From Clostridia bacterium (GTDB lineage: Bacteria > Bacillota > Clostridia > Oscillospirales > Acutalibacteraceae), in contig JAFQBE010000005.1 of assembly GCA_017416765.1 (NCBI GenBank), positions 43,877 to 107,876 on the forward strand: DNA of 64,000 nucleotides. The letters are read 5' to 3'. How positions within the stretch are numbered: the stretch's first letter is position 1; each line of letters opens with the position of its first letter. The position numbers and the translations under genes are program-made. The notes beneath the pieces were generated by a model, which saw nothing but the letters and a program-made list of their open reading frames with translations, made no database searches and was not told where the DNA came from. Positions 1-64,000 of this stretch are shown piece after piece.

Positions 1-1
1 A

Positions 2-520
2 GCATATTTGTCATTACCATATGGTGGAACATCTCTAGAAAATCTTGAGACGGCACTTGATTTAACCGAAAAATATGTACGCAAATATACAGATGGTTGG
101 ATAATTAACAATGATGTTATAAAAAAAGTTGAAGATGAGATTAGAAAAATACAAGAGTCCAAAGAAAATGCCATAGACAAAAAAACAAAAGAGAAACAAA
201 TAGCATCAAAAAACTCTATACTTAAACTTATGAAATGTATGAGCCAGTATTCTGAAGATTGCAATTGTACTTGTGATTTTGTAATATTGAAGGCCAGTCA
301 GTTTTATAGTGGTTTTAATAAAAATGAATTTGGAAAAATAGCTATCGTTTTCCCCAAAAAAGAAAGCAATAAATTTTTTGAATTTGATAAAGTGGTCTCA
401 ACACTAAATAGCATGGAGGATAGCGCAAAGGAGTTCTTCTATCTTTATTTTAATCCTAATGAAGGTAATGGCTTTAGCAAGGAGGAGTTTTGTAAAAGAT
501 TATATGCGGCTTTTATGTGA
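2..520 (+). CDS. hypothetical protein, 5' end outside window
   Basis: The reading frame is open to the left edge (codons for Ala-Tyr precede the first TTG at 8), so this is the C-terminal 172 residues of a longer protein. It is Lys/Glu-rich with a predicted helical stretch around residues 40-75, then a Cys cluster (CNCTC) and a hydrophobic/aromatic C-terminus ending in a Phe-Met. I do not recognise a family. It is more AT-rich than the genes further right and sits at the end of a region that may belong to an integrative element. It is followed by about 130 bp without a gene and then a strong hairpin. Confidence 0.6.
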   Translation, partial: AYLSLPYGGTSLENLETALDLTEKYVRKYTDGWIINNDVIKKVEDEIRKIQESKENAIDKKTKEKQIASKNSILKLMKCMSQYSEDCNCTCDFVILKASQFYSGFNKNEFGKIAIVFPKKESNKFFEFDKVVSTLNSMEDSAKEFFYLYFNPNEGNGFSKEEFCKRLYAAFM

Positions 521-654
521 AGCGTTATTTATTATATGTTGTCACTAAAACGGTAAAAAGGGTTCCATAAAAGTAGCACCTTTTTATAATGCTTTAGTGA
601 AAATAGCGTAAATGAAAGCGAAATTTATCATTTTAGAACATAATTGATAACAAC

Positions 655-682
655 AGCCCGCAGGTATCAAAACCTGCGGGCT
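655..682. terminator. bidirectional Rho-independent terminator
   Basis: An 11-bp perfect stem, AGCCCGCAGGT / ACCTGCGGGCT, encloses a 6-nt loop and sits between two convergent genes. The right side is followed by a weak T tract (tgttttatt). It can serve the left-edge gene on + and the DUF6809 gene on -. Confidence 0.8.
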
Positions 683-695
683 ATCGCTGTTTTAT

Positions 696-965
696 TCAGT
701 TATCTGTGTAAAACGCATCTAAAGCAAAACTTGCTCCGTGTCTGAATCCTGTTTTGTAGCTGTCGAAATCAAGGTCTCCTACGATGATTTCCCATAGATC
801 AACGTACTCTAAAAACAGCTTTTTCTCACCGCCTGAGAGTTTTGTCCTGAGTTCGGCTTCTATCTCGCAAAGTCTGCTGAAATCCTTTTGAAAGTCCGAA
901 TTTTGCTTAATATTGCGTGTTTGCGGTTCAATGTTGCCGTAATAGAAATCTTCGATGAAATTCAC
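696..965 (-). CDS. DUF6809-family small protein
   Basis: 89 residues if started at the GTG at 965-963. That start lies 5 nt past the upstream stop and 9 nt after an AGAAAGG ribosome-binding site, so I prefer it to the longer frame. The sequence matches the DUF6809 pattern: an early Phe-Tyr-Tyr-Gly-Asn segment, a helical middle rich in Glu/Leu, and a C-terminal GFRHGASFALDAF stretch. DUF6809 proteins are small helical proteins of unknown function, common in Clostridia and often near phage-type regulators or site-specific recombinases. Here it forms an operon with the S24-like gene upstream. Family call is from memory of the pattern; function unknown. Confidence 0.7.
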   Translation of the reverse strand: MNFIEDFYYGNIEPQTRNIKQNSDFQKDFSRLCEIEAELRTKLSGGEKKLFLEYVDLWEIIVGDLDFDSYKTGFRHGASFALDAFYTDN

Positions 966-970
966 TATAC

Positions 971-1504
971 TCAACCTTTCTTCTGCACAAAATCCTTGTA
1001 TGTTTTCTCTCCGGATTTTCTCCAACCGATGATTTTTCCGAGCACTTTTACCTTGTGCTTGAATATGATGAAATCCCTGTTGTAATGCAAATCAGGCACA
1101 ATATAATACTTGTCCGGTTCATGCTTAAAGTCCTCAACAACAGCGGCAAACCTGAAACCGTCTATTTCGAGTGCCATATATCCGTCAAGTACGGTGTCTG
1201 TAGGATCAAAAAGGAGAATATCTCCGGGCTCAATACCGTCGAATTGGATTGAGTTGTCTGTCAGCAGAACTTCATTTTTCTTTGTCTTTATTTTTCTTGC
1301 CTCATCTTCAAGAAGGTACATAAACAGCCGTTGTTCATAGATAAGCGGCGCTATCGAATCAAGCCTCAGCCAGTTTCGCACAATCACATGCTCGGCACTT
1401 GAAAACGATTTTTTCGGTTCGTTAAACATTTTAATCAGTATGCCGGGCTCCATTCCGTATTCACGGCATACGCCCAACACGATAAGCTCTGCAGCTGCGT
1501 ACAT
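971..1504 (-). CDS. S24/LexA-like domain protein, probable phage-type regulator
   Basis: 177 residues, ATG start 1504. The C-terminal half (about 80-170) resembles the beta-barrel of the S24/LexA-like family: a GIEPGDILLFDP turn, a strand with GYMALEIDGFRFAA, and a late KVLGKIIGW strand. I do not see an obvious catalytic Ser-Lys pair, so autocleavage is doubtful. The N-terminal part has no recognisable helix-turn-helix, although a 'GMEPGILIKMFNEPKKSF' segment may be a diverged DNA-binding helix. It is followed within 5 nt by the DUF6809 gene, a pairing typical of mobile-element regulatory ends in Clostridia. Upstream (1505-1704) is AT-rich and presumably holds the promoter. Confidence 0.5.
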   Translation of the reverse strand: MYAAAELIVLGVCREYGMEPGILIKMFNEPKKSFSSAEHVIVRNWLRLDSIAPLIYEQRLFMYLLEDEARKIKTKKNEVLLTDNSIQFDGIEPGDILLFDPTDTVLDGYMALEIDGFRFAAVVEDFKHEPDKYYIVPDLHYNRDFIIFKHKVKVLGKIIGWRKSGEKTYKDFVQKKG

Positions 1505-1704
1505 TAATCATTCTTCCTTTCGGTATTTATTCGGAATTGTGTGAATTCCTCTCGTAAATATTTTACCGAAAACGAAATATAACGTCACGTTCAAAAGCGC
1601 ACGATCTTTAACGCGAATAACGAATTATGGCCAGCTATAGCGCACAAATAACGTGTAAACGACTAAGAAAATGTTAATAAACATATAAACGATATGCTAT
1701 ATAT

Positions 1705-1740
1705 AGAAACCACACGGTGTTTAAATCCGTGTGGTTTCTT
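1705..1740. terminator. Rho-independent terminator
   Basis: The stem AGAAACCACACGG / CCGTGTGGTTTCT has a 9-nt loop and lies downstream of the histidine kinase on the minus strand. The rest of 1505-1863 is AT-rich without a gene; it probably contains the promoter for the S24-like gene. Confidence 0.8.
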
Positions 1741-1863
1741 GAGAAGTTATATCATAGCAAAAAACGCCGAGAAAATACAATGCGAATTATTGCAAATGTA
1801 GTTTTTTGACAATGTTTTTATAGAGTTATCTATGCATCTACTTCCTTGTTATTTTTTCTGAAA

Positions 1864-3165
1864 TTAATACTTCAAAGAAACACTGATACAGAACATATTA
1901 TCTTTAACTTTGCTTTCGAAAATACCGTTATATTTTTCGGAAATTGATTTAATGATTTCAAGACCGTAATGTGAATCTTTTTTTCTTTGTTCATCTGTGT
2001 TTTCTGCGGTGCTATTTTCTTCTCTCAGGTAAATGTAACCATCCTTGCAATCGATATTTAAAAGCACGGATTTGTCTGCTGCTTCTGATGAAGTTAAGGC
2101 GTTATAAGCGTTATCAAAAATATTAGTAAGAAGTCTGCAGATATCAAGCTCAGAAATATTTGTTGTTTCCGGAAAGACAACATTGAAATCACAGGAAATA
2201 TTCTTGTTGTTAAATCTTTTTTCGTTATTTGCAAGTATGCAATTTACCAGGTTGTTGTTAGTGTACTTTTTAAGTCCGACTTCATTAATTTCTTTTTCAA
2301 GCTGATTAGTAATTCTTAATATTTCTTCTTTGCTTTCTTCGGAAGGCATATCCATCATGTAACGTATTGTCTGAATGATATTGTTTACATCATGCCTGTA
2401 TTTGCGCATTTCGGCAGCATCTTCCTGCAATTCCGCATAATACTCGTAGTTCAGTTCACTTTCTTTTTCGAGCAGTTCAAGGCGCTGCTTTTCCTGAATA
2501 CCGTTGACGGATTTTATTGCTATATGCATAAATACATAATCTGCAGCTAAAGTAGCAAGCGAAAGAATAATAAAGAATATCGGGAATTTACTGTCGCCCG
2601 TGTATTCGTTCGCAACACCGTCAAATGTAATAATACCGACATCAAACTGAAGGTAGAAGAAATAAATATATGTTACAATTTGTATAATGGGAATAAATAA
2701 GAATGCAATAAATAGCTTTTTGTCCGGCAAACCTTTGAATGATTTTATGTACTGATGCGCAACAGCAAGTGAAAAAGCATACATAACAGAGAAAACGCAA
2801 TTCATTACCAAGTCGCTTGCAAACGGATCTGATATGTTGAGCCAGTGTACCAAATAATAGCTGACCGGGTCGGTAACACAGGAGAAAAACATCCATATAA
2901 TATATGCTATAATTTTGTTTTTGATTGAATCGCCAAATAAAGTAAATACCATTATTAGCGGCAATCCAAAAGTAACAAGTCCGCGATACGGCTGAACAAC
3001 CCTTTCAAACATAATAAGTACAGCGGCAACTATAACTATCGTGTAAATTATACAGCTTTTTGGAAGTGAAAGTTTGCGTTTGAGCGTAGTACCGAAGAAA
3101 ATAGCAGCAATTATCGCCTGTATTCCGGATAAAAGTATAACCATTAAATATGCAGGTAAACCCAT
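1864..3165 (-). CDS. AgrC-like sensor histidine kinase (GHKL ATPase)
   Basis: 433 residues. About six hydrophobic segments occupy residues 1-215, followed by a coiled-coil linker (225-250), an H-box with the phospho-acceptor at His258 (KYRHDVNN), and a GHKL ATPase domain with an N-box near 335-346 (LLTNIFDNAYNA) and a C-terminal HYGLEIIKS G-box-like motif. This is the HPK10 layout used by AgrC-type receptors for secreted peptides. It senses an extracellular cue and phosphorylates the LytTR regulator encoded immediately upstream (5 nt between genes). No AgrB or AgrD gene is visible in the window, so the signal is unknown. SD AGGGGTG lies 8 nt before the ATG. Confidence 0.88.
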   Translation of the reverse strand: MGLPAYLMVILLSGIQAIIAAIFFGTTLKRKLSLPKSCIIYTIVIVAAVLIMFERVVQPYRGLVTFGLPLIMVFTLFGDSIKNKIIAYIIWMFFSCVTDPVSYYLVHWLNISDPFASDLVMNCVFSVMYAFSLAVAHQYIKSFKGLPDKKLFIAFLFIPIIQIVTYIYFFYLQFDVGIITFDGVANEYTGDSKFPIFFIILSLATLAADYVFMHIAIKSVNGIQEKQRLELLEKESELNYEYYAELQEDAAEMRKYRHDVNNIIQTIRYMMDMPSEESKEEILRITNQLEKEINEVGLKKYTNNNLVNCILANNEKRFNNKNISCDFNVVFPETTNISELDICRLLTNIFDNAYNALTSSEAADKSVLLNIDCKDGYIYLREENSTAENTDEQRKKDSHYGLEIIKSISEKYNGIFESKVKDNMFCISVSLKY

Positions 3166-3170
3166 TGATT

Positions 3171-3890
3171 TTACACCCCTGTTTTATTAAGCAGATTAAA
3201 ATTAAATTCCATATATTTCGTTTTTACATCGGTTCTTTTTGAAGGGCTGATGCTTATTTTTTTATTATCTGTCATAACGAAGTTGTTTGACTCAAGTGAC
3301 GAAATATGACAAAGGTTGACAATAAAGCTTTTCTGACACCGTATAAAGCTTTCATCCAGTCTATGATGAATATCGTCAAGCTTTTCATAAATCGTAAACA
3401 CATCTTCTGGGGTATGTATGTGTGCTTTTCTTTTGTCGGATTCAATATAAATAATCTTATCAAAAGCTAAAGAAAGCTCTGAACGGTTTATTTTAATTAT
3501 TAGTTTTTGCTGTTTTATATCTTGCGAAGCTTTTATTTCATTTATGTGCTTTAAAAGGTAATCATTTTTAATTGGCTTCTGAAGGATTGCGAAAGGTCGT
3601 ACTTTCAGGAATATTTCTTCAAAATACTCTTTGCCGAAGCCGGTAATAAATATCAGTTTAATATCGGGGAAATTATTTGAAAGCTGTCGTGCAAGGTCAA
3701 TGCCGTTTGAATCAGAAAGGCGGATATCAATAAATGCAGCGTCAATATTGCTGTGCTCTGTTTTTAAATATTCAACCATCTGCTTGCCGTTATCAAAACA
3801 AATAACATCAAGCGAGCTGTCAGTTTTAAGCAGTTCGTTTTTAAAACCGCTGAGAAATGTTTTGTCATCATCGCATACAACAAACTTCAT
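3171..3890 (-). CDS. LytTR-family response regulator (AgrA-like)
   Basis: 239 residues. An N-terminal receiver domain (1-125) has the acidic pocket DDD at 7-9, phosphorylation site Asp55 (FIDIRLSD) and a conserved Lys in the LQKPIK loop. The C-terminal LytTR DNA-binding domain (135-235) shows the typical 'IIYIESDKRKAHIH' and 'FIRCQKSFIVNL' strands. LytTR proteins bind direct repeats about two helical turns apart; such repeats lie just upstream of this gene. It is the partner of the kinase that follows it in the same transcript. Confidence 0.92.
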   Translation of the reverse strand: MKFVVCDDDKTFLSGFKNELLKTDSSLDVICFDNGKQMVEYLKTEHSNIDAAFIDIRLSDSNGIDLARQLSNNFPDIKLIFITGFGKEYFEEIFLKVRPFAILQKPIKNDYLLKHINEIKASQDIKQQKLIIKINRSELSLAFDKIIYIESDKRKAHIHTPEDVFTIYEKLDDIHHRLDESFIRCQKSFIVNLCHISSLESNNFVMTDNKKISISPSKRTDVKTKYMEFNFNLLNKTGV

Positions 3891-3916
3891 TTTATTTCAC
3901 CACCCTGATTTATTAA

Positions 3917-3945
3917 ATTATATCTGTAAAAGTATTTTAAGTCAA
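3917..3945 (-). promoter_or_regulatory. sigma-A promoter of the two-component operon
   Basis: On the minus strand, TTGACT (3945-3940), a 17-bp spacer and TATAAT (3922-3917) lie about 25 nt before the response-regulator start. The -35 overlaps the first of four 20-bp-spaced direct repeats, which suggests autoregulation. Confidence 0.8.
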
Positions 3946-4010
3946 CAAATCAATCGGTAAGTTTTGTAATTTGCCAAAAAGTTTTTACATCAATTTGCAA
4001 GTTGTTACAT
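3939..4010 (+). repeat. four direct repeats, 20-bp period, likely LytTR binding sites
   Basis: AAGTCAACAAAT (3939), AAGTTTTGTAAT (3959), AAGTTTTTACAT (3979) and AAGTTGTTACAT (3999) start exactly 20 bp apart. LytTR regulators of the AgrA type bind pairs of direct repeats separated by about two helical turns, so these are good candidates for binding by the adjacent regulator. The last repeat ends 17 bp before a plus-strand -35 element; the first overlaps the minus-strand -35. Confidence 0.65.
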
Positions 4011-4027
4011 TCAAGCCCGAATCGGTA

Positions 4028-4055
4028 TTGACCAATGTTTTTTACTATATAAAAT
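4028..4055 (+). promoter_or_regulatory. candidate promoter of a short transcript
   Basis: TTGACC (4028-4033), a 16-bp spacer and TAAAAT (4050-4055) read away from the response regulator. The only thing downstream before a terminator-like hairpin (4103-4145) is about 85 nt with no convincing ORF. This may be a small RNA unit activated through the upstream repeats, or a peptide too short to recognise. Confidence 0.45.
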
Positions 4056-4102
4056 AGAGGTGAAAAGAGTCCTTACTTAGTATATAAAATATTAAAAATT
4101 AA

Positions 4103-4145
4103 AAAAGTGCAAAAGAAGAAGCAGCAACTTCTCTTTTACACTTTT
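4103..4145. terminator. bidirectional terminator
   Basis: The imperfect stem AAAAGTGCAAAAGAAGAAG / CTTCTCTTTTACACTTTT has a 6-nt loop and A/T-rich flanks on both sides. It lies downstream of the XRE gene on - and of the putative short transcript on +. Confidence 0.7.
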
Positions 4146-4180
4146 ATCATCAGATAAATTATATAAAACCAAACTGTTTT

Positions 4181-4510
4181 TTATTGCGCCGAAAACCTGT
4201 CAACCAATTTGTCAATGATTCCCAACACAAGCTCCTTATCTTCATTGGATAATTTCTGCAATTTCTTTTCAAGCTCCGAAACGGTTTCGTGCAGAACAAT
4301 GTTTGACTCAATCCCCAAAAGCACATCAACCGGAATATTCAGCGCATTTGAAAGTGCAACGAGAAATTTTCTGCCCGGTTTTCTGCGCCCTGTTTCAATA
4401 GCGCTGATGTAGTATTCATCGGAATTTATCAGTTCTGCCAATTGGGACTGTGTAAGATTCAGTTCCTTGCGTTTAGCTTTAATAATATGCCCGACAGTTT
4501 CATTAACCAT
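4181..4510 (-). CDS. XRE-family transcriptional regulator
   Basis: 109 residues. A Cro/CI-type helix-turn-helix occupies residues 8-65 (IKAKRKELNLTQSQLAELIN, then EYYISAIETGRRKP), followed by a Leu/Glu-rich C-terminal helix (75-105) probably used for dimerisation. It is transcribed divergently from the cohesin cluster, and its start is 178 bp from the first cohesin gene, so it may control that cluster or itself. An imperfect palindrome (CTTGTGC-TTTT-GTACAAC, 4533-4550) sits just upstream of its ribosome-binding site and could be the operator. Confidence 0.85.
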   Translation of the reverse strand: MVNETVGHIIKAKRKELNLTQSQLAELINSDEYYISAIETGRRKPGRKFLVALSNALNIPVDVLLGIESNIVLHETVSELEKKLQKLSNEDKELVLGIIDKLVDRFSAQ

Positions 4511-4688
4511 ATACTACACCCTCCTGAACAATCTTGTGCTTTTGTACAACATCTTCATAGATATAGTATATGGTTTTAAAAACAAGTTGAATGTGCAAAA
4601 CATCAAACATGACAAATTGCACTATGCAGATATATTATTAATTGTAGGCGATTTATAAAGTGAATAATTAACATACAGGAGGGATGAG

Positions 4689-5384
4689 ATGAAAAGGTTT
4701 ATCTCGGTAATTTTAGCATTTGTTATGCTTTTTACGGTAGCAACAAATGTGTCAGCAGTTTCTGACAGGGTTTATTCAAAATCGGTGGTTTGTGAAAAGG
4801 GTGACAGAATAACAATACCCTTAAAAATAGAAGGCAACAGCGGCTTTATGGGCTTTGCCGTGATTGTCAGCTATGATAAAGACATATTCACGCCGGTTTC
4901 TGTATCAAAGGGAGAAATGCTTAAAGGCATATTTAACGACAGTATAGCCACCTCATCAGACAATACTTTCAAAGTTGTATTTACCGGAACAGAAAATTTT
5001 ACTGATGATTGCATTTTATTTAATATGGTGTTTGATGTTGCAGATAACATAAGCGGAAAATATGACATATCGCTTTCGTACTCGCAGGCAGATACTTTCA
5101 AAGAGGGCTGGGCAGATGTCAACTTCAACTGTGAACCCATAAGTGTCAGCGTTTCTTATGTTGAACCTGAAACTGAGCCTACAGCATCTCAGCCGGAGGA
5201 ACCAACAGAAGAGCCTGAGGAAGAAACAAATGAAGAACCTACACAGCCGCAGGATACCCCCGATGCATCTCAAAAGCTTTCGGAAAGAATACGTACATGG
5301 GTAAACGATCTGCCTGTACCACTGAATATTGTTCTCGGTATTTTTGCTTTGCCGTTTGCCTGGATTGTTTTAATTTTTGAATAA
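4689..5384 (+). CDS. membrane-anchored single-cohesin protein
   Basis: 231 residues. Signal peptide 1-23 (cleavage after AVSA-like), one cohesin-type domain about 27-155, a Pro/Glu/Thr-rich linker 158-197, and a C-terminal hydrophobic anchor 211-230. The cohesin shows the features shared by all cohesins of this cluster: GNSGFMGFAVIVSYD, PVSVSKGEML, NDSI, and a late YSQADTFKEGW motif. Cohesins bind dockerins through calcium-dependent helix pairs; anchored on the membrane, this one could tether the dockerin-bearing proteins encoded downstream. SD AGGAGG precedes the ATG. The gene is first in a likely operon with the next two (12-nt gap, then 4-nt overlap). Confidence 0.85.
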   Translation: MKRFISVILAFVMLFTVATNVSAVSDRVYSKSVVCEKGDRITIPLKIEGNSGFMGFAVIVSYDKDIFTPVSVSKGEMLKGIFNDSIATSSDNTFKVVFTGTENFTDDCILFNMVFDVADNISGKYDISLSYSQADTFKEGWADVNFNCEPISVSVSYVEPETEPTASQPEEPTEEPEEETNEEPTQPQDTPDASQKLSERIRTWVNDLPVPLNIVLGIFALPFAWIVLIFE

Positions 5385-5396
5385 GGAGCTGATTGT

Positions 5397-6536
5397 TTGA
5401 AAATTAAAAGAATTTTGCAGACTGTGGTGCTTGTGCTTGTAGCAGTATTCTTGTTCGCATCGTTTGCTGTGGCGGCGGATAAAGCACTTGTATATGCGGA
5501 CAAGATAAGCACCAAGCCAAATTCAATTTTCTTCGTGCCAATTAATATTAAAGGTAATCCCGGATTGATGGGCTTCAAGCTTACAGTCAGCTACGATAAA
5601 GAAGTTCTGTCACTTCCCGTGGTTACAAGGGGCACGGTAACGCAGGGCGGAATGTTAAATGACAGCATAGGAGTAAGCAAAGACGGCTCGTTTGATGTTG
5701 TGTGGACAAACGATTCCGCTATCAGTGATGACGGTACGCTGCTTGTGCTCAGCTTTAATGTTGATGATACCGATGTGAAAAACACAACGCTGAAATTATC
5801 CTACAGTCAGGATGATACGTTTGACGAAAGCTACAATGATGTTGTTTTTGACTGTAAAGATATTGAAATATCGTTTGGCGGCGAAGAAATATCAAACGCA
5901 TATGTAGGTGAGATAAAAGAGCCTGATTGCAGCGACATTATTGTTTCGGTTGATGCGGCGCTTAAAGAGCTGAACTTCGGCTTGATAAATGAAATCGATC
6001 CCGACCTTGCCGATAAACTGCTTGGATCGGCAAACAGCACGCTGAATGTGATGACAGGTAAGGAAAACCACTTTGCTGATGTTGATTCGCTTGTCAGCGG
6101 ATATAAAGATGCAGTTGCACAGGATTTTGTAAACACTTCGCTTGATGCGATTGACACCGATGTTATAGATTCCGTTATATCGGATGCACTTGTTCAGGTC
6201 GGTGCAGATTCAATCGAAAAAATCTCTGAAGATAAAAAGCAGAATTTTGTTCAGGCGGTTGAAAACGCATTGAAAAATCAGGCGAGCGATATTGACGGTA
6301 TATCCGATACGCTCAGTGTAGATGAAGCAATCGACGCAATTGCAGAGCTTGACGGCGAAAATGCAGAACAGATTGCACAAGGCGAAAAAGTTCCGCTGAA
6401 AGAGCCGGAAAACAGTACGGTGATAATTATTGCAGCAGTAAGCGTAGGCCTGATTGTAATAATCGCTGTTGCAGTAATAGCCGTTTTACATAAAAAACGC
6501 AAACTCAGAAATAACGAGGAGGCAATAAACAAATGA
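5397..6536 (+). CDS. membrane-anchored cohesin protein with helical stalk
   Basis: 379 residues, TTG start 8 nt after AAGGAG. Signal peptide about 1-25, cohesin domain about 28-160 (GNPGLMGFKLTVSYD, NDSIGVS, YSQDDTFDESYNDV), an acidic helical stalk 165-330, a transmembrane helix about 340-363 and a short basic cytosolic tail (KKRKLRNN), the usual inside-positive stop-transfer. It is a second, differently built surface receptor for dockerin proteins. Its last four bases overlap the start of the giant dockerin gene, which argues that anchor and ligand are made together. Confidence 0.85.
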   Translation: MKIKRILQTVVLVLVAVFLFASFAVAADKALVYADKISTKPNSIFFVPINIKGNPGLMGFKLTVSYDKEVLSLPVVTRGTVTQGGMLNDSIGVSKDGSFDVVWTNDSAISDDGTLLVLSFNVDDTDVKNTTLKLSYSQDDTFDESYNDVVFDCKDIEISFGGEEISNAYVGEIKEPDCSDIIVSVDAALKELNFGLINEIDPDLADKLLGSANSTLNVMTGKENHFADVDSLVSGYKDAVAQDFVNTSLDAIDTDVIDSVISDALVQVGADSIEKISEDKKQNFVQAVENALKNQASDIDGISDTLSVDEAIDAIAELDGENAEQIAQGEKVPLKEPENSTVIIIAAVSVGLIVIIAVAVIAVLHKKRKLRNNEEAINK

Positions 6537-9500
6537 AAAATACATTTAAACGAGTTGTAGCATCCCTTCTTGTTGCGGTAATGCTCTTTGGCTCCGCACC
6601 CATCGAAAGCCTTACAGGCATAGACTTTTCTTCGCTGTTCGCAATTGAAGCAGAAGCGGCAAAGGAAGATGAAGAGTTAAATGGTACTGTTTTGTTTACA
6701 TCCGTAGCAGCAGATGGATACGAAAATGCAATCTTCCCCATGGAATATATGTACATTAATCAAGGTGAATGTACAGGTAATCATACTTGGAAAAAATATA
6801 ATAGCGAGGGCGCATTTTCTCGTTACAGGTATGCTAACGATTTAACTGGAAAAGATGGCGAAATAGATGGCTTTTATGCACCCTTCACTTGTGTTATCAC
6901 TGACATTGATTGGGATACAGCTTCAAATTCTATTTTTTTAAAAAGTAAAGATCCTGTACATTATGCAGATGGTCGATTACAGCATATGTACATTACGATT
7001 GGACACGATTGGTATATTGATAATCTTATTGCTTTGGGGGAAGGTGCAGTTATTCCTCAAGGTACAGTTTTTTATCAAGAAGGTTGTAAAGGTATCGGCA
7101 CAGGAAATCATATTCATATGGAAATTTTCACAAGTATGGATTTGAAAAGCGCAAATTCTCCAGTGCATATTTACGATGCATTTTTTGTTCCTACTGAAGG
7201 TGTAAAAATAAAAAAACCGCTATATTCAAATTGGAGATATCTTTCTAAAGATGAATATACTGATAATCGAGATCCCTACCTCTCCCAAAAAGAATCCGAG
7301 TATGCTCAATATACCGCTAATAAATCTGGTTTCTATATGAAAAAAGAGCCGTTTGCTGATGCTGAAAATGCGGTTGAAGCTGCTGTTTCGAAGGGTCAGC
7401 AGTTTGTTGTAACCGGCTTCATCGGCGATAACGGTCACGGCAGTAAGTGGTATTATACCGAGTACAAGGGTGTTCAGGGTTGGATTTATTCCGGACACCT
7501 GAGCAAAAACCCACAGCAGACTCTTAAGCCCGTTGTTTTTGAGGCGAATTATCACGATAATAACAATGTTGCTGCAGCACTTGACGGAAGAACTCATACA
7601 AAGGGAAAAACTTTCTCTGTCAGAGGAACGCTGACATCTTACACAAAAAATATTGTTGATGTAAAAGCAACAATCTACAAAACGAGTTTGTTTGGTATTG
7701 TTACTTCAACCGCATGTACCGGTAATCTTACTAACAATTCAAAGATATGTACACTGAGTAAAAACGGAATAATCGACAACGCAATGACTTTCAAGTCGCT
7801 TGGTGAAGGTAATTATCGCTTGGAAATTTCTGTTAAGCTTGACGGAAGTAAGGATTACATTGTGGTCGAAAAGGCAAGCTTCTGCGTTGTGGATCCAAAT
7901 AAAACTTCACAAGCGGAAGAAATAATCGATGCTTTAAAAGTTATATTGAAAAAGACCGACGAACTTGTTAAACCTGTTGAGCCTGACAATAAGCCCTCAA
8001 CAGATAAAACTCCGGTTAATAATACTGTTTCTGCTCCAACCTACAATACCGGTGTATATCGTACAACATCAGCGGATAATCTCAATATACGCACCGGACC
8101 GGGTTCGGGCTATTCTTTGGCCACAAGCGCAATCCCCAGAAGCACAGAGGTTGAAGTTACGGAAATCTCCTCAAACGGCTGGGGCAAGACGGTTTATAAC
8201 GGAAAAACAGGTTGGATATGCCTGAAATATGCAACCTGGATAAGGGCACTTGAAACCGTTAAAAAGCCCGATGCGCCCACAGTGAAGCTTACAAGTGAAG
8301 CGAATGTTCCCACAGGAGCAATAGTTGGAGCAAGCTGGAACGCAGTTGCTAATGCAGATACATACACAGCCTATCTTAAGGATAGCAACGGAACGGTAGT
8401 TGATACATCCGAAGGTATTACCGGCAGAAGTGTTTCCTTCACCGTCAGCAATGCAGGTAAATATCATATTACTGTTTGCGCAGTAAACGAAAAATACAGC
8501 GTGGAATCCGTTGCTTCTTCAAGCTTTACTGCTCATGCACCGCTTACAGTCAGTTTTGTTGACTGGGATGGCAGAACAGAAACCAGAAGCGTTGCCTACG
8601 GCTCCAATGCTATAGCTCCTGATCCGCCCACAAGAGAGGGTTATACATTTACCGGCTGGGAAGGCAACTATGAAAAGGTTACAACCAACCTTACAATTCA
8701 CGCAGGCTATAAAATTAATACATACAATGTTAAGTTCATTGATCGTGACGGAAATCAGCTTGGCAGTACTCAGCGTATTAATTATGGTAGCAGTGCCGTT
8801 GAGCCCGAGGACAAGAATATTCCCACCGGTTGGGTATTTGTCGGTTGGGATACTGATGAATGGACAGAGGTAAAGCGCGATCTAACTGTTACCGCTTCCT
8901 ATAAGTGGGGTAACGATGAACTGCCCGTAATGGTTACCAACGTTAAGGCCGACCTTATTTCCGGCGGATATAATGTTACATTCAATGTTTCGTGTACGGA
9001 GGCTGTTACAAACGGCAGAGCTGTTGTTGCAATCAAAACGGCAGAAGGCAAGCTCATTTCCACAACCGAATCGGAGGCATTCAGTCTCGCAAGTGGCACC
9101 AGTGATTATCCCAAGAGTATTTATACTCCTGCCGATTCTCCCGCCTCTATTGCAGAGGTTTATGTTGTAAACAGCTTCAAGGATGCAGTTCCGATTTCTT
9201 CTTCAAAGAGCTGCACCATCGACCTGCATGACCAGTGGTCGGATTGGTCAGAAAACAAACCGGCAGACAACCTTTATAATGAAATTGAAACAAAGGTTCA
9301 ATATAAATACCGCGATAAACAGTTTACAACCGCAAGCTCAAAAACTCTTTCCGGTTGGACACATTACGACACAACAAGCACATCGTCACGTGGCAGTTCA
9401 ACCTCTTATGTCGGTGCAATAAATACGGATGCCCATAAAAGAACAGTGAGCACATGGACTGAAACCTTTTATAAAACTCAGTATAAGTATAACCATTACA

Positions 9501-12500
9501 GACATCCAACTCAGTACACAGTTTCTCCTGTTAAGTATGACAAGTATACCCTTCATGAAACAGCATGGATGGATAAGCCCTATGCTATATCAGGTACTTC
9601 AAATGCTGGCGGTGCAACAAAATACGGAAGTACCAGCAGCACAAAATGCAGTTGCGGTTGTACTCATTGGTACAATCAGCAAACCAGACAAGTAGAGGAT
9701 TATCACATCACCCACTATGATTATACAGATACTTATTACACCTATTATTTCTGGAAGTGGGGAGGCTGGAGCAACTGGAGCGACACTCCTGTATCTGCAA
9801 CATCAAATCGTGAGGTGAATACGAGACCTCTTTACAGATATAAGAACACCGGTTTTGCTGCCGAAGAAAATAAAGACGGCGTATTCAGAACGGTTTCAGG
9901 TACTCTTGATGCCTCACTTGCCGGTGAAGAGGCGACTCTCTTTATTTATAAGATTGATGAGGCTTCCGACTGGACTGGCGAATATGTGGGCCAGACGGTT
10001 ATCGCTGAGGACGGATCTTACAGTTTTACTTTTAAGCTCAGAGAAGAGCCTTCGATAAAAACCGGTGATTTCACAATGTCCTTAGGTATTGAGGGAACAA
10101 CAGAAGCCATCACCATTGGCACTATTTCAGCTCCCAAACCTGAATATACAGTAACTTTCTATAATGACGATGGTTCAGTTATTGAAACTCAGACCGTTAC
10201 TGAGGGTGAGGCCGCAGTAACTCCTGCAAACCCTGAAAAAGAGGGCTATACCTTTGTAGGCTGGGATTCCGATCTGAGTTGTATAGATTCCGATATTAAC
10301 CTTACCGCTCGTTATATCAAAAATAGCTACACAGTTGTTTTTGTTGACTGGAGCAATAAAACGGTTGTAACAAAAACATTTGAATACGGCGATTACCTTG
10401 TTCCGCCCGAAGCAGATGAGGTTGACGGATACGACCTTGTTCGGTGGGGTGATGTTGTTCTTGGCGAAACAGTTGTAAAGGACAATATGGTTATTACGGC
10501 TGAATTTGCAAAGAAGACCTATGAAGTTAATTTTTATGATTATGAGAATAACCTTGTCAGTACACAAATTGTTCCCTATGGCGAAACACCTTCGGCGGTT
10601 GATATAACCGATAAGGATAACTATGTTTTCATTGATTGGACCAGCTATGATAACGGTCTTGAAAACACAAGCGGAGCAGTAAATTTCTATCCGACCTTTG
10701 TCTTTGAGGAAACCGTTGCTGACCCTGTTTCAAGCCTCGAAAATGGCACGTATTATGAGACTCAGACAGTTGAACTCACAACGGAAACCGAAAATGCAAT
10801 AATCTATTACACGCTTGACGGTTCGGATCCCAAAGAGGGCGGCGAGGAATATGCAGGACCGATTACCATTGACAGAAGTGTTGAGCTCAGATACTATGCC
10901 TGCGCATTTGAGAAGAATGACAGCGAAGTTATGAACAACTACTACGCAGTCAATGCAGGCGTTATGACAAGTGACTGGATGGAGTATGCAGATATTCCGC
11001 AGTATGTTCTTAACGATACTGAAACCTACACCATAACCACCGACGAGGGATACAGTTGCAAGGATGTAATTGAAACCTCCGATTATAGCTATATTCTTCA
11101 GCTTGAAAACGAAGGCTGGACAAACAACGGCTCGGAATTTGGTGAATGGAGTGACTGGAGCCTTACAGAACCCATATTTGACGGACTGGCATATGAGGTC
11201 GAAACACGGCAGCCCGATCCGGTAACTGAGTCAAGATACAGGTATGTTCGTTTTAAATATCTTGATGAAAACGGAACCGCAGTTTACTCAGCCGAAGAGG
11301 TTGAAGGTGTTGAAGGCGAATGGGAAGAGCATATCAGTGAATCAAAGCTTTCTGTTGGCGGTTTCATCAGCGGAACAACGACACCTTACTATGCTCTCAA
11401 CGGAGAAAAATGGTTTAGTCAGACTCTTGTAAATGTTGATGTCATTCCGGACTATATGATGTACCGTTACAGAATGAAAATATTCAATCTTTTCAAATGG
11501 TCTGAATGGACTGTTGGTGAACCCTCTGCTGAAGAAACCAGAGAAACAAAAACAGCTGCAATTTATCAGTACCATATTCCCGAAATGTTCATAGTAAATA
11601 TTATTCCCGATTACTCGGTTTTCGGATCTGGAAGTCAGACCCAGATAATAGTTGCAAACGAAATGCTTGAAATTGATAAGAGAGATTACGATTATGAGGG
11701 TTATGATTTTCTCGGCTTCTTTACCGACCCTGAATTTGCAACATACTGGGATTATGAAACTCAAGCTGTTACAAGCGATCTTAATCTCTATCCAAAATAT
11801 TCAGCACATACCTTTGAAGTTATCTTTGTAGATTATGACGGAACTGTACTCAGCGAAGAAACTGTAGAATACGGCGAAAGTGCTCTTGCCCCCGACGTTG
11901 GCGAAAGAGATGGATATGTATTTATCGGTTGGGATACTGACAACCTTGACTATGTAACAGAAACAATGATTGTAACTGCCCAGTATGTAACGGAAGATGA
12001 ATACTGCAAGGTTTCACTAAGCCACAGCAAGTATAACCTTATGGTTGGTACATCGTTCACTCTTGTGGCTACAATAACACCTGAAAATGCCGAAAACAAA
12101 AACCTCAACTGGTATACAGACGACACCAATGTTGCAGTTGTAAACGATGAAGGTGTTGTAACCGGTGTTAGCGAAGGTGTTGCAATTGTAACCGTTGAAG
12201 CTGAAGCTACAGGAGAAATGGTCGAATGTATTGTTAGTGTTTCAAAAAATCCGTCAGAATCTCTTTGCTTGATTTCGGGATCAAAATTAGGTCTTGATGA
12301 AGAAAACGGACTGCTCAGAGGTGTCAGCAACACTGATTGCACGGTAGAATCAATTAAGGCCGAGTTTATGAACACTGACCTTGTGTTTACCGACAAAAAC
12401 GGCAATGCTCTTGAAGACACCGCTCTGGCAGGTACAGGTACTGTTATCAGCTTCTCAAACGGTGGCAAGGTTGTCGATGAGATTACCGTTGTTGTTACAG

Positions 12501-12685
12501 GCGATATGACAGGTGACGGACTTGTTAACAACAGAGATGCTGCGATGATCACAAGATATCTGGTTGAAAAAGAAACTGCAGATTTTGCACAGATGGTTGC
12601 AATTGATGTAAACGGTGACGGATACATAAACAACCGTGATGCATCGATGGTTTCAAGATATCTTGTCGGTAAAGAAACTATCTGA
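6533..12685 (+). CDS. giant secreted dockerin protein with M23-like, SH3b and InlB-type repeats
   Basis: 2050 residues. Signal peptide about 1-43; LytM/M23-like domain about 60-215 with the HIH motif at 193-195 and Asp103, but Arg99 where M23 enzymes have the first zinc-binding His; SH3b domains near 258-325 and 505-575; Fn3-like about 580-665; several InlB B-type repeats (GYTFTGW, GYTFVGWD, GYVFIGWD); recurrent Trp-rich segments (WSDWSE, GWSNWSD, GEWSDWS); a chitobiase-type C domain (YYTLDGSDP); Big_2 about 1830-1905; and a C-terminal type-I-like dockerin about 1988-2050 with two calcium loops (DMTGDGLVNNRD, DVNGDGYINNRD). Probably wall- or mucin-interacting and docked on the cohesins beside it. 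With the Arg substitution, peptidase activity is uncertain. Confidence 0.85.
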   Translation: MKNTFKRVVASLLVAVMLFGSAPIESLTGIDFSSLFAIEAEAAKEDEELNGTVLFTSVAADGYENAIFPMEYMYINQGECTGNHTWKKYNSEGAFSRYRYANDLTGKDGEIDGFYAPFTCVITDIDWDTASNSIFLKSKDPVHYADGRLQHMYITIGHDWYIDNLIALGEGAVIPQGTVFYQEGCKGIGTGNHIHMEIFTSMDLKSANSPVHIYDAFFVPTEGVKIKKPLYSNWRYLSKDEYTDNRDPYLSQKESEYAQYTANKSGFYMKKEPFADAENAVEAAVSKGQQFVVTGFIGDNGHGSKWYYTEYKGVQGWIYSGHLSKNPQQTLKPVVFEANYHDNNNVAAALDGRTHTKGKTFSVRGTLTSYTKNIVDVKATIYKTSLFGIVTSTACTGNLTNNSKICTLSKNGIIDNAMTFKSLGEGNYRLEISVKLDGSKDYIVVEKASFCVVDPNKTSQAEEIIDALKVILKKTDELVKPVEPDNKPSTDKTPVNNTVSAPTYNTGVYRTTSADNLNIRTGPGSGYSLATSAIPRSTEVEVTEISSNGWGKTVYNGKTGWICLKYATWIRALETVKKPDAPTVKLTSEANVPTGAIVGASWNAVANADTYTAYLKDSNGTVVDTSEGITGRSVSFTVSNAGKYHITVCAVNEKYSVESVASSSFTAHAPLTVSFVDWDGRTETRSVAYGSNAIAPDPPTREGYTFTGWEGNYEKVTTNLTIHAGYKINTYNVKFIDRDGNQLGSTQRINYGSSAVEPEDKNIPTGWVFVGWDTDEWTEVKRDLTVTASYKWGNDELPVMVTNVKADLISGGYNVTFNVSCTEAVTNGRAVVAIKTAEGKLISTTESEAFSLASGTSDYPKSIYTPADSPASIAEVYVVNSFKDAVPISSSKSCTIDLHDQWSDWSENKPADNLYNEIETKVQYKYRDKQFTTASSKTLSGWTHYDTTSTSSRGSSTSYVGAINTDAHKRTVSTWTETFYKTQYKYNHYRHPTQYTVSPVKYDKYTLHETAWMDKPYAISGTSNAGGATKYGSTSSTKCSCGCTHWYNQQTRQVEDYHITHYDYTDTYYTYYFWKWGGWSNWSDTPVSATSNREVNTRPLYRYKNTGFAAEENKDGVFRTVSGTLDASLAGEEATLFIYKIDEASDWTGEYVGQTVIAEDGSYSFTFKLREEPSIKTGDFTMSLGIEGTTEAITIGTISAPKPEYTVTFYNDDGSVIETQTVTEGEAAVTPANPEKEGYTFVGWDSDLSCIDSDINLTARYIKNSYTVVFVDWSNKTVVTKTFEYGDYLVPPEADEVDGYDLVRWGDVVLGETVVKDNMVITAEFAKKTYEVNFYDYENNLVSTQIVPYGETPSAVDITDKDNYVFIDWTSYDNGLENTSGAVNFYPTFVFEETVADPVSSLENGTYYETQTVELTTETENAIIYYTLDGSDPKEGGEEYAGPITIDRSVELRYYACAFEKNDSEVMNNYYAVNAGVMTSDWMEYADIPQYVLNDTETYTITTDEGYSCKDVIETSDYSYILQLENEGWTNNGSEFGEWSDWSLTEPIFDGLAYEVETRQPDPVTESRYRYVRFKYLDENGTAVYSAEEVEGVEGEWEEHISESKLSVGGFISGTTTPYYALNGEKWFSQTLVNVDVIPDYMMYRYRMKIFNLFKWSEWTVGEPSAEETRETKTAAIYQYHIPEMFIVNIIPDYSVFGSGSQTQIIVANEMLEIDKRDYDYEGYDFLGFFTDPEFATYWDYETQAVTSDLNLYPKYSAHTFEVIFVDYDGTVLSEETVEYGESALAPDVGERDGYVFIGWDTDNLDYVTETMIVTAQYVTEDEYCKVSLSHSKYNLMVGTSFTLVATITPENAENKNLNWYTDDTNVAVVNDEGVVTGVSEGVAIVTVEAEATGEMVECIVSVSKNPSESLCLISGSKLGLDEENGLLRGVSNTDCTVESIKAEFMNTDLVFTDKNGNALEDTALAGTGTVISFSNGGKVVDEITVVVTGDMTGDGLVNNRDAAMITRYLVEKETADFAQMVAIDVNGDGYINNRDASMVSRYLVGKETI

Positions 12686-12838
12686 ATTTAAATTGTTCCG
12701 AAGAGCCCTTTTCGGCTTATCGGATATGGTATGTGGGACAAAGAGTTTCTTTGTCCCCTGTACCGACATAGTCTGAAAGAGAAACCTTTCAAGCTGTGTC
12801 GGTGCAGTTGCATTTTTAATACCGGGAGGTAATGTTTA
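12686..12838 (+). promoter_or_regulatory. structured intergenic leader before scaffoldin gene
   Basis: Three hairpins: CCGAA/TTCGG (12698-12715), a 10-bp GGGACAAAGA/TCTTTGTCCC (12735-12757) and an 11-bp CTGTACCGACA/TGTCGGTGCAG (12758-12807) that contains an inner TGAAAG/CTTTCA helix. None has a good T tract, so they look like processing or stability elements, not terminators. No riboswitch class was recognised. The scaffoldin SD GGGAGG follows. Confidence 0.5.
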
Positions 12839-15800
12839 ATGAAAAATAAGCTTTTAAAATATTTAACATTTGCGCTTTCGATTGCCGTGATATTTTCGGC
12901 TGTTCCGCTGAACTGCAATAATTCTCTAATGTTTTCGGCTGTTGCAGCTGAAGAAGAGCAGGATTCAACCTCTAACCCGACTTATTCGGGCACCTGCGGT
13001 GAAGACCTTACTTGGACGTTATGCGCCGGTGTACTAACAATTTCCGGTACGGGAGAAATGGACTATTGGTCCTCAATAAGCTCTGTTCCGTGGTATTCGT
13101 ACCGCTCAGAGATCAATGAAGTTAATATTGATGACCGTGTAACCACCTTAGGCAGATATTTTTGCTATGAATGTACCGCTTTAACCCAAGTGGATCTACC
13201 TGAAAGCCTTACCCTGATAGATGCTTGTGCGTTCAGCGGTACAAGCTTAATTGAAATTACAATTCCGGATACAGTAGAAACTATTGGTATGAAAGCCTTT
13301 GAAAGCACTAATATTTCCTCTTTTTTTGTGCCTAAAAGCGTATCATCGTTGGATGAAAGTTCTTTCGATAGTAAAAAACTTGCTGAGATTATTGTTGACC
13401 CTGAAAATAGTTTTTATGCTTCAAAGGATTCTGTTTTATTTGATAAAAATATCACTAAACTTATTCAGTATCCGTTTAAAAATACCCGTACAAGCTATAA
13501 AGTTCCTAATAGTGTAACCGTAATTTCAAATGGAGCTTTTAAATCTGCACAAAATTTACTTTCGATCACTCTTCCTGAGGGCTTGATTTCAATTAAGGAT
13601 TATGCGTTTGAATATTGCACATCCCTTACTGAGATAACTTTGCCCGGTACTTTGGCCAAGTTGAATAATTCAATGGCTATTTTTTCCAATTGTTTTTCGC
13701 TTGAAAAAGTTGTAATAGAAGAAGGCGTTACTTATCTTGGCGGTTATACGTTTATTTCGTGTGATTCACTTGAAGTTGTAGTTCTTCCACAAACATATTC
13801 TATAATTGGCGAATATATGTTTTATGGTTGTAAAGCATTGAAAACTGTTGCTTTTTCAAACAATGTTATACGTATCGGTTCAAATGCTTTCGGAAGCTGT
13901 GATTCTTTAAACTCTGTTTATTATTCAGGCTCAAAGGATGATTGGGGTTCGATTACAATTGACAGTGGTAATTCAGCGTTAAATTCTACAGCAAAAACAT
14001 TTGATGCAAAAACTTACCAACTGTCATATTATTCTGATGCATCAGAACAGATGCTATGTTCTCAAACAAAATATAGCGGAGTTACTTATCCGTTGACTGG
14101 CACGATTCCTCAAAAACAGATTGAAATTGTCCTTGATGCAAATGGCGGCAAAGTTGCTGAAAGCACATTTGCTTATGATGCCGAATTTGTAAAATGGAAT
14201 TCTTCACCGGATATGAGCGGAACAGCCTTTTGTTCTTATTCGAACTTTGCAAACGACGAGAATACGGAATTATATGCTCAATGGAACTACCAAACGGCAG
14301 AAAGACTCCCTGTTCCTTACAGAGAAAATTATGTTTTTTGCGGTTGGTATACTGCTGGAAGCGACGGTAAAAAAATGGGAGAGTTAGATGATCTTTCTCA
14401 GGACATGACGCTTTTAGCTCAGTGGGAGCGTCCGAAGTTTACTGTCAGCTTTGATTCAAACGGATCGGATGAGGTTTTTGACGACATAACAGTAATTTAT
14501 TCTGGTCTTTATGGCTCCTTGCCAATACCGGCAAGAAATGGTTATACCTTTGAGGGATGGCATACATCCGTTAATAATGGAACGCTCATTACCGAGCAAA
14601 CCACTGTTGAAATCACTGATGATCAAGTGCTTTATGCGGTTTGGTCTCCGAATGTATATACTGTAAGCTTTGATCCCGGTGAAGGCGAGTGCAATATATC
14701 AGATAAAAATATAGAATTTGATGATTGCTACGGACAGTTGCCTGTTCCGACACGTATCGGCTATACATTTCTTGGTTGGTATAAAACACAGTCTTACAAT
14801 GAACTTATAACGGAGGAATCAATAGTTTCCGTTTCCGGTGATCATTATCTCTATGCATTATGGTCAGCTAATGAATATACGGTTATGTTTGATCCCGGCG
14901 AAGGTGAGTGCGACATAACTGAAAAAACAGTTATTTTTGATACTTATTATGGTGAGCTCCCTGTTGCTGAAAGAACCGGATATAATTTTCTTGGCTGGTT
15001 TGATTCTCAAGGTAATCATATAACACATGACTCGCTTGTTAAAATAACTCAATCGCAGACATTCTATGCATCATGGGATGTGTTAGTTGTTACAGTGAAT
15101 TTCGACTCTGATGACGGAGAGTGTTCTTTTTCTAAAAAAGATATTGAGTATGGTCAGACTTACAGCGAACTGCCACAAGCATACAAAGATAAAATGCTGT
15201 TTGTAGGTTGGTATACAGGTCAGAACGATGGAGAAAAGATAAACGAATCAACGATAATGACTCAAACTCAAAGCCATACCTTGTATGCGAAGTTTAAGAG
15301 CTTTACTTTATCTGTAAATGAATTGCCGATTAAAACAAATTATTATTTATTTGAAAAACTTGATTTATTCGGATTATCGTTGTTGGTTTACACAGAAGAT
15401 GGAGAAAGCATACTGATTGATGACGGATTTACAGTTTCGCAGCCTGATATGAATACAACCGGAATTAAAGAAGTTACGGTTTCGTTTAACGGAATCAGTT
15501 GTTCCTTTGAAATTGAAGTTTTAGATTTTGCAGTTACCAGACTCGAAATTAGCAATCCCATTACCAAAAATGAATATTTTGTTGGAGAATATTTGGATAC
15601 AGAGGGTTTGGAAATTATGGCGGAGAATGAAAATGGGATAAAGGTTAAAATTCCCACATCATTTGTTGATTTTTCTGTTGAGCAATTTTCAAGTCCCGGC
15701 AAAAAACTTATCAAGGTTTATTATGGTGGTAAATATACAACATTTTTTGTTACTGTAAAAGAAAAAGATATTACAGCAATTGAAATTACAACCCTTCCAA

Positions 15801-17866
15801 ACAAAACGACATATACAGTCGGTGATGATTTTGACGCGACGGGAATGGAATTGACGGCAAGTTATAATGATTCAAGCACAAAAATTATTACAAGCGGCTA
15901 CACAATAAACTGTAATATGGAAGCTGCCGGAACAGAGATTGTCACTGTATCGTATACAGAAAACGGGATTACGGTCACCACAGATTTCACGATTACGGTA
16001 AATGAAAAGCAGGCCGACGGTAAAACGACAATAGCGGCCTCTTATGCTACTGTTCAAGCAGGAGAAACCGTGGCGATTCCTTTTATTGTGGAGCAAAATA
16101 CAGGCTTTATGGGTTTTGCCATTGAAATAAGCTATGATGATGCTGTTTTGGCTCCGGTAAGTGTTTCAGCAGGAGAGATACTCTCATCAGGTAATCTCAA
16201 CGACAGCATTGGCGGTGTTGTTGAAAGCGGAACACTCAAAGTGGTGTTCTATGCTTCCAAAAACATAACTGCTGACGGAACGCTTTTCACAGTTGAGTTT
16301 GAGGCTATTAAGGATGTGTCCAGTCAGCTGAGTAAAGTGGAAATCAAGGCGATTGAAGCAGACTGTTTTGATGAAGATTGGAACACGGTTTACTTTAATA
16401 CTTCTCCGTTTGAAATTCAGATTATTTCAAGCGTTGGAACTGTGCCGTATATTGCTTTTGCGGATGCTTTTGCAGATGAATCAAATAGAATAATTCTTCC
16501 GCTCAAGCTTAAAAATATGCTTGGGGTGACAGAGTTTAAATTTGAACTTGTGTGTGATAGAGATGTTATGTTGCCCAATACGGTTATTTGCAGCGGTTTG
16601 CCTGATGGAAATGTTGAACTAACTCATTCCGGTAAAAAGTATTATCTGAAGTGGTCAGGTACAAAAATTGTTCAGGATGAAGTAGTGTTAAACATATATT
16701 TTGAGGCTTCAGAGTTTGCTTCGGGCGAAACAGATGTAACAGTTGCTTGCATTATTCCCGAGAATATCGATGATATCGGTACAGTGGTTTCTATCAATAA
16801 GCTGCTGCCCAAAACAACAAGACTTGAAACTGACCTTGCAATAACAAGTGCAGGTGGTACTGTTAGAATTCCGGTTTATATAAAGTATAATAACGGAATT
16901 ATGGGATTTGGACTTACTGTTGAATATGACGATAGCATACTTACTCCCATTTCAGTCAGTAGAGGCGAAATACTAACAGATGGATTAATGGATAACAATA
17001 TTTCCAGGGCATCCGGAAGCTTTAAAATTGTGTGGAACAATACTGCTAACCTTACAAAGGATGGAGAGCTTTTGGTTCTTGAATTTGCCGTTGCATCAAA
17101 TATAGATATTTGTGTGTCAGATATTTCATTTGCTTATTCCCAACAGGATACATACAACGAGGCTTGGCAAGATGTTGAACTTAAAATTGAGAACACCGCT
17201 GTACTTATTGATCCGATTTATGTTGTGCCACAATCGGGTGCAGTTGAAAACAACGGCTATGTCTACGGGCTTAAAGCCGGTCTCGAAAGTCTTGATGGTT
17301 ATTTTGAAACAGTCAGCGAAGACATAGAATTTTATGCTATTGCTTCGGCTTCGAGGTTTGGCAGCGGTTCAGTTGTCGGAGTTCAGTACAATGGAAATAC
17401 TGTGGATGTTTATAAAACTATTCTATTCGGCGATGTCAACGGTGACGGATGGTATGACGGTGAGGATGCATTCCTTGTAAATCTCATCGTTGCAGGTCTG
17501 CTTACAGAAGAAAATCTTCCCGATTATATGTGGAAAGCGGCCGACTGTAACCATGACGGTTTAATCAACGAGGTTGATATGGATTTGCTTATGGGCGCAG
17601 GCTTGAGAAAGAATGACATCGATCAGAATGTGGCTCAGGAAGAACTAATAACACAAACTGCATATATTGAATATGCTTCCCTCATTGACCAATCCGCAGG
17701 GCTCAATGTTCAGCTCGATACAGACGATGCAGAGATGGGGACAACAGATACCGAAAACAGAACCAAACAGCCTGCTGACGAAATCAATATTGAAACAATA
17801 ATTGCTACAATATTTGATTTTATCAAAAAGCTATTCACACTTGTGTTTTTATTCATAATTAAATAA
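12839..17866 (+). CDS. scaffoldin-like protein: LRR, InlB repeats, cohesins, dockerin, membrane tail
   Basis: 1675 residues. Signal peptide about 1-34; BspA-type leucine-rich repeats about 45-370; InlB/Flg_new repeats about 390-800 (GYTFEGWH, GYTFLGWY, GYNFLGWF); Ig-like Big_3 modules about 820-1060; cohesin-type modules starting near 1060, 1198 (divergent) and 1326; a dockerin-like pair of calcium loops about 1530-1600 (DVNGDGWYDGED, DCNHDGLINEVD); and a hydrophobic C-terminal tail 1651-1675. Cohesins 1 and 3 carry the cluster's GFMGF/GIMGF and NDS/DNN motifs. Carrying both cohesins and a dockerin is the definition of an adaptor scaffoldin; the LRR/InlB part suggests adhesion to host or particle surfaces, not cellulose (no CBM seen). 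Confidence 0.85.
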   Translation: MKNKLLKYLTFALSIAVIFSAVPLNCNNSLMFSAVAAEEEQDSTSNPTYSGTCGEDLTWTLCAGVLTISGTGEMDYWSSISSVPWYSYRSEINEVNIDDRVTTLGRYFCYECTALTQVDLPESLTLIDACAFSGTSLIEITIPDTVETIGMKAFESTNISSFFVPKSVSSLDESSFDSKKLAEIIVDPENSFYASKDSVLFDKNITKLIQYPFKNTRTSYKVPNSVTVISNGAFKSAQNLLSITLPEGLISIKDYAFEYCTSLTEITLPGTLAKLNNSMAIFSNCFSLEKVVIEEGVTYLGGYTFISCDSLEVVVLPQTYSIIGEYMFYGCKALKTVAFSNNVIRIGSNAFGSCDSLNSVYYSGSKDDWGSITIDSGNSALNSTAKTFDAKTYQLSYYSDASEQMLCSQTKYSGVTYPLTGTIPQKQIEIVLDANGGKVAESTFAYDAEFVKWNSSPDMSGTAFCSYSNFANDENTELYAQWNYQTAERLPVPYRENYVFCGWYTAGSDGKKMGELDDLSQDMTLLAQWERPKFTVSFDSNGSDEVFDDITVIYSGLYGSLPIPARNGYTFEGWHTSVNNGTLITEQTTVEITDDQVLYAVWSPNVYTVSFDPGEGECNISDKNIEFDDCYGQLPVPTRIGYTFLGWYKTQSYNELITEESIVSVSGDHYLYALWSANEYTVMFDPGEGECDITEKTVIFDTYYGELPVAERTGYNFLGWFDSQGNHITHDSLVKITQSQTFYASWDVLVVTVNFDSDDGECSFSKKDIEYGQTYSELPQAYKDKMLFVGWYTGQNDGEKINESTIMTQTQSHTLYAKFKSFTLSVNELPIKTNYYLFEKLDLFGLSLLVYTEDGESILIDDGFTVSQPDMNTTGIKEVTVSFNGISCSFEIEVLDFAVTRLEISNPITKNEYFVGEYLDTEGLEIMAENENGIKVKIPTSFVDFSVEQFSSPGKKLIKVYYGGKYTTFFVTVKEKDITAIEITTLPNKTTYTVGDDFDATGMELTASYNDSSTKIITSGYTINCNMEAAGTEIVTVSYTENGITVTTDFTITVNEKQADGKTTIAASYATVQAGETVAIPFIVEQNTGFMGFAIEISYDDAVLAPVSVSAGEILSSGNLNDSIGGVVESGTLKVVFYASKNITADGTLFTVEFEAIKDVSSQLSKVEIKAIEADCFDEDWNTVYFNTSPFEIQIISSVGTVPYIAFADAFADESNRIILPLKLKNMLGVTEFKFELVCDRDVMLPNTVICSGLPDGNVELTHSGKKYYLKWSGTKIVQDEVVLNIYFEASEFASGETDVTVACIIPENIDDIGTVVSINKLLPKTTRLETDLAITSAGGTVRIPVYIKYNNGIMGFGLTVEYDDSILTPISVSRGEILTDGLMDNNISRASGSFKIVWNNTANLTKDGELLVLEFAVASNIDICVSDISFAYSQQDTYNEAWQDVELKIENTAVLIDPIYVVPQSGAVENNGYVYGLKAGLESLDGYFETVSEDIEFYAIASASRFGSGSVVGVQYNGNTVDVYKTILFGDVNGDGWYDGEDAFLVNLIVAGLLTEENLPDYMWKAADCNHDGLINEVDMDLLMGAGLRKNDIDQNVAQEELITQTAYIEYASLIDQSAGLNVQLDTDDAEMGTTDTENRTKQPADEINIETIIATIFDFIKKLFTLVFLFIIK

Positions 17867-17884
17867 CTTATATAAACTCATTAA

Positions 17885-17961
17885 CACCCGATTGAGCGTA
17901 AAAACTCAGTCGGGTGGTGATCTTTAACCCCTGAACGAAATGGCACCCGTTTCAGGGGGTT
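17885..17961 (+). terminator. tandem terminator hairpins after scaffoldin
   Basis: CACCCGATTGAG/CTCAGTCGGGTG (17885-17916) is followed by AACCCCTGAA/TTCAGGGGGTT (17926-17961). T tracts are modest (gatcttt, aattta), but two strong stems immediately after a long operon support termination. Confidence 0.6.
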
Positions 17962-17995
17962 AATTTATGCCTAAAATCAGATAAAAACACAGTTT

Positions 17996-18685
17996 TTGCT
18001 AAAAATCAGCCCGTCTTTAGCAAGAAAAGTGCAATTGAATTTTGTAGTGTCAGGTATTCTTACATTATTTGTATGATTAATGAATCACGATAGGAGTAAA
18101 AATCACTGCGCAAGTGATTGAAAAATCCCGTTTTAGTTCAACCGTCAGGGATAGAAATTGCGAAGGTGGTTGAATGAAATAAATCAAGAAGGGAGTAAAG
18201 CGGTATGCACTTTCGGTCCGAACATAGCAGACGAAACCAAATAGCCTCATAAAGGACACGGTGTCATTGAGGTGTGCAGCAAAAGTGTGCTGCGTTCGTT
18301 TGCGGAAAAGTGCGTACCCGATGTAATCCGAACAGCTTGTGTATATGCAAGGGTGTTCGGAGCAGCAGTGAGAATGTCAGCGAAAACATTGCCTGTGCTG
18401 GTGCTTTGTTTGAGCTGGCACTTCTCACAGACACGGCAGCTTTTCGAAAGAAAAGAGCCGGTCTTACTAACGGTTATTCAGGTTATTAACCGGAATAACC
18501 AGTTAGTAGGGCGAATAAACGGTTTCCGTATATACGGAATTCGTTTTGGCGTTATGGTTTGCATCGACCTTAACGGATGGCTTGTTCAGAACAAGTTATC
18601 GCTTCCGGATGAAGCCCCCGAACAGTTTAACACTAATTTTTTAGTGGGCGTTTTGATAAAGTGACGTTGCTATGCAGAACACTTT
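17996..18685 (+). ncRNA. candidate large structured noncoding RNA
   Basis: This 690-nt stretch is unusually dense in strong stems. Hairpins: TTGCTAAA/TTTAGCAA (17996-18023); AATCACT/AGTGATT (18101-18119); a possible H-type pseudoknot ATCCC/GGGAT with TTCAACC/GGTTGAA (18125-18174); CCTCA/TGAGG with inner GACA/TGTC (18245-18272); GCAGC/GCTGC (18276-18293); CCGAACA/TGTTCGG (18328-18360); a 14-bp helix with one bulge (18368-18428); a stem capped by a GAAA tetraloop (18429-18464); a 15-bp helix with one bulge (18465-18508); TTCCGTATATACGGAA (18524-18539); CTTGTT/AACAAG (18581-18595); GCTTC/GAAGC; CACTAA/TTAGTG (18631-18646); AAAGTG/CACTTT (18658-18685). It directly precedes a tyrosine recombinase. 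Size and mobile context recall ROOL or GOLLD RNAs, but I cannot confirm a family. Strand is inferred from the downstream gene. Confidence 0.55.
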
Positions 18686-18714
18686 CTGAATATTGAGGAA
18701 AGGAGAAAAAGGCC

Positions 18715-19677
18715 TTGAGTAAAAAGAAAAATAAGCATTACAAGCAGAGTATTTCAGGCAAGCTCAGAAACGATGCTGCGAAACATTTTAAGAAGTATGA
18801 AAACAACGTAACAAGGGCGGCATACATAAAGAACTATGACAAATTCATCAAGTTCTGCCGTGAGCAGTACGACTGCAAAACAAAGAAAGAATGTGCCGAG
18901 CATATTGAGGATTACATTGAGTACCTGAAAGAAAAGGAGCATACGGCAAGCACTATTCATACATATATGGCTCCGGTCGGACTCTACCACGGGATTCCGC
19001 TTAATGTGATGAATCTGCCTAAGAGGTATGCGGCAGAAAACACCCGTTCCAGAAAAGAACGTAAACATTATCGTTCGGACAGTGATGAAAACAACAGCAA
19101 GTATTCAAGAACGGTTGAGCTGCAGAGATGCATTGGAATCCGCAGAAATGAGTTGAAGAACCTTCGCGGCAATGACCTGAAGGAAGATGAGTCAGGTTAT
19201 CTTTGTGTCGTCGTTCGCAGAGGTAAGGGCGGTAAGGAAACCTATCAGCGTATCTTACCAGAAGATATCGGCACAGTAAAACAGTTTTTTGACGGTTCAG
19301 AAAACAAAGTGTTTTCAGCACAGGAAATGAACAACAGTATCGATTACCACCATATGAGAGCTGAACAGGCAGTCAGAGCATACAACTACTATCTTGACAG
19401 AATCAATAATGAGCCGGGATACAGAAAGCAGCTTGAGGATGAGATTATACAGCGTTGGAATGAAAAGTGCATTGATAAAAAGACGAAGAAGCCCAAACAT
19501 CTGGATAAGAAAGAAATCCGTGGCAATTATTTCGTGCGCGAAAAGAATAAACAGCTTGCACTCGAAAAAGGACTGCCGATTGTCTATGACAGACTGTCGC
19601 TGATGGCAGTTTCGATCTATCACTTGTCTCACTGGAGACTCGACGTAACCGTCTCAAACTATATGCTCGCGGTGTGA
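18715..19677 (+). CDS. tyrosine recombinase/integrase
   Basis: 320 residues, TTG start 9 nt after AAGGAG. An N-terminal SAM-like core-binding domain (about 20-105; YEN-NVTRAAYIKNYDKFIKF) is followed by a catalytic domain with the first Arg in GIRRNELKNL, a Lys-containing beta-turn (RRGKGGKETYQR), HHMRAEQA as the H-x-x-R box, and a late LSHWRLDVTVSNYML segment that supplies the second His and the Tyr nucleophile. A helical insertion of about 80 residues lies between the H-x-x-R box and the Tyr segment. All catalytic positions appear present. It lies between the structured region and a serine recombinase, so it is part of an integrative element, possibly acting on hairpin DNA or a nearby att site. 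Confidence 0.85.
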   Translation: MSKKKNKHYKQSISGKLRNDAAKHFKKYENNVTRAAYIKNYDKFIKFCREQYDCKTKKECAEHIEDYIEYLKEKEHTASTIHTYMAPVGLYHGIPLNVMNLPKRYAAENTRSRKERKHYRSDSDENNSKYSRTVELQRCIGIRRNELKNLRGNDLKEDESGYLCVVVRRGKGGKETYQRILPEDIGTVKQFFDGSENKVFSAQEMNNSIDYHHMRAEQAVRAYNYYLDRINNEPGYRKQLEDEIIQRWNEKCIDKKTKKPKHLDKKEIRGNYFVREKNKQLALEKGLPIVYDRLSLMAVSIYHLSHWRLDVTVSNYMLAV

Positions 19678-19775
19678 GTTCAGGATGAAAATAAAATATG
19701 GGATAAAATATCCTGTTGTTTGTATCATATAGGGAAAATTCTACAAAACTATATTTAAGGAGGTGATAATACCTT

Positions 19776-20048
19776 ATGATGTTGGAAGTCTGCGAGAATA
19801 ATCGCATAGCATATTTCTGGCTTACTTGTGAAGAAAAAGCTAATGAAGAATTGCAGAATATTCTGCAAGACATATATAAAGAATGGAAACAAAAGGGATA
19901 CAAGGTTTGCACTTTCGTTTCCGGAGGCGGAGATCTTGTGGACTTGACAAAAGAGCTTTTAATTCATAATAAGCAGGTGCTTGCAAAGAAGGCTGTTAAA
20001 GAGGCTGAGCAGGTGATTCATAGTGACTATACAATGGCAGAAAGATAA
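19776..20048 (+). CDS. small hypothetical protein of the recombination module
   Basis: 90 residues, preceded by a near-perfect SD AAGGAGGTGAT with a rather long spacer of 12 nt. The sequence looks like a compact alpha/beta protein: strand (RIAYFWLTC), helix (ANEELQNILQDIYKEWKQ), strand (KVCTFVSGG), then a helix (LVDLTKELLIHNKQ). No family recognised. Similar small frames sit between recombinase genes in clostridial integrative elements; a role as excision or directionality factor is only a guess. The 98 bp before it hold no clear promoter. Confidence 0.6.
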   Translation: MMLEVCENNRIAYFWLTCEEKANEELQNILQDIYKEWKQKGYKVCTFVSGGGDLVDLTKELLIHNKQVLAKKAVKEAEQVIHSDYTMAER

Positions 20049-20088
20049 TTCTGCTGTACATACAAATATTTACTTTTGTAAAACAGTT

Positions 20089-20115
20089 GAAAAAAAGAAT
20101 AATACGTGTTACAAT
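20089..20115 (+). promoter_or_regulatory. extended -10 promoter of serine recombinase
   Basis: TGTTACAAT (TGn-TACAAT, 20107-20115) with TTGAAA at 20089-20094 (15-bp spacer, short). Because the GTG at 20106 falls inside the -10, translation must start further downstream, at the ATG pair 20166/20169. Confidence 0.6.
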
Positions 20116-20168
20116 GTTGTTCAGAAAATGTTGGTATTTTACAAACAACATTGAACGGAGAAGATATG

Positions 20169-22355
20169 ATGAGTAAAAAACGAATTGCAGGTTATCTGCG
20201 AATTTCGGTTGATACCGAACTCGACAGAGATAACACATCCATCGAAAATCAGCGTGAGATAATAAAGAATTACGTTGAAAGAACCTTTCCTGATGCCGAA
20301 CTTGATTTCTATGAGGACCGTGACCGAAGCGGTTATACATTCGAGCAGAGGGAAAACTATCAGCTGATGAGACCGAAGCTGATGAACGGATATTATAATA
20401 TTCTTATCATCAAGGACTTTTCCCGTTTCTCTCGTAGAAACGGGCGAGGTCTTGTTGAGCTTGAGGAACTGCGTGATGCAGGAGTCCGTATTATTTCAAT
20501 CGGTGACAATATTGACTACCCGACCTATGACGATTGGATTCAGATTCAGATGAGATTCTTCGTCAACGAAATGCCTGTTACGGATGCTTCAAAAAAGGTT
20601 AAGGGAGTTATAAATACCAAACAGCAGGAAGGCAAGTGGATTTGTGCCGTTCCCTACGGTTACTACATCACAAACACAAAGAAAATGACCTTTGAGGTTG
20701 ATGAAAAAGCGGCTGAAGTAGTCAGAAAGATTTTTGAGCTTTATATAGACGGCTGGGGATATAAAAAGATTGCTAATTTCTTGACGGATGAGGGTATCCC
20801 GACTCCCAGAATGATCGAAAAGGAACGCCGTGAGGCTGACGGAGCAGAAACCAAAATCAGAGCAAGCACTGTGTGGGCGATTCCGAGCATCAGCGGCATT
20901 CTGACAAACGATTTCTATATCGGAACACTTCGACAGAAAAAATATACCCGAACCAAAATCAACGGTTCGGATAAAAAACTTGACTCGGATGAAAACATCG
21001 TTTTTGAGAATAACCACGAAGCAATTATTGATGTCAGAACTTTTGCGAAAGCACAGGAGCAGCTCAAGGCAAGGTCAAAATCAAATTACCGTGGTGTGAA
21101 GAAATATGATACATCGTATTCGGGGTTCTTGTTCTGCGGCGACTGTGGAAGTCCGATGTTTTCGATGAGCAGACCTGATTTAGCACCTGCCTATACTTGT
21201 GGTACATATCACAAACGTGGGCTTAAGGGGTGCACATCTCATCACACGAGAACAGATACGCTTGATATAATGATTAAGAAATATATTGAGCGTGTTATGA
21301 TGAATTCGGAAAGAATGATTGCCGAGCTCGAACAGGCTATCAGAAATGAGCCTGAAATGATGAAAAAGTCGAAATCTTCAATCGAGCTGCTCGAAGTAGA
21401 TTTGGCGAAAGCAAAGGAAGAGTTCAAAGCTACCAAAAAGCAGAAAATCAGGGAATTGATGAAGCACGAAGACAATCGGGAGCTTATTGAAGAAACCTTT
21501 GCTGAGATAGAGGAAGAACTCCAGAAGAAGATTGAAGGGCTTGAAAAACAAATTGCTTTTGCTTCTGAACATCGCAATATGACTATTCAGGTGAACAGGA
21601 TTGCAAAAACAGCAATTGAAATCTTCCGTGAAATTCTGGCAAAGGATAAGCTTGATAAAACTGATTTATCGCTGATTGTTGATAGAATTACGGTGTTTGA
21701 AAATAACATTGAAATTCAGCTTAAAGCCGATATAGCGATGTTGCTTGAATGCGGAACGGTGACGAAAGAACTACTTGAAGAATCGGATTTTGTAGGTAAA
21801 GCCGTAAATTTTAAGTGGGACACCGAGAGTATCGCAAAAGCCACAATAGTCCAGAAGGCTAATCATCGGACGGACAAGGCTTTCGGTGTCAATGTTGTAT
21901 GTGAAGGCGACCCGTTGGAGATTTTTACTGCGCCGGACGGGGAAGTTATTTTTAAAAAGTATTCGCCGGTGGGTGAACTTTCTACGCTTGCCACGCAGTA
22001 TGCAGAGGTGCTTCACAGGGGTACGAATCTGCCGATTCTTATCTGTGACCGCGACAGAGTTATAGCCTGCGCGGGCATACCGAAAAAGGAAGTGCTTGAC
22101 CGTCAGCTTACTGACGAGCTTGAGGACTATATGGAGCGTCGTGAAAACTTTGTTGCAAAAACTGCAGGCGAGGGTATGACCGCGGCAACAGGTATAAGCC
22201 GTATGGCAACGGTAGCTTCGCCGATTATTGCGGCAGGTGATGTCTCGGGCGCGGTGGTACTGCTTGGCGATGAAAGCATGAGCGCACCTACGCAGACGGA
22301 TATAAAGCTTGTGCAGGTTGCGGCAAACTTCCTCGGCAGACAGATGGAGGAATAA
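20169..22355 (+). CDS. large serine recombinase fused in frame to SpoVT C-terminal region
   Basis: 728 residues from the ATG 8 nt after GGAG. Residues 1-130: serine resolvase domain with the nucleophile in AGYLRIS and the KDFSRFSR helix. Then the recombinase domain, zinc ribbon (FCGDCGSPM, YTCGTYH, GCTSHH) and a long coiled coil, typical of large serine integrases, up to about nt 21902. From 21903 (Glu-Gly-Asp-Pro-Leu-Glu-Ile-Phe) the sequence becomes SpoVT: 'DGEVIFKKYSPVGEL', 'PILICDRDRVIACAG', and a terminal 'VQVAANFLGRQMEE', covering the swapped-hairpin end and the GAF-like domain. Base composition becomes more GC-rich at the switch. The natural reading is an att junction inside spoVT, not a designed fusion. 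Confidence 0.88.
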   Translation: MSKKRIAGYLRISVDTELDRDNTSIENQREIIKNYVERTFPDAELDFYEDRDRSGYTFEQRENYQLMRPKLMNGYYNILIIKDFSRFSRRNGRGLVELEELRDAGVRIISIGDNIDYPTYDDWIQIQMRFFVNEMPVTDASKKVKGVINTKQQEGKWICAVPYGYYITNTKKMTFEVDEKAAEVVRKIFELYIDGWGYKKIANFLTDEGIPTPRMIEKERREADGAETKIRASTVWAIPSISGILTNDFYIGTLRQKKYTRTKINGSDKKLDSDENIVFENNHEAIIDVRTFAKAQEQLKARSKSNYRGVKKYDTSYSGFLFCGDCGSPMFSMSRPDLAPAYTCGTYHKRGLKGCTSHHTRTDTLDIMIKKYIERVMMNSERMIAELEQAIRNEPEMMKKSKSSIELLEVDLAKAKEEFKATKKQKIRELMKHEDNRELIEETFAEIEEELQKKIEGLEKQIAFASEHRNMTIQVNRIAKTAIEIFREILAKDKLDKTDLSLIVDRITVFENNIEIQLKADIAMLLECGTVTKELLEESDFVGKAVNFKWDTESIAKATIVQKANHRTDKAFGVNVVCEGDPLEIFTAPDGEVIFKKYSPVGELSTLATQYAEVLHRGTNLPILICDRDRVIACAGIPKKEVLDRQLTDELEDYMERRENFVAKTAGEGMTAATGISRMATVASPIIAAGDVSGAVVLLGDESMSAPTQTDIKLVQVAANFLGRQMEE
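21897..21915 (+). other. inferred recombination junction (att) inside spoVT
   Basis: SpoVT homology begins at GAAGGCGACCCG (21903). Upstream codons encode recombinase C-terminal sequence that has no counterpart in SpoVT. Serine integrase genes commonly end or begin at attP, so the crossover core should lie within a few bases of 21903. The matching junction with the 5' part of spoVT is not in the window. Confidence 0.6.
21903..22355 (+). pseudogene. spoVT: spoVT 3' fragment (sporulation regulator, 5' end missing)
   Basis: 150 residues equivalent to SpoVT from about residue 34 to the end. SpoVT is an AbrB-like regulator of forespore sigma-G genes: N-terminal AbrB swapped hairpin for DNA binding, C-terminal GAF-like domain. 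The missing part is the start Met and the key 'GIVRRIDDLGR' DNA-binding segment. I find no copy of that segment in the window. The fragment has no stops or frameshifts, which fits a gene that can be restored by excision better than a decaying pseudogene. The usual end (FLGRQMEE) is intact. Confidence 0.85.
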
Positions 22356-22368
22356 CGGAAGGACTAAA

Positions 22369-22407
22369 AAAACGGTGTAACCATGGAAATAAAGGTTACA
22401 CCGTTTT
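22369..22407 (+). terminator. Rho-independent terminator after spoVT fragment
   Basis: AAAACGGTGTAACC / GGTTACACCGTTTT, an 11-nt loop and a final T run (ttttt) directly after the stop codon. It is probably the original spoVT terminator. The following 110 bp carry no gene. Confidence 0.88.
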
Positions 22408-22518
22408 TGTATATATTGTTTTTGGGGAGCGTGTGATTGGTGGATTACTCTGCATCAAAGATATTTAAGCGGGATGTTAGATTATATGAATTTAGTTAGA
22501 TATGTTTTGAGCAAAAAC

Positions 22519-22547
22519 TTGACAAAATATAAATCTCTTGTTAATAT
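22519..22547 (+). promoter_or_regulatory. sigma-A promoter of tetR-family gene
   Basis: TTGACA (22519-22524), a 17-bp spacer and TAATAT (22542-22547). The operator at 22550-22566 covers the start site, so autorepression is expected. Confidence 0.85.
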
Positions 22548-22549
22548 AT

Positions 22550-22566
22550 ACATACTAATAGTATGT
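22550..22566. promoter_or_regulatory. TetR-type operator 1 (ACATAC-N5-GTATGT)
   Basis: ACATACTA-A-TAGTATGT is a perfect palindrome with 8-bp arms at the start site of the regulator gene. The same ACATAC-N5-GTATGT core recurs twice before the adjacent transporter. Confidence 0.8.
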
Positions 22567-22576
22567 AAGGTGAATT

Positions 22577-23239
22577 ATGGCAAGGAATAAATACCCCGAA
22601 GAAACAGTAACCCTGATTCTTGACACGGCACAAAGGTTGTTTCTTGAAAAAGGTTACGAACACACGACAATTCAAGATATTATTGATAATTTAGGCGGTC
22701 TGACAAAAGGCGCTATTTATCATCACTTCACATCAAAAGAGGATATTCTAAACGCTGTTACTGCAAGGCTTTTTCAGGAAAACTCGTTGGCTCGTAAGTG
22801 GAATAAGATAGCAGAAGACACATCTCTTAACGGTGCACAGAAGCTTAAAGCTATGCTTTATGAATCTCTTGTTGACGAACAGGAACAGAAGTTCAGAAGT
22901 ATGGGTATTCATCTGCAGAATATGCCACATATGTTGAGTGATTTGCTTTTAAGGTCTGTGAATGACATTGCACCTAATGCAATCAAGCCTGTGCTTGAAG
23001 AAGGAATAAAAGACGGCTCAATCAAAATACCGTTTGCAAAAGAGCTTGCAGAGGTTATCTCTTTACTCGCCAATGTTTGGCTCAATCCTCTTGTTTTCTC
23101 AATGAGTGATGAGGATATTGAGAAAAAGTGTCAGGTTATTTTGGGTATGATGGCAATGCTCGGCGTTGATGTTACTGATATGTATCCGGCGGTTTATAAT
23201 ATGAACAAGCAAATCAACGAAATGGATAACAGAAAATGA
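22577..23239 (+). CDS. TetR/AcrR-family transcriptional regulator
   Basis: 220 residues. The N-terminal TetR helix-turn-helix (residues 8-58) reads ILDTAQRLFLEKGYEHTTI, then GLTKGAIYHHFTSKEDIL, the family signature. The C-terminal ligand domain is helical with no recognisable subfamily. SD AAGGTG precedes the ATG. It sits on an operator covering its own promoter and two further copies in front of the downstream transporter, so it most likely represses both and is relieved by a transporter substrate. Confidence 0.92.
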   Translation: MARNKYPEETVTLILDTAQRLFLEKGYEHTTIQDIIDNLGGLTKGAIYHHFTSKEDILNAVTARLFQENSLARKWNKIAEDTSLNGAQKLKAMLYESLVDEQEQKFRSMGIHLQNMPHMLSDLLLRSVNDIAPNAIKPVLEEGIKDGSIKIPFAKELAEVISLLANVWLNPLVFSMSDEDIEKKCQVILGMMAMLGVDVTDMYPAVYNMNKQINEMDNRK

Positions 23240-23243
23240 TAGG

Positions 23244-23261
23244 TTGCCACCTCGGTGGCAA
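23244..23261 (+). terminator. weak hairpin after tetR-family gene
   Basis: TTGCCAC-CTCG-GTGGCAA followed by TTTATT, immediately after the stop codon. Possible terminator or attenuator between regulator and transporter. A second small hairpin, CCGCA/TGCGG, lies at about 23313-23324. Confidence 0.5.
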
Positions 23262-23277
23262 TTTATTAAGGTAATAT

Positions 23278-23294
23278 ACATACCAAAAGTATGA
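23278..23294. promoter_or_regulatory. TetR-type operator 2
   Basis: ACATAC-CAAAA-GTATGA, matching operator 1 except for the last base. About 90 bp before the transporter. Confidence 0.65.
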
Positions 23295-23344
23295 ATGTTA
23301 GCAAAAAAACAAGCCGCACCTGCGGCAATATATTATACCATTTT

Positions 23345-23361
23345 ACATACCGAGAGTATGT
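23345..23361. promoter_or_regulatory. TetR-type operator 3
   Basis: ACATAC-CGAGA-GTATGT, the same core as operator 1, 18 bp before the transporter start codon and just after a TATTAT -10-like element. Binding here would block transcription of the transporter. Confidence 0.75.
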
Positions 23362-23379
23362 AGTGAAAGGAGTTTCACA

Positions 23380-24783
23380 ATGAAAACAAAACTGCAAAAC
23401 GAAAAAACACGCTATCTTTTAGGTCTGTCAGGGCAGAACATATTATATGCCCTTGTATCATCCTGCTTTGCCTACTATCTTCAATTCACTATTCTTATTC
23501 CTGCCTTTTGGCTCGGAATCATACTCAGCACAGCTAAAATATTTGATGCCATAAAAGACCCGTTTATAGGAGCATTCATCAACAAAAGCAGATGGCCGTT
23601 AGCGAAATATCTGCGACATTTACCTCTGCCGACAGCAATAATAACGGTTCTTTGCTTTGTGATGAAGATTTATTCTGACAGCAACAGCACGCTTGGAAAT
23701 GTAACAATCGTTATATATAGCTTTGCAATATTTATCCTTTGGGAGATTATGTTTTCATTTGGTGACATACCTATGATAAGTTATCCCAATGTACTGTGTG
23801 CAGATGAAAGAGAACGCACAAATCTTCTTTCATTGCGACCTATCGGTGCGATGGTATGCAGCATTTGTTGTTTGATTGTTCAGCCACTTGCTTTTGCAGT
23901 TTCGGGAGCTCTTGGCGGAACACAGACAGATGAACGAAATGCCTTTTTCATCATTGCTCTTGCTTTCTCAATCGTTGGATATATTCTTTATCAGTTAACC
24001 GTATCAAAACAACGATTACAACATACCGAAAATAGAAGCAACGAAACAAAGCAACATTACAAATATATTCTCACTAATCCGCTTTTAAAGAAAATCATTA
24101 TGTCAGGATTACTCTCCTCAATGAGTGCTTTGCAGGGTGTGGTACTATCAGCATTGGTTGCTTTTTACTTCTCAAGCAAAAATTCAGGACTTACTTTTTT
24201 TTATACATTTTTGCTTGGTACAGGTAGCTTTGTCGGTTTGATGCTGTCAACATTCCTCGTGCCTATACTATCAAGAAAACTCGGCAATGTAAAAGCTTAT
24301 GTCTTATGCAACCTTGCATCCATACTGCCGAATATAATGATTTTTGTATTGTATCTCGGCAACAAAACAACAATGAACACTTTTACAAACTTTGCGATTA
24401 TGTTCATACTTTCACTTATTTCCGGCAGCTTCCTGAGTCTTGCTTCAAATATCCGTACTCTGCTTATTGATGATGCGGTAGAGTTAGAATACAAACTGTC
24501 ATGCACAAAGCCGACCGCATTGTTCTTCTCTTTCCAAACAGCAATCATCAAAATCCAAAGCGGTGTATCTTCATTAATTTCGAGTGCAGGATATATGGTG
24601 ATAGGCTTCACAAGTTCAGAAACAGCAAAACTGAATGAGCATATAGCAAATGGTTTTGTAGCAAGAGAAAGTGCTGAATATATAGCTCTGTTTACAATGC
24701 TGTTCTTCATGTTCAGCGTTTTACCTGCGGTAAGTTCTTTGCTAGCGGTAGTGCCTTTTATAAAAGACTTGAAAAAGTTTTAG
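23380..24783 (+). CDS. GPH/MFS-type membrane transporter
   Basis: 467 residues with about 12 hydrophobic segments. The N-terminus (YLLGLSGQNILYALVSS, then a conserved DAIKDPFIGAFINKSRWPLAKYLR loop) matches the glycoside-pentoside-hexuronide:cation symporter family (MFS_2), where this Asp-x-x-x-Asp-Pro loop is typical. Likely imports a sugar or related organic anion with Na+ or H+. SD GAAAGGAG precedes the ATG. Three operators of the adjacent TetR regulator place it under that control. Substrate cannot be told. Confidence 0.85.
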   Translation: MKTKLQNEKTRYLLGLSGQNILYALVSSCFAYYLQFTILIPAFWLGIILSTAKIFDAIKDPFIGAFINKSRWPLAKYLRHLPLPTAIITVLCFVMKIYSDSNSTLGNVTIVIYSFAIFILWEIMFSFGDIPMISYPNVLCADERERTNLLSLRPIGAMVCSICCLIVQPLAFAVSGALGGTQTDERNAFFIIALAFSIVGYILYQLTVSKQRLQHTENRSNETKQHYKYILTNPLLKKIIMSGLLSSMSALQGVVLSALVAFYFSSKNSGLTFFYTFLLGTGSFVGLMLSTFLVPILSRKLGNVKAYVLCNLASILPNIMIFVLYLGNKTTMNTFTNFAIMFILSLISGSFLSLASNIRTLLIDDAVELEYKLSCTKPTALFFSFQTAIIKIQSGVSSLISSAGYMVIGFTSSETAKLNEHIANGFVARESAEYIALFTMLFFMFSVLPAVSSLLAVVPFIKDLKKF

Positions 24784-24825
24784 ATATGTTTATTTGATTG
24801 ATTGTTGTGGGAGAAAAGGTTGATT

Positions 24826-24874
24826 AAATATAAAAATCCGAGGTTAGAAACTGAAACCTCGGATTTTTATATTT
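24826..24874. terminator. strong bidirectional terminator
   Basis: A 20-bp stem (24826-24845 with 24855-24874; core ATCCGAGGTT/AACCTCGGAT) flanked by A and T runs, lying between convergent genes. Confidence 0.9.
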
Positions 24875-24880
24875 AACATT

Positions 24881-25939
24881 TTATTCCTTTATTTTATACA
24901 CCAATGGGTTTTCGTAATCTTCATAATCTTTATTTGCGTTTTCTTTATCCGTACAATTATCTTTTAGCCAAAGGTAGCGTGTGCCGTCGGGTGTTTCGTA
25001 TGTATAGCAGTAGTAATTGTCCATATCGTATCCGCCGTCGGGTAGGGGATAGTACGCTGAATATTCGCCCAAAAATGTTTTTTCTGCATCTACAGGCAAG
25101 CCGCCTTCGATTTTTACAAAGGTTTCATCAAAGCAAACTATGCTGTTAAAATCTTCCGATACTATAACATCGGGTTCTCCTGTAACTGCCCACCAGCAAA
25201 TGCCGCCTATAATCAACAGGAATATAAGCCCCTTTATAATTGCGGGCAGGCAGCCGCTTTCATTCAGCACATTTTCATTTCGCTGACTTTTTTTATACAG
25301 TATTTCTCCTCTTTTGCTAACAGGCTTTTTATAAAGATTAATGAACAATCGTTTTATAAAAAAATGCGAGGAGAGGAATTTGATTGTAAGGTAATCGGGG
25401 ATAAACAAAAACAGGTCAAGAAAAATACCCCAATGCGCAAACAGAAGAAGGCTTCTCATAAGCTTCAGAAATTTTTTGCGGTTGACTGCCGTTGTGTCAA
25501 TAACTCTGATTCCACCGCTCATACACTCTGCACGGGTGAAGATAAAGCCAATGGGTATCATATCCCAGAATTCTGCAAACTTACCGTCGCACACCGAATA
25601 CTCGCTGTCGAACAAATTGATAACGGGATTTTGGCAGTCTGTGAAAATTGCTTCATATTTTAAAGCTGTGTTTAGTATGATTGATGGCAGCTTTTTGGCA
25701 ACTTTTTTAAAGAGCTTTGTGAGAATTCTGTCCTTCAGGCTGTCGTTTTTATCGTTATCATCTATATTGTTTGTTTTATCTTCAAATTCTTCAATTGCGG
25801 TAGTCTGCGCTTCAAATACTATTTTGTCGCTTTGGCAGAATATTTCAGCCGAAGTTTGCGGGGCTATTGTAAGTTTTTGCTTTTCGGCACAGACAACCAT
25901 TGTTTCGCTTGTGCTGTTGTTTTTAAATGTAATATACAT
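24881..25939 (-). CDS. membrane protein of unknown function
   Basis: 352 residues. N-terminal beta-rich domain (1-45, MYITFKNNSTSETMVV), acidic linker (about 48-66), hydrophobic helices around 162-192, and a strong transmembrane segment about 236-252 (GLIFLLIIGGICWWAV) followed by an extracytoplasmic Tyr/Asp-rich C-terminal domain. No family recognised. The start codon lies 3 nt after the citrate synthase stop, so the two are translationally coupled, but no functional link is evident. Confidence 0.7.
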   Translation of the reverse strand: MYITFKNNSTSETMVVCAEKQKLTIAPQTSAEIFCQSDKIVFEAQTTAIEEFEDKTNNIDDNDKNDSLKDRILTKLFKKVAKKLPSIILNTALKYEAIFTDCQNPVINLFDSEYSVCDGKFAEFWDMIPIGFIFTRAECMSGGIRVIDTTAVNRKKFLKLMRSLLLFAHWGIFLDLFLFIPDYLTIKFLSSHFFIKRLFINLYKKPVSKRGEILYKKSQRNENVLNESGCLPAIIKGLIFLLIIGGICWWAVTGEPDVIVSEDFNSIVCFDETFVKIEGGLPVDAEKTFLGEYSAYYPLPDGGYDMDNYYCYTYETPDGTRYLWLKDNCTDKENANKDYEDYENPLVYKIKE

Positions 25940-25941
25940 TT

Positions 25942-27303
25942 TTATCTTTCACTCATTTTTACATATGGGGTTTGCTCTTTTACATTGATGTATGCCGGGC
26001 GGATGATTTTACCCATATTCTGTATTTCTTCAATTCTGTGTGCGCTCCAGCCCGAAATACGCGAAATAGCAAAAATCGGGGTGAAAAGTTCGGGCGGCAG
26101 CTCCATCATTTTGTAAATAAGTCCCGAATAGAAGTCTACATTTGGGCTGACACCCTTGTACATTTTACGCTTTTCGGAAATAATTTCGGGTGCATATTTT
26201 GCTACTGTTTCGTAAAGCTCGAATTCTTCGTCATAGCCTTTTTCAACTGAAAGTGATTTTGCACAACCCTTGAGTATATCCGCTCTGGGGTCGGAAAGGG
26301 AGTATATTGCGTGACCCATGCCGTAAATCAGTCCCTTTTGGTCAAATGCCTGCTTGTCAAGCAGCTTGACAAGGTAATCCTTTACTGCGTCCTTGTCCTT
26401 GGTGTTGATGCTCGCTTTCATGTTTTCAAACATCTGCACAACCTTTATATTTGCGCCGCCGTGTCGTGGCCCTTTGAGTGAACCGAGTGCCGCAGAAATT
26501 GCGGAATATGTGTCCGTACCCGATGAAGTAACAACATGGGTGGTAAAGGTTGAGTTGTTACCGCCGCCGTGTTCGGCGTGAAGCACGAGCGCAAGGTCAA
26601 GCACTTTTGCCTCAAGCGGGCTGAAATTGCCGTCCTCACGCAGAAGGTGGAATATGTTTTCTGCCGTTGAGTATTCGGGCTTTGGCAGGTGAATAAACAG
26701 GCTTTTCTGCTGATGGTAGTGCTTGTATGATTGGTAGCTGTATACAGAAAGCAGCGGGAATACGGAAATAAGCTGTAAGCACTGACGCAGGACATTTTCA
26801 ACTGAAATATCGTCGGGTCTTTCATCATAAGCGTAAAGCGCAAGAACGCTGCGCGAAAGCAGATTCATTATATCCTTGCTGGTAGCTTTAAGTATCATAT
26901 CACGTACAAAGGAGCTGGGCAGGCTGCGGAAATAGCTCAGTTCTTCCTTGAAACGGTCAAGCTGTTCCTTAGTGGGGAGCTTGGAAAATAAAAGCAGATA
27001 AGTTATTTCTTCAAAGCCGAATCTGTCCTCGCTCATGAACCCGTTTACAATATCGTGTATATCTATACCGCGGAAAAAAAGCTGACCGTGGCAGGGTATT
27101 TCGTTGCCGTTCTCATCAAGCTCCTTTGCTTTTATGTTTGAAACCTCAGTAAGACCGGTTACAACGCCCTTACCGTTCATGTCGCGCAGACCGCGGTTGA
27201 CATTGTGCTGTGGGTACATTTCGGGTACTATGCCGTTATTTGCACAGGATTCGGCGGCAAGTTGAGAAATATAAGGTGTGATGTCGGAAAAATTTCTGTT
27301 CAT
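25942..27303 (-). CDS. citrate/2-methylcitrate synthase
   Basis: 453 residues from ATG 27303, chosen because it follows AAAGGAG by 9 nt; an in-frame ATG 69 nt upstream lies near the -10. All catalytic regions are present: His in 'LHAEHGGGNNSTFT', the 'GPRHGGAN' loop, His in 'GMGHAIYSLSDPRA' and Asp in 'PNVDFYSG'. The enzyme condenses oxaloacetate with acetyl-CoA (or propionyl-CoA). The N-terminal extension of about 80 residues and the 'RGIDIHDIV' segment are typical of the Clostridia form. In fermenting Clostridia it feeds glutamate synthesis through an incomplete TCA branch. First gene of an operon with the membrane protein. Confidence 0.93.
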   Translation of the reverse strand: MNRNFSDITPYISQLAAESCANNGIVPEMYPQHNVNRGLRDMNGKGVVTGLTEVSNIKAKELDENGNEIPCHGQLFFRGIDIHDIVNGFMSEDRFGFEEITYLLLFSKLPTKEQLDRFKEELSYFRSLPSSFVRDMILKATSKDIMNLLSRSVLALYAYDERPDDISVENVLRQCLQLISVFPLLSVYSYQSYKHYHQQKSLFIHLPKPEYSTAENIFHLLREDGNFSPLEAKVLDLALVLHAEHGGGNNSTFTTHVVTSSGTDTYSAISAALGSLKGPRHGGANIKVVQMFENMKASINTKDKDAVKDYLVKLLDKQAFDQKGLIYGMGHAIYSLSDPRADILKGCAKSLSVEKGYDEEFELYETVAKYAPEIISEKRKMYKGVSPNVDFYSGLIYKMMELPPELFTPIFAISRISGWSAHRIEEIQNMGKIIRPAYINVKEQTPYVKMSER

Positions 27304-27343
27304 TGTCGTGTTCTCCTTTGGTAATTTTAAAATAATCATAATA

Positions 27344-27381
27344 ATTATACATTGAATTATTGTTCTAATCAAGTGAACAAT
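27344..27381 (-). promoter_or_regulatory. promoter of citrate synthase with overlapping dyad
   Basis: On the minus strand TTGATT (27372-27367), a 17-bp spacer and TATAAT (27349-27344). The palindrome ATTGTTC-N9-GAACAAT (27359-27381) spans the -35, as expected for a repressor operator. Confidence 0.75.
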
Positions 27382-27432
27382 GTGTAAATTTTAACACCTT
27401 GCACAAAAATTGCAGGGTGCAGTAAATATTTA

Positions 27433-27461
27433 TTGTAAAATCATGTCACATATGTTATAAT
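27433..27461 (+). promoter_or_regulatory. promoter of transporter-LRR operon
   Basis: TTGTAA (27433-27438), a 17-bp spacer and TATAAT (27456-27461), 46 bp before the start codon. Confidence 0.75.
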
Positions 27462-27507
27462 ATTAAAGTATAGATTATATGCAAAAATATTCAAAGGAGC
27501 GATGCAG

Positions 27508-29277
27508 ATGAGTAAAAGCGGTACCGGCTTAACTATGGATAAGGTTAAAGCGTTCGCTACTGAAATCAAAACTCATTGGAACACCCCTGCACCGGGCAAG
27601 TATGTGCCCTACAAAGAGTATAAGGATGTGGTTTTTGCCGTAGGCAGTAACTACGCAGGCTCAAAGATTCTTGAATATATCGGATTTGCTTCAGCCTGTT
27701 ATCTTATCATGCACCACTACAAGCTGCCGTATCTGACCTTTTCGGTTATCAGCATTCTGAATATGCCGCTTGGCTATATTTCAGCGCTGATGTGGTGGTT
27801 TGTCTGTGACAACCTCGGCTTCCTGCCAAAGAAAACTGAGAAAAAGTTTTATTTTGTCTACGGTCTGATGGCACTTTTCGGCATATCAACCATACTGTTC
27901 GATTATTCGCGGCTGTTTGACCAGACGAGTCCGTTTATTACATACCTCAACGGGCTTGAGGGCATGAATGCCACCGCCTGTTTCAAAACCTTCGGTACGC
28001 ACTTTCTGTATACCGGCTGGGTCGGTGCGCGTAATATATTCTGGCGTAAAAAGTTGTTACCAAAATACGGCAGATATAAGTATTCACTTTATTGCGATGT
28101 TGTACCCAAGTGCATTATGGTATTCCTTATAGGCTGGCTTCCCGTTTACAATATTCCCGATGTTGCAACGCGCGTATGGGTTGCAAACCTCATGTTTGCA
28201 ACCTACAATGTTTTCGGCTTTGCAAACAATATGGAAACCTGTACAAAGAGTATCAGCCCCAACCTGCAGGAAAGAATTTATGTGCGCAGCTATCCTGTTA
28301 AAATTTCACACTTTTTCAATACTATTGTCGGTATAGTCGTTCCCGCAATTATCGGTGCATTACGCTATGAATGGGCGGATATAAATGTTTACCGCTATGT
28401 TATTCCGATAGGCTTTACCGTGCTTGCCGGCTTTACAATGGCATTTGCCGGCAAGATTAAAGAGCGTATTCCGCAGCCGCCCGTTGAAAAGAAGGTTGAT
28501 ATTAAATTCTGGGACGGTATGTTCGGCGTTCTGAAAAACAAATATCTGCTAATCAAGAATATTGTTGCCCTTATTGATTCGTTGGGTAACGGTATGCTGC
28601 CGTTTGTAACGATTATCTATTTCTATACCTTCCGTCTGAGCGGCTTGCCCTACAGCCTTATTGTTATGCTGATTTCCTTTGCAGGTACTCCGCCCGATTT
28701 CTTCTCACCCTATTTCTTAAAGCGTTTTTCATACAAGCAGATTATGATATTCTATCAGCTTACCCGCGCCATAGGCTACGGAATTATCGCGGCGGCAATG
28801 TGGTTCTGCGGCGATAACCTGACCCTTTGCGGTACAATCTGTATTGTTGTTATGTTCTTTATGGAAATGACCAAAACCGTTCCCACAACCGCAGGACACG
28901 ATATGGATGTAAGAATCGGTGACTATCAGATGTATCTTTCAGGTGAACGCCTTGAAAGCTTTGCGGGTGTTTTCGGTTGGTTTACCGGTCCTATAGTTTC
29001 TTTTGTCGGTCTTATCATTCCGCTTATGCTTCTCAAATACGGCTTTAACTCCAACTGGGATGTACTGTTTATTGATGCATCGCGCAGAAATATTATCGTT
29101 ATCCCGATTATTGTTGATGTTATAGGCTTTACCCTTATGACCATACCGTACCTGTTCTGGGATTATGACAGCAAGAAACAGAACCAGGTTATGGAGGTCC
29201 TAAAGCGCCGTGCAGAAGTAACGGAAAAGAATGCCAAGGAAGCGGGAGAAACCGTTTCCGGCGGTTATTTAGGTTAA
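27508..29277 (+). CDS. MFS/GPH-like multi-pass transporter
   Basis: 589 residues; the second ATG (27508) is 8 nt after GGAG and is preferred to the first (27502). About 12 hydrophobic segments with long soluble loops. Scattered similarity to the MFS_2 (GPH) fold, such as the internal 'FNTIVGIVVPAIIGALRYEW' region and the cytosolic loop 'KIKERIPQPPVEKK'. The length exceeds typical GPH carriers (about 460). Substrate unknown. It is co-transcribed with the LRR protein that follows (15-nt gap). Confidence 0.75.
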   Translation: MSKSGTGLTMDKVKAFATEIKTHWNTPAPGKYVPYKEYKDVVFAVGSNYAGSKILEYIGFASACYLIMHHYKLPYLTFSVISILNMPLGYISALMWWFVCDNLGFLPKKTEKKFYFVYGLMALFGISTILFDYSRLFDQTSPFITYLNGLEGMNATACFKTFGTHFLYTGWVGARNIFWRKKLLPKYGRYKYSLYCDVVPKCIMVFLIGWLPVYNIPDVATRVWVANLMFATYNVFGFANNMETCTKSISPNLQERIYVRSYPVKISHFFNTIVGIVVPAIIGALRYEWADINVYRYVIPIGFTVLAGFTMAFAGKIKERIPQPPVEKKVDIKFWDGMFGVLKNKYLLIKNIVALIDSLGNGMLPFVTIIYFYTFRLSGLPYSLIVMLISFAGTPPDFFSPYFLKRFSYKQIMIFYQLTRAIGYGIIAAAMWFCGDNLTLCGTICIVVMFFMEMTKTVPTTAGHDMDVRIGDYQMYLSGERLESFAGVFGWFTGPIVSFVGLIIPLMLLKYGFNSNWDVLFIDASRRNIIVIPIIVDVIGFTLMTIPYLFWDYDSKKQNQVMEVLKRRAEVTEKNAKEAGETVSGGYLG

Positions 29278-29292
29278 GGAGGTGCGGATAAT

Positions 29293-30549
29293 ATGAGCAA
29301 GAAAAGCAAAAATCAAATCCCCCTTAACGAAAAAGATAAAGACAACATTCAGTCAAAGCTTGTTGACAGCGAAATTCATCTTGACATACCTGAGGATGAA
29401 ATATGGACCTATCGGGTTGAAGGCCTTGCCGCACCGCACATAAATAAACCGTATAAGTATTACACCTTCAAAAAGATTGTTTTTGCCGTTGTTATTATTA
29501 TTGCAGTTTCGCTTTCAATGTATTTCAGCGTGCGTACCGTACAGAAGGATACATTCGAATACGAAGAAACATCAATCGGTACGGAACTTTCAAAATACAG
29601 CAATACAGGCTATATGACAGTGCTTGATATCGACTATGTATCTCATATTGAGTATGACCGCGAAAATCCCGATGTGAATACGAATTTTACCGTGGTTAAG
29701 GATAAAACAAAGAAAATAGTTTCTGTCGGTCCGTATGCACTCAACTGTGACGAAAAAATACAGGTTATAAATATCAGCGCAGATGTTGTTAATATCGACC
29801 CCAAGGCTTTCTATTCCTGCTGGGCTTTGCAGCGCGTTGAAATTGATGAAAACAACCCGAACTACTGCGATGTTGACGGTGTAATTTACAATAAGGATAT
29901 GACCGAGCTGATTTTTGTACCCTGCGACCACGATACCTACAGGGCGGAAAAATACGGTCATGCCGAGTACGATGAAAACGGCTTCAGAATTGAGCCTGCT
30001 GAGGATTCGGCGAATTTTGAACAGTACAGAAAAGATGTTCTTACCTATGTCGTACCGTCAAGCGTTAAAACAATCGGTCAGCTTGCCTTTAACTATGCCA
30101 ATATGACCGATGTATACCTGCCCGAAGGTGTTACGGTAATAGAAACACTCGGATTTTTTGAAATTCCAAGGCTTGCAAATATATATTCATATAAATCCGC
30201 TACGGTAACGGATACACACTTTACAAGCGAAGCCGCACTCGGTGAAGTTTATCTTTCTCTTCCCGAAGGTCTTGAATATATCGGCTCGGACTGTTTCAGC
30301 TACAACCAGGCAATGACCTATGTTTACATTCCCGAAAGCGTAACCTATATCGGTCATCACGCATTCTGGGATACCTGCTACAAGCAAGACGGCGAAATCA
30401 AGGGCGTAAATGTAATAAATGTTGCGGCTGATGAAGAAACCTTCAAGGATAATGTTCACCTTGGTGACAGCTGGCGACCGCAGTACGATTACCTGCTGTT
30501 CAAAAAGAGTATTGATGTAAACTACTCTGCACAGCGTGAAGCAAAATAA
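29293..30549 (+). CDS. membrane-anchored BspA-like leucine-rich repeat protein
   Basis: 418 residues, SD AAGGAGGTG. A cytosolic N-terminus of about 55 residues, one transmembrane segment about 59-77 (FAVVIIIAVSLSMYFSV), then an extracellular LRR_5-type domain (about 115-400) with repeats such as 'VVNIDPKAFYSCWALQRVEI', 'VKTIGQLAFNYANMTDVYLP' and 'LEYIGSDCFSYNQAMTYVYIP'. LRR_5 domains in gut bacteria mediate binding to proteins or carbohydrates. It probably partners the preceding transporter at the membrane. Confidence 0.82.
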   Translation: MSKKSKNQIPLNEKDKDNIQSKLVDSEIHLDIPEDEIWTYRVEGLAAPHINKPYKYYTFKKIVFAVVIIIAVSLSMYFSVRTVQKDTFEYEETSIGTELSKYSNTGYMTVLDIDYVSHIEYDRENPDVNTNFTVVKDKTKKIVSVGPYALNCDEKIQVINISADVVNIDPKAFYSCWALQRVEIDENNPNYCDVDGVIYNKDMTELIFVPCDHDTYRAEKYGHAEYDENGFRIEPAEDSANFEQYRKDVLTYVVPSSVKTIGQLAFNYANMTDVYLPEGVTVIETLGFFEIPRLANIYSYKSATVTDTHFTSEAALGEVYLSLPEGLEYIGSDCFSYNQAMTYVYIPESVTYIGHHAFWDTCYKQDGEIKGVNVINVAADEETFKDNVHLGDSWRPQYDYLLFKKSIDVNYSAQREAK

Positions 30550-30566
30550 AATATAAGCACAAAATA

Positions 30567-30605
30567 AAAAGCGTTTCGCTCTCTTGATATGAGCGGAACG
30601 CTTTT
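30567..30605. terminator. bidirectional terminator
   Basis: AAAAGCGTTTCGCTC / GAGCGGAACGCTTTT with a 9-nt loop, between convergent genes. Confidence 0.88.
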
Positions 30606-30611
30606 AACTTT

Positions 30612-31349
30612 TTATAAAGTTTTTAAATATTCAGTAAATACATTCCAGTGGTTTACTGCCATGTATTCGCCGTTGCCGCCATCGGTACGCATTTCAAGCG
30701 GATGGGGTGATTTTGTGTCAAGCAGCACAGGTATCATACCTGCATTCCTTGCTCCGTCAACATCGGGTATACGTCCGTCACCGCAGTACCAGCATTCGGC
30801 AGGGGAAAGGTGCGCAAAGCTTGCGGCAGCCTCAAACAGCATTTTGTCGGGCTTGCAGAAAAGCAAATCCGCACTTGTAAGGCAGAATTCCATATCTGCA
30901 CCCGGCAGCCAATGCTTTATCGCCAGTGCAAGGCTTTCTCCGCTCATTGCGTTGTTGCTGATTACAGCTGTGCGTATGCCAAGCGAATGAATTGCTTCAA
31001 GCAGCTGCGGCACACCATCAATAACCGTGCGTGATGAATTGAAGCGGTCGAATATTTCTTCCTGTTCAGTCATGGGAAGATTTATTTCAATGCCCGCATT
31101 CATCGTTGCGTATTTTATAACAGCCGAAAGCGGAATATCAAGCGGTTTGCCTGCCACGGATTTCAGTTTCCCGGTTCCTTCATAGTATTCTGTCCAGAGC
31201 TTTTCAAGCTTTTCACCGCTGATATTTTCAGCACTTTTTGCGTATTTGAGTAAAGCGTCAAATCCTTTTGCTGCGCTGAAATTGCCGCCGCTGAACAGCG
31301 TTCCGCCGACATCAAAAAGTATCATTTTCGGTTTTTTATTGTATGGCAT
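30612..31349 (-). CDS. HAD-superfamily hydrolase
   Basis: 245 residues from the ATG at 31349, 7 nt after AGGTG. HAD motif I 'ILFDVGGTLF' (nucleophile Asp), motif II in 'AVISNNAMSG' (Asn in place of the usual Thr/Ser context), motif III Lys in 'FCKPDKMLFEAA' and motif IV 'CGDGRIPDVDGARNAGM'. A Rossmann-like phosphatase of the haloacid dehalogenase type acting on a small phosphorylated metabolite; substrate not predictable. Monocistronic, convergent with the LRR protein. Confidence 0.85.
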   Translation of the reverse strand: MPYNKKPKMILFDVGGTLFSGGNFSAAKGFDALLKYAKSAENISGEKLEKLWTEYYEGTGKLKSVAGKPLDIPLSAVIKYATMNAGIEINLPMTEQEEIFDRFNSSRTVIDGVPQLLEAIHSLGIRTAVISNNAMSGESLALAIKHWLPGADMEFCLTSADLLFCKPDKMLFEAAASFAHLSPAECWYCGDGRIPDVDGARNAGMIPVLLDTKSPHPLEMRTDGGNGEYMAVNHWNVFTEYLKTL

Positions 31350-31413
31350 GCTTTTCACCTCGCAGTTTAATATAAATCAATAAACTGTATATTTCAAGGT
31401 TTATTAAATATCA

Positions 31414-31722
31414 TTATTCTTCAATCAAATCAACAATCATGGAAATTGCCTGTTGCTTTTCGGGGGAAAGGCAGGCGATTTTATTTATCAGTTCATTGCT
31501 TGGCTTATTGTCTTTATTGCCAAACATAATGGCTTCTTCTGATGCTTCAAGTCGGTTGCATATTTTTTCAATCAGTTGCAGGCTTGGTCTGCATGAGCCT
31601 GTTTCAATTCTGCTTAAATGTTCAACCGAAATTTCAAGAATTTCTGAAAATTGCTCCTGCGTATATCCTTTTTCATTCCTTGCGTTTTTAATTCTTTGAC
31701 CAATCAGCTTGAAATTAATCAT
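31414..31722 (-). CDS. XRE-family transcriptional regulator
   Basis: 102 residues. Cro/CI helix-turn-helix at 5-62 (IGQRIKNARNEKGYTQEQFS, then EISVEHLSRIETGSCRPS) and a helical C-terminus (78-102). It is divergent from a secreted PPC/Ig-like protein. The only strong sequence in the 157 bp between them is a perfect 13-bp dyad over that gene's promoter, so this regulator probably represses it (and possibly itself). Confidence 0.85.
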   Translation of the reverse strand: MINFKLIGQRIKNARNEKGYTQEQFSEILEISVEHLSRIETGSCRPSLQLIEKICNRLEASEEAIMFGNKDNKPSNELINKIACLSPEKQQAISMIVDLIEE

Positions 31723-31789
31723 AAACCAAACCTCACAGATTGTTTTGATTTATTTTATCAAGCTAAAGAAATAATATTAATGATAAATA

Positions 31790-31827
31790 ATATCACTATT
31801 GACAAATGAAATCAATAGTGATATAAT
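31790..31827 (+). promoter_or_regulatory. promoter embedded in a perfect 13-bp dyad operator
   Basis: ATATCACTATTGA (31790-31802), a 9-nt centre, and TCAATAGTGATAT (31812-31824). The dyad contains the -35 TTGACA (31799-31804) and most of the -10 TATAAT (31822-31827; 17-bp spacer). Occupation would exclude RNA polymerase. The adjacent XRE regulator is the obvious candidate. Confidence 0.82.
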
Positions 31828-31879
31828 TTGTTCAATGTTGAATGTATTTGCAACTAAAAATATGAAAGGATATATCAAT

Positions 31880-33109
31880 ATGAAAAAAACGAAAATTTTT
31901 GCTTTAATTATTTCTGTGCTAATGTTAGTTTCTGTAAGTGGTATTAATGCACTCTCTGTAGCTACACCGCTCAATGCTGGCAAAAGCATGTCAACTGCTA
32001 CTCTCGTACCTGAATTTAATAAAGAATATGTTGGTTCATTAAGTTCTTCCACAGATGAAGCATGGTATAAATTCACCACAGAGTTTGCAGATGCATATTA
32101 CAGAGTTGATTTAATTAACTACAACTTACCTGAAGGCTTACATTACCATCAAAATCCTCGTGTACAGCTGTTGGATATAAACAGCAAAGAAATAGCTGCA
32201 TTCTATGGACAATATGGTGACGGATATTTAAGCAAAAAACTTGAAAGCAACACAACATATTTTATTAAAATAACACATGAAGATGTTGTAGAAAAAGGTA
32301 ATTTTGAAATAACTGTTTCAATTGATTATGATACTGCACCGGATGAAATGGAAAAAGCAGTATCCGTTGAAATAAACCAAACAATTTCAAATTCACTAAA
32401 TGGAGATTACGATAAGGATTGGTTCAAATTTGTAGCTCCGGTTTCAGGTGATTACGAAATAGTGCTTGATAGAGGCGAATTGCCTGAAGGTAGTCATTCT
32501 TCTTCCAGATGTGTCAACATAACTCTTTTTGACCGATACTCGCAAACTTTGGCAACGGGTTTTACAGCACATGGTAATAATGCAATTTTAAATGTTGAAC
32601 TTGAAAAAGGTGAAACATATTATATTGAAATTTGTATGGGCGGCAGCGAATACATGCATACAGGAAAATATGCATTTATTATTTTCAATGATAATGCTGA
32701 TACGCCCGTTGCACCACCTGTAGTGACCAAAACTTTGTCAAGTATAAGTATTGATACTTTACCAACAAAAACAAAATATAATATAGGTGAGAATCTTGAT
32801 ACTACAGGAATGGTAGTAGAAGCCAATTATTCAGATGGTACATCTGCTGTAATTACAAACTATGAGGTTTACGGTTTCGATTCATCAAAAGCCGGAACAA
32901 GTACGGTGAGAGTTAGCTATTCCGAGGGGGGCTATACAAAGATTGCTGCTTTCTCTGTTGTCATAAATGAAAAAGAAGAAACGCAAGAACCAGGAAATAC
33001 AGGTAATAGTTCATTTTTAGATTCATTAGCTGATTTTTTCAATGAAATGCTTGAATTTTTTGCAATGATATTAGAGTTTATAATTAATATGTTTACATCG
33101 CTTGCATAA
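31880..33109 (+). CDS. secreted PPC-domain and Ig-like protein with C-terminal hydrophobic tail
   Basis: 409 residues from the ATG after GAAAGGA; longer frames start inside the promoter. Signal peptide 1-24, two pre-peptidase C-terminal (PPC)-like beta domains (about 35-145 and 155-270; 'DEAWYKFTTEFADAYYRV', 'DKDWFKFVAPVSGDYEIV'), a Big_3 Ig-like module (about 283-365) similar to those in the scaffoldin, and an amphipathic/hydrophobic C-terminus (about 378-407). PPC domains usually assist secreted hydrolases, but no catalytic domain is present here. Likely a surface adhesin or binding protein. Confidence 0.8.
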   Translation: MKKTKIFALIISVLMLVSVSGINALSVATPLNAGKSMSTATLVPEFNKEYVGSLSSSTDEAWYKFTTEFADAYYRVDLINYNLPEGLHYHQNPRVQLLDINSKEIAAFYGQYGDGYLSKKLESNTTYFIKITHEDVVEKGNFEITVSIDYDTAPDEMEKAVSVEINQTISNSLNGDYDKDWFKFVAPVSGDYEIVLDRGELPEGSHSSSRCVNITLFDRYSQTLATGFTAHGNNAILNVELEKGETYYIEICMGGSEYMHTGKYAFIIFNDNADTPVAPPVVTKTLSSISIDTLPTKTKYNIGENLDTTGMVVEANYSDGTSAVITNYEVYGFDSSKAGTSTVRVSYSEGGYTKIAAFSVVINEKEETQEPGNTGNSSFLDSLADFFNEMLEFFAMILEFIINMFTSLA

Positions 33110-33116
33110 TTTATAA

Positions 33117-33160
33117 AAACAGCAAATCGTATTACACAAGGGTAATGCGGTTTGCTGTTT
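33117..33160 (+). terminator. Rho-independent terminator
   Basis: AAACAGCAAA...ATTAC / GTAAT...TTTGCTGTTT stem of about 17 pairs with small internal mismatches, followed by tgctttt. The next 275 bp (33161-33435) hold no supported gene; a short hairpin ATATGGA/TCCATAT lies near 33240. Confidence 0.8.
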
Positions 33161-33435
33161 GCTTTTATGGTGAAAATTCAAATATGTCATTTTATTTTGC
33201 TTTAATCACAATAATATATACTGTTTCTGAATATGGTGATATGGATAGTCCATATTTGGGGTTTAAAATACGGTAATGATACTGTTGCCATAAAAATAAA
33301 TCCTTTCCGTGCATTAATGCTTTGGATAGGACTTTTTTACGATTCTGTGTGCTTTTTTGTGTGCTTTTTTTCAAAAATCATTCTTGCACAAAAAACAAAA
33401 ATCGCTGAAACCTTTGGGATTTCAACGATTTTCAT

Positions 33436-33565
33436 TGGCGCGCTGGAAGGGACTCGACCGCCTGCTTTGCAGGCTTACGGCTCGCATAAATGCTCGCCAC
33501 TCAAAGCTAAAAACAGTCCACCGGACTGTTTCCTTAACGCTTTGACCCCTCGCGGGTTCGAGTCC
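33436..33565 (-). repeat. tRNA-linked repeat, copy A
   Basis: 130 bp. On the minus strand it ends with the last ~22 nt of the neighbouring tRNA-Arg including CCA (GTCGAGTCCCTTCCAGCGCG then CCA), preceded by about 108 bp with nested palindromes (AACAGTCCGGTGGACTGTT, GCCTGCAAAGCAGGC). A terminator-like hairpin follows on the minus strand. The period to the next copy is 182 bp. Confidence 0.85.
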
Positions 33566-33617
33566 ATACAAACACAAAAAAATAAATGCCGCAACCTGAC
33601 GGTTACAGCATTTATTT

Positions 33618-33747
33618 TGGCGCGCTGGAAGGGACTCGACCGCCTGCTTTGCAGGCTTACGGCTCGCATAAATGCTCGCCACTCAAAGCTAAAAACAGTC
33701 CACCGGACTGTTTTCTTAACGCTTTGACCCCTCGCGGGTTCGAGCCC
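33618..33747 (-). repeat. tRNA-linked repeat, copy B
   Basis: Near-identical to copy A across 130 bp, differing in the flanking ~50 bp, which again contain a distinct terminator-like hairpin (AAATAAATGC/GCATTTATTT, 33591-33617 area). The tRNA 3' end itself starts 180 bp further on. Frames translated through these copies are artefacts. Confidence 0.85.
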
Positions 33748-33765
33748 CTGAATCACATAAAAAAC

Positions 33766-33793
33766 AAGCAGCACATCTGACGATGTACTGCTT
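33766..33793 (-). terminator. terminator of tRNA-Arg
   Basis: AAGCAGTACATC-GTCA-GATGTGCTGCTT (minus strand) followed by GTTTTTT, directly after the tRNA CCA. Confidence 0.8.
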
Positions 33794-33797
33794 ATTT

Positions 33798-33874
33798 TGG
33801 CGCGCTGGAAGGGACTCGAACCCCTGACCTTTTGGTTCGTAGCCAAACACTCTATCCAGCTGAGCTACCAGCGC
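33798..33874 (-). tRNA. tRNA-Arg (ACG)
   Basis: 77 nt including encoded CCA. Acceptor GCGCTGG/CCAGCGC with discriminator G, D-arm with AGCTCAGCTGGATAGAG, anticodon stem TTTGG/CCAAA around loop CTACGAA (anticodon ACG, A34 normally edited to inosine by TadA), and T-arm GGTTCGAGTCC. Promoter and terminator are both visible. Confidence 0.97.
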
Positions 33875-33902
33875 AAAAGTGCGGTTTCTCGACCGCTCGA
33901 AT

Positions 33903-33931
33903 ATATTAGCACAAATAAAAACAAAAAGCAA
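33903..33931 (-). promoter_or_regulatory. promoter of tRNA-Arg
   Basis: Minus strand TTGCTT (33931-33926), a 17-bp spacer and TAATAT (33908-33903), about 29 bp before the tRNA. Confidence 0.75.
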
Positions 33932-33966
33932 GCCTTTTTTGAAAAAAATTGTGACTATTTTATTTT

Positions 33967-34626
33967 TTATTTTAAGTTATCAAAAAATGTGTTAAGTTCT
34001 TCGTATCTGTTTATATAACAAATGCTGTTTGCCTTAATTTCCTCTGCTTTGTTTGCGGCGGCTTTATCGTAAATTGAAACAACAGGGAAGCCTGCCTTGT
34101 GTGCGGTTGTTGCCGCGTGCGGCGAATCTTCAAAAACGAAGGTTTCGCTTTTGGGTGTACCGAGAGATTTCAGCGCAAGCTCGAATATATCGGGGCTTTG
34201 CTTGCTGATTCCTATTTCCGCACAAGTGAAAATTTCATCAAAATATTCAAGCATACCGTTTAGTTTAAGCGATGCTTCGGCAAGTCTGCGTTCTGTTGCG
34301 GTTGCAACGCACATTCTGATATTTTCAGCCTTTAATTTATCAAGAAAAGCGATTATATCCTGTTTGGGCGAAACTCGGTTTATATAAAAATCGTTAATCT
34401 GTTCGTGCATATAGGCAAGCACATCTTCAGCTGTGCAGTCAAGCTTATATTCGCTGACGATATATTCCGACGATTCACGAAGAAACATTGTTGAAACCCT
34501 GTCGCGCAAATCGGGTCGCGGGGTGACACCTTTGGAAACAATAAAATTGTAAGCGAGGTTGTTCCATATCGGCATGGAGTCAATCAGTGTGCCGTCAAGG
34601 TCGAATATTGCGCCGCTTATTTTCAT
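33967..34626 (-). CDS. HAD hydrolase, beta-phosphoglucomutase-like
   Basis: 219 residues. Motif I 'GAIFDLDGTLIDSMP' (Asp nucleophile and acid), helical cap about 15-80, motif II 'CVATATERR', motif III Lys in 'GISKQSPDIFE' (the expected Lys-Pro is Lys-Gln-Ser-Pro), and motif IV 'VFEDSPHAATTAHKAG'. Family members are phosphatases or phosphomutases of sugar phosphates and nucleotides. It overlaps the thiN stop/start by 4 nt, so it belongs to the thiN-trmB-PHP transcript. Confidence 0.88.
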   Translation of the reverse strand: MKISGAIFDLDGTLIDSMPIWNNLAYNFIVSKGVTPRPDLRDRVSTMFLRESSEYIVSEYKLDCTAEDVLAYMHEQINDFYINRVSPKQDIIAFLDKLKAENIRMCVATATERRLAEASLKLNGMLEYFDEIFTCAEIGISKQSPDIFELALKSLGTPKSETFVFEDSPHAATTAHKAGFPVVSIYDKAAANKAEEIKANSICYINRYEELNTFFDNLK

Positions 34627-35267
34627 TTTGTTTCCTCTCTTTCGGGCAATATGCCTTGGCTTTCAAACACAGCTATAACTGTGCCGCTGTGTGCTGTTAT
34701 TTCGGCTTCTTTGCCCGTGAATTCATTGCTTATGCCGAGCGGTCTGTTGTGCGGCAGATAGGCGCGGTCAATCTCATATTTAAGCCCTTTTATTGTAACC
34801 TGCGCTTTTGGAGTTCCCCATGGAAGCAGGGAAATATAGCCGCTGTGCCGGCTTGAAAAAGCAAGCTTGCTGTTGCTTACCGCGGTAAAAATATAATCCT
34901 TATCAATCATATACCCTTCAAAGCCGCTTTCGGCAATGCCGCAAAGTGTTTGCAGGTTGCCGAGTGTGTGCGCAATTCTGCCGCCTGTGCCGCCGAATAT
35001 CATAAAGCGTGTACAACCCTTTTCAATGCCTTTTTTTACGGCAAGCATCATGTCCGTATCGTCTTTTATTGCAGGGTGTGTTTCAACCTCGGGGTGGTCG
35101 GGTATAAATTCAAGCGAATCAAAATCGCCGACTACCGTGTCAGGTACTATACCCATATCTTCAAGGTATGCGTAGCCGGCATCAACAGCAATAATTATAT
35201 CGTTTTGTTGCGGTTTAAAGCCTGCGGCAAAAAAATCTCCGCCGCCTGCAAGCCATGCTGTTTTCAT
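34623..35267 (-). CDS. thiN: thiamine pyrophosphokinase
   Basis: 214 residues from the ATG at 35267, 6 nt after AGGGTG (an in-frame GTG at 35276 overlaps that SD). Converts thiamine plus ATP to thiamine pyrophosphate. The family signatures are all present: 'AVDAGYAYLEDMGIVPD', 'VVGDFDSLE', 'IKDDTDMMLAVKKG', 'GGTGGRIAHTLGNLQTL' and a C-terminal 'LSISNEFTGKEAEI'-like segment (here GISNEFTG). Typical length. It supplies cofactor for ThDP enzymes such as the one encoded at 49.7 kb. In the same operon as trmB. Confidence 0.93.
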   Translation of the reverse strand: MKTAWLAGGGDFFAAGFKPQQNDIIIAVDAGYAYLEDMGIVPDTVVGDFDSLEFIPDHPEVETHPAIKDDTDMMLAVKKGIEKGCTRFMIFGGTGGRIAHTLGNLQTLCGIAESGFEGYMIDKDYIFTAVSNSKLAFSSRHSGYISLLPWGTPKAQVTIKGLKYEIDRAYLPHNRPLGISNEFTGKEAEITAHSGTVIAVFESQGILPEREETK

Positions 35268-35278
35268 CGTATTCACCC

Positions 35279-35947
35279 TTACTTTAAATATGCTTCAAGT
35301 CTGTATATCGGGAAACCTTGGGAAGCAAAACGGTGTTCGTATTCCGTTTCTATGTTGCCCTCAAAACTGCTGTTGTGCAAATCAAGCGATATGTTTTTTA
35401 TTGTAAAGCCAAAATCGGAATACTGCTCAATTGAGTATTCAAAAAAGTGCATATTATCTGTTTTCTGGTGGATTTCTGCGCCTTTTTTAAGTATTACTGC
35501 GTAACTTTTAAGGAAGCGAGTATTAGTCAGACGATGGTTAGCGTATGAATTCTTCGGGTAGGGGCATGAAAAATTAAGGTATATGCGCTCAATTGATTCG
35601 GGCTCAATAAATTTTTCAAGGTACTCCGCACCGCCGTGAAGAAATTTAACATTTTTAAGATTCTCACTTTTGGCATTTTCGCTTGCGGCAACAATTACGT
35701 TAGCAACCTTTTCCATAGCAAGTATGTTTATATCGGGGTTGCGCTTGGCAAGCTCGCAGGCAAATTTGCCCTTGCCGCAGCCGATTTCAAGTACAACAGG
35801 GTTGCTGTTGCCGAAAAGCTCGGTTAAATTGATATATTCTTTTTTCTCAATAGCGGTCTGAAAATTACGGTCATCGCTGAAAAGCTTGATGATGTTATCG
35901 CACTGCGCCAGACGCTCATCAAGGTATTTTTTCTTTCTCATTCTCAT
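35279..35947 (-). CDS. trmB: tRNA (guanosine-46-N7)-methyltransferase
   Basis: 222 residues. SAM-binding motif 'VLEIGCGKGKFACELAKRNP', then 'ILAMEKVANVI', and the catalytic region 'IYLNFSCPYPKNSYANHRLT'. TrmB proteins usually have 'NFSDPWPK' here; the Asp is Cys and the Trp is Tyr, a noteworthy variation in a key segment, though 'K..H..RRL'-like elements remain. Methylates G46 in the variable loop of tRNAs. The C-terminus ('ETEYEHRFASQGFPIYRLEA') matches the family well. Six nt separate it from the PHP gene stop. Confidence 0.9.
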   Translation of the reverse strand: MRMRKKKYLDERLAQCDNIIKLFSDDRNFQTAIEKKEYINLTELFGNSNPVVLEIGCGKGKFACELAKRNPDINILAMEKVANVIVAASENAKSENLKNVKFLHGGAEYLEKFIEPESIERIYLNFSCPYPKNSYANHRLTNTRFLKSYAVILKKGAEIHQKTDNMHFFEYSIEQYSDFGFTIKNISLDLHNSSFEGNIETEYEHRFASQGFPIYRLEAYLK

Positions 35948-35953
35948 AGCAGT

Positions 35954-36904
35954 TTATTCCTCATAGTCTTCAATAAAATATGCGTTTGTGTCTGCGCGTT
36001 TACCTGTAGGACCGATAATCTCAATTCTGAAATATATGTCCTCTTCCTCCAGTGCAAAATCAGCTGAATTAACATATTCGCCGGGCCTTGCGTGAAGTGC
36101 TTTTGTGCGTCTGCCGGCTGTGGAAAGCGCAATGCGCTGCGCATCAGAGCATTCAATATGCACCTTGCCGTTTTCAAGTGTCAGTTCATATATCTCAGGA
36201 CCCTGTGTACAGTAAAATGAACCGCTCTGCATAGCGGCTATTACGGATTTGTAGCTGAGTGTGTCACAAAGGAAAACGGTTTTTCCGCCGAAGCTGTCAC
36301 AGCGCACATCGCCGAAGGGGAATTCGTTGTGGTTGTCATCAGCCATTGTACAGTAAAGGCGTTTGCCGCTGCGAAGCATTTCGTCATAAACATGCTCCTG
36401 TCCGGTTTCACCGCCTTCGATATAGCAAGAGTTGTTAAATACTTCAAGCATGTCGCAGCCCTCTAAGTTGCGATAATCGTCAAGGCATTGCATGGACCAA
36501 TAGGGGTGGTTGTATGCAACAATGAAGCCGAGGCTTTTCAGCTGCTTTATATATTCGTTTATTGCGTTCATATCCCTGTAATCGGGTGTTGGGGGCAGAG
36601 AGATTTCTTTATCACCATTTATACTGAAAGCGTTTAAATGGTAACAGCGGCGGAATTGACCGCTTTTTACAATATTATCGCTTATATCTGCCTCAAATGA
36701 ATTGATTGCAACAAAATCTTCTGTGCAAAAATCGCTGTGATCAAAGTAGTTATCATGGTCTGAAAAAGCTACAATGCTGTAGCCCTGTGCTTTATATGCA
36801 TCGCGTATTTCTTCAGGTGTGCGTCTGCCGTCTGACAGCGTGGTGTGACAATGCAGGTTAGCAACATATTGATTGCTTTCTTTTGAAATAAGAATGTGTT
36901 TCAT
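35954..36904 (-). CDS. PHP-domain metal-dependent phosphoesterase
   Basis: 316 residues. Metal ligands of the PHP fold: 'NLHCHTTLSDG' near the start, 'VAFSDHDNY', an 'INSFEADI' Glu, 'AYNHPYW' His and later 'CTMADDNHNE' Asp/His. Related to the RNase AM / TrpH-like PHP group, with an extra C-terminal domain (about 235-316) that looks beta-sandwich-like ('FRIEIIGPTGKRADTNAYFIED'). Hydrolyses phosphoester bonds of nucleotides or other small phosphates; exact substrate not predictable. First gene of the PHP-trmB-thiN-HAD run. Confidence 0.85.
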   Translation of the reverse strand: MKHILISKESNQYVANLHCHTTLSDGRRTPEEIRDAYKAQGYSIVAFSDHDNYFDHSDFCTEDFVAINSFEADISDNIVKSGQFRRCYHLNAFSINGDKEISLPPTPDYRDMNAINEYIKQLKSLGFIVAYNHPYWSMQCLDDYRNLEGCDMLEVFNNSCYIEGGETGQEHVYDEMLRSGKRLYCTMADDNHNEFPFGDVRCDSFGGKTVFLCDTLSYKSVIAAMQSGSFYCTQGPEIYELTLENGKVHIECSDAQRIALSTAGRRTKALHARPGEYVNSADFALEEEDIYFRIEIIGPTGKRADTNAYFIEDYEE

Positions 36905-36924
36905 TATAATCCTTCTATTAAAAA

Positions 36925-36949
36925 TGGGGCGGCAAGCCTTGCCGCCCCA
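36925..36949 (-). terminator. terminator after DivIVA-like gene
   Basis: TGGGGCGGCAAG/CTTGCCGCCCCA, followed on the minus strand by ATTTTTAAT. Confidence 0.88.
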
Positions 36950-36960
36950 CAGTGTTGATT

Positions 36961-37572
36961 TTATTCTGCTTTTTCAGCTTTATTCTGGTCCAGGAAGCTT
37001 TCCAGCATTTCCATAAGGCTTGCAACCTCCTGGTTGACACGCTCTTTTATTATGTTTGCTCTTTCCTGTTCCAGTTTTGCGGAAACCGTTATGGCTTCTG
37101 CCTTGCGGCGGGCATCTTTTTCAAGCTTCTGTACTACGGCGGCAACTTCGGATATCATCTTTGAAGCGGTTTCGCCGTATTCGCCGTTGCCTGATGCTTG
37201 CTTTTCATCAAGCAGAGCTTTGAGCTGTTCTATTTCTTCTTTAGCTGCTTTGTTTTCGGCTTTAAGCTGTTCAATCTGTTCTGATGTATCGCTTTCGCTG
37301 TCAGCTATTACTTCAACATGCGGTGTTTCAGTTTCAGCTGCTTCACGCTGTTTTTTTATTGCAAGGGCAAGTGCCGTGCAATCGCTTTTGAGGTGTGCGT
37401 TTTCCTTTACAAGTTTGCTGTTGCTGTCGTAAAGGGAATCGTACTGCGCCTGAAGCTGCGAATAACTGTCGCGCAGTTGGTTCAATGAATCAACGAGTGT
37501 GGTAAGGTAGTTGTCAACCTCGCCGCAGTCGTAGCCTTTTCGTGCTATGGAGAAGCTAATAGTTTCAGCCAT
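36961..37572 (-). CDS. DivIVA-domain coiled-coil protein
   Basis: 203 residues. The N-terminus 'ISFSIARKGYDCGEVDNYLTTLVD' is the DivIVA/Wag31 lipid-binding hairpin in slightly diverged form. Long coiled coils follow (about 25-75 and 90-125), then a C-terminal helix 145-198. DivIVA proteins sense negative membrane curvature and recruit division, polar or sporulation factors. This one is shorter than canonical DivIVA and resembles the second, accessory copies of Clostridia. Monocistronic, between the terminator and the DapA-like gene. Confidence 0.82.
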   Translation of the reverse strand: MAETISFSIARKGYDCGEVDNYLTTLVDSLNQLRDSYSQLQAQYDSLYDSNSKLVKENAHLKSDCTALALAIKKQREAAETETPHVEVIADSESDTSEQIEQLKAENKAAKEEIEQLKALLDEKQASGNGEYGETASKMISEVAAVVQKLEKDARRKAEAITVSAKLEQERANIIKERVNQEVASLMEMLESFLDQNKAEKAE

Positions 37573-37606
37573 AATATAATACCGCCTTTAATTAGTTAAC
37601 TTATAA

Positions 37607-38518
37607 TCAGTCGTTGTAGAATTTGAAGCCTGTAGCCTTTGCCCAGTCAAAGAATACACGGATTGACTTGAGCCTTTGGCTGTTGAGATGGTGTGCGCCT
37701 CTTGTGTACCAGTTGAAATCGTCAATGCCGCAAAGGCTTACAAGGTATTTTGCGCTTGCACAGAAGCCTGAATCAATGGCGTTGTCAAGTACACAAATCT
37801 GCTGGTGTGTGTAGTTGGCGGCTTCTCTGTCGTTCTTTACAAAGAATTCGTCATACATTTTGGAGAACAGATATGCGGCACAGCTTGTGGGTGTTGCAAC
37901 AACGCCTCTTGCACCTGCTTCATATGCTTCCATAAGGTAGGGAATGTTAGCCTGAAGAACAGCGGAATCGCCCTGAACAGCAATTTTTTCCTTGATTGTT
38001 TCAATTTTGCAGGTTGTGTCCTTTATACCGACAAATCTGCCTGTTTCAACAAGCTTTCCGTAAACTTCGGCTGCCATAAGGTGCGGCTGCATTCCGGGGA
38101 ACTCGTAAAGCACGATGGGAAGGTCTGTGTATGTGCTGAGTTCGGAAAGGTATGTGAAAAGTCTGTCATTATTGTCGCAGTAGCCCTTGGTTACGAAAAC
38201 AAGTCCGTCAACACCGGTTTGTTCCATGCGCTTGATTTCTTCAATCTGGCCGTGCCAAGTGGGTTCAAGGTTGGCTGTTGCAACAACTGACATACCGTTT
38301 GAGTGTTCAACGGCAAGTGTTGCAAGCTTGATTCTTTCATCAAGTGAAAGTGTTGTCATTTCAGAGCTGCCGCAGCAAGCAAAAAGGTGATCTGCACCCT
38401 GGCGAGCCTGCCATTCGACATACTTTTTATAGGTTTCAAAGTTAATTGAACGATCCTCATTAAAGGGGGTCAGAATAAGAGAATATACGCCTTTGTTGTT
38501 GAATTCTTTGTTTGACAT
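37607..38518 (-). CDS. DapA/NAL-family aldolase (dihydrodipicolinate synthase-like)
   Basis: 303 residues from ATG 38518; the longer frame starts upstream of the promoter's start site. TIM barrel with the family features: 'GVYSLILTPFNEDRSIN', 'CCGSSEMTTLSLDERIKL' (usually GTTGE), the Tyr of 'PIVLYEFPG' and the Schiff-base Lys in 'FVGIKDTTC'. The GTTGE change to Gly-Ser-Ser-Glu and the lack of neighbouring lysine genes make a true DapA unlikely; a pyruvate-dependent aldolase or lyase (NAL/KDG-type) is more probable. Confidence 0.85.
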   Translation of the reverse strand: MSNKEFNNKGVYSLILTPFNEDRSINFETYKKYVEWQARQGADHLFACCGSSEMTTLSLDERIKLATLAVEHSNGMSVVATANLEPTWHGQIEEIKRMEQTGVDGLVFVTKGYCDNNDRLFTYLSELSTYTDLPIVLYEFPGMQPHLMAAEVYGKLVETGRFVGIKDTTCKIETIKEKIAVQGDSAVLQANIPYLMEAYEAGARGVVATPTSCAAYLFSKMYDEFFVKNDREAANYTHQQICVLDNAIDSGFCASAKYLVSLCGIDDFNWYTRGAHHLNSQRLKSIRVFFDWAKATGFKFYND

Positions 38519-38548
38519 AAAAAAGCCCTCGGTTCTGATTTTTTTTAC

Positions 38549-38577
38549 AGTATAACGCACCGTAAAATAAAAATCAA
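38549..38577 (-). promoter_or_regulatory. promoter of DapA-like gene
   Basis: Minus strand TTGATT (38577-38572), a 17-bp spacer and TATACT (38554-38549), which puts the start site about 24 nt before the ATG at 38518 and excludes the upstream in-frame start. Confidence 0.78.
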
Positions 38578-38618
38578 CTAAAACAGAGGACTTTTTAATA
38601 ATTATTTTAATTTGTATG

Positions 38619-39464
38619 TTATTTCAGCGCGATGTAAATATAATTTACATTCAATTTATTCAGCCTTGTGTAAGTGTTGGCATAGTTTTGGGATGTTCCC
38701 TGAATAATTTTGAAGCCGTCCGAAGTTATTTCAAGCCCTGCACTTGAAGAGTTCTGTGTAGCAATCGCACTCATGCAGTGCGATGCATTTGATGTATCCG
38801 AATAAACGAGTGGCAGAGATGCCGCGGCAACCAACACAGCCTTAGGCTGAAAGCCAAGCTTTATGCTGCGTGATGATGCATCTGTTCCGAAATAAGAGCC
38901 GATTGTAATGCTGCTGTTCCATTTTTCCTTTTCATCTGTAGTCACATGAATGGAACCGTCATTCAGGTGAGATTGACAGAAAAAGGTTTTCGGCAGGAAA
39001 GATTCGTATTGAATTTCGCTTGAATCTGCAGGGCAGAATTCAGCTTCAATGTCCACCCAGCTTTTAAGCACAAAAGCATCGGTTTCGCGGTCAGCCGTAA
39101 TGCTGCCGCAGCCTGATTCCTTCAGGTTTAAATCGCTTTTGAAATTAAGGCAGTCCACAACCCTTGTAAACGCTTCGTGGCAGGCTGTACCGCCGAAGGA
39201 ATATGGGACATAAACCGAAAAGCGTATCCTGATATCTGCCATGCGGCAATATTCGTCGGGTATAAGCTCACCTTCGCTGTTTTCTTTGAAAAGGTCGGTT
39301 ATAGTCACTTTTTCAAGTCCTACGGAAACAACCGTTCTGTGAAGCGGTGTAGCTTTAGGTACGGGCGGAAACTCCGTTACAAAAAGAATATCGCTGAATA
39401 TGTCACTCTGGCTGTTCAGCCATCCTGCGATTTCTTTTGGCATTGCGCTTATTGAGTCAGCCAT
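38619..39464 (-). CDS. phage tail-terminator-like protein with C-terminal fibre-like domain
   Basis: 281 residues. Residues 1-160 ('MADSISAMPKEIAGWLNSQ' onward) look like a small head-tail completion or tail-terminator protein by size and by position after two connector-type genes. Residues about 175-281 resemble fibre tips: 'DGSIHVTTDEKEKWN', typical of fibre repeats, then 'SRSIKLGFQPKAVLVAA', a motif common at the ends of Firmicutes prophage fibres. No major tail, tape-measure, baseplate or lysis gene follows; the next gene is chromosomal. Assignment of the N-terminal half is by position and weak pattern. Confidence 0.55.
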   Translation of the reverse strand: MADSISAMPKEIAGWLNSQSDIFSDILFVTEFPPVPKATPLHRTVVSVGLEKVTITDLFKENSEGELIPDEYCRMADIRIRFSVYVPYSFGGTACHEAFTRVVDCLNFKSDLNLKESGCGSITADRETDAFVLKSWVDIEAEFCPADSSEIQYESFLPKTFFCQSHLNDGSIHVTTDEKEKWNSSITIGSYFGTDASSRSIKLGFQPKAVLVAAASLPLVYSDTSNASHCMSAIATQNSSSAGLEITSDGFKIIQGTSQNYANTYTRLNKLNVNYIYIALK

Positions 39465-39800
39465 TTAATAATTCTCCTCTACTATTGTTCTGATAATTGC
39501 CCATATGTAAAATACCTTTTCACCTGCATATACCTTTTCAGCGCGGTCAATCTGGTAATTCATTCCGTTAGCAGATAAGTATTCCCCGTCGCTGGCGGCG
39601 GTAAGGTCAACATCGGGCGGACCTATGTACAGGTAGTGTCCCTGACTGTTAAAGCCGATTTCCGTGTATATGCCGTCAAGATACATTTTGTTTTTGTATC
39701 GCAAGGGCTGAATCAGGGCTTTATAGCTTTGCTTTATTCCCTCGTTTGTGCATAAACTGACATTTCGTCCGTATTGCTTAAAAAGCGTTTTGGTTGTCAT
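39465..39800 (-). CDS. phage head-closure/connector-like protein
   Basis: 111 residues, starting by 4-nt overlap with the previous gene. Beta-rich small protein with 'YLYIGPPDVDLTAASDG' and 'YQIDRAEKVYAGEKVFYIWAII', like the minor capsid or stopper proteins found after the connector in siphovirus head modules (SPP1 gp16-like). Family assignment rests mainly on gene order and size. Confidence 0.55.
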   Translation of the reverse strand: MTTKTLFKQYGRNVSLCTNEGIKQSYKALIQPLRYKNKMYLDGIYTEIGFNSQGHYLYIGPPDVDLTAASDGEYLSANGMNYQIDRAEKVYAGEKVFYIWAIIRTIVEENY

Positions 39801-40165
39801 ACATCCACCTGCCTGAATATAAAATCGCGGTCTTCAAGCAGGTCTGTAACTGCGGCAAGCGCTTCATCCCTTACTGATACGGCAAGCTCCATACTTGCCG
39901 CTGGTGAGCGTGTAACGGTTACATCGCCCGCCTTGAAGCTTGTTGCGTTGCTGCCGTCTGCGGCATTTCGCAGCATTAGGCGGTAAAAAGCAAGTCCTGC
40001 TGCAGCCTGTGCAAGTCTTATATCGTTTTCATCTGCTCCGCTTCTGAGCTTTGAACGGATTTCTTCAAGGCAGAGCCCGCAAAGGGGCAGAGCATTCTCT
40101 GCCCCCTGCTCGTCAAGGGTAACAAGCTGCCTCAATCTGTTTAAAACGCTGGTTATACTGACCAA
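39797..40165 (-). CDS. phage head-tail connector-like protein
   Basis: 122 residues, TTG start preceded by GGGGG. Helical with 'ENDIRLAQAAAGLAFYRLMLR', like the gp6/gp15 adaptor proteins that attach beneath the portal. Position directly after the major capsid gene supports this. Confidence 0.55.
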   Translation of the reverse strand: MVSITSVLNRLRQLVTLDEQGAENALPLCGLCLEEIRSKLRSGADENDIRLAQAAAGLAFYRLMLRNAADGSNATSFKAGDVTVTRSPAASMELAVSVRDEALAAVTDLLEDRDFIFRQVDV

Positions 40166-40185
40166 AGCATTACCCCCGTTTTAAA

Positions 40186-41184
40186 TTAAACAGTAAGCAC
40201 GCGCGAAGCGTCGGTAAAGATTTTTGCAAAGCCTGCAATTGAAGTGATTGCCGCTCTTTCAAGCTGGCGGTCAATGAGCTTGTCATATTCGGTCATAACA
40301 TCGCCCGCCTTTACCATTTCAAGCGCACAGTTTTTATCAAGACCAATAATTTTTCCGCTCTCAAGCGAGCCGGAGCGGATAAGCTCTGCACCGATTGGTG
40401 TAATCATCTTGCCTGTAGCGTGGAAGTTAAGACCCGCCGCAGAATCCTTGAATTCAGGCAGGTTGAGCATGCTTACCGCGTCTGCATTGTTAGCAATAAG
40501 CACATTCATTTCATACGGGTCAAGGTCCTTCCACAGGTTTACAATATCTGCATAAGAAAGTGAAGATGAGGCTGCTGTTTCAGCCGCTGAATTGCTGTTG
40601 CCGTCACCGTTCAGGATAACGTCAATTGCATCGGCAAGCTGTGCCTTTGCAATGTATGCACCAATCTGGCGCAGTGTAACCGTGAAAAGGTCAAGACGCT
40701 GGAAGCGGATAGCTTCATACGAAGCAACAAGCATTCTGCCGCGTTTGCGGAGCTTTACAAGATTTTCGCGTGTTTTAACAACGGTCTGCGGAATAAGTGC
40801 GCCTTCCGCAACATCCTTGAGTGCTTTGTCATCATCTGTGGGAATGCTTGTGATTGAGCGGTAATCAAGTGAATCAATTTTTGTAACGCTCGCTACAATT
40901 TTGGGAAGAACATATGCTTCCTGCATACCCTGGTGTACTGCTCTTGCAACATATTCGGGGAAAAGTGTTGCGCTGTCAGAGGTCTTGAAGAATTTTTCAA
41001 CAACATCGCTGCCTGCGCCGCTTACCTTGATATCAAATCTTTTAAGCTGACGCTGGTATGCGTCAAGACCTTCAAGTGAGCTGCCCTTGTAGTTTTCCGA
41101 AGGGTCAATGCTTTCAAGTGCGCGTGTGAATGAACCGCCGCAGTAAAGTCCTTTTTCGAGTCTTATATTATCAAAATTTGCCAT
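40186..41184 (-). CDS. phage major capsid protein (HK97-fold type)
   Basis: 332 residues. The pattern fits HK97-fold capsids of the type with a long N-terminal arm: 'LFPEYVARAVHQGMQEAYVLPKIVA' (E-loop region), 'GALIPQTVVKTRENLVKLRKRGRMLVASYEAI' and a late 'LDKNCALEMVKAGDVMTEYDKLIDRQLERAAI' strand. The sequence has no frameshift or stop. Adjacent decoration and protease genes support the call. It follows a good SD (AAGGAG) before the ATG. Confidence 0.82.
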   Translation of the reverse strand: MANFDNIRLEKGLYCGGSFTRALESIDPSENYKGSSLEGLDAYQRQLKRFDIKVSGAGSDVVEKFFKTSDSATLFPEYVARAVHQGMQEAYVLPKIVASVTKIDSLDYRSITSIPTDDDKALKDVAEGALIPQTVVKTRENLVKLRKRGRMLVASYEAIRFQRLDLFTVTLRQIGAYIAKAQLADAIDVILNGDGNSNSAAETAASSSLSYADIVNLWKDLDPYEMNVLIANNADAVSMLNLPEFKDSAAGLNFHATGKMITPIGAELIRSGSLESGKIIGLDKNCALEMVKAGDVMTEYDKLIDRQLERAAITSIAGFAKIFTDASRVLTV

Positions 41185-41208
41185 AGTTAATTTACTCCTT
41201 CCTTTTAA

Positions 41209-41553
41209 TTAAAGCAGAATACCTGCAGTTGAGGCTGTGGTATCGTTTTCAAGAACTGCAAGCAGCTTGCCGGCAGAATTGTCGGTTTTGATTTTTGTTG
41301 AATCCGCCGCACAGATGCCGCAATAACCGGGTGCAGGCGCAGTGCCTGAATAGGGCAGGCTTATGTAGCCGCCAACCTGTACGCTTGCAACATTGTTTCT
41401 GCATGAAAGCACAACGCCCATGATTTTGTCGCCGCTGGCGCATGGGGCAACTGTGCCGCTGCCGCTCATTTTTACAAGAGTGCCTGCATTAAGCTCGGCG
41501 GAAGTGTTGAATGTAAGTACCTGTTCGTTAAAGCCTTTGAATGAAATTGACAT
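41209..41553 (-). CDS. DUF2190-like capsid decoration protein
   Basis: 114 residues, all-beta: 'FNTSAELNAGTLVKMSGSGTVAPCASGDKIMGVV' is the typical start of DUF2190-type (head-fibre or decoration) proteins that trimerise on the capsid. Lies between the protease and capsid genes, the usual place. SD AAGGAGG precedes the ATG. Confidence 0.72.
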   Translation of the reverse strand: MSISFKGFNEQVLTFNTSAELNAGTLVKMSGSGTVAPCASGDKIMGVVLSCRNNVASVQVGGYISLPYSGTAPAPGYCGICAADSTKIKTDNSAGKLLAVLENDTTASTAGILL

Positions 41554-41564
41554 AAAATTCCTCC

Positions 41565-42542
41565 TTAAATTTTGAATTCGTTGTTATTTGTTGTTTCTTT
41601 TTCTGTTGCCGTACCAAGCTGCGGGTACAGCGGATAAAGCTTTGCAGCCTGACTTTCAAATGCTTTTGCAAGCGTTGAAAGCTGTGAAGCGGTAAGGGCT
41701 TTGCATATATCCTCAAAAACCGTACCTGAAAGCGAAGGTACAGCCATCGTGCCAAAGCGCACAACGCGGCTTTCAAGCCCCTTACGGTAAAGTACAGCAT
41801 CATTAGCAAGCTGTTCAAGCTTATGAAGCTGTTCTGTAAGGTTCATAAAAGCGGTGCGGCTTAATGTAATGCCGTCAAACTCGGCAGACTGTTTTTTTAT
41901 TTCTTCAAGTGTCATTGAATCTTCGGCATTGAATGCTTTGGTAACACCTGCGCGGGGCTGTGCAGGTACGGCAACAAAGCTGAATTCATACGCATCGGTA
42001 GGGCTTTCCAGTACGGTGTGGCAAAGCCTGCCGTTATATATTTCGCCTTTACGGTGCTGACAGCCTTCTTTTTTTATGTTTTTGCCGCAAACAGAGCATA
42101 CAGCCCTTGAAACGCTGCAGCTGATGCTTGTTTCCTTTTTTATGCCTGCTTTAATTTCGGCAATAAACTGTTCCGCCTTTGGTGTGCGTGGCATATATGC
42201 ACGCGCTTTAAGGGCTGTGTAGTTTTCGCCGAGTGTTGTTTTTTCTGTTTCGCTTTCTTCAATCCATGTTTTAAAGATGCGCGAATTCTGGTTTTCTGCC
42301 TGCATGCGGTGGTCGGTTATACCTGTTTTGCCTTCAAACATGGGTGCAAGCGCACGCAGAGCGTCTACGCTGAAACGCTCAAAATCGCGGTCTACCTCAT
42401 TGTCGCCAAGCGTAACGGTAAAGCAGAAAACTTCGTCTGCTGTCAAGGGCTTTACAGTGTAGCGGTTTATGAGTGTAAGTTCATCTTCCGCAGGCTGTGC
42501 GCCGTTGACGCTGTTGAACATGTTTTTGTATAAGGGTTTCAT
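41565..42542 (-). CDS. phage prohead protease/scaffold-type protein
   Basis: 325 residues, SD GAGGAGG. The N-terminal domain ('VTLGDNEVDRDFERFSVDALRALAPMF', 'GKTGITDHRMQAENQNSRIF') resembles U35/S78-like prohead proteases with the His of 'DHRM'; 'ETSISCSVSR' may hold the Ser. A four-Cys/His insertion (CSVCGKNIKKEGCQHRKG and CH) may bind zinc. The C-terminal helical segment (about 215-310) is scaffold-like. It processes the capsid during head maturation. Overlaps the portal stop by 4 nt. Confidence 0.65.
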   Translation of the reverse strand: MKPLYKNMFNSVNGAQPAEDELTLINRYTVKPLTADEVFCFTVTLGDNEVDRDFERFSVDALRALAPMFEGKTGITDHRMQAENQNSRIFKTWIEESETEKTTLGENYTALKARAYMPRTPKAEQFIAEIKAGIKKETSISCSVSRAVCSVCGKNIKKEGCQHRKGEIYNGRLCHTVLESPTDAYEFSFVAVPAQPRAGVTKAFNAEDSMTLEEIKKQSAEFDGITLSRTAFMNLTEQLHKLEQLANDAVLYRKGLESRVVRFGTMAVPSLSGTVFEDICKALTASQLSTLAKAFESQAAKLYPLYPQLGTATEKETTNNNEFKI

Positions 42543-43621
42543 TTTTCCTCCTCAATAAGATTTTGTGCTTGTGCGCAATATAGCTCTGCTTTTGCAATTT
42601 CAACCATGTCCTGCAGCATTATGTCGTCCCATATTACTTCGCAGCCGCCGGGTAAGCCCATAAGGCGCAGACAGGTTGTACAAAGCTGTTTTATTGCAGG
42701 TGTAAGTATGCGGCGGTAGGCTTCAAGCTCGCTTGTAAGTGCATCAGCCTGTTGTGATGACATGCGCTCCGTGCTTGACCAGCTTAATCCTAACAGAAAC
42801 GGCGGCAAGCCTGTTTTTGCAACAATCTGTTCAAGCAGCTGGCGAACCGGTATTTCGCTGTCGGGTATCTGCGTTTCCGCGCCTATAACCTTAATCTGTA
42901 TATCGCCTACAGCAACAAAATCCTTTACGCTGTCGCTGCTCATGGCGCTGCTCCACTCCTTGGCAACCTGCAAAGCTCTTTCTTTGGCATATGCCCTGTC
43001 AAGCGTATCGTTTGCGGGCTTGTAGGTTACGGCAAAGCGTGTGTTGCCCAAACGCTCCCAGTTGGTGCCGGTTGTTTTGAAAATCTTCAGAAGTATTTCC
43101 GAAACAAAGGGTAAGCCTTTAAGCAGCGAATTGCCGCAAAGCGCACCGGGGTCGGGATTGAGCGCAGAAATAATAATTAGCTGCGGGTACTTAACTTTTT
43201 CCGCTTTGCCTGAACTTAATGAATAAATATCAACATCAATGCCGTTTGTGTTACGCCGCAGTTCAAGGTTTTCAAGCGGTGCATTGTAAAATGCATAGGG
43301 GAATCCGCTTGTATCTGTAATGATTTCGCCTGCGGCTGTGCCATAGGTCAGCAGTTGTTCAAAATAGCTGCTGACAAAGTTTTCAATACCTTTGCCCGTA
43401 CCGTTGACATTGATGCTTTCAAGCAGTTCATCAAGCTGCTGTTGCGAAGAAGCATCGGTACAGCGCACGCAGAATCCGCCCGTAAGCCGCACAATTTTCA
43501 TTATCGCGGCATCAATTACGGGTATACTTTGCCGCAGCGCGGAATAAAGCCGCAGGTTCTGACTGTACAGCGGTGTGCTTTCAAGCAGGGTATACGGGTT
43601 TGCATTTTTACCCGTCTGCAC
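42539..43621 (-). CDS. phage portal protein (start codon uncertain)
   Basis: 360 residues from GTG 43621. Typical portal features: 'RQSIPVIDAAIMKIVRLTGGF', 'LLTYGTAAGEIIT', 'PFLLGLSWSSTERMSSQQAD' and 'PAIKQLCTTCLRLM'. The portal forms the dodecameric DNA channel at one capsid vertex. In-frame coding continues upstream for 15 more codons that look like a real portal N-terminus (KIRLFRKASQNPEV), right behind an AGGAAAGGAAGG SD, but the codon in start position there is ATC (43666-43664). Either the GTG is used without an SD or an original start was mutated. Confidence 0.82.
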   Translation of the reverse strand: MQTGKNANPYTLLESTPLYSQNLRLYSALRQSIPVIDAAIMKIVRLTGGFCVRCTDASSQQQLDELLESINVNGTGKGIENFVSSYFEQLLTYGTAAGEIITDTSGFPYAFYNAPLENLELRRNTNGIDVDIYSLSSGKAEKVKYPQLIIISALNPDPGALCGNSLLKGLPFVSEILLKIFKTTGTNWERLGNTRFAVTYKPANDTLDRAYAKERALQVAKEWSSAMSSDSVKDFVAVGDIQIKVIGAETQIPDSEIPVRQLLEQIVAKTGLPPFLLGLSWSSTERMSSQQADALTSELEAYRRILTPAIKQLCTTCLRLMGLPGGCEVIWDDIMLQDMVEIAKAELYCAQAQNLIEEEK

Positions 43622-43668
43622 CGCGCAGACTTCGGGATTCTGCGATGCTTTTCTGAATAGTCTGATTT

Positions 43669-44949
43669 TTAATCCTTCCTTTCCTGTGCAATGGCAAAGA
43701 AGCTGCTGTCATTGCCGACCATTAAGGTGGTGACAAAATAGCGCAGGTCGTCCATTGCGTGGTCATTAGTTTTTTTAGGTACATCCTTAATACAGTTATC
43801 TTCCCAGCGGTAAAGCGAAAATTCGCGTATTGTATCGGTGCAGCAGGAGCAGATTTTTATTTCACCGCTTTTGAGCGCCTGCGATACCTTGCGTATACCG
43901 TCAATTACATCGTTTCTGGCAGGTATGACCCTGAATCTGCCGTGGCGGCGTATACACTCAATAAAGCTTGCTGCCGACGGGTCAACGGTAATTTCGCTTA
44001 TGTATTCACTACCCGCAAGTTCTTCAAGTGCGCGGTAATGCTCTTCGTCCGTTTTCTGAAAGCCTGCGGCACGAGAATCGTGGTAGTATTCGCGAAGCCT
44101 GTACCATATTCTGTCCTTTTTCCCCCATAGCCCAAAGGAAGCAGGGTTTACCGTACCGTAGTCGCACGAAATGCAGTGTTTTTCGCATTTTTCGGGGGCA
44201 AGGTCCACCACATGGTTTTCGTAAGAAAAAAACGGATATACAAGACCCTGTGCCGCAACCCATTTGCCCTCAACAAAGCGTTCATAAAATGCACCGCTGT
44301 AAAGGCTGCGGTAGCGCTCAATAATCTGCGGTGTGAGTGCAGGGTTGTCCTGCATAAGAAAGTGCAGATAAAGGCAGTTCTTTTCGTAGGACTTTTTTAT
44401 CCATTCCTCATGAAACCAGTGCAGAGGATTATCGGGGTTACAGTTGAACCAGAATTTTGATCCGTCAACCGAGCAGCGTGCCAACGCCTGCTCAACAAAC
44501 GAGCGCGGCATAAGTGCCACTTCGTCAAGCAATACTCCGCCGAGTGTCATGCCCTGAATCAGTGAGGCAGAGGATTCATCCTTGCCGCCAAAAAGCCAGA
44601 AGCTGTTCTTTCTGCCGTTGAACACAATTTCAATTTTGTTTTGTGTCACTTTTTCGTGGCACTCAAAGCCAAGCTCGCCAAGTGTCGGGAGTAGCGATGT
44701 AATAACATTCCTTTTAAGCGAAGCTATTGTTTTGCCGCAGATTGCAAAGGCTGTATCTTCAAAGGCTGAAAATGCCCAGAAGATAAACGAGATGGACATA
44801 CAAAGCGTTTTACCCGACCTTACAGCACCGTCGCATATTATCGCATCGCGGTTTTTATACGGCGATGACGGACACCACCATGTGAGTGCGGTAAGCTGTT
44901 TTTCGGAAAACGGTTTGAATTTACTGTAAAGCTTATCTGCTTTACTCAT
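43669..44949 (-). CDS. phage terminase large subunit (PBSX-type)
   Basis: 426 residues from the ATG 9 nt after GGGAG (an earlier in-frame ATG at 44955 lies too close). ATPase with Walker A 'GAVRSGKT' and Walker B 'GVLLDEVALM'; nuclease acidic residues in 'SCDYGTVNPASFGLWG', 'TVDPSAASF' and 'DHAMDDLRY'. All catalytic motifs are intact. TerL drives DNA into the prohead and cuts it. Overlaps terS by 8 nt. Confidence 0.93.
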   Translation of the reverse strand: MSKADKLYSKFKPFSEKQLTALTWWCPSSPYKNRDAIICDGAVRSGKTLCMSISFIFWAFSAFEDTAFAICGKTIASLKRNVITSLLPTLGELGFECHEKVTQNKIEIVFNGRKNSFWLFGGKDESSASLIQGMTLGGVLLDEVALMPRSFVEQALARCSVDGSKFWFNCNPDNPLHWFHEEWIKKSYEKNCLYLHFLMQDNPALTPQIIERYRSLYSGAFYERFVEGKWVAAQGLVYPFFSYENHVVDLAPEKCEKHCISCDYGTVNPASFGLWGKKDRIWYRLREYYHDSRAAGFQKTDEEHYRALEELAGSEYISEITVDPSAASFIECIRRHGRFRVIPARNDVIDGIRKVSQALKSGEIKICSCCTDTIREFSLYRWEDNCIKDVPKKTNDHAMDDLRYFVTTLMVGNDSSFFAIAQERKD

Positions 44950-45430
44950 GCGCATCTCTCCCGCCGAGTGCCTTTGCGCCGTTGTTCAGCGCTTCATAAA
45001 ACGGTAAAGCAGTCTGTGCCGAATCCGAGCTTATTTCAGCAAGCCTTTCAAGGGGCTTGAGCCTGTCAAAGAACTTTATTTCAAGTCCGCCGCCCTTTGG
45101 GCGCTTTATTTCGGCAACATTGAAAAAATCCATCTGCTCAAGTTCCTGCTGAGTGGGTGCTTCTTCGCTGAAAAGAAGCTTTAACGCATCTGCTGCAGAG
45201 CCGAAGGCAAGCCGTTTATAGCCTGTTGCCGCATCGCTCTGTTTGGGCTCATGTGCAGCAGAAAGCTGTGCGATTTCAGCGGCTATTTCTTTTCTGCCGA
45301 GCAGCTTTGCTGCTGCCGCCTGTGGGTTTATACCGTAGCCTGACCTTGCCGCGGCATCTCTGCCGTTGCGCAGCAGTACATAGTTCAGGCAAAAGAGTTT
45401 TTCCCTTTTGCTGAGTGATTTTTTTGCTAT
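44942..45430 (-). CDS. phage terminase small subunit (non-canonical ATA start position)
   Basis: 162 residues if read from the ATA at 45430-45428, which sits behind the SD GGAAGGTG at normal spacing and gives the usual Ala-Lys-Lys beginning. The only standard start (GTG 45484) has no SD and lies in a palindrome. Terminase_2 pattern: 'LSKREKLFCLNYVLLRNGRDAAARSGYG' (helix-turn-helix for pac recognition), then an oligomerisation region. Recognises packaging sites and hands DNA to TerL. The start position is unusual and may mark decay. Confidence 0.78.
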   Translation of the reverse strand: MAKKSLSKREKLFCLNYVLLRNGRDAAARSGYGINPQAAAAKLLGRKEIAAEIAQLSAAHEPKQSDAATGYKRLAFGSAADALKLLFSEEAPTQQELEQMDFFNVAEIKRPKGGGLEIKFFDRLKPLERLAEISSDSAQTALPFYEALNNGAKALGGRDAHE

Positions 45431-45485
45431 TTTATCACCTTCCTGTAAGTTTGTAGAGTGCTTATGAATTGTGGCGGAAATCACA

Positions 45486-45519
45486 TTATTATGTAAAGCG
45501 GAGTAACTTTACATAATAA
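45486..45519. promoter_or_regulatory. perfect 13-bp palindrome upstream of head module
   Basis: TTATTATGTAAAG - 8 nt - CTTTACATAATAA. It lies immediately before the terS reading frame and overlaps no other gene, as expected for a regulator's operator controlling the head genes; the regulator is not in the window. Confidence 0.6.
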
Positions 45520-45636
45520 CTTTCAAAAGCTCCTCTCACTTAATAGCCTTACACGGCAAAAATTCACCCAAAAAGGTTGACAAAAACGGCAAAAAGCTGA
45601 AATGTTAACAAAATGTTCATAATTAAGTGCAAAAAA

Positions 45637-45674
45637 AAATAACCGATAAGGCGGTTAGACCTTATCGGTTATTT
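45637..45674. terminator. bidirectional terminator
   Basis: AAATAACCGATAAGG/CCTTATCGGTTATTT with an 8-nt loop, separating the metallophosphoesterase from the head module. It is followed (45675-45715) by a low-complexity 'attgaaaattgaaaatgg' stretch of a kind dispersed in gut Firmicutes. Confidence 0.88.
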
Positions 45675-45771
45675 GAGATTAATTGAAAATTGAAAATGGA
45701 AAGTGGAAAATTAAGGGTCGCTTCGCTCCGGAATATATATTTATTATCTAAAAGTCAGCTTGTCTGAACTT

Positions 45772-47016
45772 TTACTCCGGCAGCTCTGCCAGATTTGTAA
45801 GCTCCTGCATTGTTACAGCTTCCTTATTGTAAAGGGAAGTGTATTTATCCTGGTAGTAGTTTTCGTTTTTGCAATCAAAGCTGCCGTCAGGTGAATATGT
45901 AATCATTGTACAGCCGCGCTGTGTGCCGAGCTTGTAAATACCGGGATAGGCAAGGTAGTCAACGCTCATAGCGTAGGATAAGCGTATGCCTTTGTATTCA
46001 ACGGAAAAGTTGTTTTCATGGTCGTGTCCGCAGAAAACAGCTTTAGTCGAACCGAGTTCAAGCATTGTTTCAAACAGGCTGTCCTCGTTCATGCCGGGGT
46101 AAACAATCTTACCGTCTTCACCGGCTTTGCCGTAAACGAATTTTACATTTTCCGTGTCCTCAAATCCGTTTTCAACATATTCGTACCATGCGTCGCGCTG
46201 CTCTGTAAGCGGAATATGGAAAAATGCGCTTGATTTTACAGTTGCACTTTCGTTACCTGTAAGTTTTGCGTTGTGTTCATTCATTTCAAGCACTGCCTGA
46301 TTGTACCATTCAACCTGATTTTCGTGAATATTGTCATACTTCCAGAAAATTCCGAGGTAGTCACCGTCGGTATATGAATGGCTGTCAAAGGTGAATATAG
46401 CCTGAGTTATTTCGCCGTTTGAATTTTGAACCTTTATAATGTTGTTGCCGTAGCCGTCAATATTTTCAGGTCCGCGGTGATAAAGGCAGTATTCAAAGCC
46501 GCCGTTTTCATAGAAATCGGAAATTTCTGCGCGGTTATAGTAGCTGTATGCCTCGGTATCATGGTTGCCGAAGGCTACAGTCCAGTAAACACCGAGCTGC
46601 TCCATAAGTGCGGCAAATATTTTTGCGCCTGCAAGGTTGTTGAATGTGCCTGACTGGAAGGGAACAGGGTAGGCGATATCGCCCGTAACTACAACAAGGT
46701 CGGGCTTTTCAGCCGTTATCATTGCGGCAACAGCGTTGAGCGCCATTGCGTCCTTTTTCTGTGACATCCAGCCTGCGCCTATATGTATGTCGGTCAGCTG
46801 CATTACCCTGAAATCGCGGTCAGCGGTAAATATCCAGTTGCCGTCGTTACCCTTTACGGGTATAAGCTGATTTTCAATCTGTACCTTTTCAAAGCTTTTT
46901 GCTTTTTCTGTGTTTGCCTTGTTGCCTATGGCTGTTACACCAATGCTTACCGCAATAAGTACGGCAATAACCGCAACTATAATACCTATGATTTTTAATG
47001 CCTTTTTACCCTTCAT
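45772..47016 (-). CDS. secreted or membrane-anchored metallophosphoesterase
   Basis: 414 residues. An N-terminal hydrophobic segment (7-30) acts as signal or anchor. Calcineurin-like metal-binding motifs: 'MQLTDIHIGAG', 'VVTGDIAYP', 'VAFGNHDTEA', a 'SAFFHIPL' His and 'VFCGHDHENNF'. All five blocks are intact. Acts outside the membrane on phosphoesters (phosphodiesterase or nucleotidase). The two nt between it and the preceding CDF gene show co-transcription, but no shared pathway is clear. Confidence 0.9.
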   Translation of the reverse strand: MKGKKALKIIGIIVAVIAVLIAVSIGVTAIGNKANTEKAKSFEKVQIENQLIPVKGNDGNWIFTADRDFRVMQLTDIHIGAGWMSQKKDAMALNAVAAMITAEKPDLVVVTGDIAYPVPFQSGTFNNLAGAKIFAALMEQLGVYWTVAFGNHDTEAYSYYNRAEISDFYENGGFEYCLYHRGPENIDGYGNNIIKVQNSNGEITQAIFTFDSHSYTDGDYLGIFWKYDNIHENQVEWYNQAVLEMNEHNAKLTGNESATVKSSAFFHIPLTEQRDAWYEYVENGFEDTENVKFVYGKAGEDGKIVYPGMNEDSLFETMLELGSTKAVFCGHDHENNFSVEYKGIRLSYAMSVDYLAYPGIYKLGTQRGCTMITYSPDGSFDCKNENYYQDKYTSLYNKEAVTMQELTNLAELPE

Positions 47017-47018
47017 GT

Positions 47019-47837
47019 TTATTTCCCTTTCTGTTTAAAAATTATCTGAATATCTGTCTGCTCCTTTATGTTGTTGCATATTGCTTGTAACTGAGCGTCA
47101 TTCACCCCATAAAATTCTGCTGTTACAAGGCAGATATTTTCATCAATAAATTCTTTATGATAAATTGCTTTTATTTTTTCTTCCGAAGTAAGCAAATGTT
47201 CAATTTTTTCTCGCTTTTCTTTATCTGCATAATTTATAAGCTGTTTTACAGTACTTACGGTTGATTTTACTGCTGAAACGATAATAACTATGCTAATTAC
47301 AATTCCGCAAATAGCGTCGAATGCGTAGTTGCCGCTTTTTGAAAGCAGGAGAGTAAGCAGAGTAGTAAGCCCTATAAAAAAATCGAGCAGACTGTCCGTT
47401 GCCATAAGCCGTGTTACCGGTGAAGAATTTTTTGCCGATATTTTTTTAAGAACAAAATAAAGTAAAAGCTTTACCGCGGTTGTGGCGCAAAGCAGTATAA
47501 AATATTTCTGCGTGTACCATACGGGTGTCGGATACATAAGCCGTTCAAAAGAAGAATATAAAAAATATATTCCCGAAAAGCCTATGAAACAGGCAATTAT
47601 AAACGATAAAAGCTGTTCGGTTTTCTTTTTAAAATACCCTGAACCCGCAAAAAATACCGAACCCAATGTAAGTATACCTGAAAGGCTGTCGAAAAGGTTG
47701 TTCACCGCATCGGAATAAACGCTTATACTGTTGGAGGAAAGCCCTATAAACAGTTTAACGGAAAACAAAATCAGGTTTACGGTCAGTACGATTATAGCAG
47801 GATACAGTAAAGCCTTGCTTTGTTTTTTTAATGCCAT
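47019..47837 (-). CDS. cation diffusion facilitator transporter
   Basis: 272 residues, about six transmembrane segments in the first 200. The metal site is shown by 'SVYSDAVNNLFDSLSG' in TM2 and 'RLMATDSLLDFFIGL' in TM5, where CDF proteins have D/H-xxx-D pairs, and a C-terminal cytosolic domain about 205-272 ('HLLTSEEKIKAIYHKEF'). Exports divalent cations (Zn2+, Mn2+ or Fe2+) in exchange for protons. No metal-responsive regulator lies nearby. Confidence 0.88.
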   Translation of the reverse strand: MALKKQSKALLYPAIIVLTVNLILFSVKLFIGLSSNSISVYSDAVNNLFDSLSGILTLGSVFFAGSGYFKKKTEQLLSFIIACFIGFSGIYFLYSSFERLMYPTPVWYTQKYFILLCATTAVKLLLYFVLKKISAKNSSPVTRLMATDSLLDFFIGLTTLLTLLLSKSGNYAFDAICGIVISIVIIVSAVKSTVSTVKQLINYADKEKREKIEHLLTSEEKIKAIYHKEFIDENICLVTAEFYGVNDAQLQAICNNIKEQTDIQIIFKQKGK

Positions 47838-47857
47838 ATTCTGTTTTTCCTTAAATA

Positions 47858-48646
47858 TTATAGTTTTCTTGCTTTAAAAACAACGGAAAGAGGAAAATGC
47901 TTTGCTTTAAAATCTGCATAATATCCTGAAGAAAACTCGGCTGATTTTGTTAAAACCTTGTCGCTGGTTTCTTCAATTACCTTTTCAACGGCAAAACCTG
48001 CATCTGCAAGGGCGTTGATATAGGTGGATATTTTACGGTTTTGTAAAGTAAGCGGATTGCCGTTCTTTTCAAAGGTGTAATAATCCTCTTCCAGATAATT
48101 ACCGCTGAAAATAATGCGCTCCTGCTTGTCGGTTGTTCTGTTGCCGCCTGATATGGCTACGCTTTCAAGGTCAACGCAGTGAAGCAACGGGTGGTCCCAC
48201 GAGAATATATAAATACCGCCCTGTTTTAAGTATGATGCGGCATTTTTAATTGTAGTGTTTATATCGGTAGTCCAGCCGATTGCGTAAATTGAATAAACAA
48301 CATCAAAATAGTTCTGCGGAATATTTGTGTTATCTTCCATCGGCTGACGGAAAAGCGTGCATTTATATCCGCTGTCATTCAGAAGCTTTTGGGCGGTGCT
48401 AATCTGTTCATTTGAAATATCAAGTCCGAAAAGCTCTTTTGCGCCATGCTCTGCGCACCATTTAAGCGAGTGTCCGCTGCCGCAGCCAATTTCCAATATA
48501 GCCTTGCCGTTAAGGTCGGGAAAAAGGTGAAGCTCATCTTCCGTAGGAATTGAGCAGCCGAGTTGCGGCAACGCAGTTACCCCGAAGAAGCTTTCAGCCA
48601 ACGCATCCCAGCTTTTCTCGTTTTGCTTTAGTATGTCACTGTTCAT
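47858..48646 (-). CDS. class I SAM-dependent methyltransferase
   Basis: 262 residues from the ATG after AGAAAGG. SAM motif I 'AILEIGCGSGHSLKW', motif II 'LFGLDISNEQI', 'YFDVVYSIYAIGWT' for motif IV, and a late 'GGIYIFSWDHPLLH'. UbiE/Methyltransf_11 type acting on a small molecule; substrate unknown. A 10-bp hairpin (48672-48695) lies in its leader. Confidence 0.88.
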   Translation of the reverse strand: MNSDILKQNEKSWDALAESFFGVTALPQLGCSIPTEDELHLFPDLNGKAILEIGCGSGHSLKWCAEHGAKELFGLDISNEQISTAQKLLNDSGYKCTLFRQPMEDNTNIPQNYFDVVYSIYAIGWTTDINTTIKNAASYLKQGGIYIFSWDHPLLHCVDLESVAISGGNRTTDKQERIIFSGNYLEEDYYTFEKNGNPLTLQNRKISTYINALADAGFAVEKVIEETSDKVLTKSAEFSSGYYADFKAKHFPLSVVFKARKL

Positions 48647-48671
48647 GTTGTTGCCTTTCTGGAAATTGCAG

Positions 48672-48695
48672 TTTGTCTGTCTGTTGACAGACAAA
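48672..48695. promoter_or_regulatory. hairpin in leader of methyltransferase gene
   Basis: TTTGTCTGTC-TGTT-GACAGACAAA, a perfect 10-bp stem 26 bp upstream of the start codon. May be an operator or a mRNA structure. Confidence 0.45.
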
Positions 48696-48828
48696 AATTA
48701 TGAATTAGGAATTATGAATTAGGAATTATGAATTAGGATTTGTTGGCAGGACACCCGCACCCGAATATAAATGGGTGTGGGCGAAGCCCACCCTTTTATT
48801 CCTAATTCCGAATTCTTAATTCCTAATT
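48696..48828. repeat. palindromic dispersed-type repeat
   Basis: Direct iterations of 'attatgaattagga' (48698-48738) face the inverted 'cctaattccgaattcttaat' region (48800-48828), with an internal hairpin GGGTGTGGGC/GCCCACCC-like (48774-48793). The architecture is that of a miniature palindromic element; no transposase. The rest of 48829-49030 is AT-rich and carries the next gene's promoter. Confidence 0.6.
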
Positions 48829-48943
48829 GGCTTAACAAACTGTAATTTGTATCAATATTTTAATTTTAATATATTTGTCGAAAAAAGTGATAAACAAATT
48901 GTAAATATATTTTCATTGCAAAAAAGGGAAATGTAAAATGATT

Positions 48944-48972
48944 TTGACAAACAAAATGGGGTGTTGTAAAAT
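48944..48972 (+). promoter_or_regulatory. promoter of XRE membrane protein gene
   Basis: TTGACA (48944-48949), a 17-bp spacer and TAAAAT (48967-48972); leader of about 50 nt. Confidence 0.78.
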
Positions 48973-49030
48973 CAGCTTGATAGACTTCCTTGTGCTTTTA
49001 TGATATTTTGAACCTGCGAGGTGAAATAAA

Positions 49031-49663
49031 ATGGATATAGGCAACAAGCTCAAATCTGCACGCACGGCTTCGGGTATGACTCAGGAAACGGTTGCAGAAA
49101 AAGCAGGAGTCAGCCGTCAGACTGTTTCAAACTGGGAAAATAACAAATCATACCCCGATATTGTAAGTGTAATAAAGCTGAGTGACCTTTATTCCCTGAG
49201 CCTTGACGAATTACTTAAAGGGGATGAAAAGATGATAAAGCATTTAGATGAAAGCACAAATAAGGTAAAAAGCAGACAGCGGTTTTCAAAGCTGATAATA
49301 GTTCTTTCCTATGTAATAATATGGGCGCTGTCAATTCTTGCTTTCTGGGGTGGAGGCAAAGCTGATGCCGCGGTTTATTCACTGGCTGTTTTTTGGTTCG
49401 TTCTGCCCGTAACAACCTTTGTTCTGTCCGTTATTATCGGCAAAGACCCACAGTGGGGCAAATACCGTTGGCTGATGCTGCTTTTCTTCGGAATAATGTT
49501 TATGTTAGCGGATTATGCAACCTTCAGCCTTGCGAATATGGCTGCCTTCAGCAAGTTTAATCCGCTCGATTTTGAAAATATTGTTCCCGGCATAGTTGTT
49601 TCAGCAGTCGGATTTTTTATCGGGTTGATAATAAGCGCAATTAAAAAAAGAAAATCAGCATAA
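49031..49663 (+). CDS. XRE-family regulator fused to membrane segments
   Basis: 210 residues. Cro/CI helix-turn-helix at 3-60 (IGNKLKSARTASGMTQETVA, SRQTVSNWENNKSYPDI), a charged linker, then four hydrophobic segments (about 86-105, 112-135, 145-168, 184-204) and a basic tail (KKRKSA). XRE-TM proteins of this type are common in Firmicutes as membrane-tethered regulators, often acting on adjacent transport genes; none is adjacent here, the neighbour being the convergent ThDP enzyme. SD GAGGTG. Confidence 0.85.
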   Translation: MDIGNKLKSARTASGMTQETVAEKAGVSRQTVSNWENNKSYPDIVSVIKLSDLYSLSLDELLKGDEKMIKHLDESTNKVKSRQRFSKLIIVLSYVIIWALSILAFWGGGKADAAVYSLAVFWFVLPVTTFVLSVIIGKDPQWGKYRWLMLLFFGIMFMLADYATFSLANMAAFSKFNPLDFENIVPGIVVSAVGFFIGLIISAIKKRKSA

Positions 49664-49664
49664 G

Positions 49665-49706
49665 AAAAATCAAGTACAGCTCAATTTTGAACTGTACTTG
49701 ATTTTT
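49665..49706. terminator. bidirectional terminator
   Basis: AAAAATCAAGTACAG/CTGTACTTGATTTTT, a 12-nt loop, between convergent genes. Confidence 0.9.
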
Positions 49707-49710
49707 AATG

Positions 49711-51519
49711 TCAATCAACCAAATCAATCAGCATATTTTCTTTTAATTCTTCTCTGCTTAAAAACGGTGCGAGGTCTTCAAGCGGTGCGGAAACAATAGT
49801 GCCGTCTTCAAGGCGTTTTGATGATGCCTTGGGTTCAAACTTTTGCTCGGGGCTTACAATGATTTCGCAGAATACAGGACCTTTTTCAGCAAGAACGGCA
49901 TCAATAGTTTTTGCAAGCTCTTTATTTTTATCACATTTAAAATATTTCATGCCGTAGGCAGGTACGAGCTTTGACATATCGGGGAAGCTCAGGTCGCCGC
50001 TTTCAGGTCCTATACCTACAAGCGGTTCGCCGAAGAAATTCATCTGCGACTGTCTGATGGAATGGTAGCCGCCGTTGTTAATCATAAATGTTTTAATCGG
50101 CAAGTTGTTCTGCAGTATTGTCTGCATTTCCTGCAGATTCATCTGTATGCTGCCGTCGCCTGTAATAAGGATAATGTCCTTACCTTTTTCAGCTTCTGCA
50201 ACGCCTATTGCCGCGGGTAAATCGTAGCCCATTGACGCTATGGCTGAGTTAATTATAAAGCGCTGATTTTTCTTTATTATATATGCGTGGCTGCCCACAA
50301 CACAGGCTGAGCCGTTGCCTACTACGGTTACATCGCCTTCATTCAGTTTTGAACTTATTTCTTTAATGAATGCGTATACATTAGCTTCTTCGCTTTCGTA
50401 GTGTTTGGGCAAAACAACAGGGTATTTAATTTTCCAGTCGGTGCAATAATCGTGCCACTCGGATTTTTCAAAGCGGAAACCGCGTGCATCAATTCTTCTT
50501 TCAAGCGCTTCAAGAAAATCTTTAGCATCTGCCCATATGGGATAATCTGCGTTAACATTCTGCTTTTTAAGCTCTTCACTGTCGATATCAACTACTATTT
50601 TTTTAGCCGCCCTTGCCCATGTCTGATAGTTGTAGCCTACCTGACGAATGCTCAGTCTGCTGCCTACACTCAATAGCAAATCGCTATTCTGTACGGCAAA
50701 GTTGCCGGGTCTGTCGCCCATAATGCCTGCTCTGCCAACATAAAGCTCGTGTTCATCCTCAATGCAGTCAATGCTGTTCCAGCCGGTTACAACGGGAATG
50801 TTCAGCTTGTTTGCAACGCGGTAGAATACTTCGTGCGCACCTGCAATTCTAACACCGTTGCCGATGTTAAATACAGGTCTTTTGCTGCTTGCAATTAAGT
50901 CAAGTACCATATCGGCTGTTTCGTCGGTAACAGGGGAGGGGAGCGTTTCATCTTCTTCTCCGTTGTAACCGATAAGCTCATCTGTTTCGATATATGCACC
51001 CTGAACATTCATCGGTATATCCAGCCAGCAAGGACCGGGTCTGCCGCTGTAAGCAAGCTTCAGCGCTTTTTCAAGGCAGTATTTTATTCTGTTCGGGTCA
51101 ATAACCATTTCACTGTATTTTGTCATGCAGTCAACAGCCTTTGTTATGTCAAATTCCTGGTCACCCATTGCACGAAGATTAAGCCCGCTGCCGCGTGCTG
51201 TGGTATCATAGCGCACCTGACCGGAAATAATAAGCATCGGTATCGAATCAAGCCAGCCGCCCACAACGCCTGTTATTGCGTTTGTGCCGCCCGGACCGGT
51301 AGTTACGCATACTGCGGCAATGCGGTTGTGAATTCGCGCATATGCTTCTGCTGCAATGGCACAGGCCTGCTCATGATGGTTGTAAATACAGCGCAAACCC
51401 TGCTGATGCCCGAAGGCGTCATTCAGGTGCATTGCACCGCCGCCCGTAACGGTAAACAGCGTGTCAATGCCATGCTCAACCAGAAACTGTGATATATAGT
51501 TTGAAACCTTTATTTTCAT
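49711..51519 (-). CDS. thiamine-diphosphate enzyme, acetolactate-synthase-like
   Basis: 602 residues from ATG 51519 after AAAGGTG. All three ThDP-enzyme domains: N-terminal PYR domain with the catalytic Glu in 'YNHHEQACAIAAEAYAR', central FAD/nucleotide-type domain ('RPVFNIGNGVRIAG'), and C-terminal PP domain with the ThDP motif 'GDGSIQMNLQEM...NNGGY'. Length and layout match IlvB, but no small subunit (ilvN) or Ile/Val genes are near, and the lack of ilv context suggests a different decarboxylase or carboligase of this superfamily. Needs Mg2+ and ThDP, the product of thiN. Confidence 0.88.
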   Translation of the reverse strand: MKIKVSNYISQFLVEHGIDTLFTVTGGGAMHLNDAFGHQQGLRCIYNHHEQACAIAAEAYARIHNRIAAVCVTTGPGGTNAITGVVGGWLDSIPMLIISGQVRYDTTARGSGLNLRAMGDQEFDITKAVDCMTKYSEMVIDPNRIKYCLEKALKLAYSGRPGPCWLDIPMNVQGAYIETDELIGYNGEEDETLPSPVTDETADMVLDLIASSKRPVFNIGNGVRIAGAHEVFYRVANKLNIPVVTGWNSIDCIEDEHELYVGRAGIMGDRPGNFAVQNSDLLLSVGSRLSIRQVGYNYQTWARAAKKIVVDIDSEELKKQNVNADYPIWADAKDFLEALERRIDARGFRFEKSEWHDYCTDWKIKYPVVLPKHYESEEANVYAFIKEISSKLNEGDVTVVGNGSACVVGSHAYIIKKNQRFIINSAIASMGYDLPAAIGVAEAEKGKDIILITGDGSIQMNLQEMQTILQNNLPIKTFMINNGGYHSIRQSQMNFFGEPLVGIGPESGDLSFPDMSKLVPAYGMKYFKCDKNKELAKTIDAVLAEKGPVFCEIIVSPEQKFEPKASSKRLEDGTIVSAPLEDLAPFLSREELKENMLIDLVD

Positions 51520-51553
51520 TTGTTTCACCTTTTTGTATTGTAATATATAATGT

Positions 51554-51582
51554 ATTATATATTATAAGAGCGGGGTTGTCAA
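51554..51582 (-). promoter_or_regulatory. promoter of ThDP enzyme gene
   Basis: Minus strand TTGACA (51582-51577), a 17-bp spacer and TATAAT (51559-51554); about 35 bp before the start. Confidence 0.82.
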
Positions 51583-51595
51583 TTTTATAAAATAT

Positions 51596-51629
51596 GCAAA
51601 CAGGCGAGCCTTACGGCTCGCCTGTTTGC
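51596..51629. terminator. 15-bp perfect hairpin
   Basis: GCAAACAGGCGAGCC-TTAC-GGCTCGCCTGTTTGC. The minus-strand side is followed by A/T-rich sequence. The stretch 51630-51954 is AT-rich and has no supported gene. Confidence 0.6.
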
Positions 51630-51954
51630 AAAAGGAAGGAGTAAATGAAAAAGAAACAAAAAGAAGAAATCTGATTAATTAAGTGGGAAGCATATGTTGC
51701 TTTCCTTGACATAATATTACAATAAAAAACATTGCAATTTGATAATAAATAGTGACAATTTTGTGAACAAATTGTAAACGATTTCTTGCAAAAATATTTC
51801 AAATTATTTTTTATTGTTAAAATGTGAAAAAATTGTGGAAATTCTTCCGACATATAGTGCTGTTTAGTGTAATAAAGTACCACTAATCGGCTTTTTCACC
51901 GAAATCCACAAGGTTTTCCACAAAAAGTCCGTCGTTTTGTGTGCAAAAAAGCCC

Positions 51955-51983
51955 TTGACACATGAAATTTTATTTAGTATAAT
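51955..51983 (+). promoter_or_regulatory. promoter of ylxM-ffh operon
   Basis: TTGACA (51955-51960), a 17-bp spacer and TATAAT (51978-51983). It excludes the longer frame starting at 51937 and supports the TTG start at 52036. Confidence 0.9.
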
Positions 51984-52035
51984 ACGTGACTGTAAAGAAA
52001 AATTGCTTTACACTCAACTAAAGGGGGAGAACCTT

Positions 52036-52401
52036 TTGGCAAAGAATCTTGAGGTCACGGTCTTGCTCGATTTCTACGGCGAGATGCTGACGGAAAAGCA
52101 ACGCAGCTTTTTGGAATATTATTATAACGATGACCTTTCACTTTCCGAAATTGCGGAAAATGAAGGTATCACAAGGCAGGGTGTGCGCGACGCTATAAAG
52201 CGTGCGGAGGCTCAGCTTTTCGATATGGAAAACAAGCTCGGTCTGCTTGCCCGTTTTGAGGAACAGCGAAAAGGTCTTGAAGAAATAACCGAGTGTGCAA
52301 ACTTGATTTTTGAACAGAATATGCGTTTCGGTCTCTCCCGCGAAATCAACGAAGCAACGGTACGCATCCGTGCGATAGCCGCAATGCTCACCGAAAACTG
52401 A
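52036..52401 (+). CDS. ylxM: YlxM-type SRP-associated helix-turn-helix protein
   Basis: 121 residues, TTG start 8 nt after GGGGGAG. Sigma-70 region-4-like HTH: 'VLLDFYGEMLTEKQRSFLEYYYNDDLSLSEIAE' and 'GITRQGVRDAIKRAEAQL', followed by a helical tail. YlxM proteins are almost always encoded next to ffh and are linked to the signal recognition particle. First gene of the operon, 50 bp ahead of ffh. Confidence 0.92.
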   Translation: MAKNLEVTVLLDFYGEMLTEKQRSFLEYYYNDDLSLSEIAENEGITRQGVRDAIKRAEAQLFDMENKLGLLARFEEQRKGLEEITECANLIFEQNMRFGLSREINEATVRIRAIAAMLTEN

Positions 52402-52451
52402 TTAACAACTACTCTTTACATATTATATCAGATTAAAAGGAAGTGTATTTC

Positions 52452-53789
52452 TTGGCATTCGAAGGTCTTTCAGACAGACTGGAATCAGCGTTTCAACGCC
52501 TTAAAAGCAAGGGCAGCCTTACCGAACACGATGTCCGTGAGGCTATGCGTGAGGTTCGTCTGGCACTTCTTGAGGCAGACGTTAACTTCAAGGTTGCCAA
52601 GGATTTCACCAACACGGTAACCGAGCGTGCAATCGGCGCACAGGTTATGGAAAGCCTTACTCCCGGTCAGATGGTTATTAAAATAGTCAACGAAGAATTG
52701 ACTAACCTTATGGGCGGTACACAGACAAGGCTCACCTCTGCACCCCATCCGCCTACAGTAATCATGATGTGCGGTCTGCAGGGCTCAGGTAAAACCACAC
52801 ACAGTGCCAAAATTGCCCTTATGCTCAAAAAGCAGGGTCACAGACCCTTGCTTGTAGCCTGCGATATTTACCGCCCCGCTGCTATCAAGCAGCTGCAGGT
52901 TGTCGGTGAACAGGCTGGTGTACCTGTTTTTGAAATGGGTCAGACGGACCCTGTAACAATTGCTACGGAAGCTATTAAGCTTGCAAAGGACCAGGGCTAC
53001 GATTATGTATTCCTTGATACTGCAGGCCGACTTCATATAGACGAAGACCTGATGAACGAGCTCAAAGCCGTAAAAGGTGCCGTTCACCCGCACGAAATCC
53101 TGCTTGTTGTTGACTCAATGACCGGTCAGGATGCAGTTACAGTAGCCAACGGCTTTAACGATGCCTTAGGTATTGACGGTCTTGTTCTCACAAAGCTGGA
53201 CGGTGATACCCGCGGCGGTGCTGCTCTTTCCGCAAGGGCTGTAACAGGCAAGCCAATCAAGTTTGTCGGTATAGGTGAAAAGCTTGAGGACCTCGATGTT
53301 TTCCACCCCGACCGAATGGCATCCCGTATTCTCGGCATGGGCGACATGCTTTCCCTTATCGAAAAGGCAGAGCAGGCGCTTGACGAGAAAAAGGCAAAAG
53401 AGCTTGAAGAAAAAATCCGCAGAAACAAGTTCGACATGAACGATTTGCTTGACCAGTTCCAGCAAATCCGCAAAATGGGCTCAATCAAGGATATGCTCGG
53501 TATGATTCCGGGCGTAAACAAACAGCTCAAGGATGTTGAAGTTGATGAAAGTCAGTTTGACAGAATTCAGGCTATAATCCTTTCCATGACTCCGCAGGAA
53601 CGCGAAAATCCCGATATAATCAATCCCTCGCGTAAGCGCCGTATTGCAGCGGGCTGCGGTATGCAGGTTGAAGATGTCAACCGTCTGCTTACCCAGTTCA
53701 AGCAGATGCAGAAAATGTTCAAGCAGTTTGGCGGCAAGGGCATGGGCAAGCGCTTCCACCACGGAAAAGGTAAAAGAAAGCGCAAATAA
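52452..53789 (+). CDS. ffh: signal recognition particle protein Ffh
   Basis: 445 residues, TTG start 8 nt after AAAGGAAG. N domain 1-85, G domain with 'GLQGSGKTTHSAKIA' (G1), 'DIYRPAAIKQL', 'DTAGR' (G3), 'TKLDGDTRGGAALS' (G4) and 'GIGEKLEDLDVFHPDRMA'; M domain about 300-430 with the Met-rich RNA- and signal-peptide-binding helices ('MQVEDVNRLLTQFKQMQKMFKQF') and a basic tail. Delivers nascent membrane and secreted proteins to FtsY/SecYEG. Typical size. Confidence 0.97.
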   Translation: MAFEGLSDRLESAFQRLKSKGSLTEHDVREAMREVRLALLEADVNFKVAKDFTNTVTERAIGAQVMESLTPGQMVIKIVNEELTNLMGGTQTRLTSAPHPPTVIMMCGLQGSGKTTHSAKIALMLKKQGHRPLLVACDIYRPAAIKQLQVVGEQAGVPVFEMGQTDPVTIATEAIKLAKDQGYDYVFLDTAGRLHIDEDLMNELKAVKGAVHPHEILLVVDSMTGQDAVTVANGFNDALGIDGLVLTKLDGDTRGGAALSARAVTGKPIKFVGIGEKLEDLDVFHPDRMASRILGMGDMLSLIEKAEQALDEKKAKELEEKIRRNKFDMNDLLDQFQQIRKMGSIKDMLGMIPGVNKQLKDVEVDESQFDRIQAIILSMTPQERENPDIINPSRKRRIAAGCGMQVEDVNRLLTQFKQMQKMFKQFGGKGMGKRFHHGKGKRKRK

Positions 53790-53877
53790 AATCGGTAAAA
53801 TCAATATGCACGAATAGAATAAGGTATATTGTAATTTTATAAAAAAATTATTATTATATATTTGGAGGAAATTTCAA

Positions 53878-54123
53878 ATGGCAGTAAAAATCAGACTGCG
53901 CCGTATGGGCGCAAAGAAGGCACCCTTCTACCGTATCGTTGTTGCTGATTCACGTTATCCCCGTGATGGCAGATTCATCGAAGAAATCGGCACATATGAC
54001 GCAATGAAGGAACCCGCAGAAATCAAGATCGACGCTGAAAAGGCTCAGCAGTGGATTAAGAACGGCGCACAGCCCACAGACACAGTTAAGTCAATCCTTA
54101 AAAAGTCAGGCGTTATCGGCTGA
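53878..54123 (+). CDS. rpsP: 30S ribosomal protein S16
   Basis: 81 residues with the S16 signature '[25 protein letters not shown]', '[12 protein letters not shown]' and '[23 protein letters not shown]'. Binds 16S rRNA early in 30S assembly. SD TTGGAGG. Third gene of the operon, 88 bp after ffh. Confidence 0.97.
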
Positions 54124-54163
54124 TTGAATTAATCGGCTGAAAAATATTTCGGAGGTGCTGTCA

Positions 54164-54397
54164 ATGACAGAGCTTTTAATCGCAATCGCGCAGGGTCTTG
54201 TTGAAGACCCGTCGGCAGTAAGTGTTACTGTTGACGAGCCCAACGAAGAGGGCGTAACGGTTTACCACCTTCACGTCGGCGAGAACGATATGGGCAGAGT
54301 AATCGGCAAACAGGGCCGAATTGCCAAGTCTATCCGCACCGTTATGCGTGCCGCTGCGACCCGCAACAACGAGAAAATCGCAGTTGAGATCGAATAA
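54164..54397 (+). CDS. khpA: KH-domain RNA-binding protein KhpA
   Basis: 77 residues from the ATG after GGAGGTG. Single KH domain with 'GRVIGKQGRIAKSIRTVMRAAA' (GxxG loop). KhpA with KhpB binds RNAs and affects cell elongation and division. Its position between rpsP and rimM is the standard Firmicutes order. Confidence 0.93.
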   Translation: MTELLIAIAQGLVEDPSAVSVTVDEPNEEGVTVYHLHVGENDMGRVIGKQGRIAKSIRTVMRAAATRNNEKIAVEIE

Positions 54398-54516
54398 TCT
54401 CGCATACAAAGTTCCCATTCTGTAATAGAACATCATTTGCTCTATGTGCTTTTTCGAAAGAATAAAAGCCATAGGGCTATTGGTGTTTATAAAATGAAAT
54501 TAAGGTGTCAGAGAAA

Positions 54517-55038
54517 ATGTTAAAGCAATATCTTGAATTGGCTCAGATTGTATCAACTCACGGTGTCCGCGGTGAGCTGCGCGTAAATCCATGGTGTGAC
54601 AGTCCCGAGTTTGCATGCAAATTTAAAACGGTATATCTCGACGATAAGGGCGAAAAGCCGGTGAAGGTTGTTTCTTCCCGTCCTCATGGCAATGTTGCGC
54701 TGATGAAGCTGGAGGGGATAGATACCGTTGAGCAGGCACAGGCAATGCGTAATAAAATTCTTTATATGAACCGTAAGGATGCAAAGCTGCCTGAAGGCAG
54801 CTGGTTTATTGCTGACCTTATCGGCTGTAAGGCACACGATGCGGACGATGAAACAAAAATATGGGGTACTGTTACCGATGTAAGTCAGACGGGTGCGAAC
54901 GATGTCTGGCACATTACGGCAGAAAACGGTAAGGAATACCTTATCCCTGTTATTCCGCCTGTAGTTATCAGCACGGATGTTGAAAACGGAAGGGTAGTTA
55001 TCAGGCCGCTGAAGGGAATTTTTGACGATGAGGATTGA
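54517..55038 (+). CDS. rimM: 16S rRNA processing protein RimM
   Basis: 173 residues from the ATG 9 nt after AAGGTG. N-terminal beta-barrel 'LELAQIVSTHGVRGELRVNP', 'GIDTVEQAQAMRNKILYM' and a C-terminal PRC-like domain ('SWFIADLIGCKA', 'KEYLIPVIPPVV'). Needed for 30S maturation around the head of 16S rRNA. Ends 11 nt inside trmD, showing translational coupling. Confidence 0.94.
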   Translation: MLKQYLELAQIVSTHGVRGELRVNPWCDSPEFACKFKTVYLDDKGEKPVKVVSSRPHGNVALMKLEGIDTVEQAQAMRNKILYMNRKDAKLPEGSWFIADLIGCKAHDADDETKIWGTVTDVSQTGANDVWHITAENGKEYLIPVIPPVVISTDVENGRVVIRPLKGIFDDED

Positions 55039-55753
55039 TATAATGACCCTTTTTCCTGAAATGTGTGAAACCGTTGTAAGCAAAAGCGTACTCGGCAGGG
55101 CAAGGGAAAAGGGCTTGGTGGAAATAAACTGCCGCAATATACGCAAATATACGATTGATAAGCACCGCAGGGTGGACGATGCACCCTACGGAGGCGGTTC
55201 GGGCATGGTTATGCAGGCTCAGCCGGTATACGATTGTTATAAATCTCTTTGTGAAGATTTGGGCAAAAAACCGCACGTAATTTATATGTCACCGCAGGGG
55301 AGTGTACTGACTCAAAAGAAGGCAATTGAGCTGCTTGAATACGATAATATAGCCCTTCTTTGCGGACATTATGAGGGTATTGATGAACGCGTACTCGAAG
55401 AAATAGTTGACGAAGAAATTTCAATCGGCGACTATGTTCTTACAGGTGGTGAGCTGCCTGCAATAATAGTTGCGGACAGCGTTTGCCGCATGATTCCGGG
55501 TGTGCTTTCAAGCGATGAAAGCTTTATGAACGAAAGCCACTATAATTCTCTGCTTGAGCATCCGCAGTATACACGACCCGAGGAATGGCAGGGTAAGCGT
55601 GTGCCGGATGTACTGCTCAGCGGTCACCACGCAAATATTCAGAAATGGCAGCGTGAAAAACAGCTTGAGCGTACCCTTGCAAAGCGCCCCGATATGCTCG
55701 AAAAAGCAGAGCTTACGAAGAATGATAAAGAGTATCTGAAAAAGATAAGGTAA
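55028..55753 (+). CDS. trmD: tRNA (guanine-37-N1)-methyltransferase TrmD
   Basis: 241 residues from the ATG within the rimM stop region. SPOUT fold with a trefoil knot: 'MRIDIMTLFPEMCE', 'DAPYGGGSGMVMQ', 'LLCGHYEGIDERVLEE', 'EISIGDYVLTGGELPA' and the C-terminal 'VPDVLLSGHHANIQKW'. Makes m1G37 to prevent frameshifting. Last gene of the operon; rplS, the usual next gene, is not there. Confidence 0.96.
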   Translation: MRIDIMTLFPEMCETVVSKSVLGRAREKGLVEINCRNIRKYTIDKHRRVDDAPYGGGSGMVMQAQPVYDCYKSLCEDLGKKPHVIYMSPQGSVLTQKKAIELLEYDNIALLCGHYEGIDERVLEEIVDEEISIGDYVLTGGELPAIIVADSVCRMIPGVLSSDESFMNESHYNSLLEHPQYTRPEEWQGKRVPDVLLSGHHANIQKWQREKQLERTLAKRPDMLEKAELTKNDKEYLKKIR

Positions 55754-55985
55754 ATGCAGAGAGGTTATTTTTATGGATTTACCCAAAAGATAATTACATA
55801 GATATGGTATAACATAAGAACAATTTTATTAAAGCGGTTTAAAAGATTAACCGCTGCTCAGCTTACTAATGCATATGAAATAAATATCAACCTTGGGGTA
55901 TAGCCGTCAGCAAGTACTGAAAACTGCACTGCCGCTGTTTTCGGTCAGCGGTATCCTTATAACTAATCAAAATAAGCTTTTTAAA
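55754..55985 (+). other. gene-free stretch after trmD with two small hairpins
   Basis: No ORF is supported. AGCGGTT/AACCGCT (55833-55855) and CCGCTG/CAGCGG (about 55933-55952) are the only dyads. The usual rplS gene is absent. Nothing here matches an RNA family I recognise. Confidence 0.4.
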
Positions 55986-56036
55986 ATACAATCAGGTGCA
56001 AAGGGATAAACTTCCGTTGCACCTGATTGTATCTTT
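55986..56036. terminator. Rho-independent terminator
   Basis: ATACAATCAGGTGCAA/TTGCACCTGATTGTAT with a 15-nt loop followed by cttttat; it separates the trmD operon from the convergent lipoprotein gene. Confidence 0.85.
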
Positions 56037-56129
56037 TATATTATACTTTTCTGTGAATATTAGTGGGAAAAAACTTAATTGCGGAATTGTACATGCAAAT
56101 CCATTGACCGTTAAGGCAAATTTCGTAAA

Positions 56130-58106
56130 TCAATACCCGTATTCAGGATAAATATATTCCTCGCTCCATGTACAGTTTTCTGTTGTAATATCTTCAAGGA
56201 ACATAAAATACGATGTTTCCCAATAACCGAAAGTACAGTTTCGGAAAGAAAGAGAAGAATTATCTGTTTTTTCAAAATAACCGAATCCGTCTGAATCTTT
56301 CATTGTACAATCAGTAAATTCAAATGTGCCGTTGGCATCGACAATCATAATAGGACCGTATGAACAATCACGGATTACAGTATTCTTTACATAAACATCT
56401 CCTGTTCCGTCTTTTGCTCCGATACCGTATACACCGCAGCCGAAAAGGTCCATAGAGTTGAGGTTTATATTTTGACAAACCGAAAAATTCAGAACATTAC
56501 CGGAACAATCACCCGTTTCAGTGTGTCCCATAGTAATTCCAGATAAATCAATGTTAGAGCAGTATTCAAAATTAATTACTGCAGCATACCTCGGAGCAAC
56601 TACAATTTCAGTATCATTTGGTTTTCCGGTTTCACCTCTTATACTAAGGTAAGACAAGTCGGTTATAACAAGCTCGGCACCGTCATAACATTCACGCACT
56701 TTTACATGTTCGTTTAACTCATTCCATGATTCACCTTGCGTTTCCCAGATATTAGCAATATTGTAGCTCAGATTGTAAAATCCGCTTTTAATAATTATAT
56801 TTGTATTTGGTGCAATTGCATTAATTAACTGTTCTGATGTACTGGCATAAACGGTTTTCATTGGTATTCCGCTTTTTTCAACAGAGTAAAACAAACCGGA
56901 TGGATTGCCGCTTTTATCAGAAAGCAGAAGCTTATCCGGTGAAGTAGGCACTGCAAAGATATTGTCACCTTTGTAAAGTAAACCCATATCAGTTTCGCAG
57001 ATTTGTTTGATTTTGCCGTCTTTAAGACCGAATACGCTTAAAAACATTGATTCGCTGCCATCACTGAAAATATAAAGGAAGCTGTCACCTTCTTTAGTTT
57101 TCACATAATACGGATTAATATCATAAGCAAACCAATCAACCTCAAAATCTGAATTTTCTAAATATATACCCAGCGTGTAATAATTTCGTTTGTAATTGTC
57201 ATAATTGCCTGTAACGATGAGTTCTTCCGTCTTTTTATCGTTTGTAATATCTGTAAAAAATGCTGAATCAAAAGGCATGCTTACAACATAGGCATCAGGT
57301 ATTGCAGTGTATTTCTTATTGAAAATTTCAGGATATTCTGCAAATGTAACTGTTGCAATCTGAATACCGAAATTTGTGGGAGCAATAGCACCCGGGTTAA
57401 AATAAAAGGTTATGCCGTTATAATCAAGCACCCAAGTGATATCTTCCTCCGGAGTGTTTTTGAAATAATCCGGAATGGCAGTTTCACCGTCAAAATCTCC
57501 TTGCCACATACGGCTTGTTATTTCTTTTTCAACTATTTCGGGTATTTTGGAAACATCCTTCAAAACATCAGAAAGAACAAGTAGTTTTCCGCTTTCGGTA
57601 TCGTAATTAAGTCCGTTAAAGTGCCTTGAATCTTCCGTAGCGTAATCCTCAAGAATACTTACCGCAATGCTGTCAGCACGCCTGACAAGAACATCAAGCG
57701 TTGAAACATAGGTTGAAAAAGCTTCGCTGTCATTCAAAAATTCTTCGGTAGCAGTAACGGTAAAATTATCCTTTTCTTCTTCCATTGCTTTTTTTCTCAT
57801 CAGGGAAGTTTCTGTAAGTGCTTTTGTTAGGTTCGGATATTCCTTCTCCATTGATTTATCAAGGGTAACATCCGTATATTCGCTTCTCACAAGCATTTCA
57901 GGATAATCTTCATACCATTCATAATGAGAAATATATTCTTTGTTAAGTGAAAGAACGGTTATTTCTTCGCTTATTTCATTTTCGGCATTCTGTGTTGTTG
58001 TCTTGTTAGTTGTAGCCTCCTGCGGAGAATCATCTCCGCAAGAGGTAAAAGCAATCATGAAACACAAGACAAGTAATATGCCTATAATTCTTTTTAACTT
58101 ATCCAT
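56130..58106 (-). CDS. lipoprotein with RsiV-like domain and beta-helix
   Basis: 658 residues. Lipobox at about 21-24 (FTSC) after a signal peptide. Residues 45-270 resemble the DUF4163/DUF3298 (RsiV/PdaC-like) pair: 'FNGLNYDTESGKLLVLSDVL' and 'WVLDYNGITFYFNPGAIAP'. The C-terminal third (about 480-640) is a right-handed parallel beta-helix ('NIDLSGITMGHTETGDCSGN', 'YVKNTVIRDCSYGPIM'), as in NosD- or pectate-lyase-like folds. No catalytic residues are clear. Co-transcribed with the next lipoprotein (5-nt gap). Confidence 0.75.
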   Translation of the reverse strand: MDKLKRIIGILLVLCFMIAFTSCGDDSPQEATTNKTTTQNAENEISEEITVLSLNKEYISHYEWYEDYPEMLVRSEYTDVTLDKSMEKEYPNLTKALTETSLMRKKAMEEEKDNFTVTATEEFLNDSEAFSTYVSTLDVLVRRADSIAVSILEDYATEDSRHFNGLNYDTESGKLLVLSDVLKDVSKIPEIVEKEITSRMWQGDFDGETAIPDYFKNTPEEDITWVLDYNGITFYFNPGAIAPTNFGIQIATVTFAEYPEIFNKKYTAIPDAYVVSMPFDSAFFTDITNDKKTEELIVTGNYDNYKRNYYTLGIYLENSDFEVDWFAYDINPYYVKTKEGDSFLYIFSDGSESMFLSVFGLKDGKIKQICETDMGLLYKGDNIFAVPTSPDKLLLSDKSGNPSGLFYSVEKSGIPMKTVYASTSEQLINAIAPNTNIIIKSGFYNLSYNIANIWETQGESWNELNEHVKVRECYDGAELVITDLSYLSIRGETGKPNDTEIVVAPRYAAVINFEYCSNIDLSGITMGHTETGDCSGNVLNFSVCQNINLNSMDLFGCGVYGIGAKDGTGDVYVKNTVIRDCSYGPIMIVDANGTFEFTDCTMKDSDGFGYFEKTDNSSLSFRNCTFGYWETSYFMFLEDITTENCTWSEEYIYPEYGY

Positions 58107-58111
58107 TAATA

Positions 58112-59542
58112 TCAGAATCCTTTGACGATGAACGCTACAAGCTCGGTTGCCGAACGGTCTTCGCGTTCATCTGTCATAATTGTAATAATACTTCCGTCAT
58201 CAAGAACTGCAGAATCGCAGAACCACGGATAATTTGTGCTGAACAGTTCGCCGTCGGAAATTTCGGAAATGAATGTACCGTTGTTATCCCAAAGAAGAAC
58301 ATCTCTCATATTGCCGTCAAAAGCAATGTAGCCGTTTGCAGTCTGAGTAACAAATGTTACACTTCCGAGACCTTCACCTTCAGCATCGCAGAGTGTTTTC
58401 TGAAGAACACCGTCTTTGTTGTAAACGAAAACCTTGTGACCGCTGTCATCGGCTGCATTTGCACAGACATAAATATGGTTTTCATCAACACAGAGCTGCA
58501 TTATTGTATCTGCTTCTTTGAAGGTTACGGGAGTTGAGGTGTATGTACTGCCGTTGAAGTTAACAATCGCACACTCGTTGGAAGTGAAGAAGTTAACGCC
58601 CCAAGTACCGGAAGGATGAATTGCGAGGTTATCAATGTCTTCGTATGTTGCAACTGTTTTGCCGTCTTTTATGCAGAGAATGTCGTTCATCGAGCCGCTT
58701 ACCCAGAGTGTGCCGTCTGCGGTTGCTTCAACTCTGTCATAATCGTCTTCGGGAAGCTCGATTTTATTAACAAAGGCAAGAGCTGTACCGTCATAGTGGC
58801 ATTCGCTGAGCTCGCCGTCAACAAGAATATATGCTCTGTCACCGATTGCGGCAACGGAATGGTCGAAGGTTTCAAAGGTTGTAACGGGTGCTTCAAAGGG
58901 AACAAATTCCGATGCTATTGTGAATGCGCCTGCATTTACGCTTGCAGCATCTGCCGAGAACCTTTCACCTTCCCACTCCCAAGGACCGTCTTCATTTCCG
59001 ATATCCTCAAGCTTGAAGGTTATACCGTCAAGGAGAGCCTGAATACGGCTGTCGTTTATATCGACTGTGTCAAACTCAACATAAACCGAGGCATTTGCGT
59101 TTTCAACACGGTTAAAATAAATGAGTGTGTCATCACCGTCGTCATATTTAAGAAGGTCAACGCCGCCGACTTTTACGGTTTCATAAGCGTTGTTTTCCTT
59201 GTATTCATACTGATTAAAGCCGTAATATACAAGGTCCTCACGGAAATCGTATGGCTCGTCAATTTCAACGCTGATTGTTGCCTCAACCAAGTAATATTCA
59301 TTATCCTCGGGGTCGAGAATCTGAAGAACAGCTTTTGAGTATTCCTCTTCATTTGTGAAGTCGTCTTCAATATTTATCCAATCGCCGCCGAAATCAACGG
59401 TAAAGAGCGATGCTTCAATGGCTGCATCGGAACTGGCAGACGGCTGTTTTGTGGTATCGGGCTTTTCGGGAGTATCTTCACCGCAAGCGGCAAAGGAAAA
59501 TAACATTGCAAGCGCGAGAAGAACTGCAAGTAATTTTTTCAT
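58112..59542 (-). CDS. lipoprotein with beta-propeller-like domain
   Basis: 476 residues. Lipobox FAAC near residue 20 after a signal peptide. An acidic linker, then an N-terminal domain about 45-180, and a C-terminal beta-propeller-like region about 200-476 with repeated 'DGTLWVSGSMNDILCIKDG', 'NGYIAFDGNMRDVLLWDNNG' and 'DDGSIITIMTDE' blades. No enzymatic motif visible. Surface-exposed sensor or binding protein by architecture. Confidence 0.72.
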   Translation of the reverse strand: MKKLLAVLLALAMLFSFAACGEDTPEKPDTTKQPSASSDAAIEASLFTVDFGGDWINIEDDFTNEEEYSKAVLQILDPEDNEYYLVEATISVEIDEPYDFREDLVYYGFNQYEYKENNAYETVKVGGVDLLKYDDGDDTLIYFNRVENANASVYVEFDTVDINDSRIQALLDGITFKLEDIGNEDGPWEWEGERFSADAASVNAGAFTIASEFVPFEAPVTTFETFDHSVAAIGDRAYILVDGELSECHYDGTALAFVNKIELPEDDYDRVEATADGTLWVSGSMNDILCIKDGKTVATYEDIDNLAIHPSGTWGVNFFTSNECAIVNFNGSTYTSTPVTFKEADTIMQLCVDENHIYVCANAADDSGHKVFVYNKDGVLQKTLCDAEGEGLGSVTFVTQTANGYIAFDGNMRDVLLWDNNGTFISEISDGELFSTNYPWFCDSAVLDDGSIITIMTDEREDRSATELVAFIVKGF

Positions 59543-59566
59543 AGTGTAATATCTCCTTTATTCTAT

Positions 59567-60178
59567 TTATGCCCAGGGGTCTTCTTCTACGGGTACGCGG
59601 ATATCCGAAAGGCATTGGATTTCAACAAGGAACCATTGACCTGTTGAAGGCTTTCTGCGAAGCTTCATAGGCCTCGGGTTATCCGCACCGCCGCTCTGAA
59701 CATAGAGCGTTGCCCAATCTGCATTATCAAAGGAATAAGGATTTTCGATAACTGTAATTTTATAGGGTACATTGGGCTTATAGCTGTTCTGCGGAGTTGC
59801 ACCCTCAAAATACGAGCGTGCTTTATACGGGTCAGAGCCGAGATGCTCTTTAATAAACTGCTTTTCAAAGCCGCTTACTTCGCCCGGACCTTTTAAGAAG
59901 TTGAGCATTTCAATTGTTGCATCGGGGTTGTGCTCATAATTGCACAAAGCCGCAAGTGTGAGCGCCGTTGTTTTGAAGGCGGAATCAAGGTTTGCTTCGG
60001 GCAGAGCCTGAAGCTCGGCAACATTTGTCGGAAGTGAAGCAAAGGTAAAGGTTTCGGTATGGTTTCTGCCTTTGCCCACAGCCTGTGCTGCGTTGTTTAC
60101 CGCTTTGTTAATACCCTGCGAAACCTCTCTTTTAATTGCGGATTCTGCCTGCCTTTTAAGTGAATCAAATAATCCCAT
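59567..60178 (-). CDS. DUF6935-family protein
   Basis: 203 residues. N-terminus 'MGLFDSLKRQAESAIKREV' then 'NKAVNNAAQAVG', like other members of this cluster family, followed by a conserved domain ('LAALCNYEHNPDATIEMLNFLKGPGEVS', 'YKARSYFEGATPQNSY', 'PYKITVIENPYSFDN') that matches DUF6935 by recall. Cytosolic, no signal. Function unknown; genes of this kind sit next to TPM and zinc-ribbon proteins in Clostridia, as here. Confidence 0.7.
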   Translation of the reverse strand: MGLFDSLKRQAESAIKREVSQGINKAVNNAAQAVGKGRNHTETFTFASLPTNVAELQALPEANLDSAFKTTALTLAALCNYEHNPDATIEMLNFLKGPGEVSGFEKQFIKEHLGSDPYKARSYFEGATPQNSYKPNVPYKITVIENPYSFDNADWATLYVQSGGADNPRPMKLRRKPSTGQWFLVEIQCLSDIRVPVEEDPWA

Positions 60179-60190
60179 TGGTAATTCCTC

Positions 60191-60646
60191 CTATTCTTTA
60201 ATAAACCTGTAATTTATAAAGGTAAAATATCCGCTTTCGTCAAACGCTTTTACCCATGTTTGAGCTTCTTCGCCAAAAACCTCACCCTTAATTCCGGTAT
60301 CATACCAAAGCTCACCGTCGCGCAGTTCCCACTGAAGCGGTGAATTGGCAATCATACCGTCAACAAGGGTGAAAAATCCCGCCGCAACCTCTTTATCAAC
60401 CTCGGCCTGAGACACGCCTTCGGGCAGGGGCATCAGCATATACAGCTTGCCGTTATCACATATTTTAATCTGCATACCGATAATCTTTTTGCGTTCCTTC
60501 ATTTCTTCATTAACGGCATCTTTATCTGTTTCGTCTATGTAAAGCATAGGTGAATCAAGATACCCTTCTGCCGTCAAATAAACAAGTTCGCCGTTATCAT
60601 TGGATACGCCTATAGAATGAAATTTCCATTTGCCGATAAAATCCAT
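60191..60646 (-). CDS. small lipocalin-like hypothetical protein
   Basis: 151 residues from ATG 60646 ('MDFIGKWKFHSIG'); the longer frame overlaps the previous gene. A beta-rich fold with 'GKWKFHSIG', 'KLYMLMPLPEGVSQ' and 'WELRDGELWYDTGIKGEV' is suggestive of calycin/lipocalin-like small domains. No signal peptide; unknown function. Lies within the same transcript as its neighbours. Confidence 0.6.
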   Translation of the reverse strand: MDFIGKWKFHSIGVSNDNGELVYLTAEGYLDSPMLYIDETDKDAVNEEMKERKKIIGMQIKICDNGKLYMLMPLPEGVSQAEVDKEVAAGFFTLVDGMIANSPLQWELRDGELWYDTGIKGEVFGEEAQTWVKAFDESGYFTFINYRFIKE

Positions 60647-60662
60647 ATATTTTTCTACCAAC

Positions 60663-61418
60663 CTAATTGTTTTTATTCTCTGTCTGCTTCGGCTTTTCTC
60701 TGCGTTCGATGTTGTTATACAGGAAATTGTCCGCACTTCCTGTTATAATCATACTACCCGGTCGGGTATAAACGGTTGCATTTTCCTGCATTTTTACCGA
60801 CTTGTTTTTTGAGGCTATGCCGTTAATGATAAGAAAACCGACAAGCAGACCTATCAGAAGCGAAACGGGCAGCCATATAATTGAAACGCCGTCCTTTTCT
60901 TCGCTTGCGCCTACTGTATCAGTATCGCTATACAAAAGTTCTCCGTCATAAACATATCCGCCTGAGTAGCCGTTTTCAAGATATTCTACACCAAGCTCAT
61001 AGCAGGCATAAATTCCGCCATGATAGCTGTCATTGCTGTCATACGCATCAATCATGCTGTCAACGGCGGCATCGCTGAAATATTCATCTGCGTTGCCCGA
61101 AATGAAAGTGGAATATGTTTTGTTCCAATCGTCATGAACAATTATAAGTCCGTTCTCATTATCGGTATAATCGTAATAAGTTCCCGATGCAAATTTATCG
61201 GCAGTTACATCGCCCGTACCTTCGGTTATGCAGAAAAGCACGGTAACACCGTAAGCGGTTTCGAGCTTTTTGGCAAATAAATCAAGTTCTTCAATTTCAC
61301 TTGAAGAAAGCTTATCAGCGTAGTCAATAACATACTCCTGAGTGTAAGCAGATGCAGAGAATACAAACGAAACACAAATCAAAGCTGCAATAATTATTGC
61401 AAAAATCTTTTTAGTCAT
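60663..61418 (-). CDS. TPM-domain secreted membrane protein
   Basis: 251 residues. Signal peptide 1-24, TPM (TLP18.3/Psb32/MOLO-1) domain about 28-165 ('YVIDYADKLSSSEIEELDLFAKKLE', 'NGLIIVHDDWNKTYSTFISG'), a transmembrane helix about 186-205 and a cytosolic basic tail. TPM domains occur in membrane quality-control and stress operons; the fold can act as a phosphatase or as a chaperone-like module. Confidence 0.82.
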   Translation of the reverse strand: MTKKIFAIIIAALICVSFVFSASAYTQEYVIDYADKLSSSEIEELDLFAKKLETAYGVTVLFCITEGTGDVTADKFASGTYYDYTDNENGLIIVHDDWNKTYSTFISGNADEYFSDAAVDSMIDAYDSNDSYHGGIYACYELGVEYLENGYSGGYVYDGELLYSDTDTVGASEEKDGVSIIWLPVSLLIGLLVGFLIINGIASKNKSVKMQENATVYTRPGSMIITGSADNFLYNNIERREKPKQTENKNN

Positions 61419-61433
61419 ATCTTCCGCACCTCC

Positions 61434-62504
61434 TTAAAGCAGCTCAATCAGCCACATAAGGCCGTAAATTACTGCGCCTATGCCTGCACCGAGTAAAAGT
61501 GAAGCCTTGGTGACGGCTTTTTTATCGGTCGGAATATTGCCGACGAATTTACCCGTCTGTCCGTTCATTGCAAAGGTGAAATTCTCACCGTTCCACTTTG
61601 TGTTAAGAATCCACACGGGATAGAGTGCATATTTATAAATGCCGTTGGCGACGTTCATATTTGCGCCCTGATTTTCAACCTCGTCATATCCCTTTACGGT
61701 CTCTTTGAATGAATCAATTATGCTCTGTCTGATTCTTTCATTGGCTCTGGGCATACTTTCTTCGGCTGTGACATCGTATTTGTCTGCAAGATAGCCTGCG
61801 AGATATGCGGTATTGAAGTCCACCGCCTGCGTCAAATCAAAGGGTTCAACGGATTCCATAAGGTCGTCGGGCATTTTTGTTGAGCCGTCAACGGGAATAT
61901 TGTCAAAGCCTATATTGCCGCTTCTGTAAATGTCAAAATACGAGGTTTCGGTGTATTCGTAATTTTCGTCCGACCATGTCTTTACCTTTTTGGCTTTATA
62001 GTTTGCGTTACCTATTGCATCGCAGGTAAAAAGCCAATGAGGTACATATACACCCTTGATTTCTTCAAGGCGATTATCGGTAAGGAATGATTTAGGCACG
62101 AATTTTTTGGTTGAGATATGCTTTTTGAGTGCTTCCTTTGCCGCTTTTTTATCGAACTTGAAAGGAATTACAAGGTCAGGCTTTAATGCACCGGAAAACT
62201 GTCCCTTCATAACAACCTGATTGCCGCAGTATGGGCAGGTTGTTGCACCTGTTGTGGTATCGGCAACAATTTCACCGCCGCAGGAATTGCAGGCATAAAC
62301 GCTCATGCCATCGGTTTCGCCTGCGCCCCACTGTGCACCCTGTGAATTCCAGTTGATTTGCTCAACCTGATTTGATGTATCTTCGGGCATAGCGGTAATA
62401 TCAAACTCGGTATCACAATAGGGGCATTTCAGCCTTTGTGCACCGGTGTTGAACTCAACCGCACCGCCGCAGCACGGACATTTCTGTTCAAGTATTGTTG
62501 ACAA
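61434..62504 (-). CDS. double zinc-ribbon protein with C-terminal membrane helix
   Basis: 356 residues. Zinc ribbons at 9-34 (CPCCGG, CPYC) and 72-95 (CNSCGG, CPYC). A large conserved middle domain (about 105-315; 'KPDLVIPFKFDKKAAKEALKKH', 'GVYVPHWLFTCDA', 'YKYALYPVWILNTKW') and a transmembrane helix about 335-353. Architecture known from Clostridia next to TPM and SPFH genes. Likely membrane-attached, possibly a metal- or stress-sensing scaffold. Confidence 0.78.
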   Translation of the reverse strand: MSTILEQKCPCCGGAVEFNTGAQRLKCPYCDTEFDITAMPEDTSNQVEQINWNSQGAQWGAGETDGMSVYACNSCGGEIVADTTTGATTCPYCGNQVVMKGQFSGALKPDLVIPFKFDKKAAKEALKKHISTKKFVPKSFLTDNRLEEIKGVYVPHWLFTCDAIGNANYKAKKVKTWSDENYEYTETSYFDIYRSGNIGFDNIPVDGSTKMPDDLMESVEPFDLTQAVDFNTAYLAGYLADKYDVTAEESMPRANERIRQSIIDSFKETVKGYDEVENQGANMNVANGIYKYALYPVWILNTKWNGENFTFAMNGQTGKFVGNIPTDKKAVTKASLLLGAGIGAVIYGLMWLIELL

Positions 62505-62506
62505 GG

Positions 62507-62665
62507 TTAATCATCTCCTTGTTTATTTGTATCTGTCTGAGAATAAACCATACCGTCTTTGTCCGGTACATAGAATTTGGTTTTGTAATACCATACGCCT
62601 GCCGCAATGGCGGCAATCAATGCAACAATCACAATAATAATGACTGCGTTTTTCATCCTGTTCAT
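62507..62665 (-). CDS. small single-pass membrane protein
   Basis: 52 residues from ATG 62665, overlapping the upstream stop (ATGA). One hydrophobic segment about 8-26 and a hydrophilic tail ('DKDGMVYSQTDTNKQGDD'). Unknown function, translationally coupled to both neighbours. Confidence 0.6.
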   Translation of the reverse strand: MNRMKNAVIIIVIVALIAAIAAGVWYYKTKFYVPDKDGMVYSQTDTNKQGDD

Positions 62666-63618
62666 CTCTGACGGGGTGTTCCGCAGCAAGCGCAGAATGC
62701 ACCGCTTTCGTTTGTTGCGTTACAAGCGGGACATACCCAAGCCTGTGATACGGGCTGCTGAGAATAAGCAGGCTGCTGATTGTAGCCCTGATTCATCGGC
62801 TGGTTATAACCGTTGTTCATCGGTTGGTTGTAACCGTTATTCATTGGCTGATTATATCCGTTAGCAGGAGCATAGCCCTGGTTCATCGGCTGATTATATG
62901 CATTCTGCTGAGCATAGGGATTGGGCTGACCGTATGCACCTGCAGGAGCATAGCCCTGATTCATAGGCATACCGTTATTCATAGGCTGGTTATAGCCGCC
63001 GGTCATCGGCATACCTGCATTACCGTTCTGTGTGAGGTTGTTTATAACCTGCTGTGCCATCTGCTGGTAGCGGTTATATTCCATTGTGCCCATACCCTCA
63101 ACATCGCTGTCGTTGAGTTTTGCTGTAATTTCATCGAAATAAGGGTTGTTTACCTTGATGTCAATATAGAAATCGTATGTAAACTTGTATCTCGGCGGAT
63201 TGTAGCTTACTTCCTCGCCGTCTTTACCCTGTGTATAGATTTCTTCACGGTCTTCATCTACCCTGAGATTACAGCCCGTAACACTTGAAAGCGGAATAAC
63301 ATCGGGGTTTTCATCGCTCCAGCTGCCGGGATTTCGGCTTGAAACAACAAAGCTCTGCTTCATCGGGTCGATGTATATTTTATCGTCCTCACCAAAGGTG
63401 AACATTGGTGAAAAGCCGGCAAGAATCTGCTTGTTCTGCTCTCTGTAGGCAAGCTGCTGTTTGATTTCGCCAACAGTAGAGCTTCTTCTGTCGCTGAAAA
63501 ACGGTGAAAGCTTTTTTGCGCAGTCCTTGCACATATTGCCGTCTTCAAGCTTTCTGTTACCGAGTAGTCCGATTTTGTCGCCGCAGATGTCACAATATTT
63601 CTTGTCAAAAAGTCCCAT
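62662..63618 (-). CDS. DUF4428-type zinc-finger protein with Asn/Gln/Pro-rich repeats
   Basis: 318 residues. N-terminal Cys-rich domain (CDICGDKIG, CKDC) of the DUF4428 type, a beta domain about 65-165, then a low-complexity region about 195-290 built from repeats 'NQPMNNGY' and 'NQGYAPA', and a C-terminal zinc ribbon (CPACNAT, CACCG). The repeats are likely an intrinsically disordered linker. Starts 'MGLFDKK', similar to the DUF6935 protein. Confidence 0.75.
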   Translation of the reverse strand: MGLFDKKYCDICGDKIGLLGNRKLEDGNMCKDCAKKLSPFFSDRRSSTVGEIKQQLAYREQNKQILAGFSPMFTFGEDDKIYIDPMKQSFVVSSRNPGSWSDENPDVIPLSSVTGCNLRVDEDREEIYTQGKDGEEVSYNPPRYKFTYDFYIDIKVNNPYFDEITAKLNDSDVEGMGTMEYNRYQQMAQQVINNLTQNGNAGMPMTGGYNQPMNNGMPMNQGYAPAGAYGQPNPYAQQNAYNQPMNQGYAPANGYNQPMNNGYNQPMNNGYNQPMNQGYNQQPAYSQQPVSQAWVCPACNATNESGAFCACCGTPRQR

Positions 63619-63642
63619 AGTTAAATCTCCTTTTATAATAAT

Positions 63643-64000
63643 TTATTGAATATCGTTTGAATCGAAGGTGTCACCGCATTCGGGGCAGAACTTGGGGGGA
63701 TTGTGGGGGTCTTCGGGTTTCCAACCGCACTTGTCACACTGGTAAAGCGGTGCGCCTGCAGGCTTCTTCTGTCCGCAGTTGGGGCAGAACTTGCCTTTGT
63801 TTACGGCTCCGCAAGCACAGGTCCAGCCCTCTGCCTCCGGCTTCTTTGCTCCGCATTCCGTGCAGAATTTACCGCTTGCCGTTGCGCCGCAGGCACATTT
63901 CCAACTGTCAGCAGCAGGAGTCGGTGCAGACTGCTGCTGTTGAGCAAACTGCTGTTGCTGCTGTACACCTGCCTGATACATCTGCGCCGCATTAAAGCCG
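63643..64000 (-). CDS. C-terminal part of SPFH-domain/zinc-ribbon protein (partial)
   Basis: Open to the right edge, so this is the last 118 residues. A Gln-rich linker ('MYQAGVQQQQQFAQQQQ'), then three zinc ribbons: CACGATASGKFCTECG, CACGAVNKGKFCPNCG and CDKCGWKPEDP...CPECG. This tail is characteristic of the large SPFH-domain proteins with zinc ribbons; the SPFH part lies outside the window. Confidence 0.72.
   Translation of the reverse strand, partial: GFNAAQMYQAGVQQQQQFAQQQQSAPTPAADSWKCACGATASGKFCTECGAKKPEAEGWTCACGAVNKGKFCPNCGQKKPAGAPLYQCDKCGWKPEDPHNPPKFCPECGDTFDSNDIQ

Follow-up and report, generated by a model that had tools for sequence, protein, structure and literature searches.

A serine recombinase that ends as a sporulation regulator raises the question of whether a single chimeric protein, or a sporulation gene interrupted by a mobile element, is being read. 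Such a frame lies in the DNA analysed here (the window, a stretch of 64,000 nucleotides, C10:43877-107876, C10 being the contig that carries it). Spores are the route between hosts for many strict gut anaerobes. An earlier note on the window had proposed that the frame is one side of an intervening element, similar to skin, whose excision could restore spoVT.

Results

The two halves of spoVT and the core repeat

The recombinase-SpoVT frame extends from an ATG at position 20169 to a stop codon at 22355 and encodes 728 aa without an internal stop; the mechanically called ORF begins further upstream, at a GTG at position 20106. Domain searches identified Resolvase, Recombinase, Zn_ribbon_recom and SpoVT_C, the first three being in the order found in large serine recombinases (Resolvase, Recombinase, zinc-ribbon). 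SpoVT was confirmed to take over from the recombinase at Glu-Gly-Asp-Pro-Leu-Glu-Ile-Phe, with the GAA codon at position 21903 and an open frame from there to the end of the gene.

The AbrB-like N-terminal part of SpoVT, described in the earlier note as missing, is indeed absent from the window, but was found outside it on the same strand at C10:41838-41938, i.e. 2,038 to 1,938 bases before window base 1. A search of the whole genome with the SpoVT profile yielded three places: the right part in the window, C10:41841-41942 (profile positions 1-34) and C29. The match on C29 is a short AbrB-like paralogue, a frame of 92 aa covering profile positions 1-56 only. A full-length spoVT elsewhere in the genome, which would speak against an interrupted gene, was not found by this profile search of the 98%-complete genome.

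The 16-bp sequence GTGAAGGCGACCCGTT occurs as a direct repeat at C10:41923-41938, inside the 5′ half, and at C10:65777-65792 (window 21901-21916). Removal of the 23,854 bp between equivalent points of the repeats gave a SpoVT protein of 179 aa (MKATGIVRRIDDLGRVVIPKEIRRTMRIREGDPLEIFTAPDGE...RQMEE) without internal stop. The left 1,954 bp of the element (C10:41923-43876) directly precede the window, and the remainder lies within it (Table 1). The expectation of a 5′ part of spoVT next to the opposite end of the element, terminating at the same codon, was therefore borne out, on the same contig and strand, with an identical junction of 16 bp and a full SpoVT when joined.

Alignment with the uninterrupted spoVT of relatives was in agreement with these results. 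The same-genus comparison comprised 11 genomes including the one under study. In four of them (G004, G005, G008 and G010) spoVT is intact, and the alignments of its DNA to the two halves overlap in a stretch that contains the core. The interruption of spoVT in a further genome, G001, falls at the same codon; over 1.7 kb the right end there has 89.5% identity to that of our element, and most of the fetched left-end DNA was without match. The remaining five showed the short AbrB-like paralogue only. The element displays several features known from skin, namely a split sporulation gene, short flanking direct repeats, a frame restored by exact removal and a serine recombinase of its own. The proposal of an intervening element holds for the halves, the repeat, the frame and the intact spoVT of relatives, while the excision that would restore spoVT is a prediction from sequence.

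Table 1. Features of the spoVT-intervening element and its right junction (window positions)
Feature	Position	Strand	Basis and remarks
spoVT-intervening element, right-hand 21,900 bp of 23,854 bp	1..21900	+	Direct repeats; empty site in four same-genus genomes
DUF6809 protein	696-1025	-	Domain search; cargo block 696..1504
Peptidase_S24-like protein	971-1504	-	Domain search; cargo block 696..1504
GHKL histidine kinase, LytTR response regulator, HTH_3 regulator	1864..4510	-	Domain search; cargo
Four large proteins (231, 379, 2050, 1675 aa)	4689..17866	+	Three with cohesin, dockerin, LRR, Big or List_Bact_rpt domains; cargo
Small conserved gene, 90 aa, just upstream of recombinase	19776..20048	+	Relatives in 69/81 loci; candidate recombination directionality factor
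Possible vegetative sigma-A-like promoter of recombinase	20087..20115	+	TTGAAA, 17 bp, TACAAT; 10/12 bases of the general consensus
Large serine recombinase gene, element part	20169..21900	+	Resolvase, Recombinase, Zn_ribbon_recom; phrog_95 integrase, E 3.4e-92; alignment with 9 other fusions
Right junction core GTGAAGGCGACCCGTT	21901..21916	+	Same letters as C10:41923-41938; internal GGYGACC common to most elements
spoVT 3′ part (SpoVT_C domain), in frame with recombinase	21903..22355	+	TIGR02851 positions 29-180, E 2.9e-42; PF15714, E 9.1e-40

Proposed exchange of gene ends, and attachment sites

The native last codons of the recombinase are presumed to lie at the left end of the element. 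When the left ends were read in the spoVT frame after Glu-Gly-Asp, a stop was reached at 22-32 codons in 26/30 tails, compared with 4/60 when this DNA was read in its two other frames; the tail of our element (38 codons) is one of the four outside this range. Past the attP arm, a pattern such as E-x-F-x-x-A-M-x-x-x-x-x-R recurs in many left tails. Conservation of the TLT that opens the left tails is partly due to the attP arm. On account of the residues beyond TLT and the near-constant position of the stop, the left-end tail looks like the recombinase's own C-terminus, as it would be read in the circular form. Computed joining of our element to a circle gave a recombinase of 619 aa. The element ends form an inverted repeat, TGTCAATGTT...GGYGACC...AACATTGACA, representing the attP arms, and a GGCGACC or GGTGACC core was observed at 65/76 right ends and 24/29 left ends.

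Spread of the fusion

A SpoVT search of 300 genomes of the family gave matches in 271. The search was repeated on 24 genomes, picked because the best E-value hinted at an incomplete SpoVT. Recombinase-SpoVT_C frames were read in ten genomes, namely eight of these 24, the genome under study and G001. In three more of the 24 (G016, G053 and G113) the flank contigs stop at the core, and the other 13 showed full-length or divergent SpoVT, partial matches, or the left half alone (G092 and G226).

Genomes of named species were scanned with an alignment of six recombinases, and the best 80 of 373 relatives were kept. An in-frame continuation into SpoVT_C was detected by profile for 72 of the 80, the domain being complete in 67. 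Carriers include R. bromii 5AMG, R. flavefaciens 007c, ATCC 19208 and YRD2003, R. bicirculans 80/3, Anaerotruncus massiliensis AT3 and Eubacterium sp. MSJ-21. The counts from the 80 loci and from the ten genomes overlap (e.g. L128 lies on a contig of G157) and are not additive. Eight kept recombinases are not joined to SpoVT_C (L119, L120, L122, L123, L152, L173, L180 and L181); L123 is cut by a contig end, three are in genomes with an intact spoVT, and the others are at secondary or irregular sites.

Thirty genomes were chosen for a search for both halves. The halves were found on one contig, 11.6 to 78 kb apart, in 18, and a match of the size of the 5′ half was located on another contig in six (one of these junctions was read). 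The rest showed a right half only (one), an intact spoVT (three, one of which, G329, also had a 5′-half match), the paralogue only (one) or an irregular arrangement (G328).

Separate histories of recombinase and spoVT

Between our element and that of G001, dS was 0.29 for the recombinase and 1.46 for the 3′ part of spoVT. The spoVT part of the genome under study is closest to the intact gene of G010 (89.9% protein identity) and that of G001 to the intact gene of G004 (91.9%). Among 69 fused genes, ours included, 29 pairs had a recombinase pS below 0.45, and in 28 of these pS was higher for SpoVT_C than for the recombinase; values for the recombinase and SpoVT_C in the most extreme pairs were 0.014 vs 0.551, 0.028 vs 0.817 and 0.047 vs 0.679. 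The single exception, L151 with L156, fits shared inheritance. The reverse case, similar spoVT with distant recombinases, was observed for L115/L116 and L136/L159. In most cases the similarity between recombinases far exceeds that between the spoVT genes they interrupt, indicating that the elements move between species, and the separate histories indicate that insertion at this spoVT codon happened many times.

The ratio dN/dS was rejected as a sign of selection after insertion, since the recombinase is much younger than spoVT in most close pairs; the low dN/dS of split spoVT may predate the recent insertions. In an all-pairs table, which is dominated by saturated pairs and was set aside as evidence, fusion pairs had the higher median (0.50 vs 0.11 at dS 0.7-1.2; 0.35 vs 0.24 at dS 1.2-2.0).

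Cargo and the small gene beside the recombinase

Cargo differs between elements. Besides the genes listed in Table 1, our element carries an HD-domain protein with weak similarity to dGTPase. No relaxase was detected in it when 16 of 17 selected ORFs were searched against Pfam; elsewhere, Relaxase was found in A. massiliensis and G157, MobA_MobL in G315, Mob_Pre in G316 and a NikA or MobC protein in the R. bromii element. Type I restriction-modification genes were profiled in A. massiliensis and have relatives in R. bromii, G157 and MSJ-21, the last of which also carries a Fic protein. Ten ORFs of our element were searched against PHROGs, giving integrase, invertase and regulator matches and two of unknown function, and Pfam alone was used for the kinase pair and the two ORFs of greatest length. 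No phage structural gene was found in these ORFs, and a prophage identity was rejected on this ground.

When 15 elements were compared, two gene families were found in most of them (13/15 each), the recombinase and the small gene; the fetched stretches of G316 and R. bicirculans end before the recombinase. The small gene lies upstream of the recombinase on the same strand in 69/81 loci, at a distance of up to 300 bases in 62, loci being counted if they had 700 or more upstream bases. As 12 of the elements had served to build the profile, the loci are not all independent. In G326 it is located near the left end instead. Searches revealed no Pfam or NCBIfam family above cut-off and no PHROG. The protein was modelled confidently (pLDDT 94.5), and no fold search produced a match of E 0.001 or lower. 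By its position and by analogy with SprB and GirX, the small protein is the best candidate for a directionality or excision factor.

Single-base shuffles served as the control in every promoter search, and general consensus sequences were used. Upstream of the small gene the sigG-like score was slightly raised (11/66 vs 25/330 shuffled). An enrichment of sigF-like matches in the same position (24/66 vs 6/330 shuffled) was probably caused by ribosome-binding sites and was discarded; this motif search of 66 upstream regions with general consensus sequences did not establish a sporulation promoter for the small gene. Upstream of the recombinases, sigma-A-like matches of at least 11 bases were present in 14/80 relatives vs 1/400 shuffled sequences; the site of our element (10/12) falls under this threshold and outside the set of 80. 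Both the left tail and the promoter match of our element are weaker than in the rest of the family. Upstream of spoVT a sigG-like motif was found in 41/73 regions vs 26/365 shuffled, our copy matching weakly, and a sigE-type motif was also enriched (41/73 vs 43/365 shuffled).

Possible signs of excision, and sporulation genes of the carriers

In G091, the contig of the 5′ flank shares an overlap of exactly 99 bp with that of the element's left end, and the recombinase contig shares one of exactly 99 bp with that of the 3′ part of spoVT. Breaks of contigs at the core were seen in four assemblies (both flank contigs of G091 and flank contigs of G016, G053 and G113), which suggests that occupied and empty sites were mixed in one sample; excision or a mixture of strains could produce this sign alike. 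No assembled circle was found, a native tail being present in 0/85 frames of related recombinases, including three that terminate short of the junction.

A sigG-family match was obtained in the genome under study with E 2.2e-122; like those in all the 20 genomes searched, it does not reach the family cut-off, while the spoIVA match exceeds its own. The gene spoIVA is kept in this genome and in 17/19 others, split and intact ones taken together. The profile search gave no spoIVA match in G315 and G316, both of which have a split spoVT, indicating that some carriers may not sporulate. The spoVT gene of C. difficile is reported to be controlled by sigma-F and sigma-G, i.e. in the forespore, and a spoVT mutant formed no heat-resistant spores (PMC3789822). 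Loss of SpoVT is described as causing a severe sporulation defect in B. cereus, but not in B. subtilis (PMC5061766). For R. bromii, sporulation is reported in strain L2-63, and strain 5AMG is stated to lack 3 of 73 sporulation genes (PMC5814915).

Discussion

It is considered probable that a mobile element was put into one codon of spoVT by its own serine recombinase, with an exchange of gene ends, and that it forms a reversible gate on sporulation. Read from sequence, the backing consists of the two halves, the core repeat, the restored frame, the empty sites, the conserved left tail and the repeated insertion at the same codon. The attP site would lie within the 3′ end of the recombinase gene, and attB would be the Glu-Gly-Asp-Pro codons of spoVT. 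Integration would cut two genes, leaving the N-terminal half of SpoVT with the recombinase tail on the left and the recombinase fused to SpoVT_C on the right, and excision would mend both. The recombinase, perhaps with the small neighbouring protein as excision factor, would excise the element; spores would be completed only after this event, and the element may re-enter spoVT after germination or transfer.

It is hardly conceivable that no insertion took place and that the chimera of recombinase and SpoVT_C is a normal host protein serving a function of its own. The in-frame fusion in 72 of the best 80 of 373 loci is what such a protein would show, and conservation of the same chimera in many genomes had been named beforehand as an argument against an intervening element. 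The chimera does occur in many genomes, yet this does not refute insertion, because the 5′ half was found on the same contig in 18/30 genomes and a match of its size on another contig in 6/30, and because SpoVT_C and the recombinase have different histories. Relatives have an uninterrupted spoVT, and recombinases at other sites end within a few residues (L119 and L122) or enter another reading frame (L120). As a matching 5′ half with the same junction and empty sites exist, an ordinary chimeric host gene was rejected. It is unlikely, but not strikingly so, that insertion is a dead end, in which a selfish integrative element uses spoVT as a handy conserved attB, the carriers are asporogenous and spoVT is heading to decay. 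The insertions look recent, the recombinase pS being mostly much below the spoVT pS, G315 and G316 gave no spoIVA match, and excision is predicted from sequence. Against a dead end, however, both halves are open and in frame in widely different hosts, spoIVA is kept in nearly all the genomes searched for it, and the core breaks in four assemblies suggest that empty and occupied sites occur together.

There is a real possibility, put at somewhat below an even chance, that excision is unlinked to sporulation. The element would then leave growing cells at low frequency for transfer, and the few cured cells would sporulate, which amounts to phase variation. The enrichment of sigma-A-like sites before the recombinases, the mixed assemblies and the relaxase or Mob genes of several elements are consistent with this, as is the yin element of yabG, reported to be excised at all times tested (PMC10747680). 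The small gene, on the other hand, could provide control by stage, as is described for SprB in SPbeta (PMC4191935, PMC5595907). A gate tied to sporulation would itself raise the question of the compartment. If SpoVT is needed in the forespore, excision there would remove the element from the inherited genome, so that the element must re-enter. A decidedly unlikely form of the reversible gate is one in which the element is excised in the forespore, rides in the spore as a circle and re-enters spoVT after germination, the fused and the free recombinase differing in activity or direction and so acting as a state switch.

In anatomy the spoVT elements match the class of intervening elements, but they differ in the forespore control reported for the target in C. 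difficile, the proposed exchange of gene ends, the mobilization genes present in some, and their spread. With skin (sigK), SPbeta (spsM), vfbin (spoVFB) and vrin (spoVR) they have in common a serine recombinase of their own, a split sporulation gene and a precise excision, here predicted, that restores the frame. Those four are reported to have mother-cell target genes and to carry phage-related genes (PMC4191935; for vfbin and vrin as given in citing papers), and excision of SPbeta during sporulation is described as confined to the mother cell, the spore keeping the prophage (PMC4191935). In contrast, spoVT is under forespore control in C. difficile according to PMC3789822, and the ORFs examined in our element include no phage structural gene. 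The gin element in gerE of B. cereus ATCC10987 is likewise described as non-phage, with a serine recombinase, extra factors (GirC and GirX) and a short core repeat (PMC5595907). As reported there, however, gin encodes three recombinases and its target gerE acts as a regulator in the mother cell, whereas in the spoVT element one recombinase was seen, whose gene would itself be split by integration, and the elements are widespread in Clostridia. The yin element in yabG of C. botulinum is similar in having a sporulation gene as its host and a core of 14 bp, and both the intact gene and the circle are reported by PCR (PMC10747680). It is described in that paper as unique to one isolate, in contrast to the dozens of species with spoVT elements. 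Integrative mobilizable elements with large serine recombinases resemble several spoVT elements in their relaxase or Mob genes and their type I restriction cargo, but differ from our element, which had no relaxase in 16 of 17 selected ORFs searched against Pfam.

By interrupting a core regulator of sporulation in dozens of species, among them the cultured Ruminococcus bromii, R. flavefaciens, R. bicirculans and Anaerotruncus massiliensis, this family of elements could decide which cells make spores, and could account for annotations that lack spoVT in bacteria that seem to form spores. Should spoVT be a forespore gene in these hosts, the elements would break the pattern of rearrangements kept to the dying mother cell, and excision in the forespore, if it occurs, would be passed on to the progeny unless re-entry follows. 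The recombinases, which have att sites that can be recognised and a single target in common, could also serve as integration tools for Clostridia.

Among the matches listed in a search of open-access papers, no report of a spoVT-intervening element was found, and the listed papers that were checked for the word spoVT use it in another sense. AbrB is absent from the main text of a survey of serine integrases, where sporulation is named in the references only (PMC10083194). Phage and plasmid records yielded no near relative, all best places being below 60% identity. A scaffold from the human gut, MT836658, carries the same recombinase-SpoVT_C fusion.

Sequences around spoVT and within the element

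The interval between the promoter-like site of the recombinase gene and its start codon holds a perfect inverted repeat, CAATGTTGTT...AACAACATTG, which might be an operator or form a leader hairpin. In NCBIfam, the frame at window 20169-22355 matched XisF as well as the staphylococcal cassette recombinases CcrA, CcrB and CcrC, all far below their cut-offs.

A repeated sequence containing an ORF was located within the element close to its right end, recurred immediately ahead of the 5′ half of spoVT, and a further copy precedes the intact spoVT of the same-genus genome G005. The ORF begins with MSKKK(N)KHYKQSISGKL, and its protein showed a weak, sub-cut-off match to the phage-integrase N-terminal domain.

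Coordinates of repeats, spoVT 5′ half copies and interrupted sigma-factor matches
Feature	Genome or locus	Position
Inverted repeat arms	window	20112-20121; 20144-20153
Repeated sequence with ORF	window	about 17854-18740; about 18715-19677
Repeated sequence with ORF	C10	about 40834-41689
Repeated sequence with ORF	L026	6712-7597
Extra spoVT 5′ halves	G315	C11:288498; 300397
Extra spoVT 5′ halves	G335	C12:4438; 11964
Extra spoVT 5′ halves	G196	C77:12144-14717 (L264-L266)
Sigma-factor match with stops	R. bromii 5AMG (G306)	C36:294433-295116
sigG match with stop	G097	C75:22318-23073

Variant arrangements in other genomes

Related recombinases were present without a SpoVT_C fusion at three loci (L119, L120 and L122), which are probably secondary insertion sites. 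At L120 the recombinase frame runs on into another protein, whose sequence resembles an endonuclease/phosphatase.

In three genomes (G315, G335 and G196), the main copy is preceded by a tandem series of extra spoVT 5′ halves with recombinase-type tails; in G196 an intact spoVT follows them. Short additional matches to the 5′ region were also observed on C47 of G001, a same-genus genome with a split spoVT.

At L173, L180 and in G328, the recombinase reads on into the spoVT 5′ half in reverse complement, as an element inserted the other way round would. In G328 this reading is tentative, since the arm ahead of the spoVT 3′ half looks ordinary there.

Stops were also observed within sigma-factor matches: two in frame in R. 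bromii 5AMG and one TAG in the sigG match of G097.
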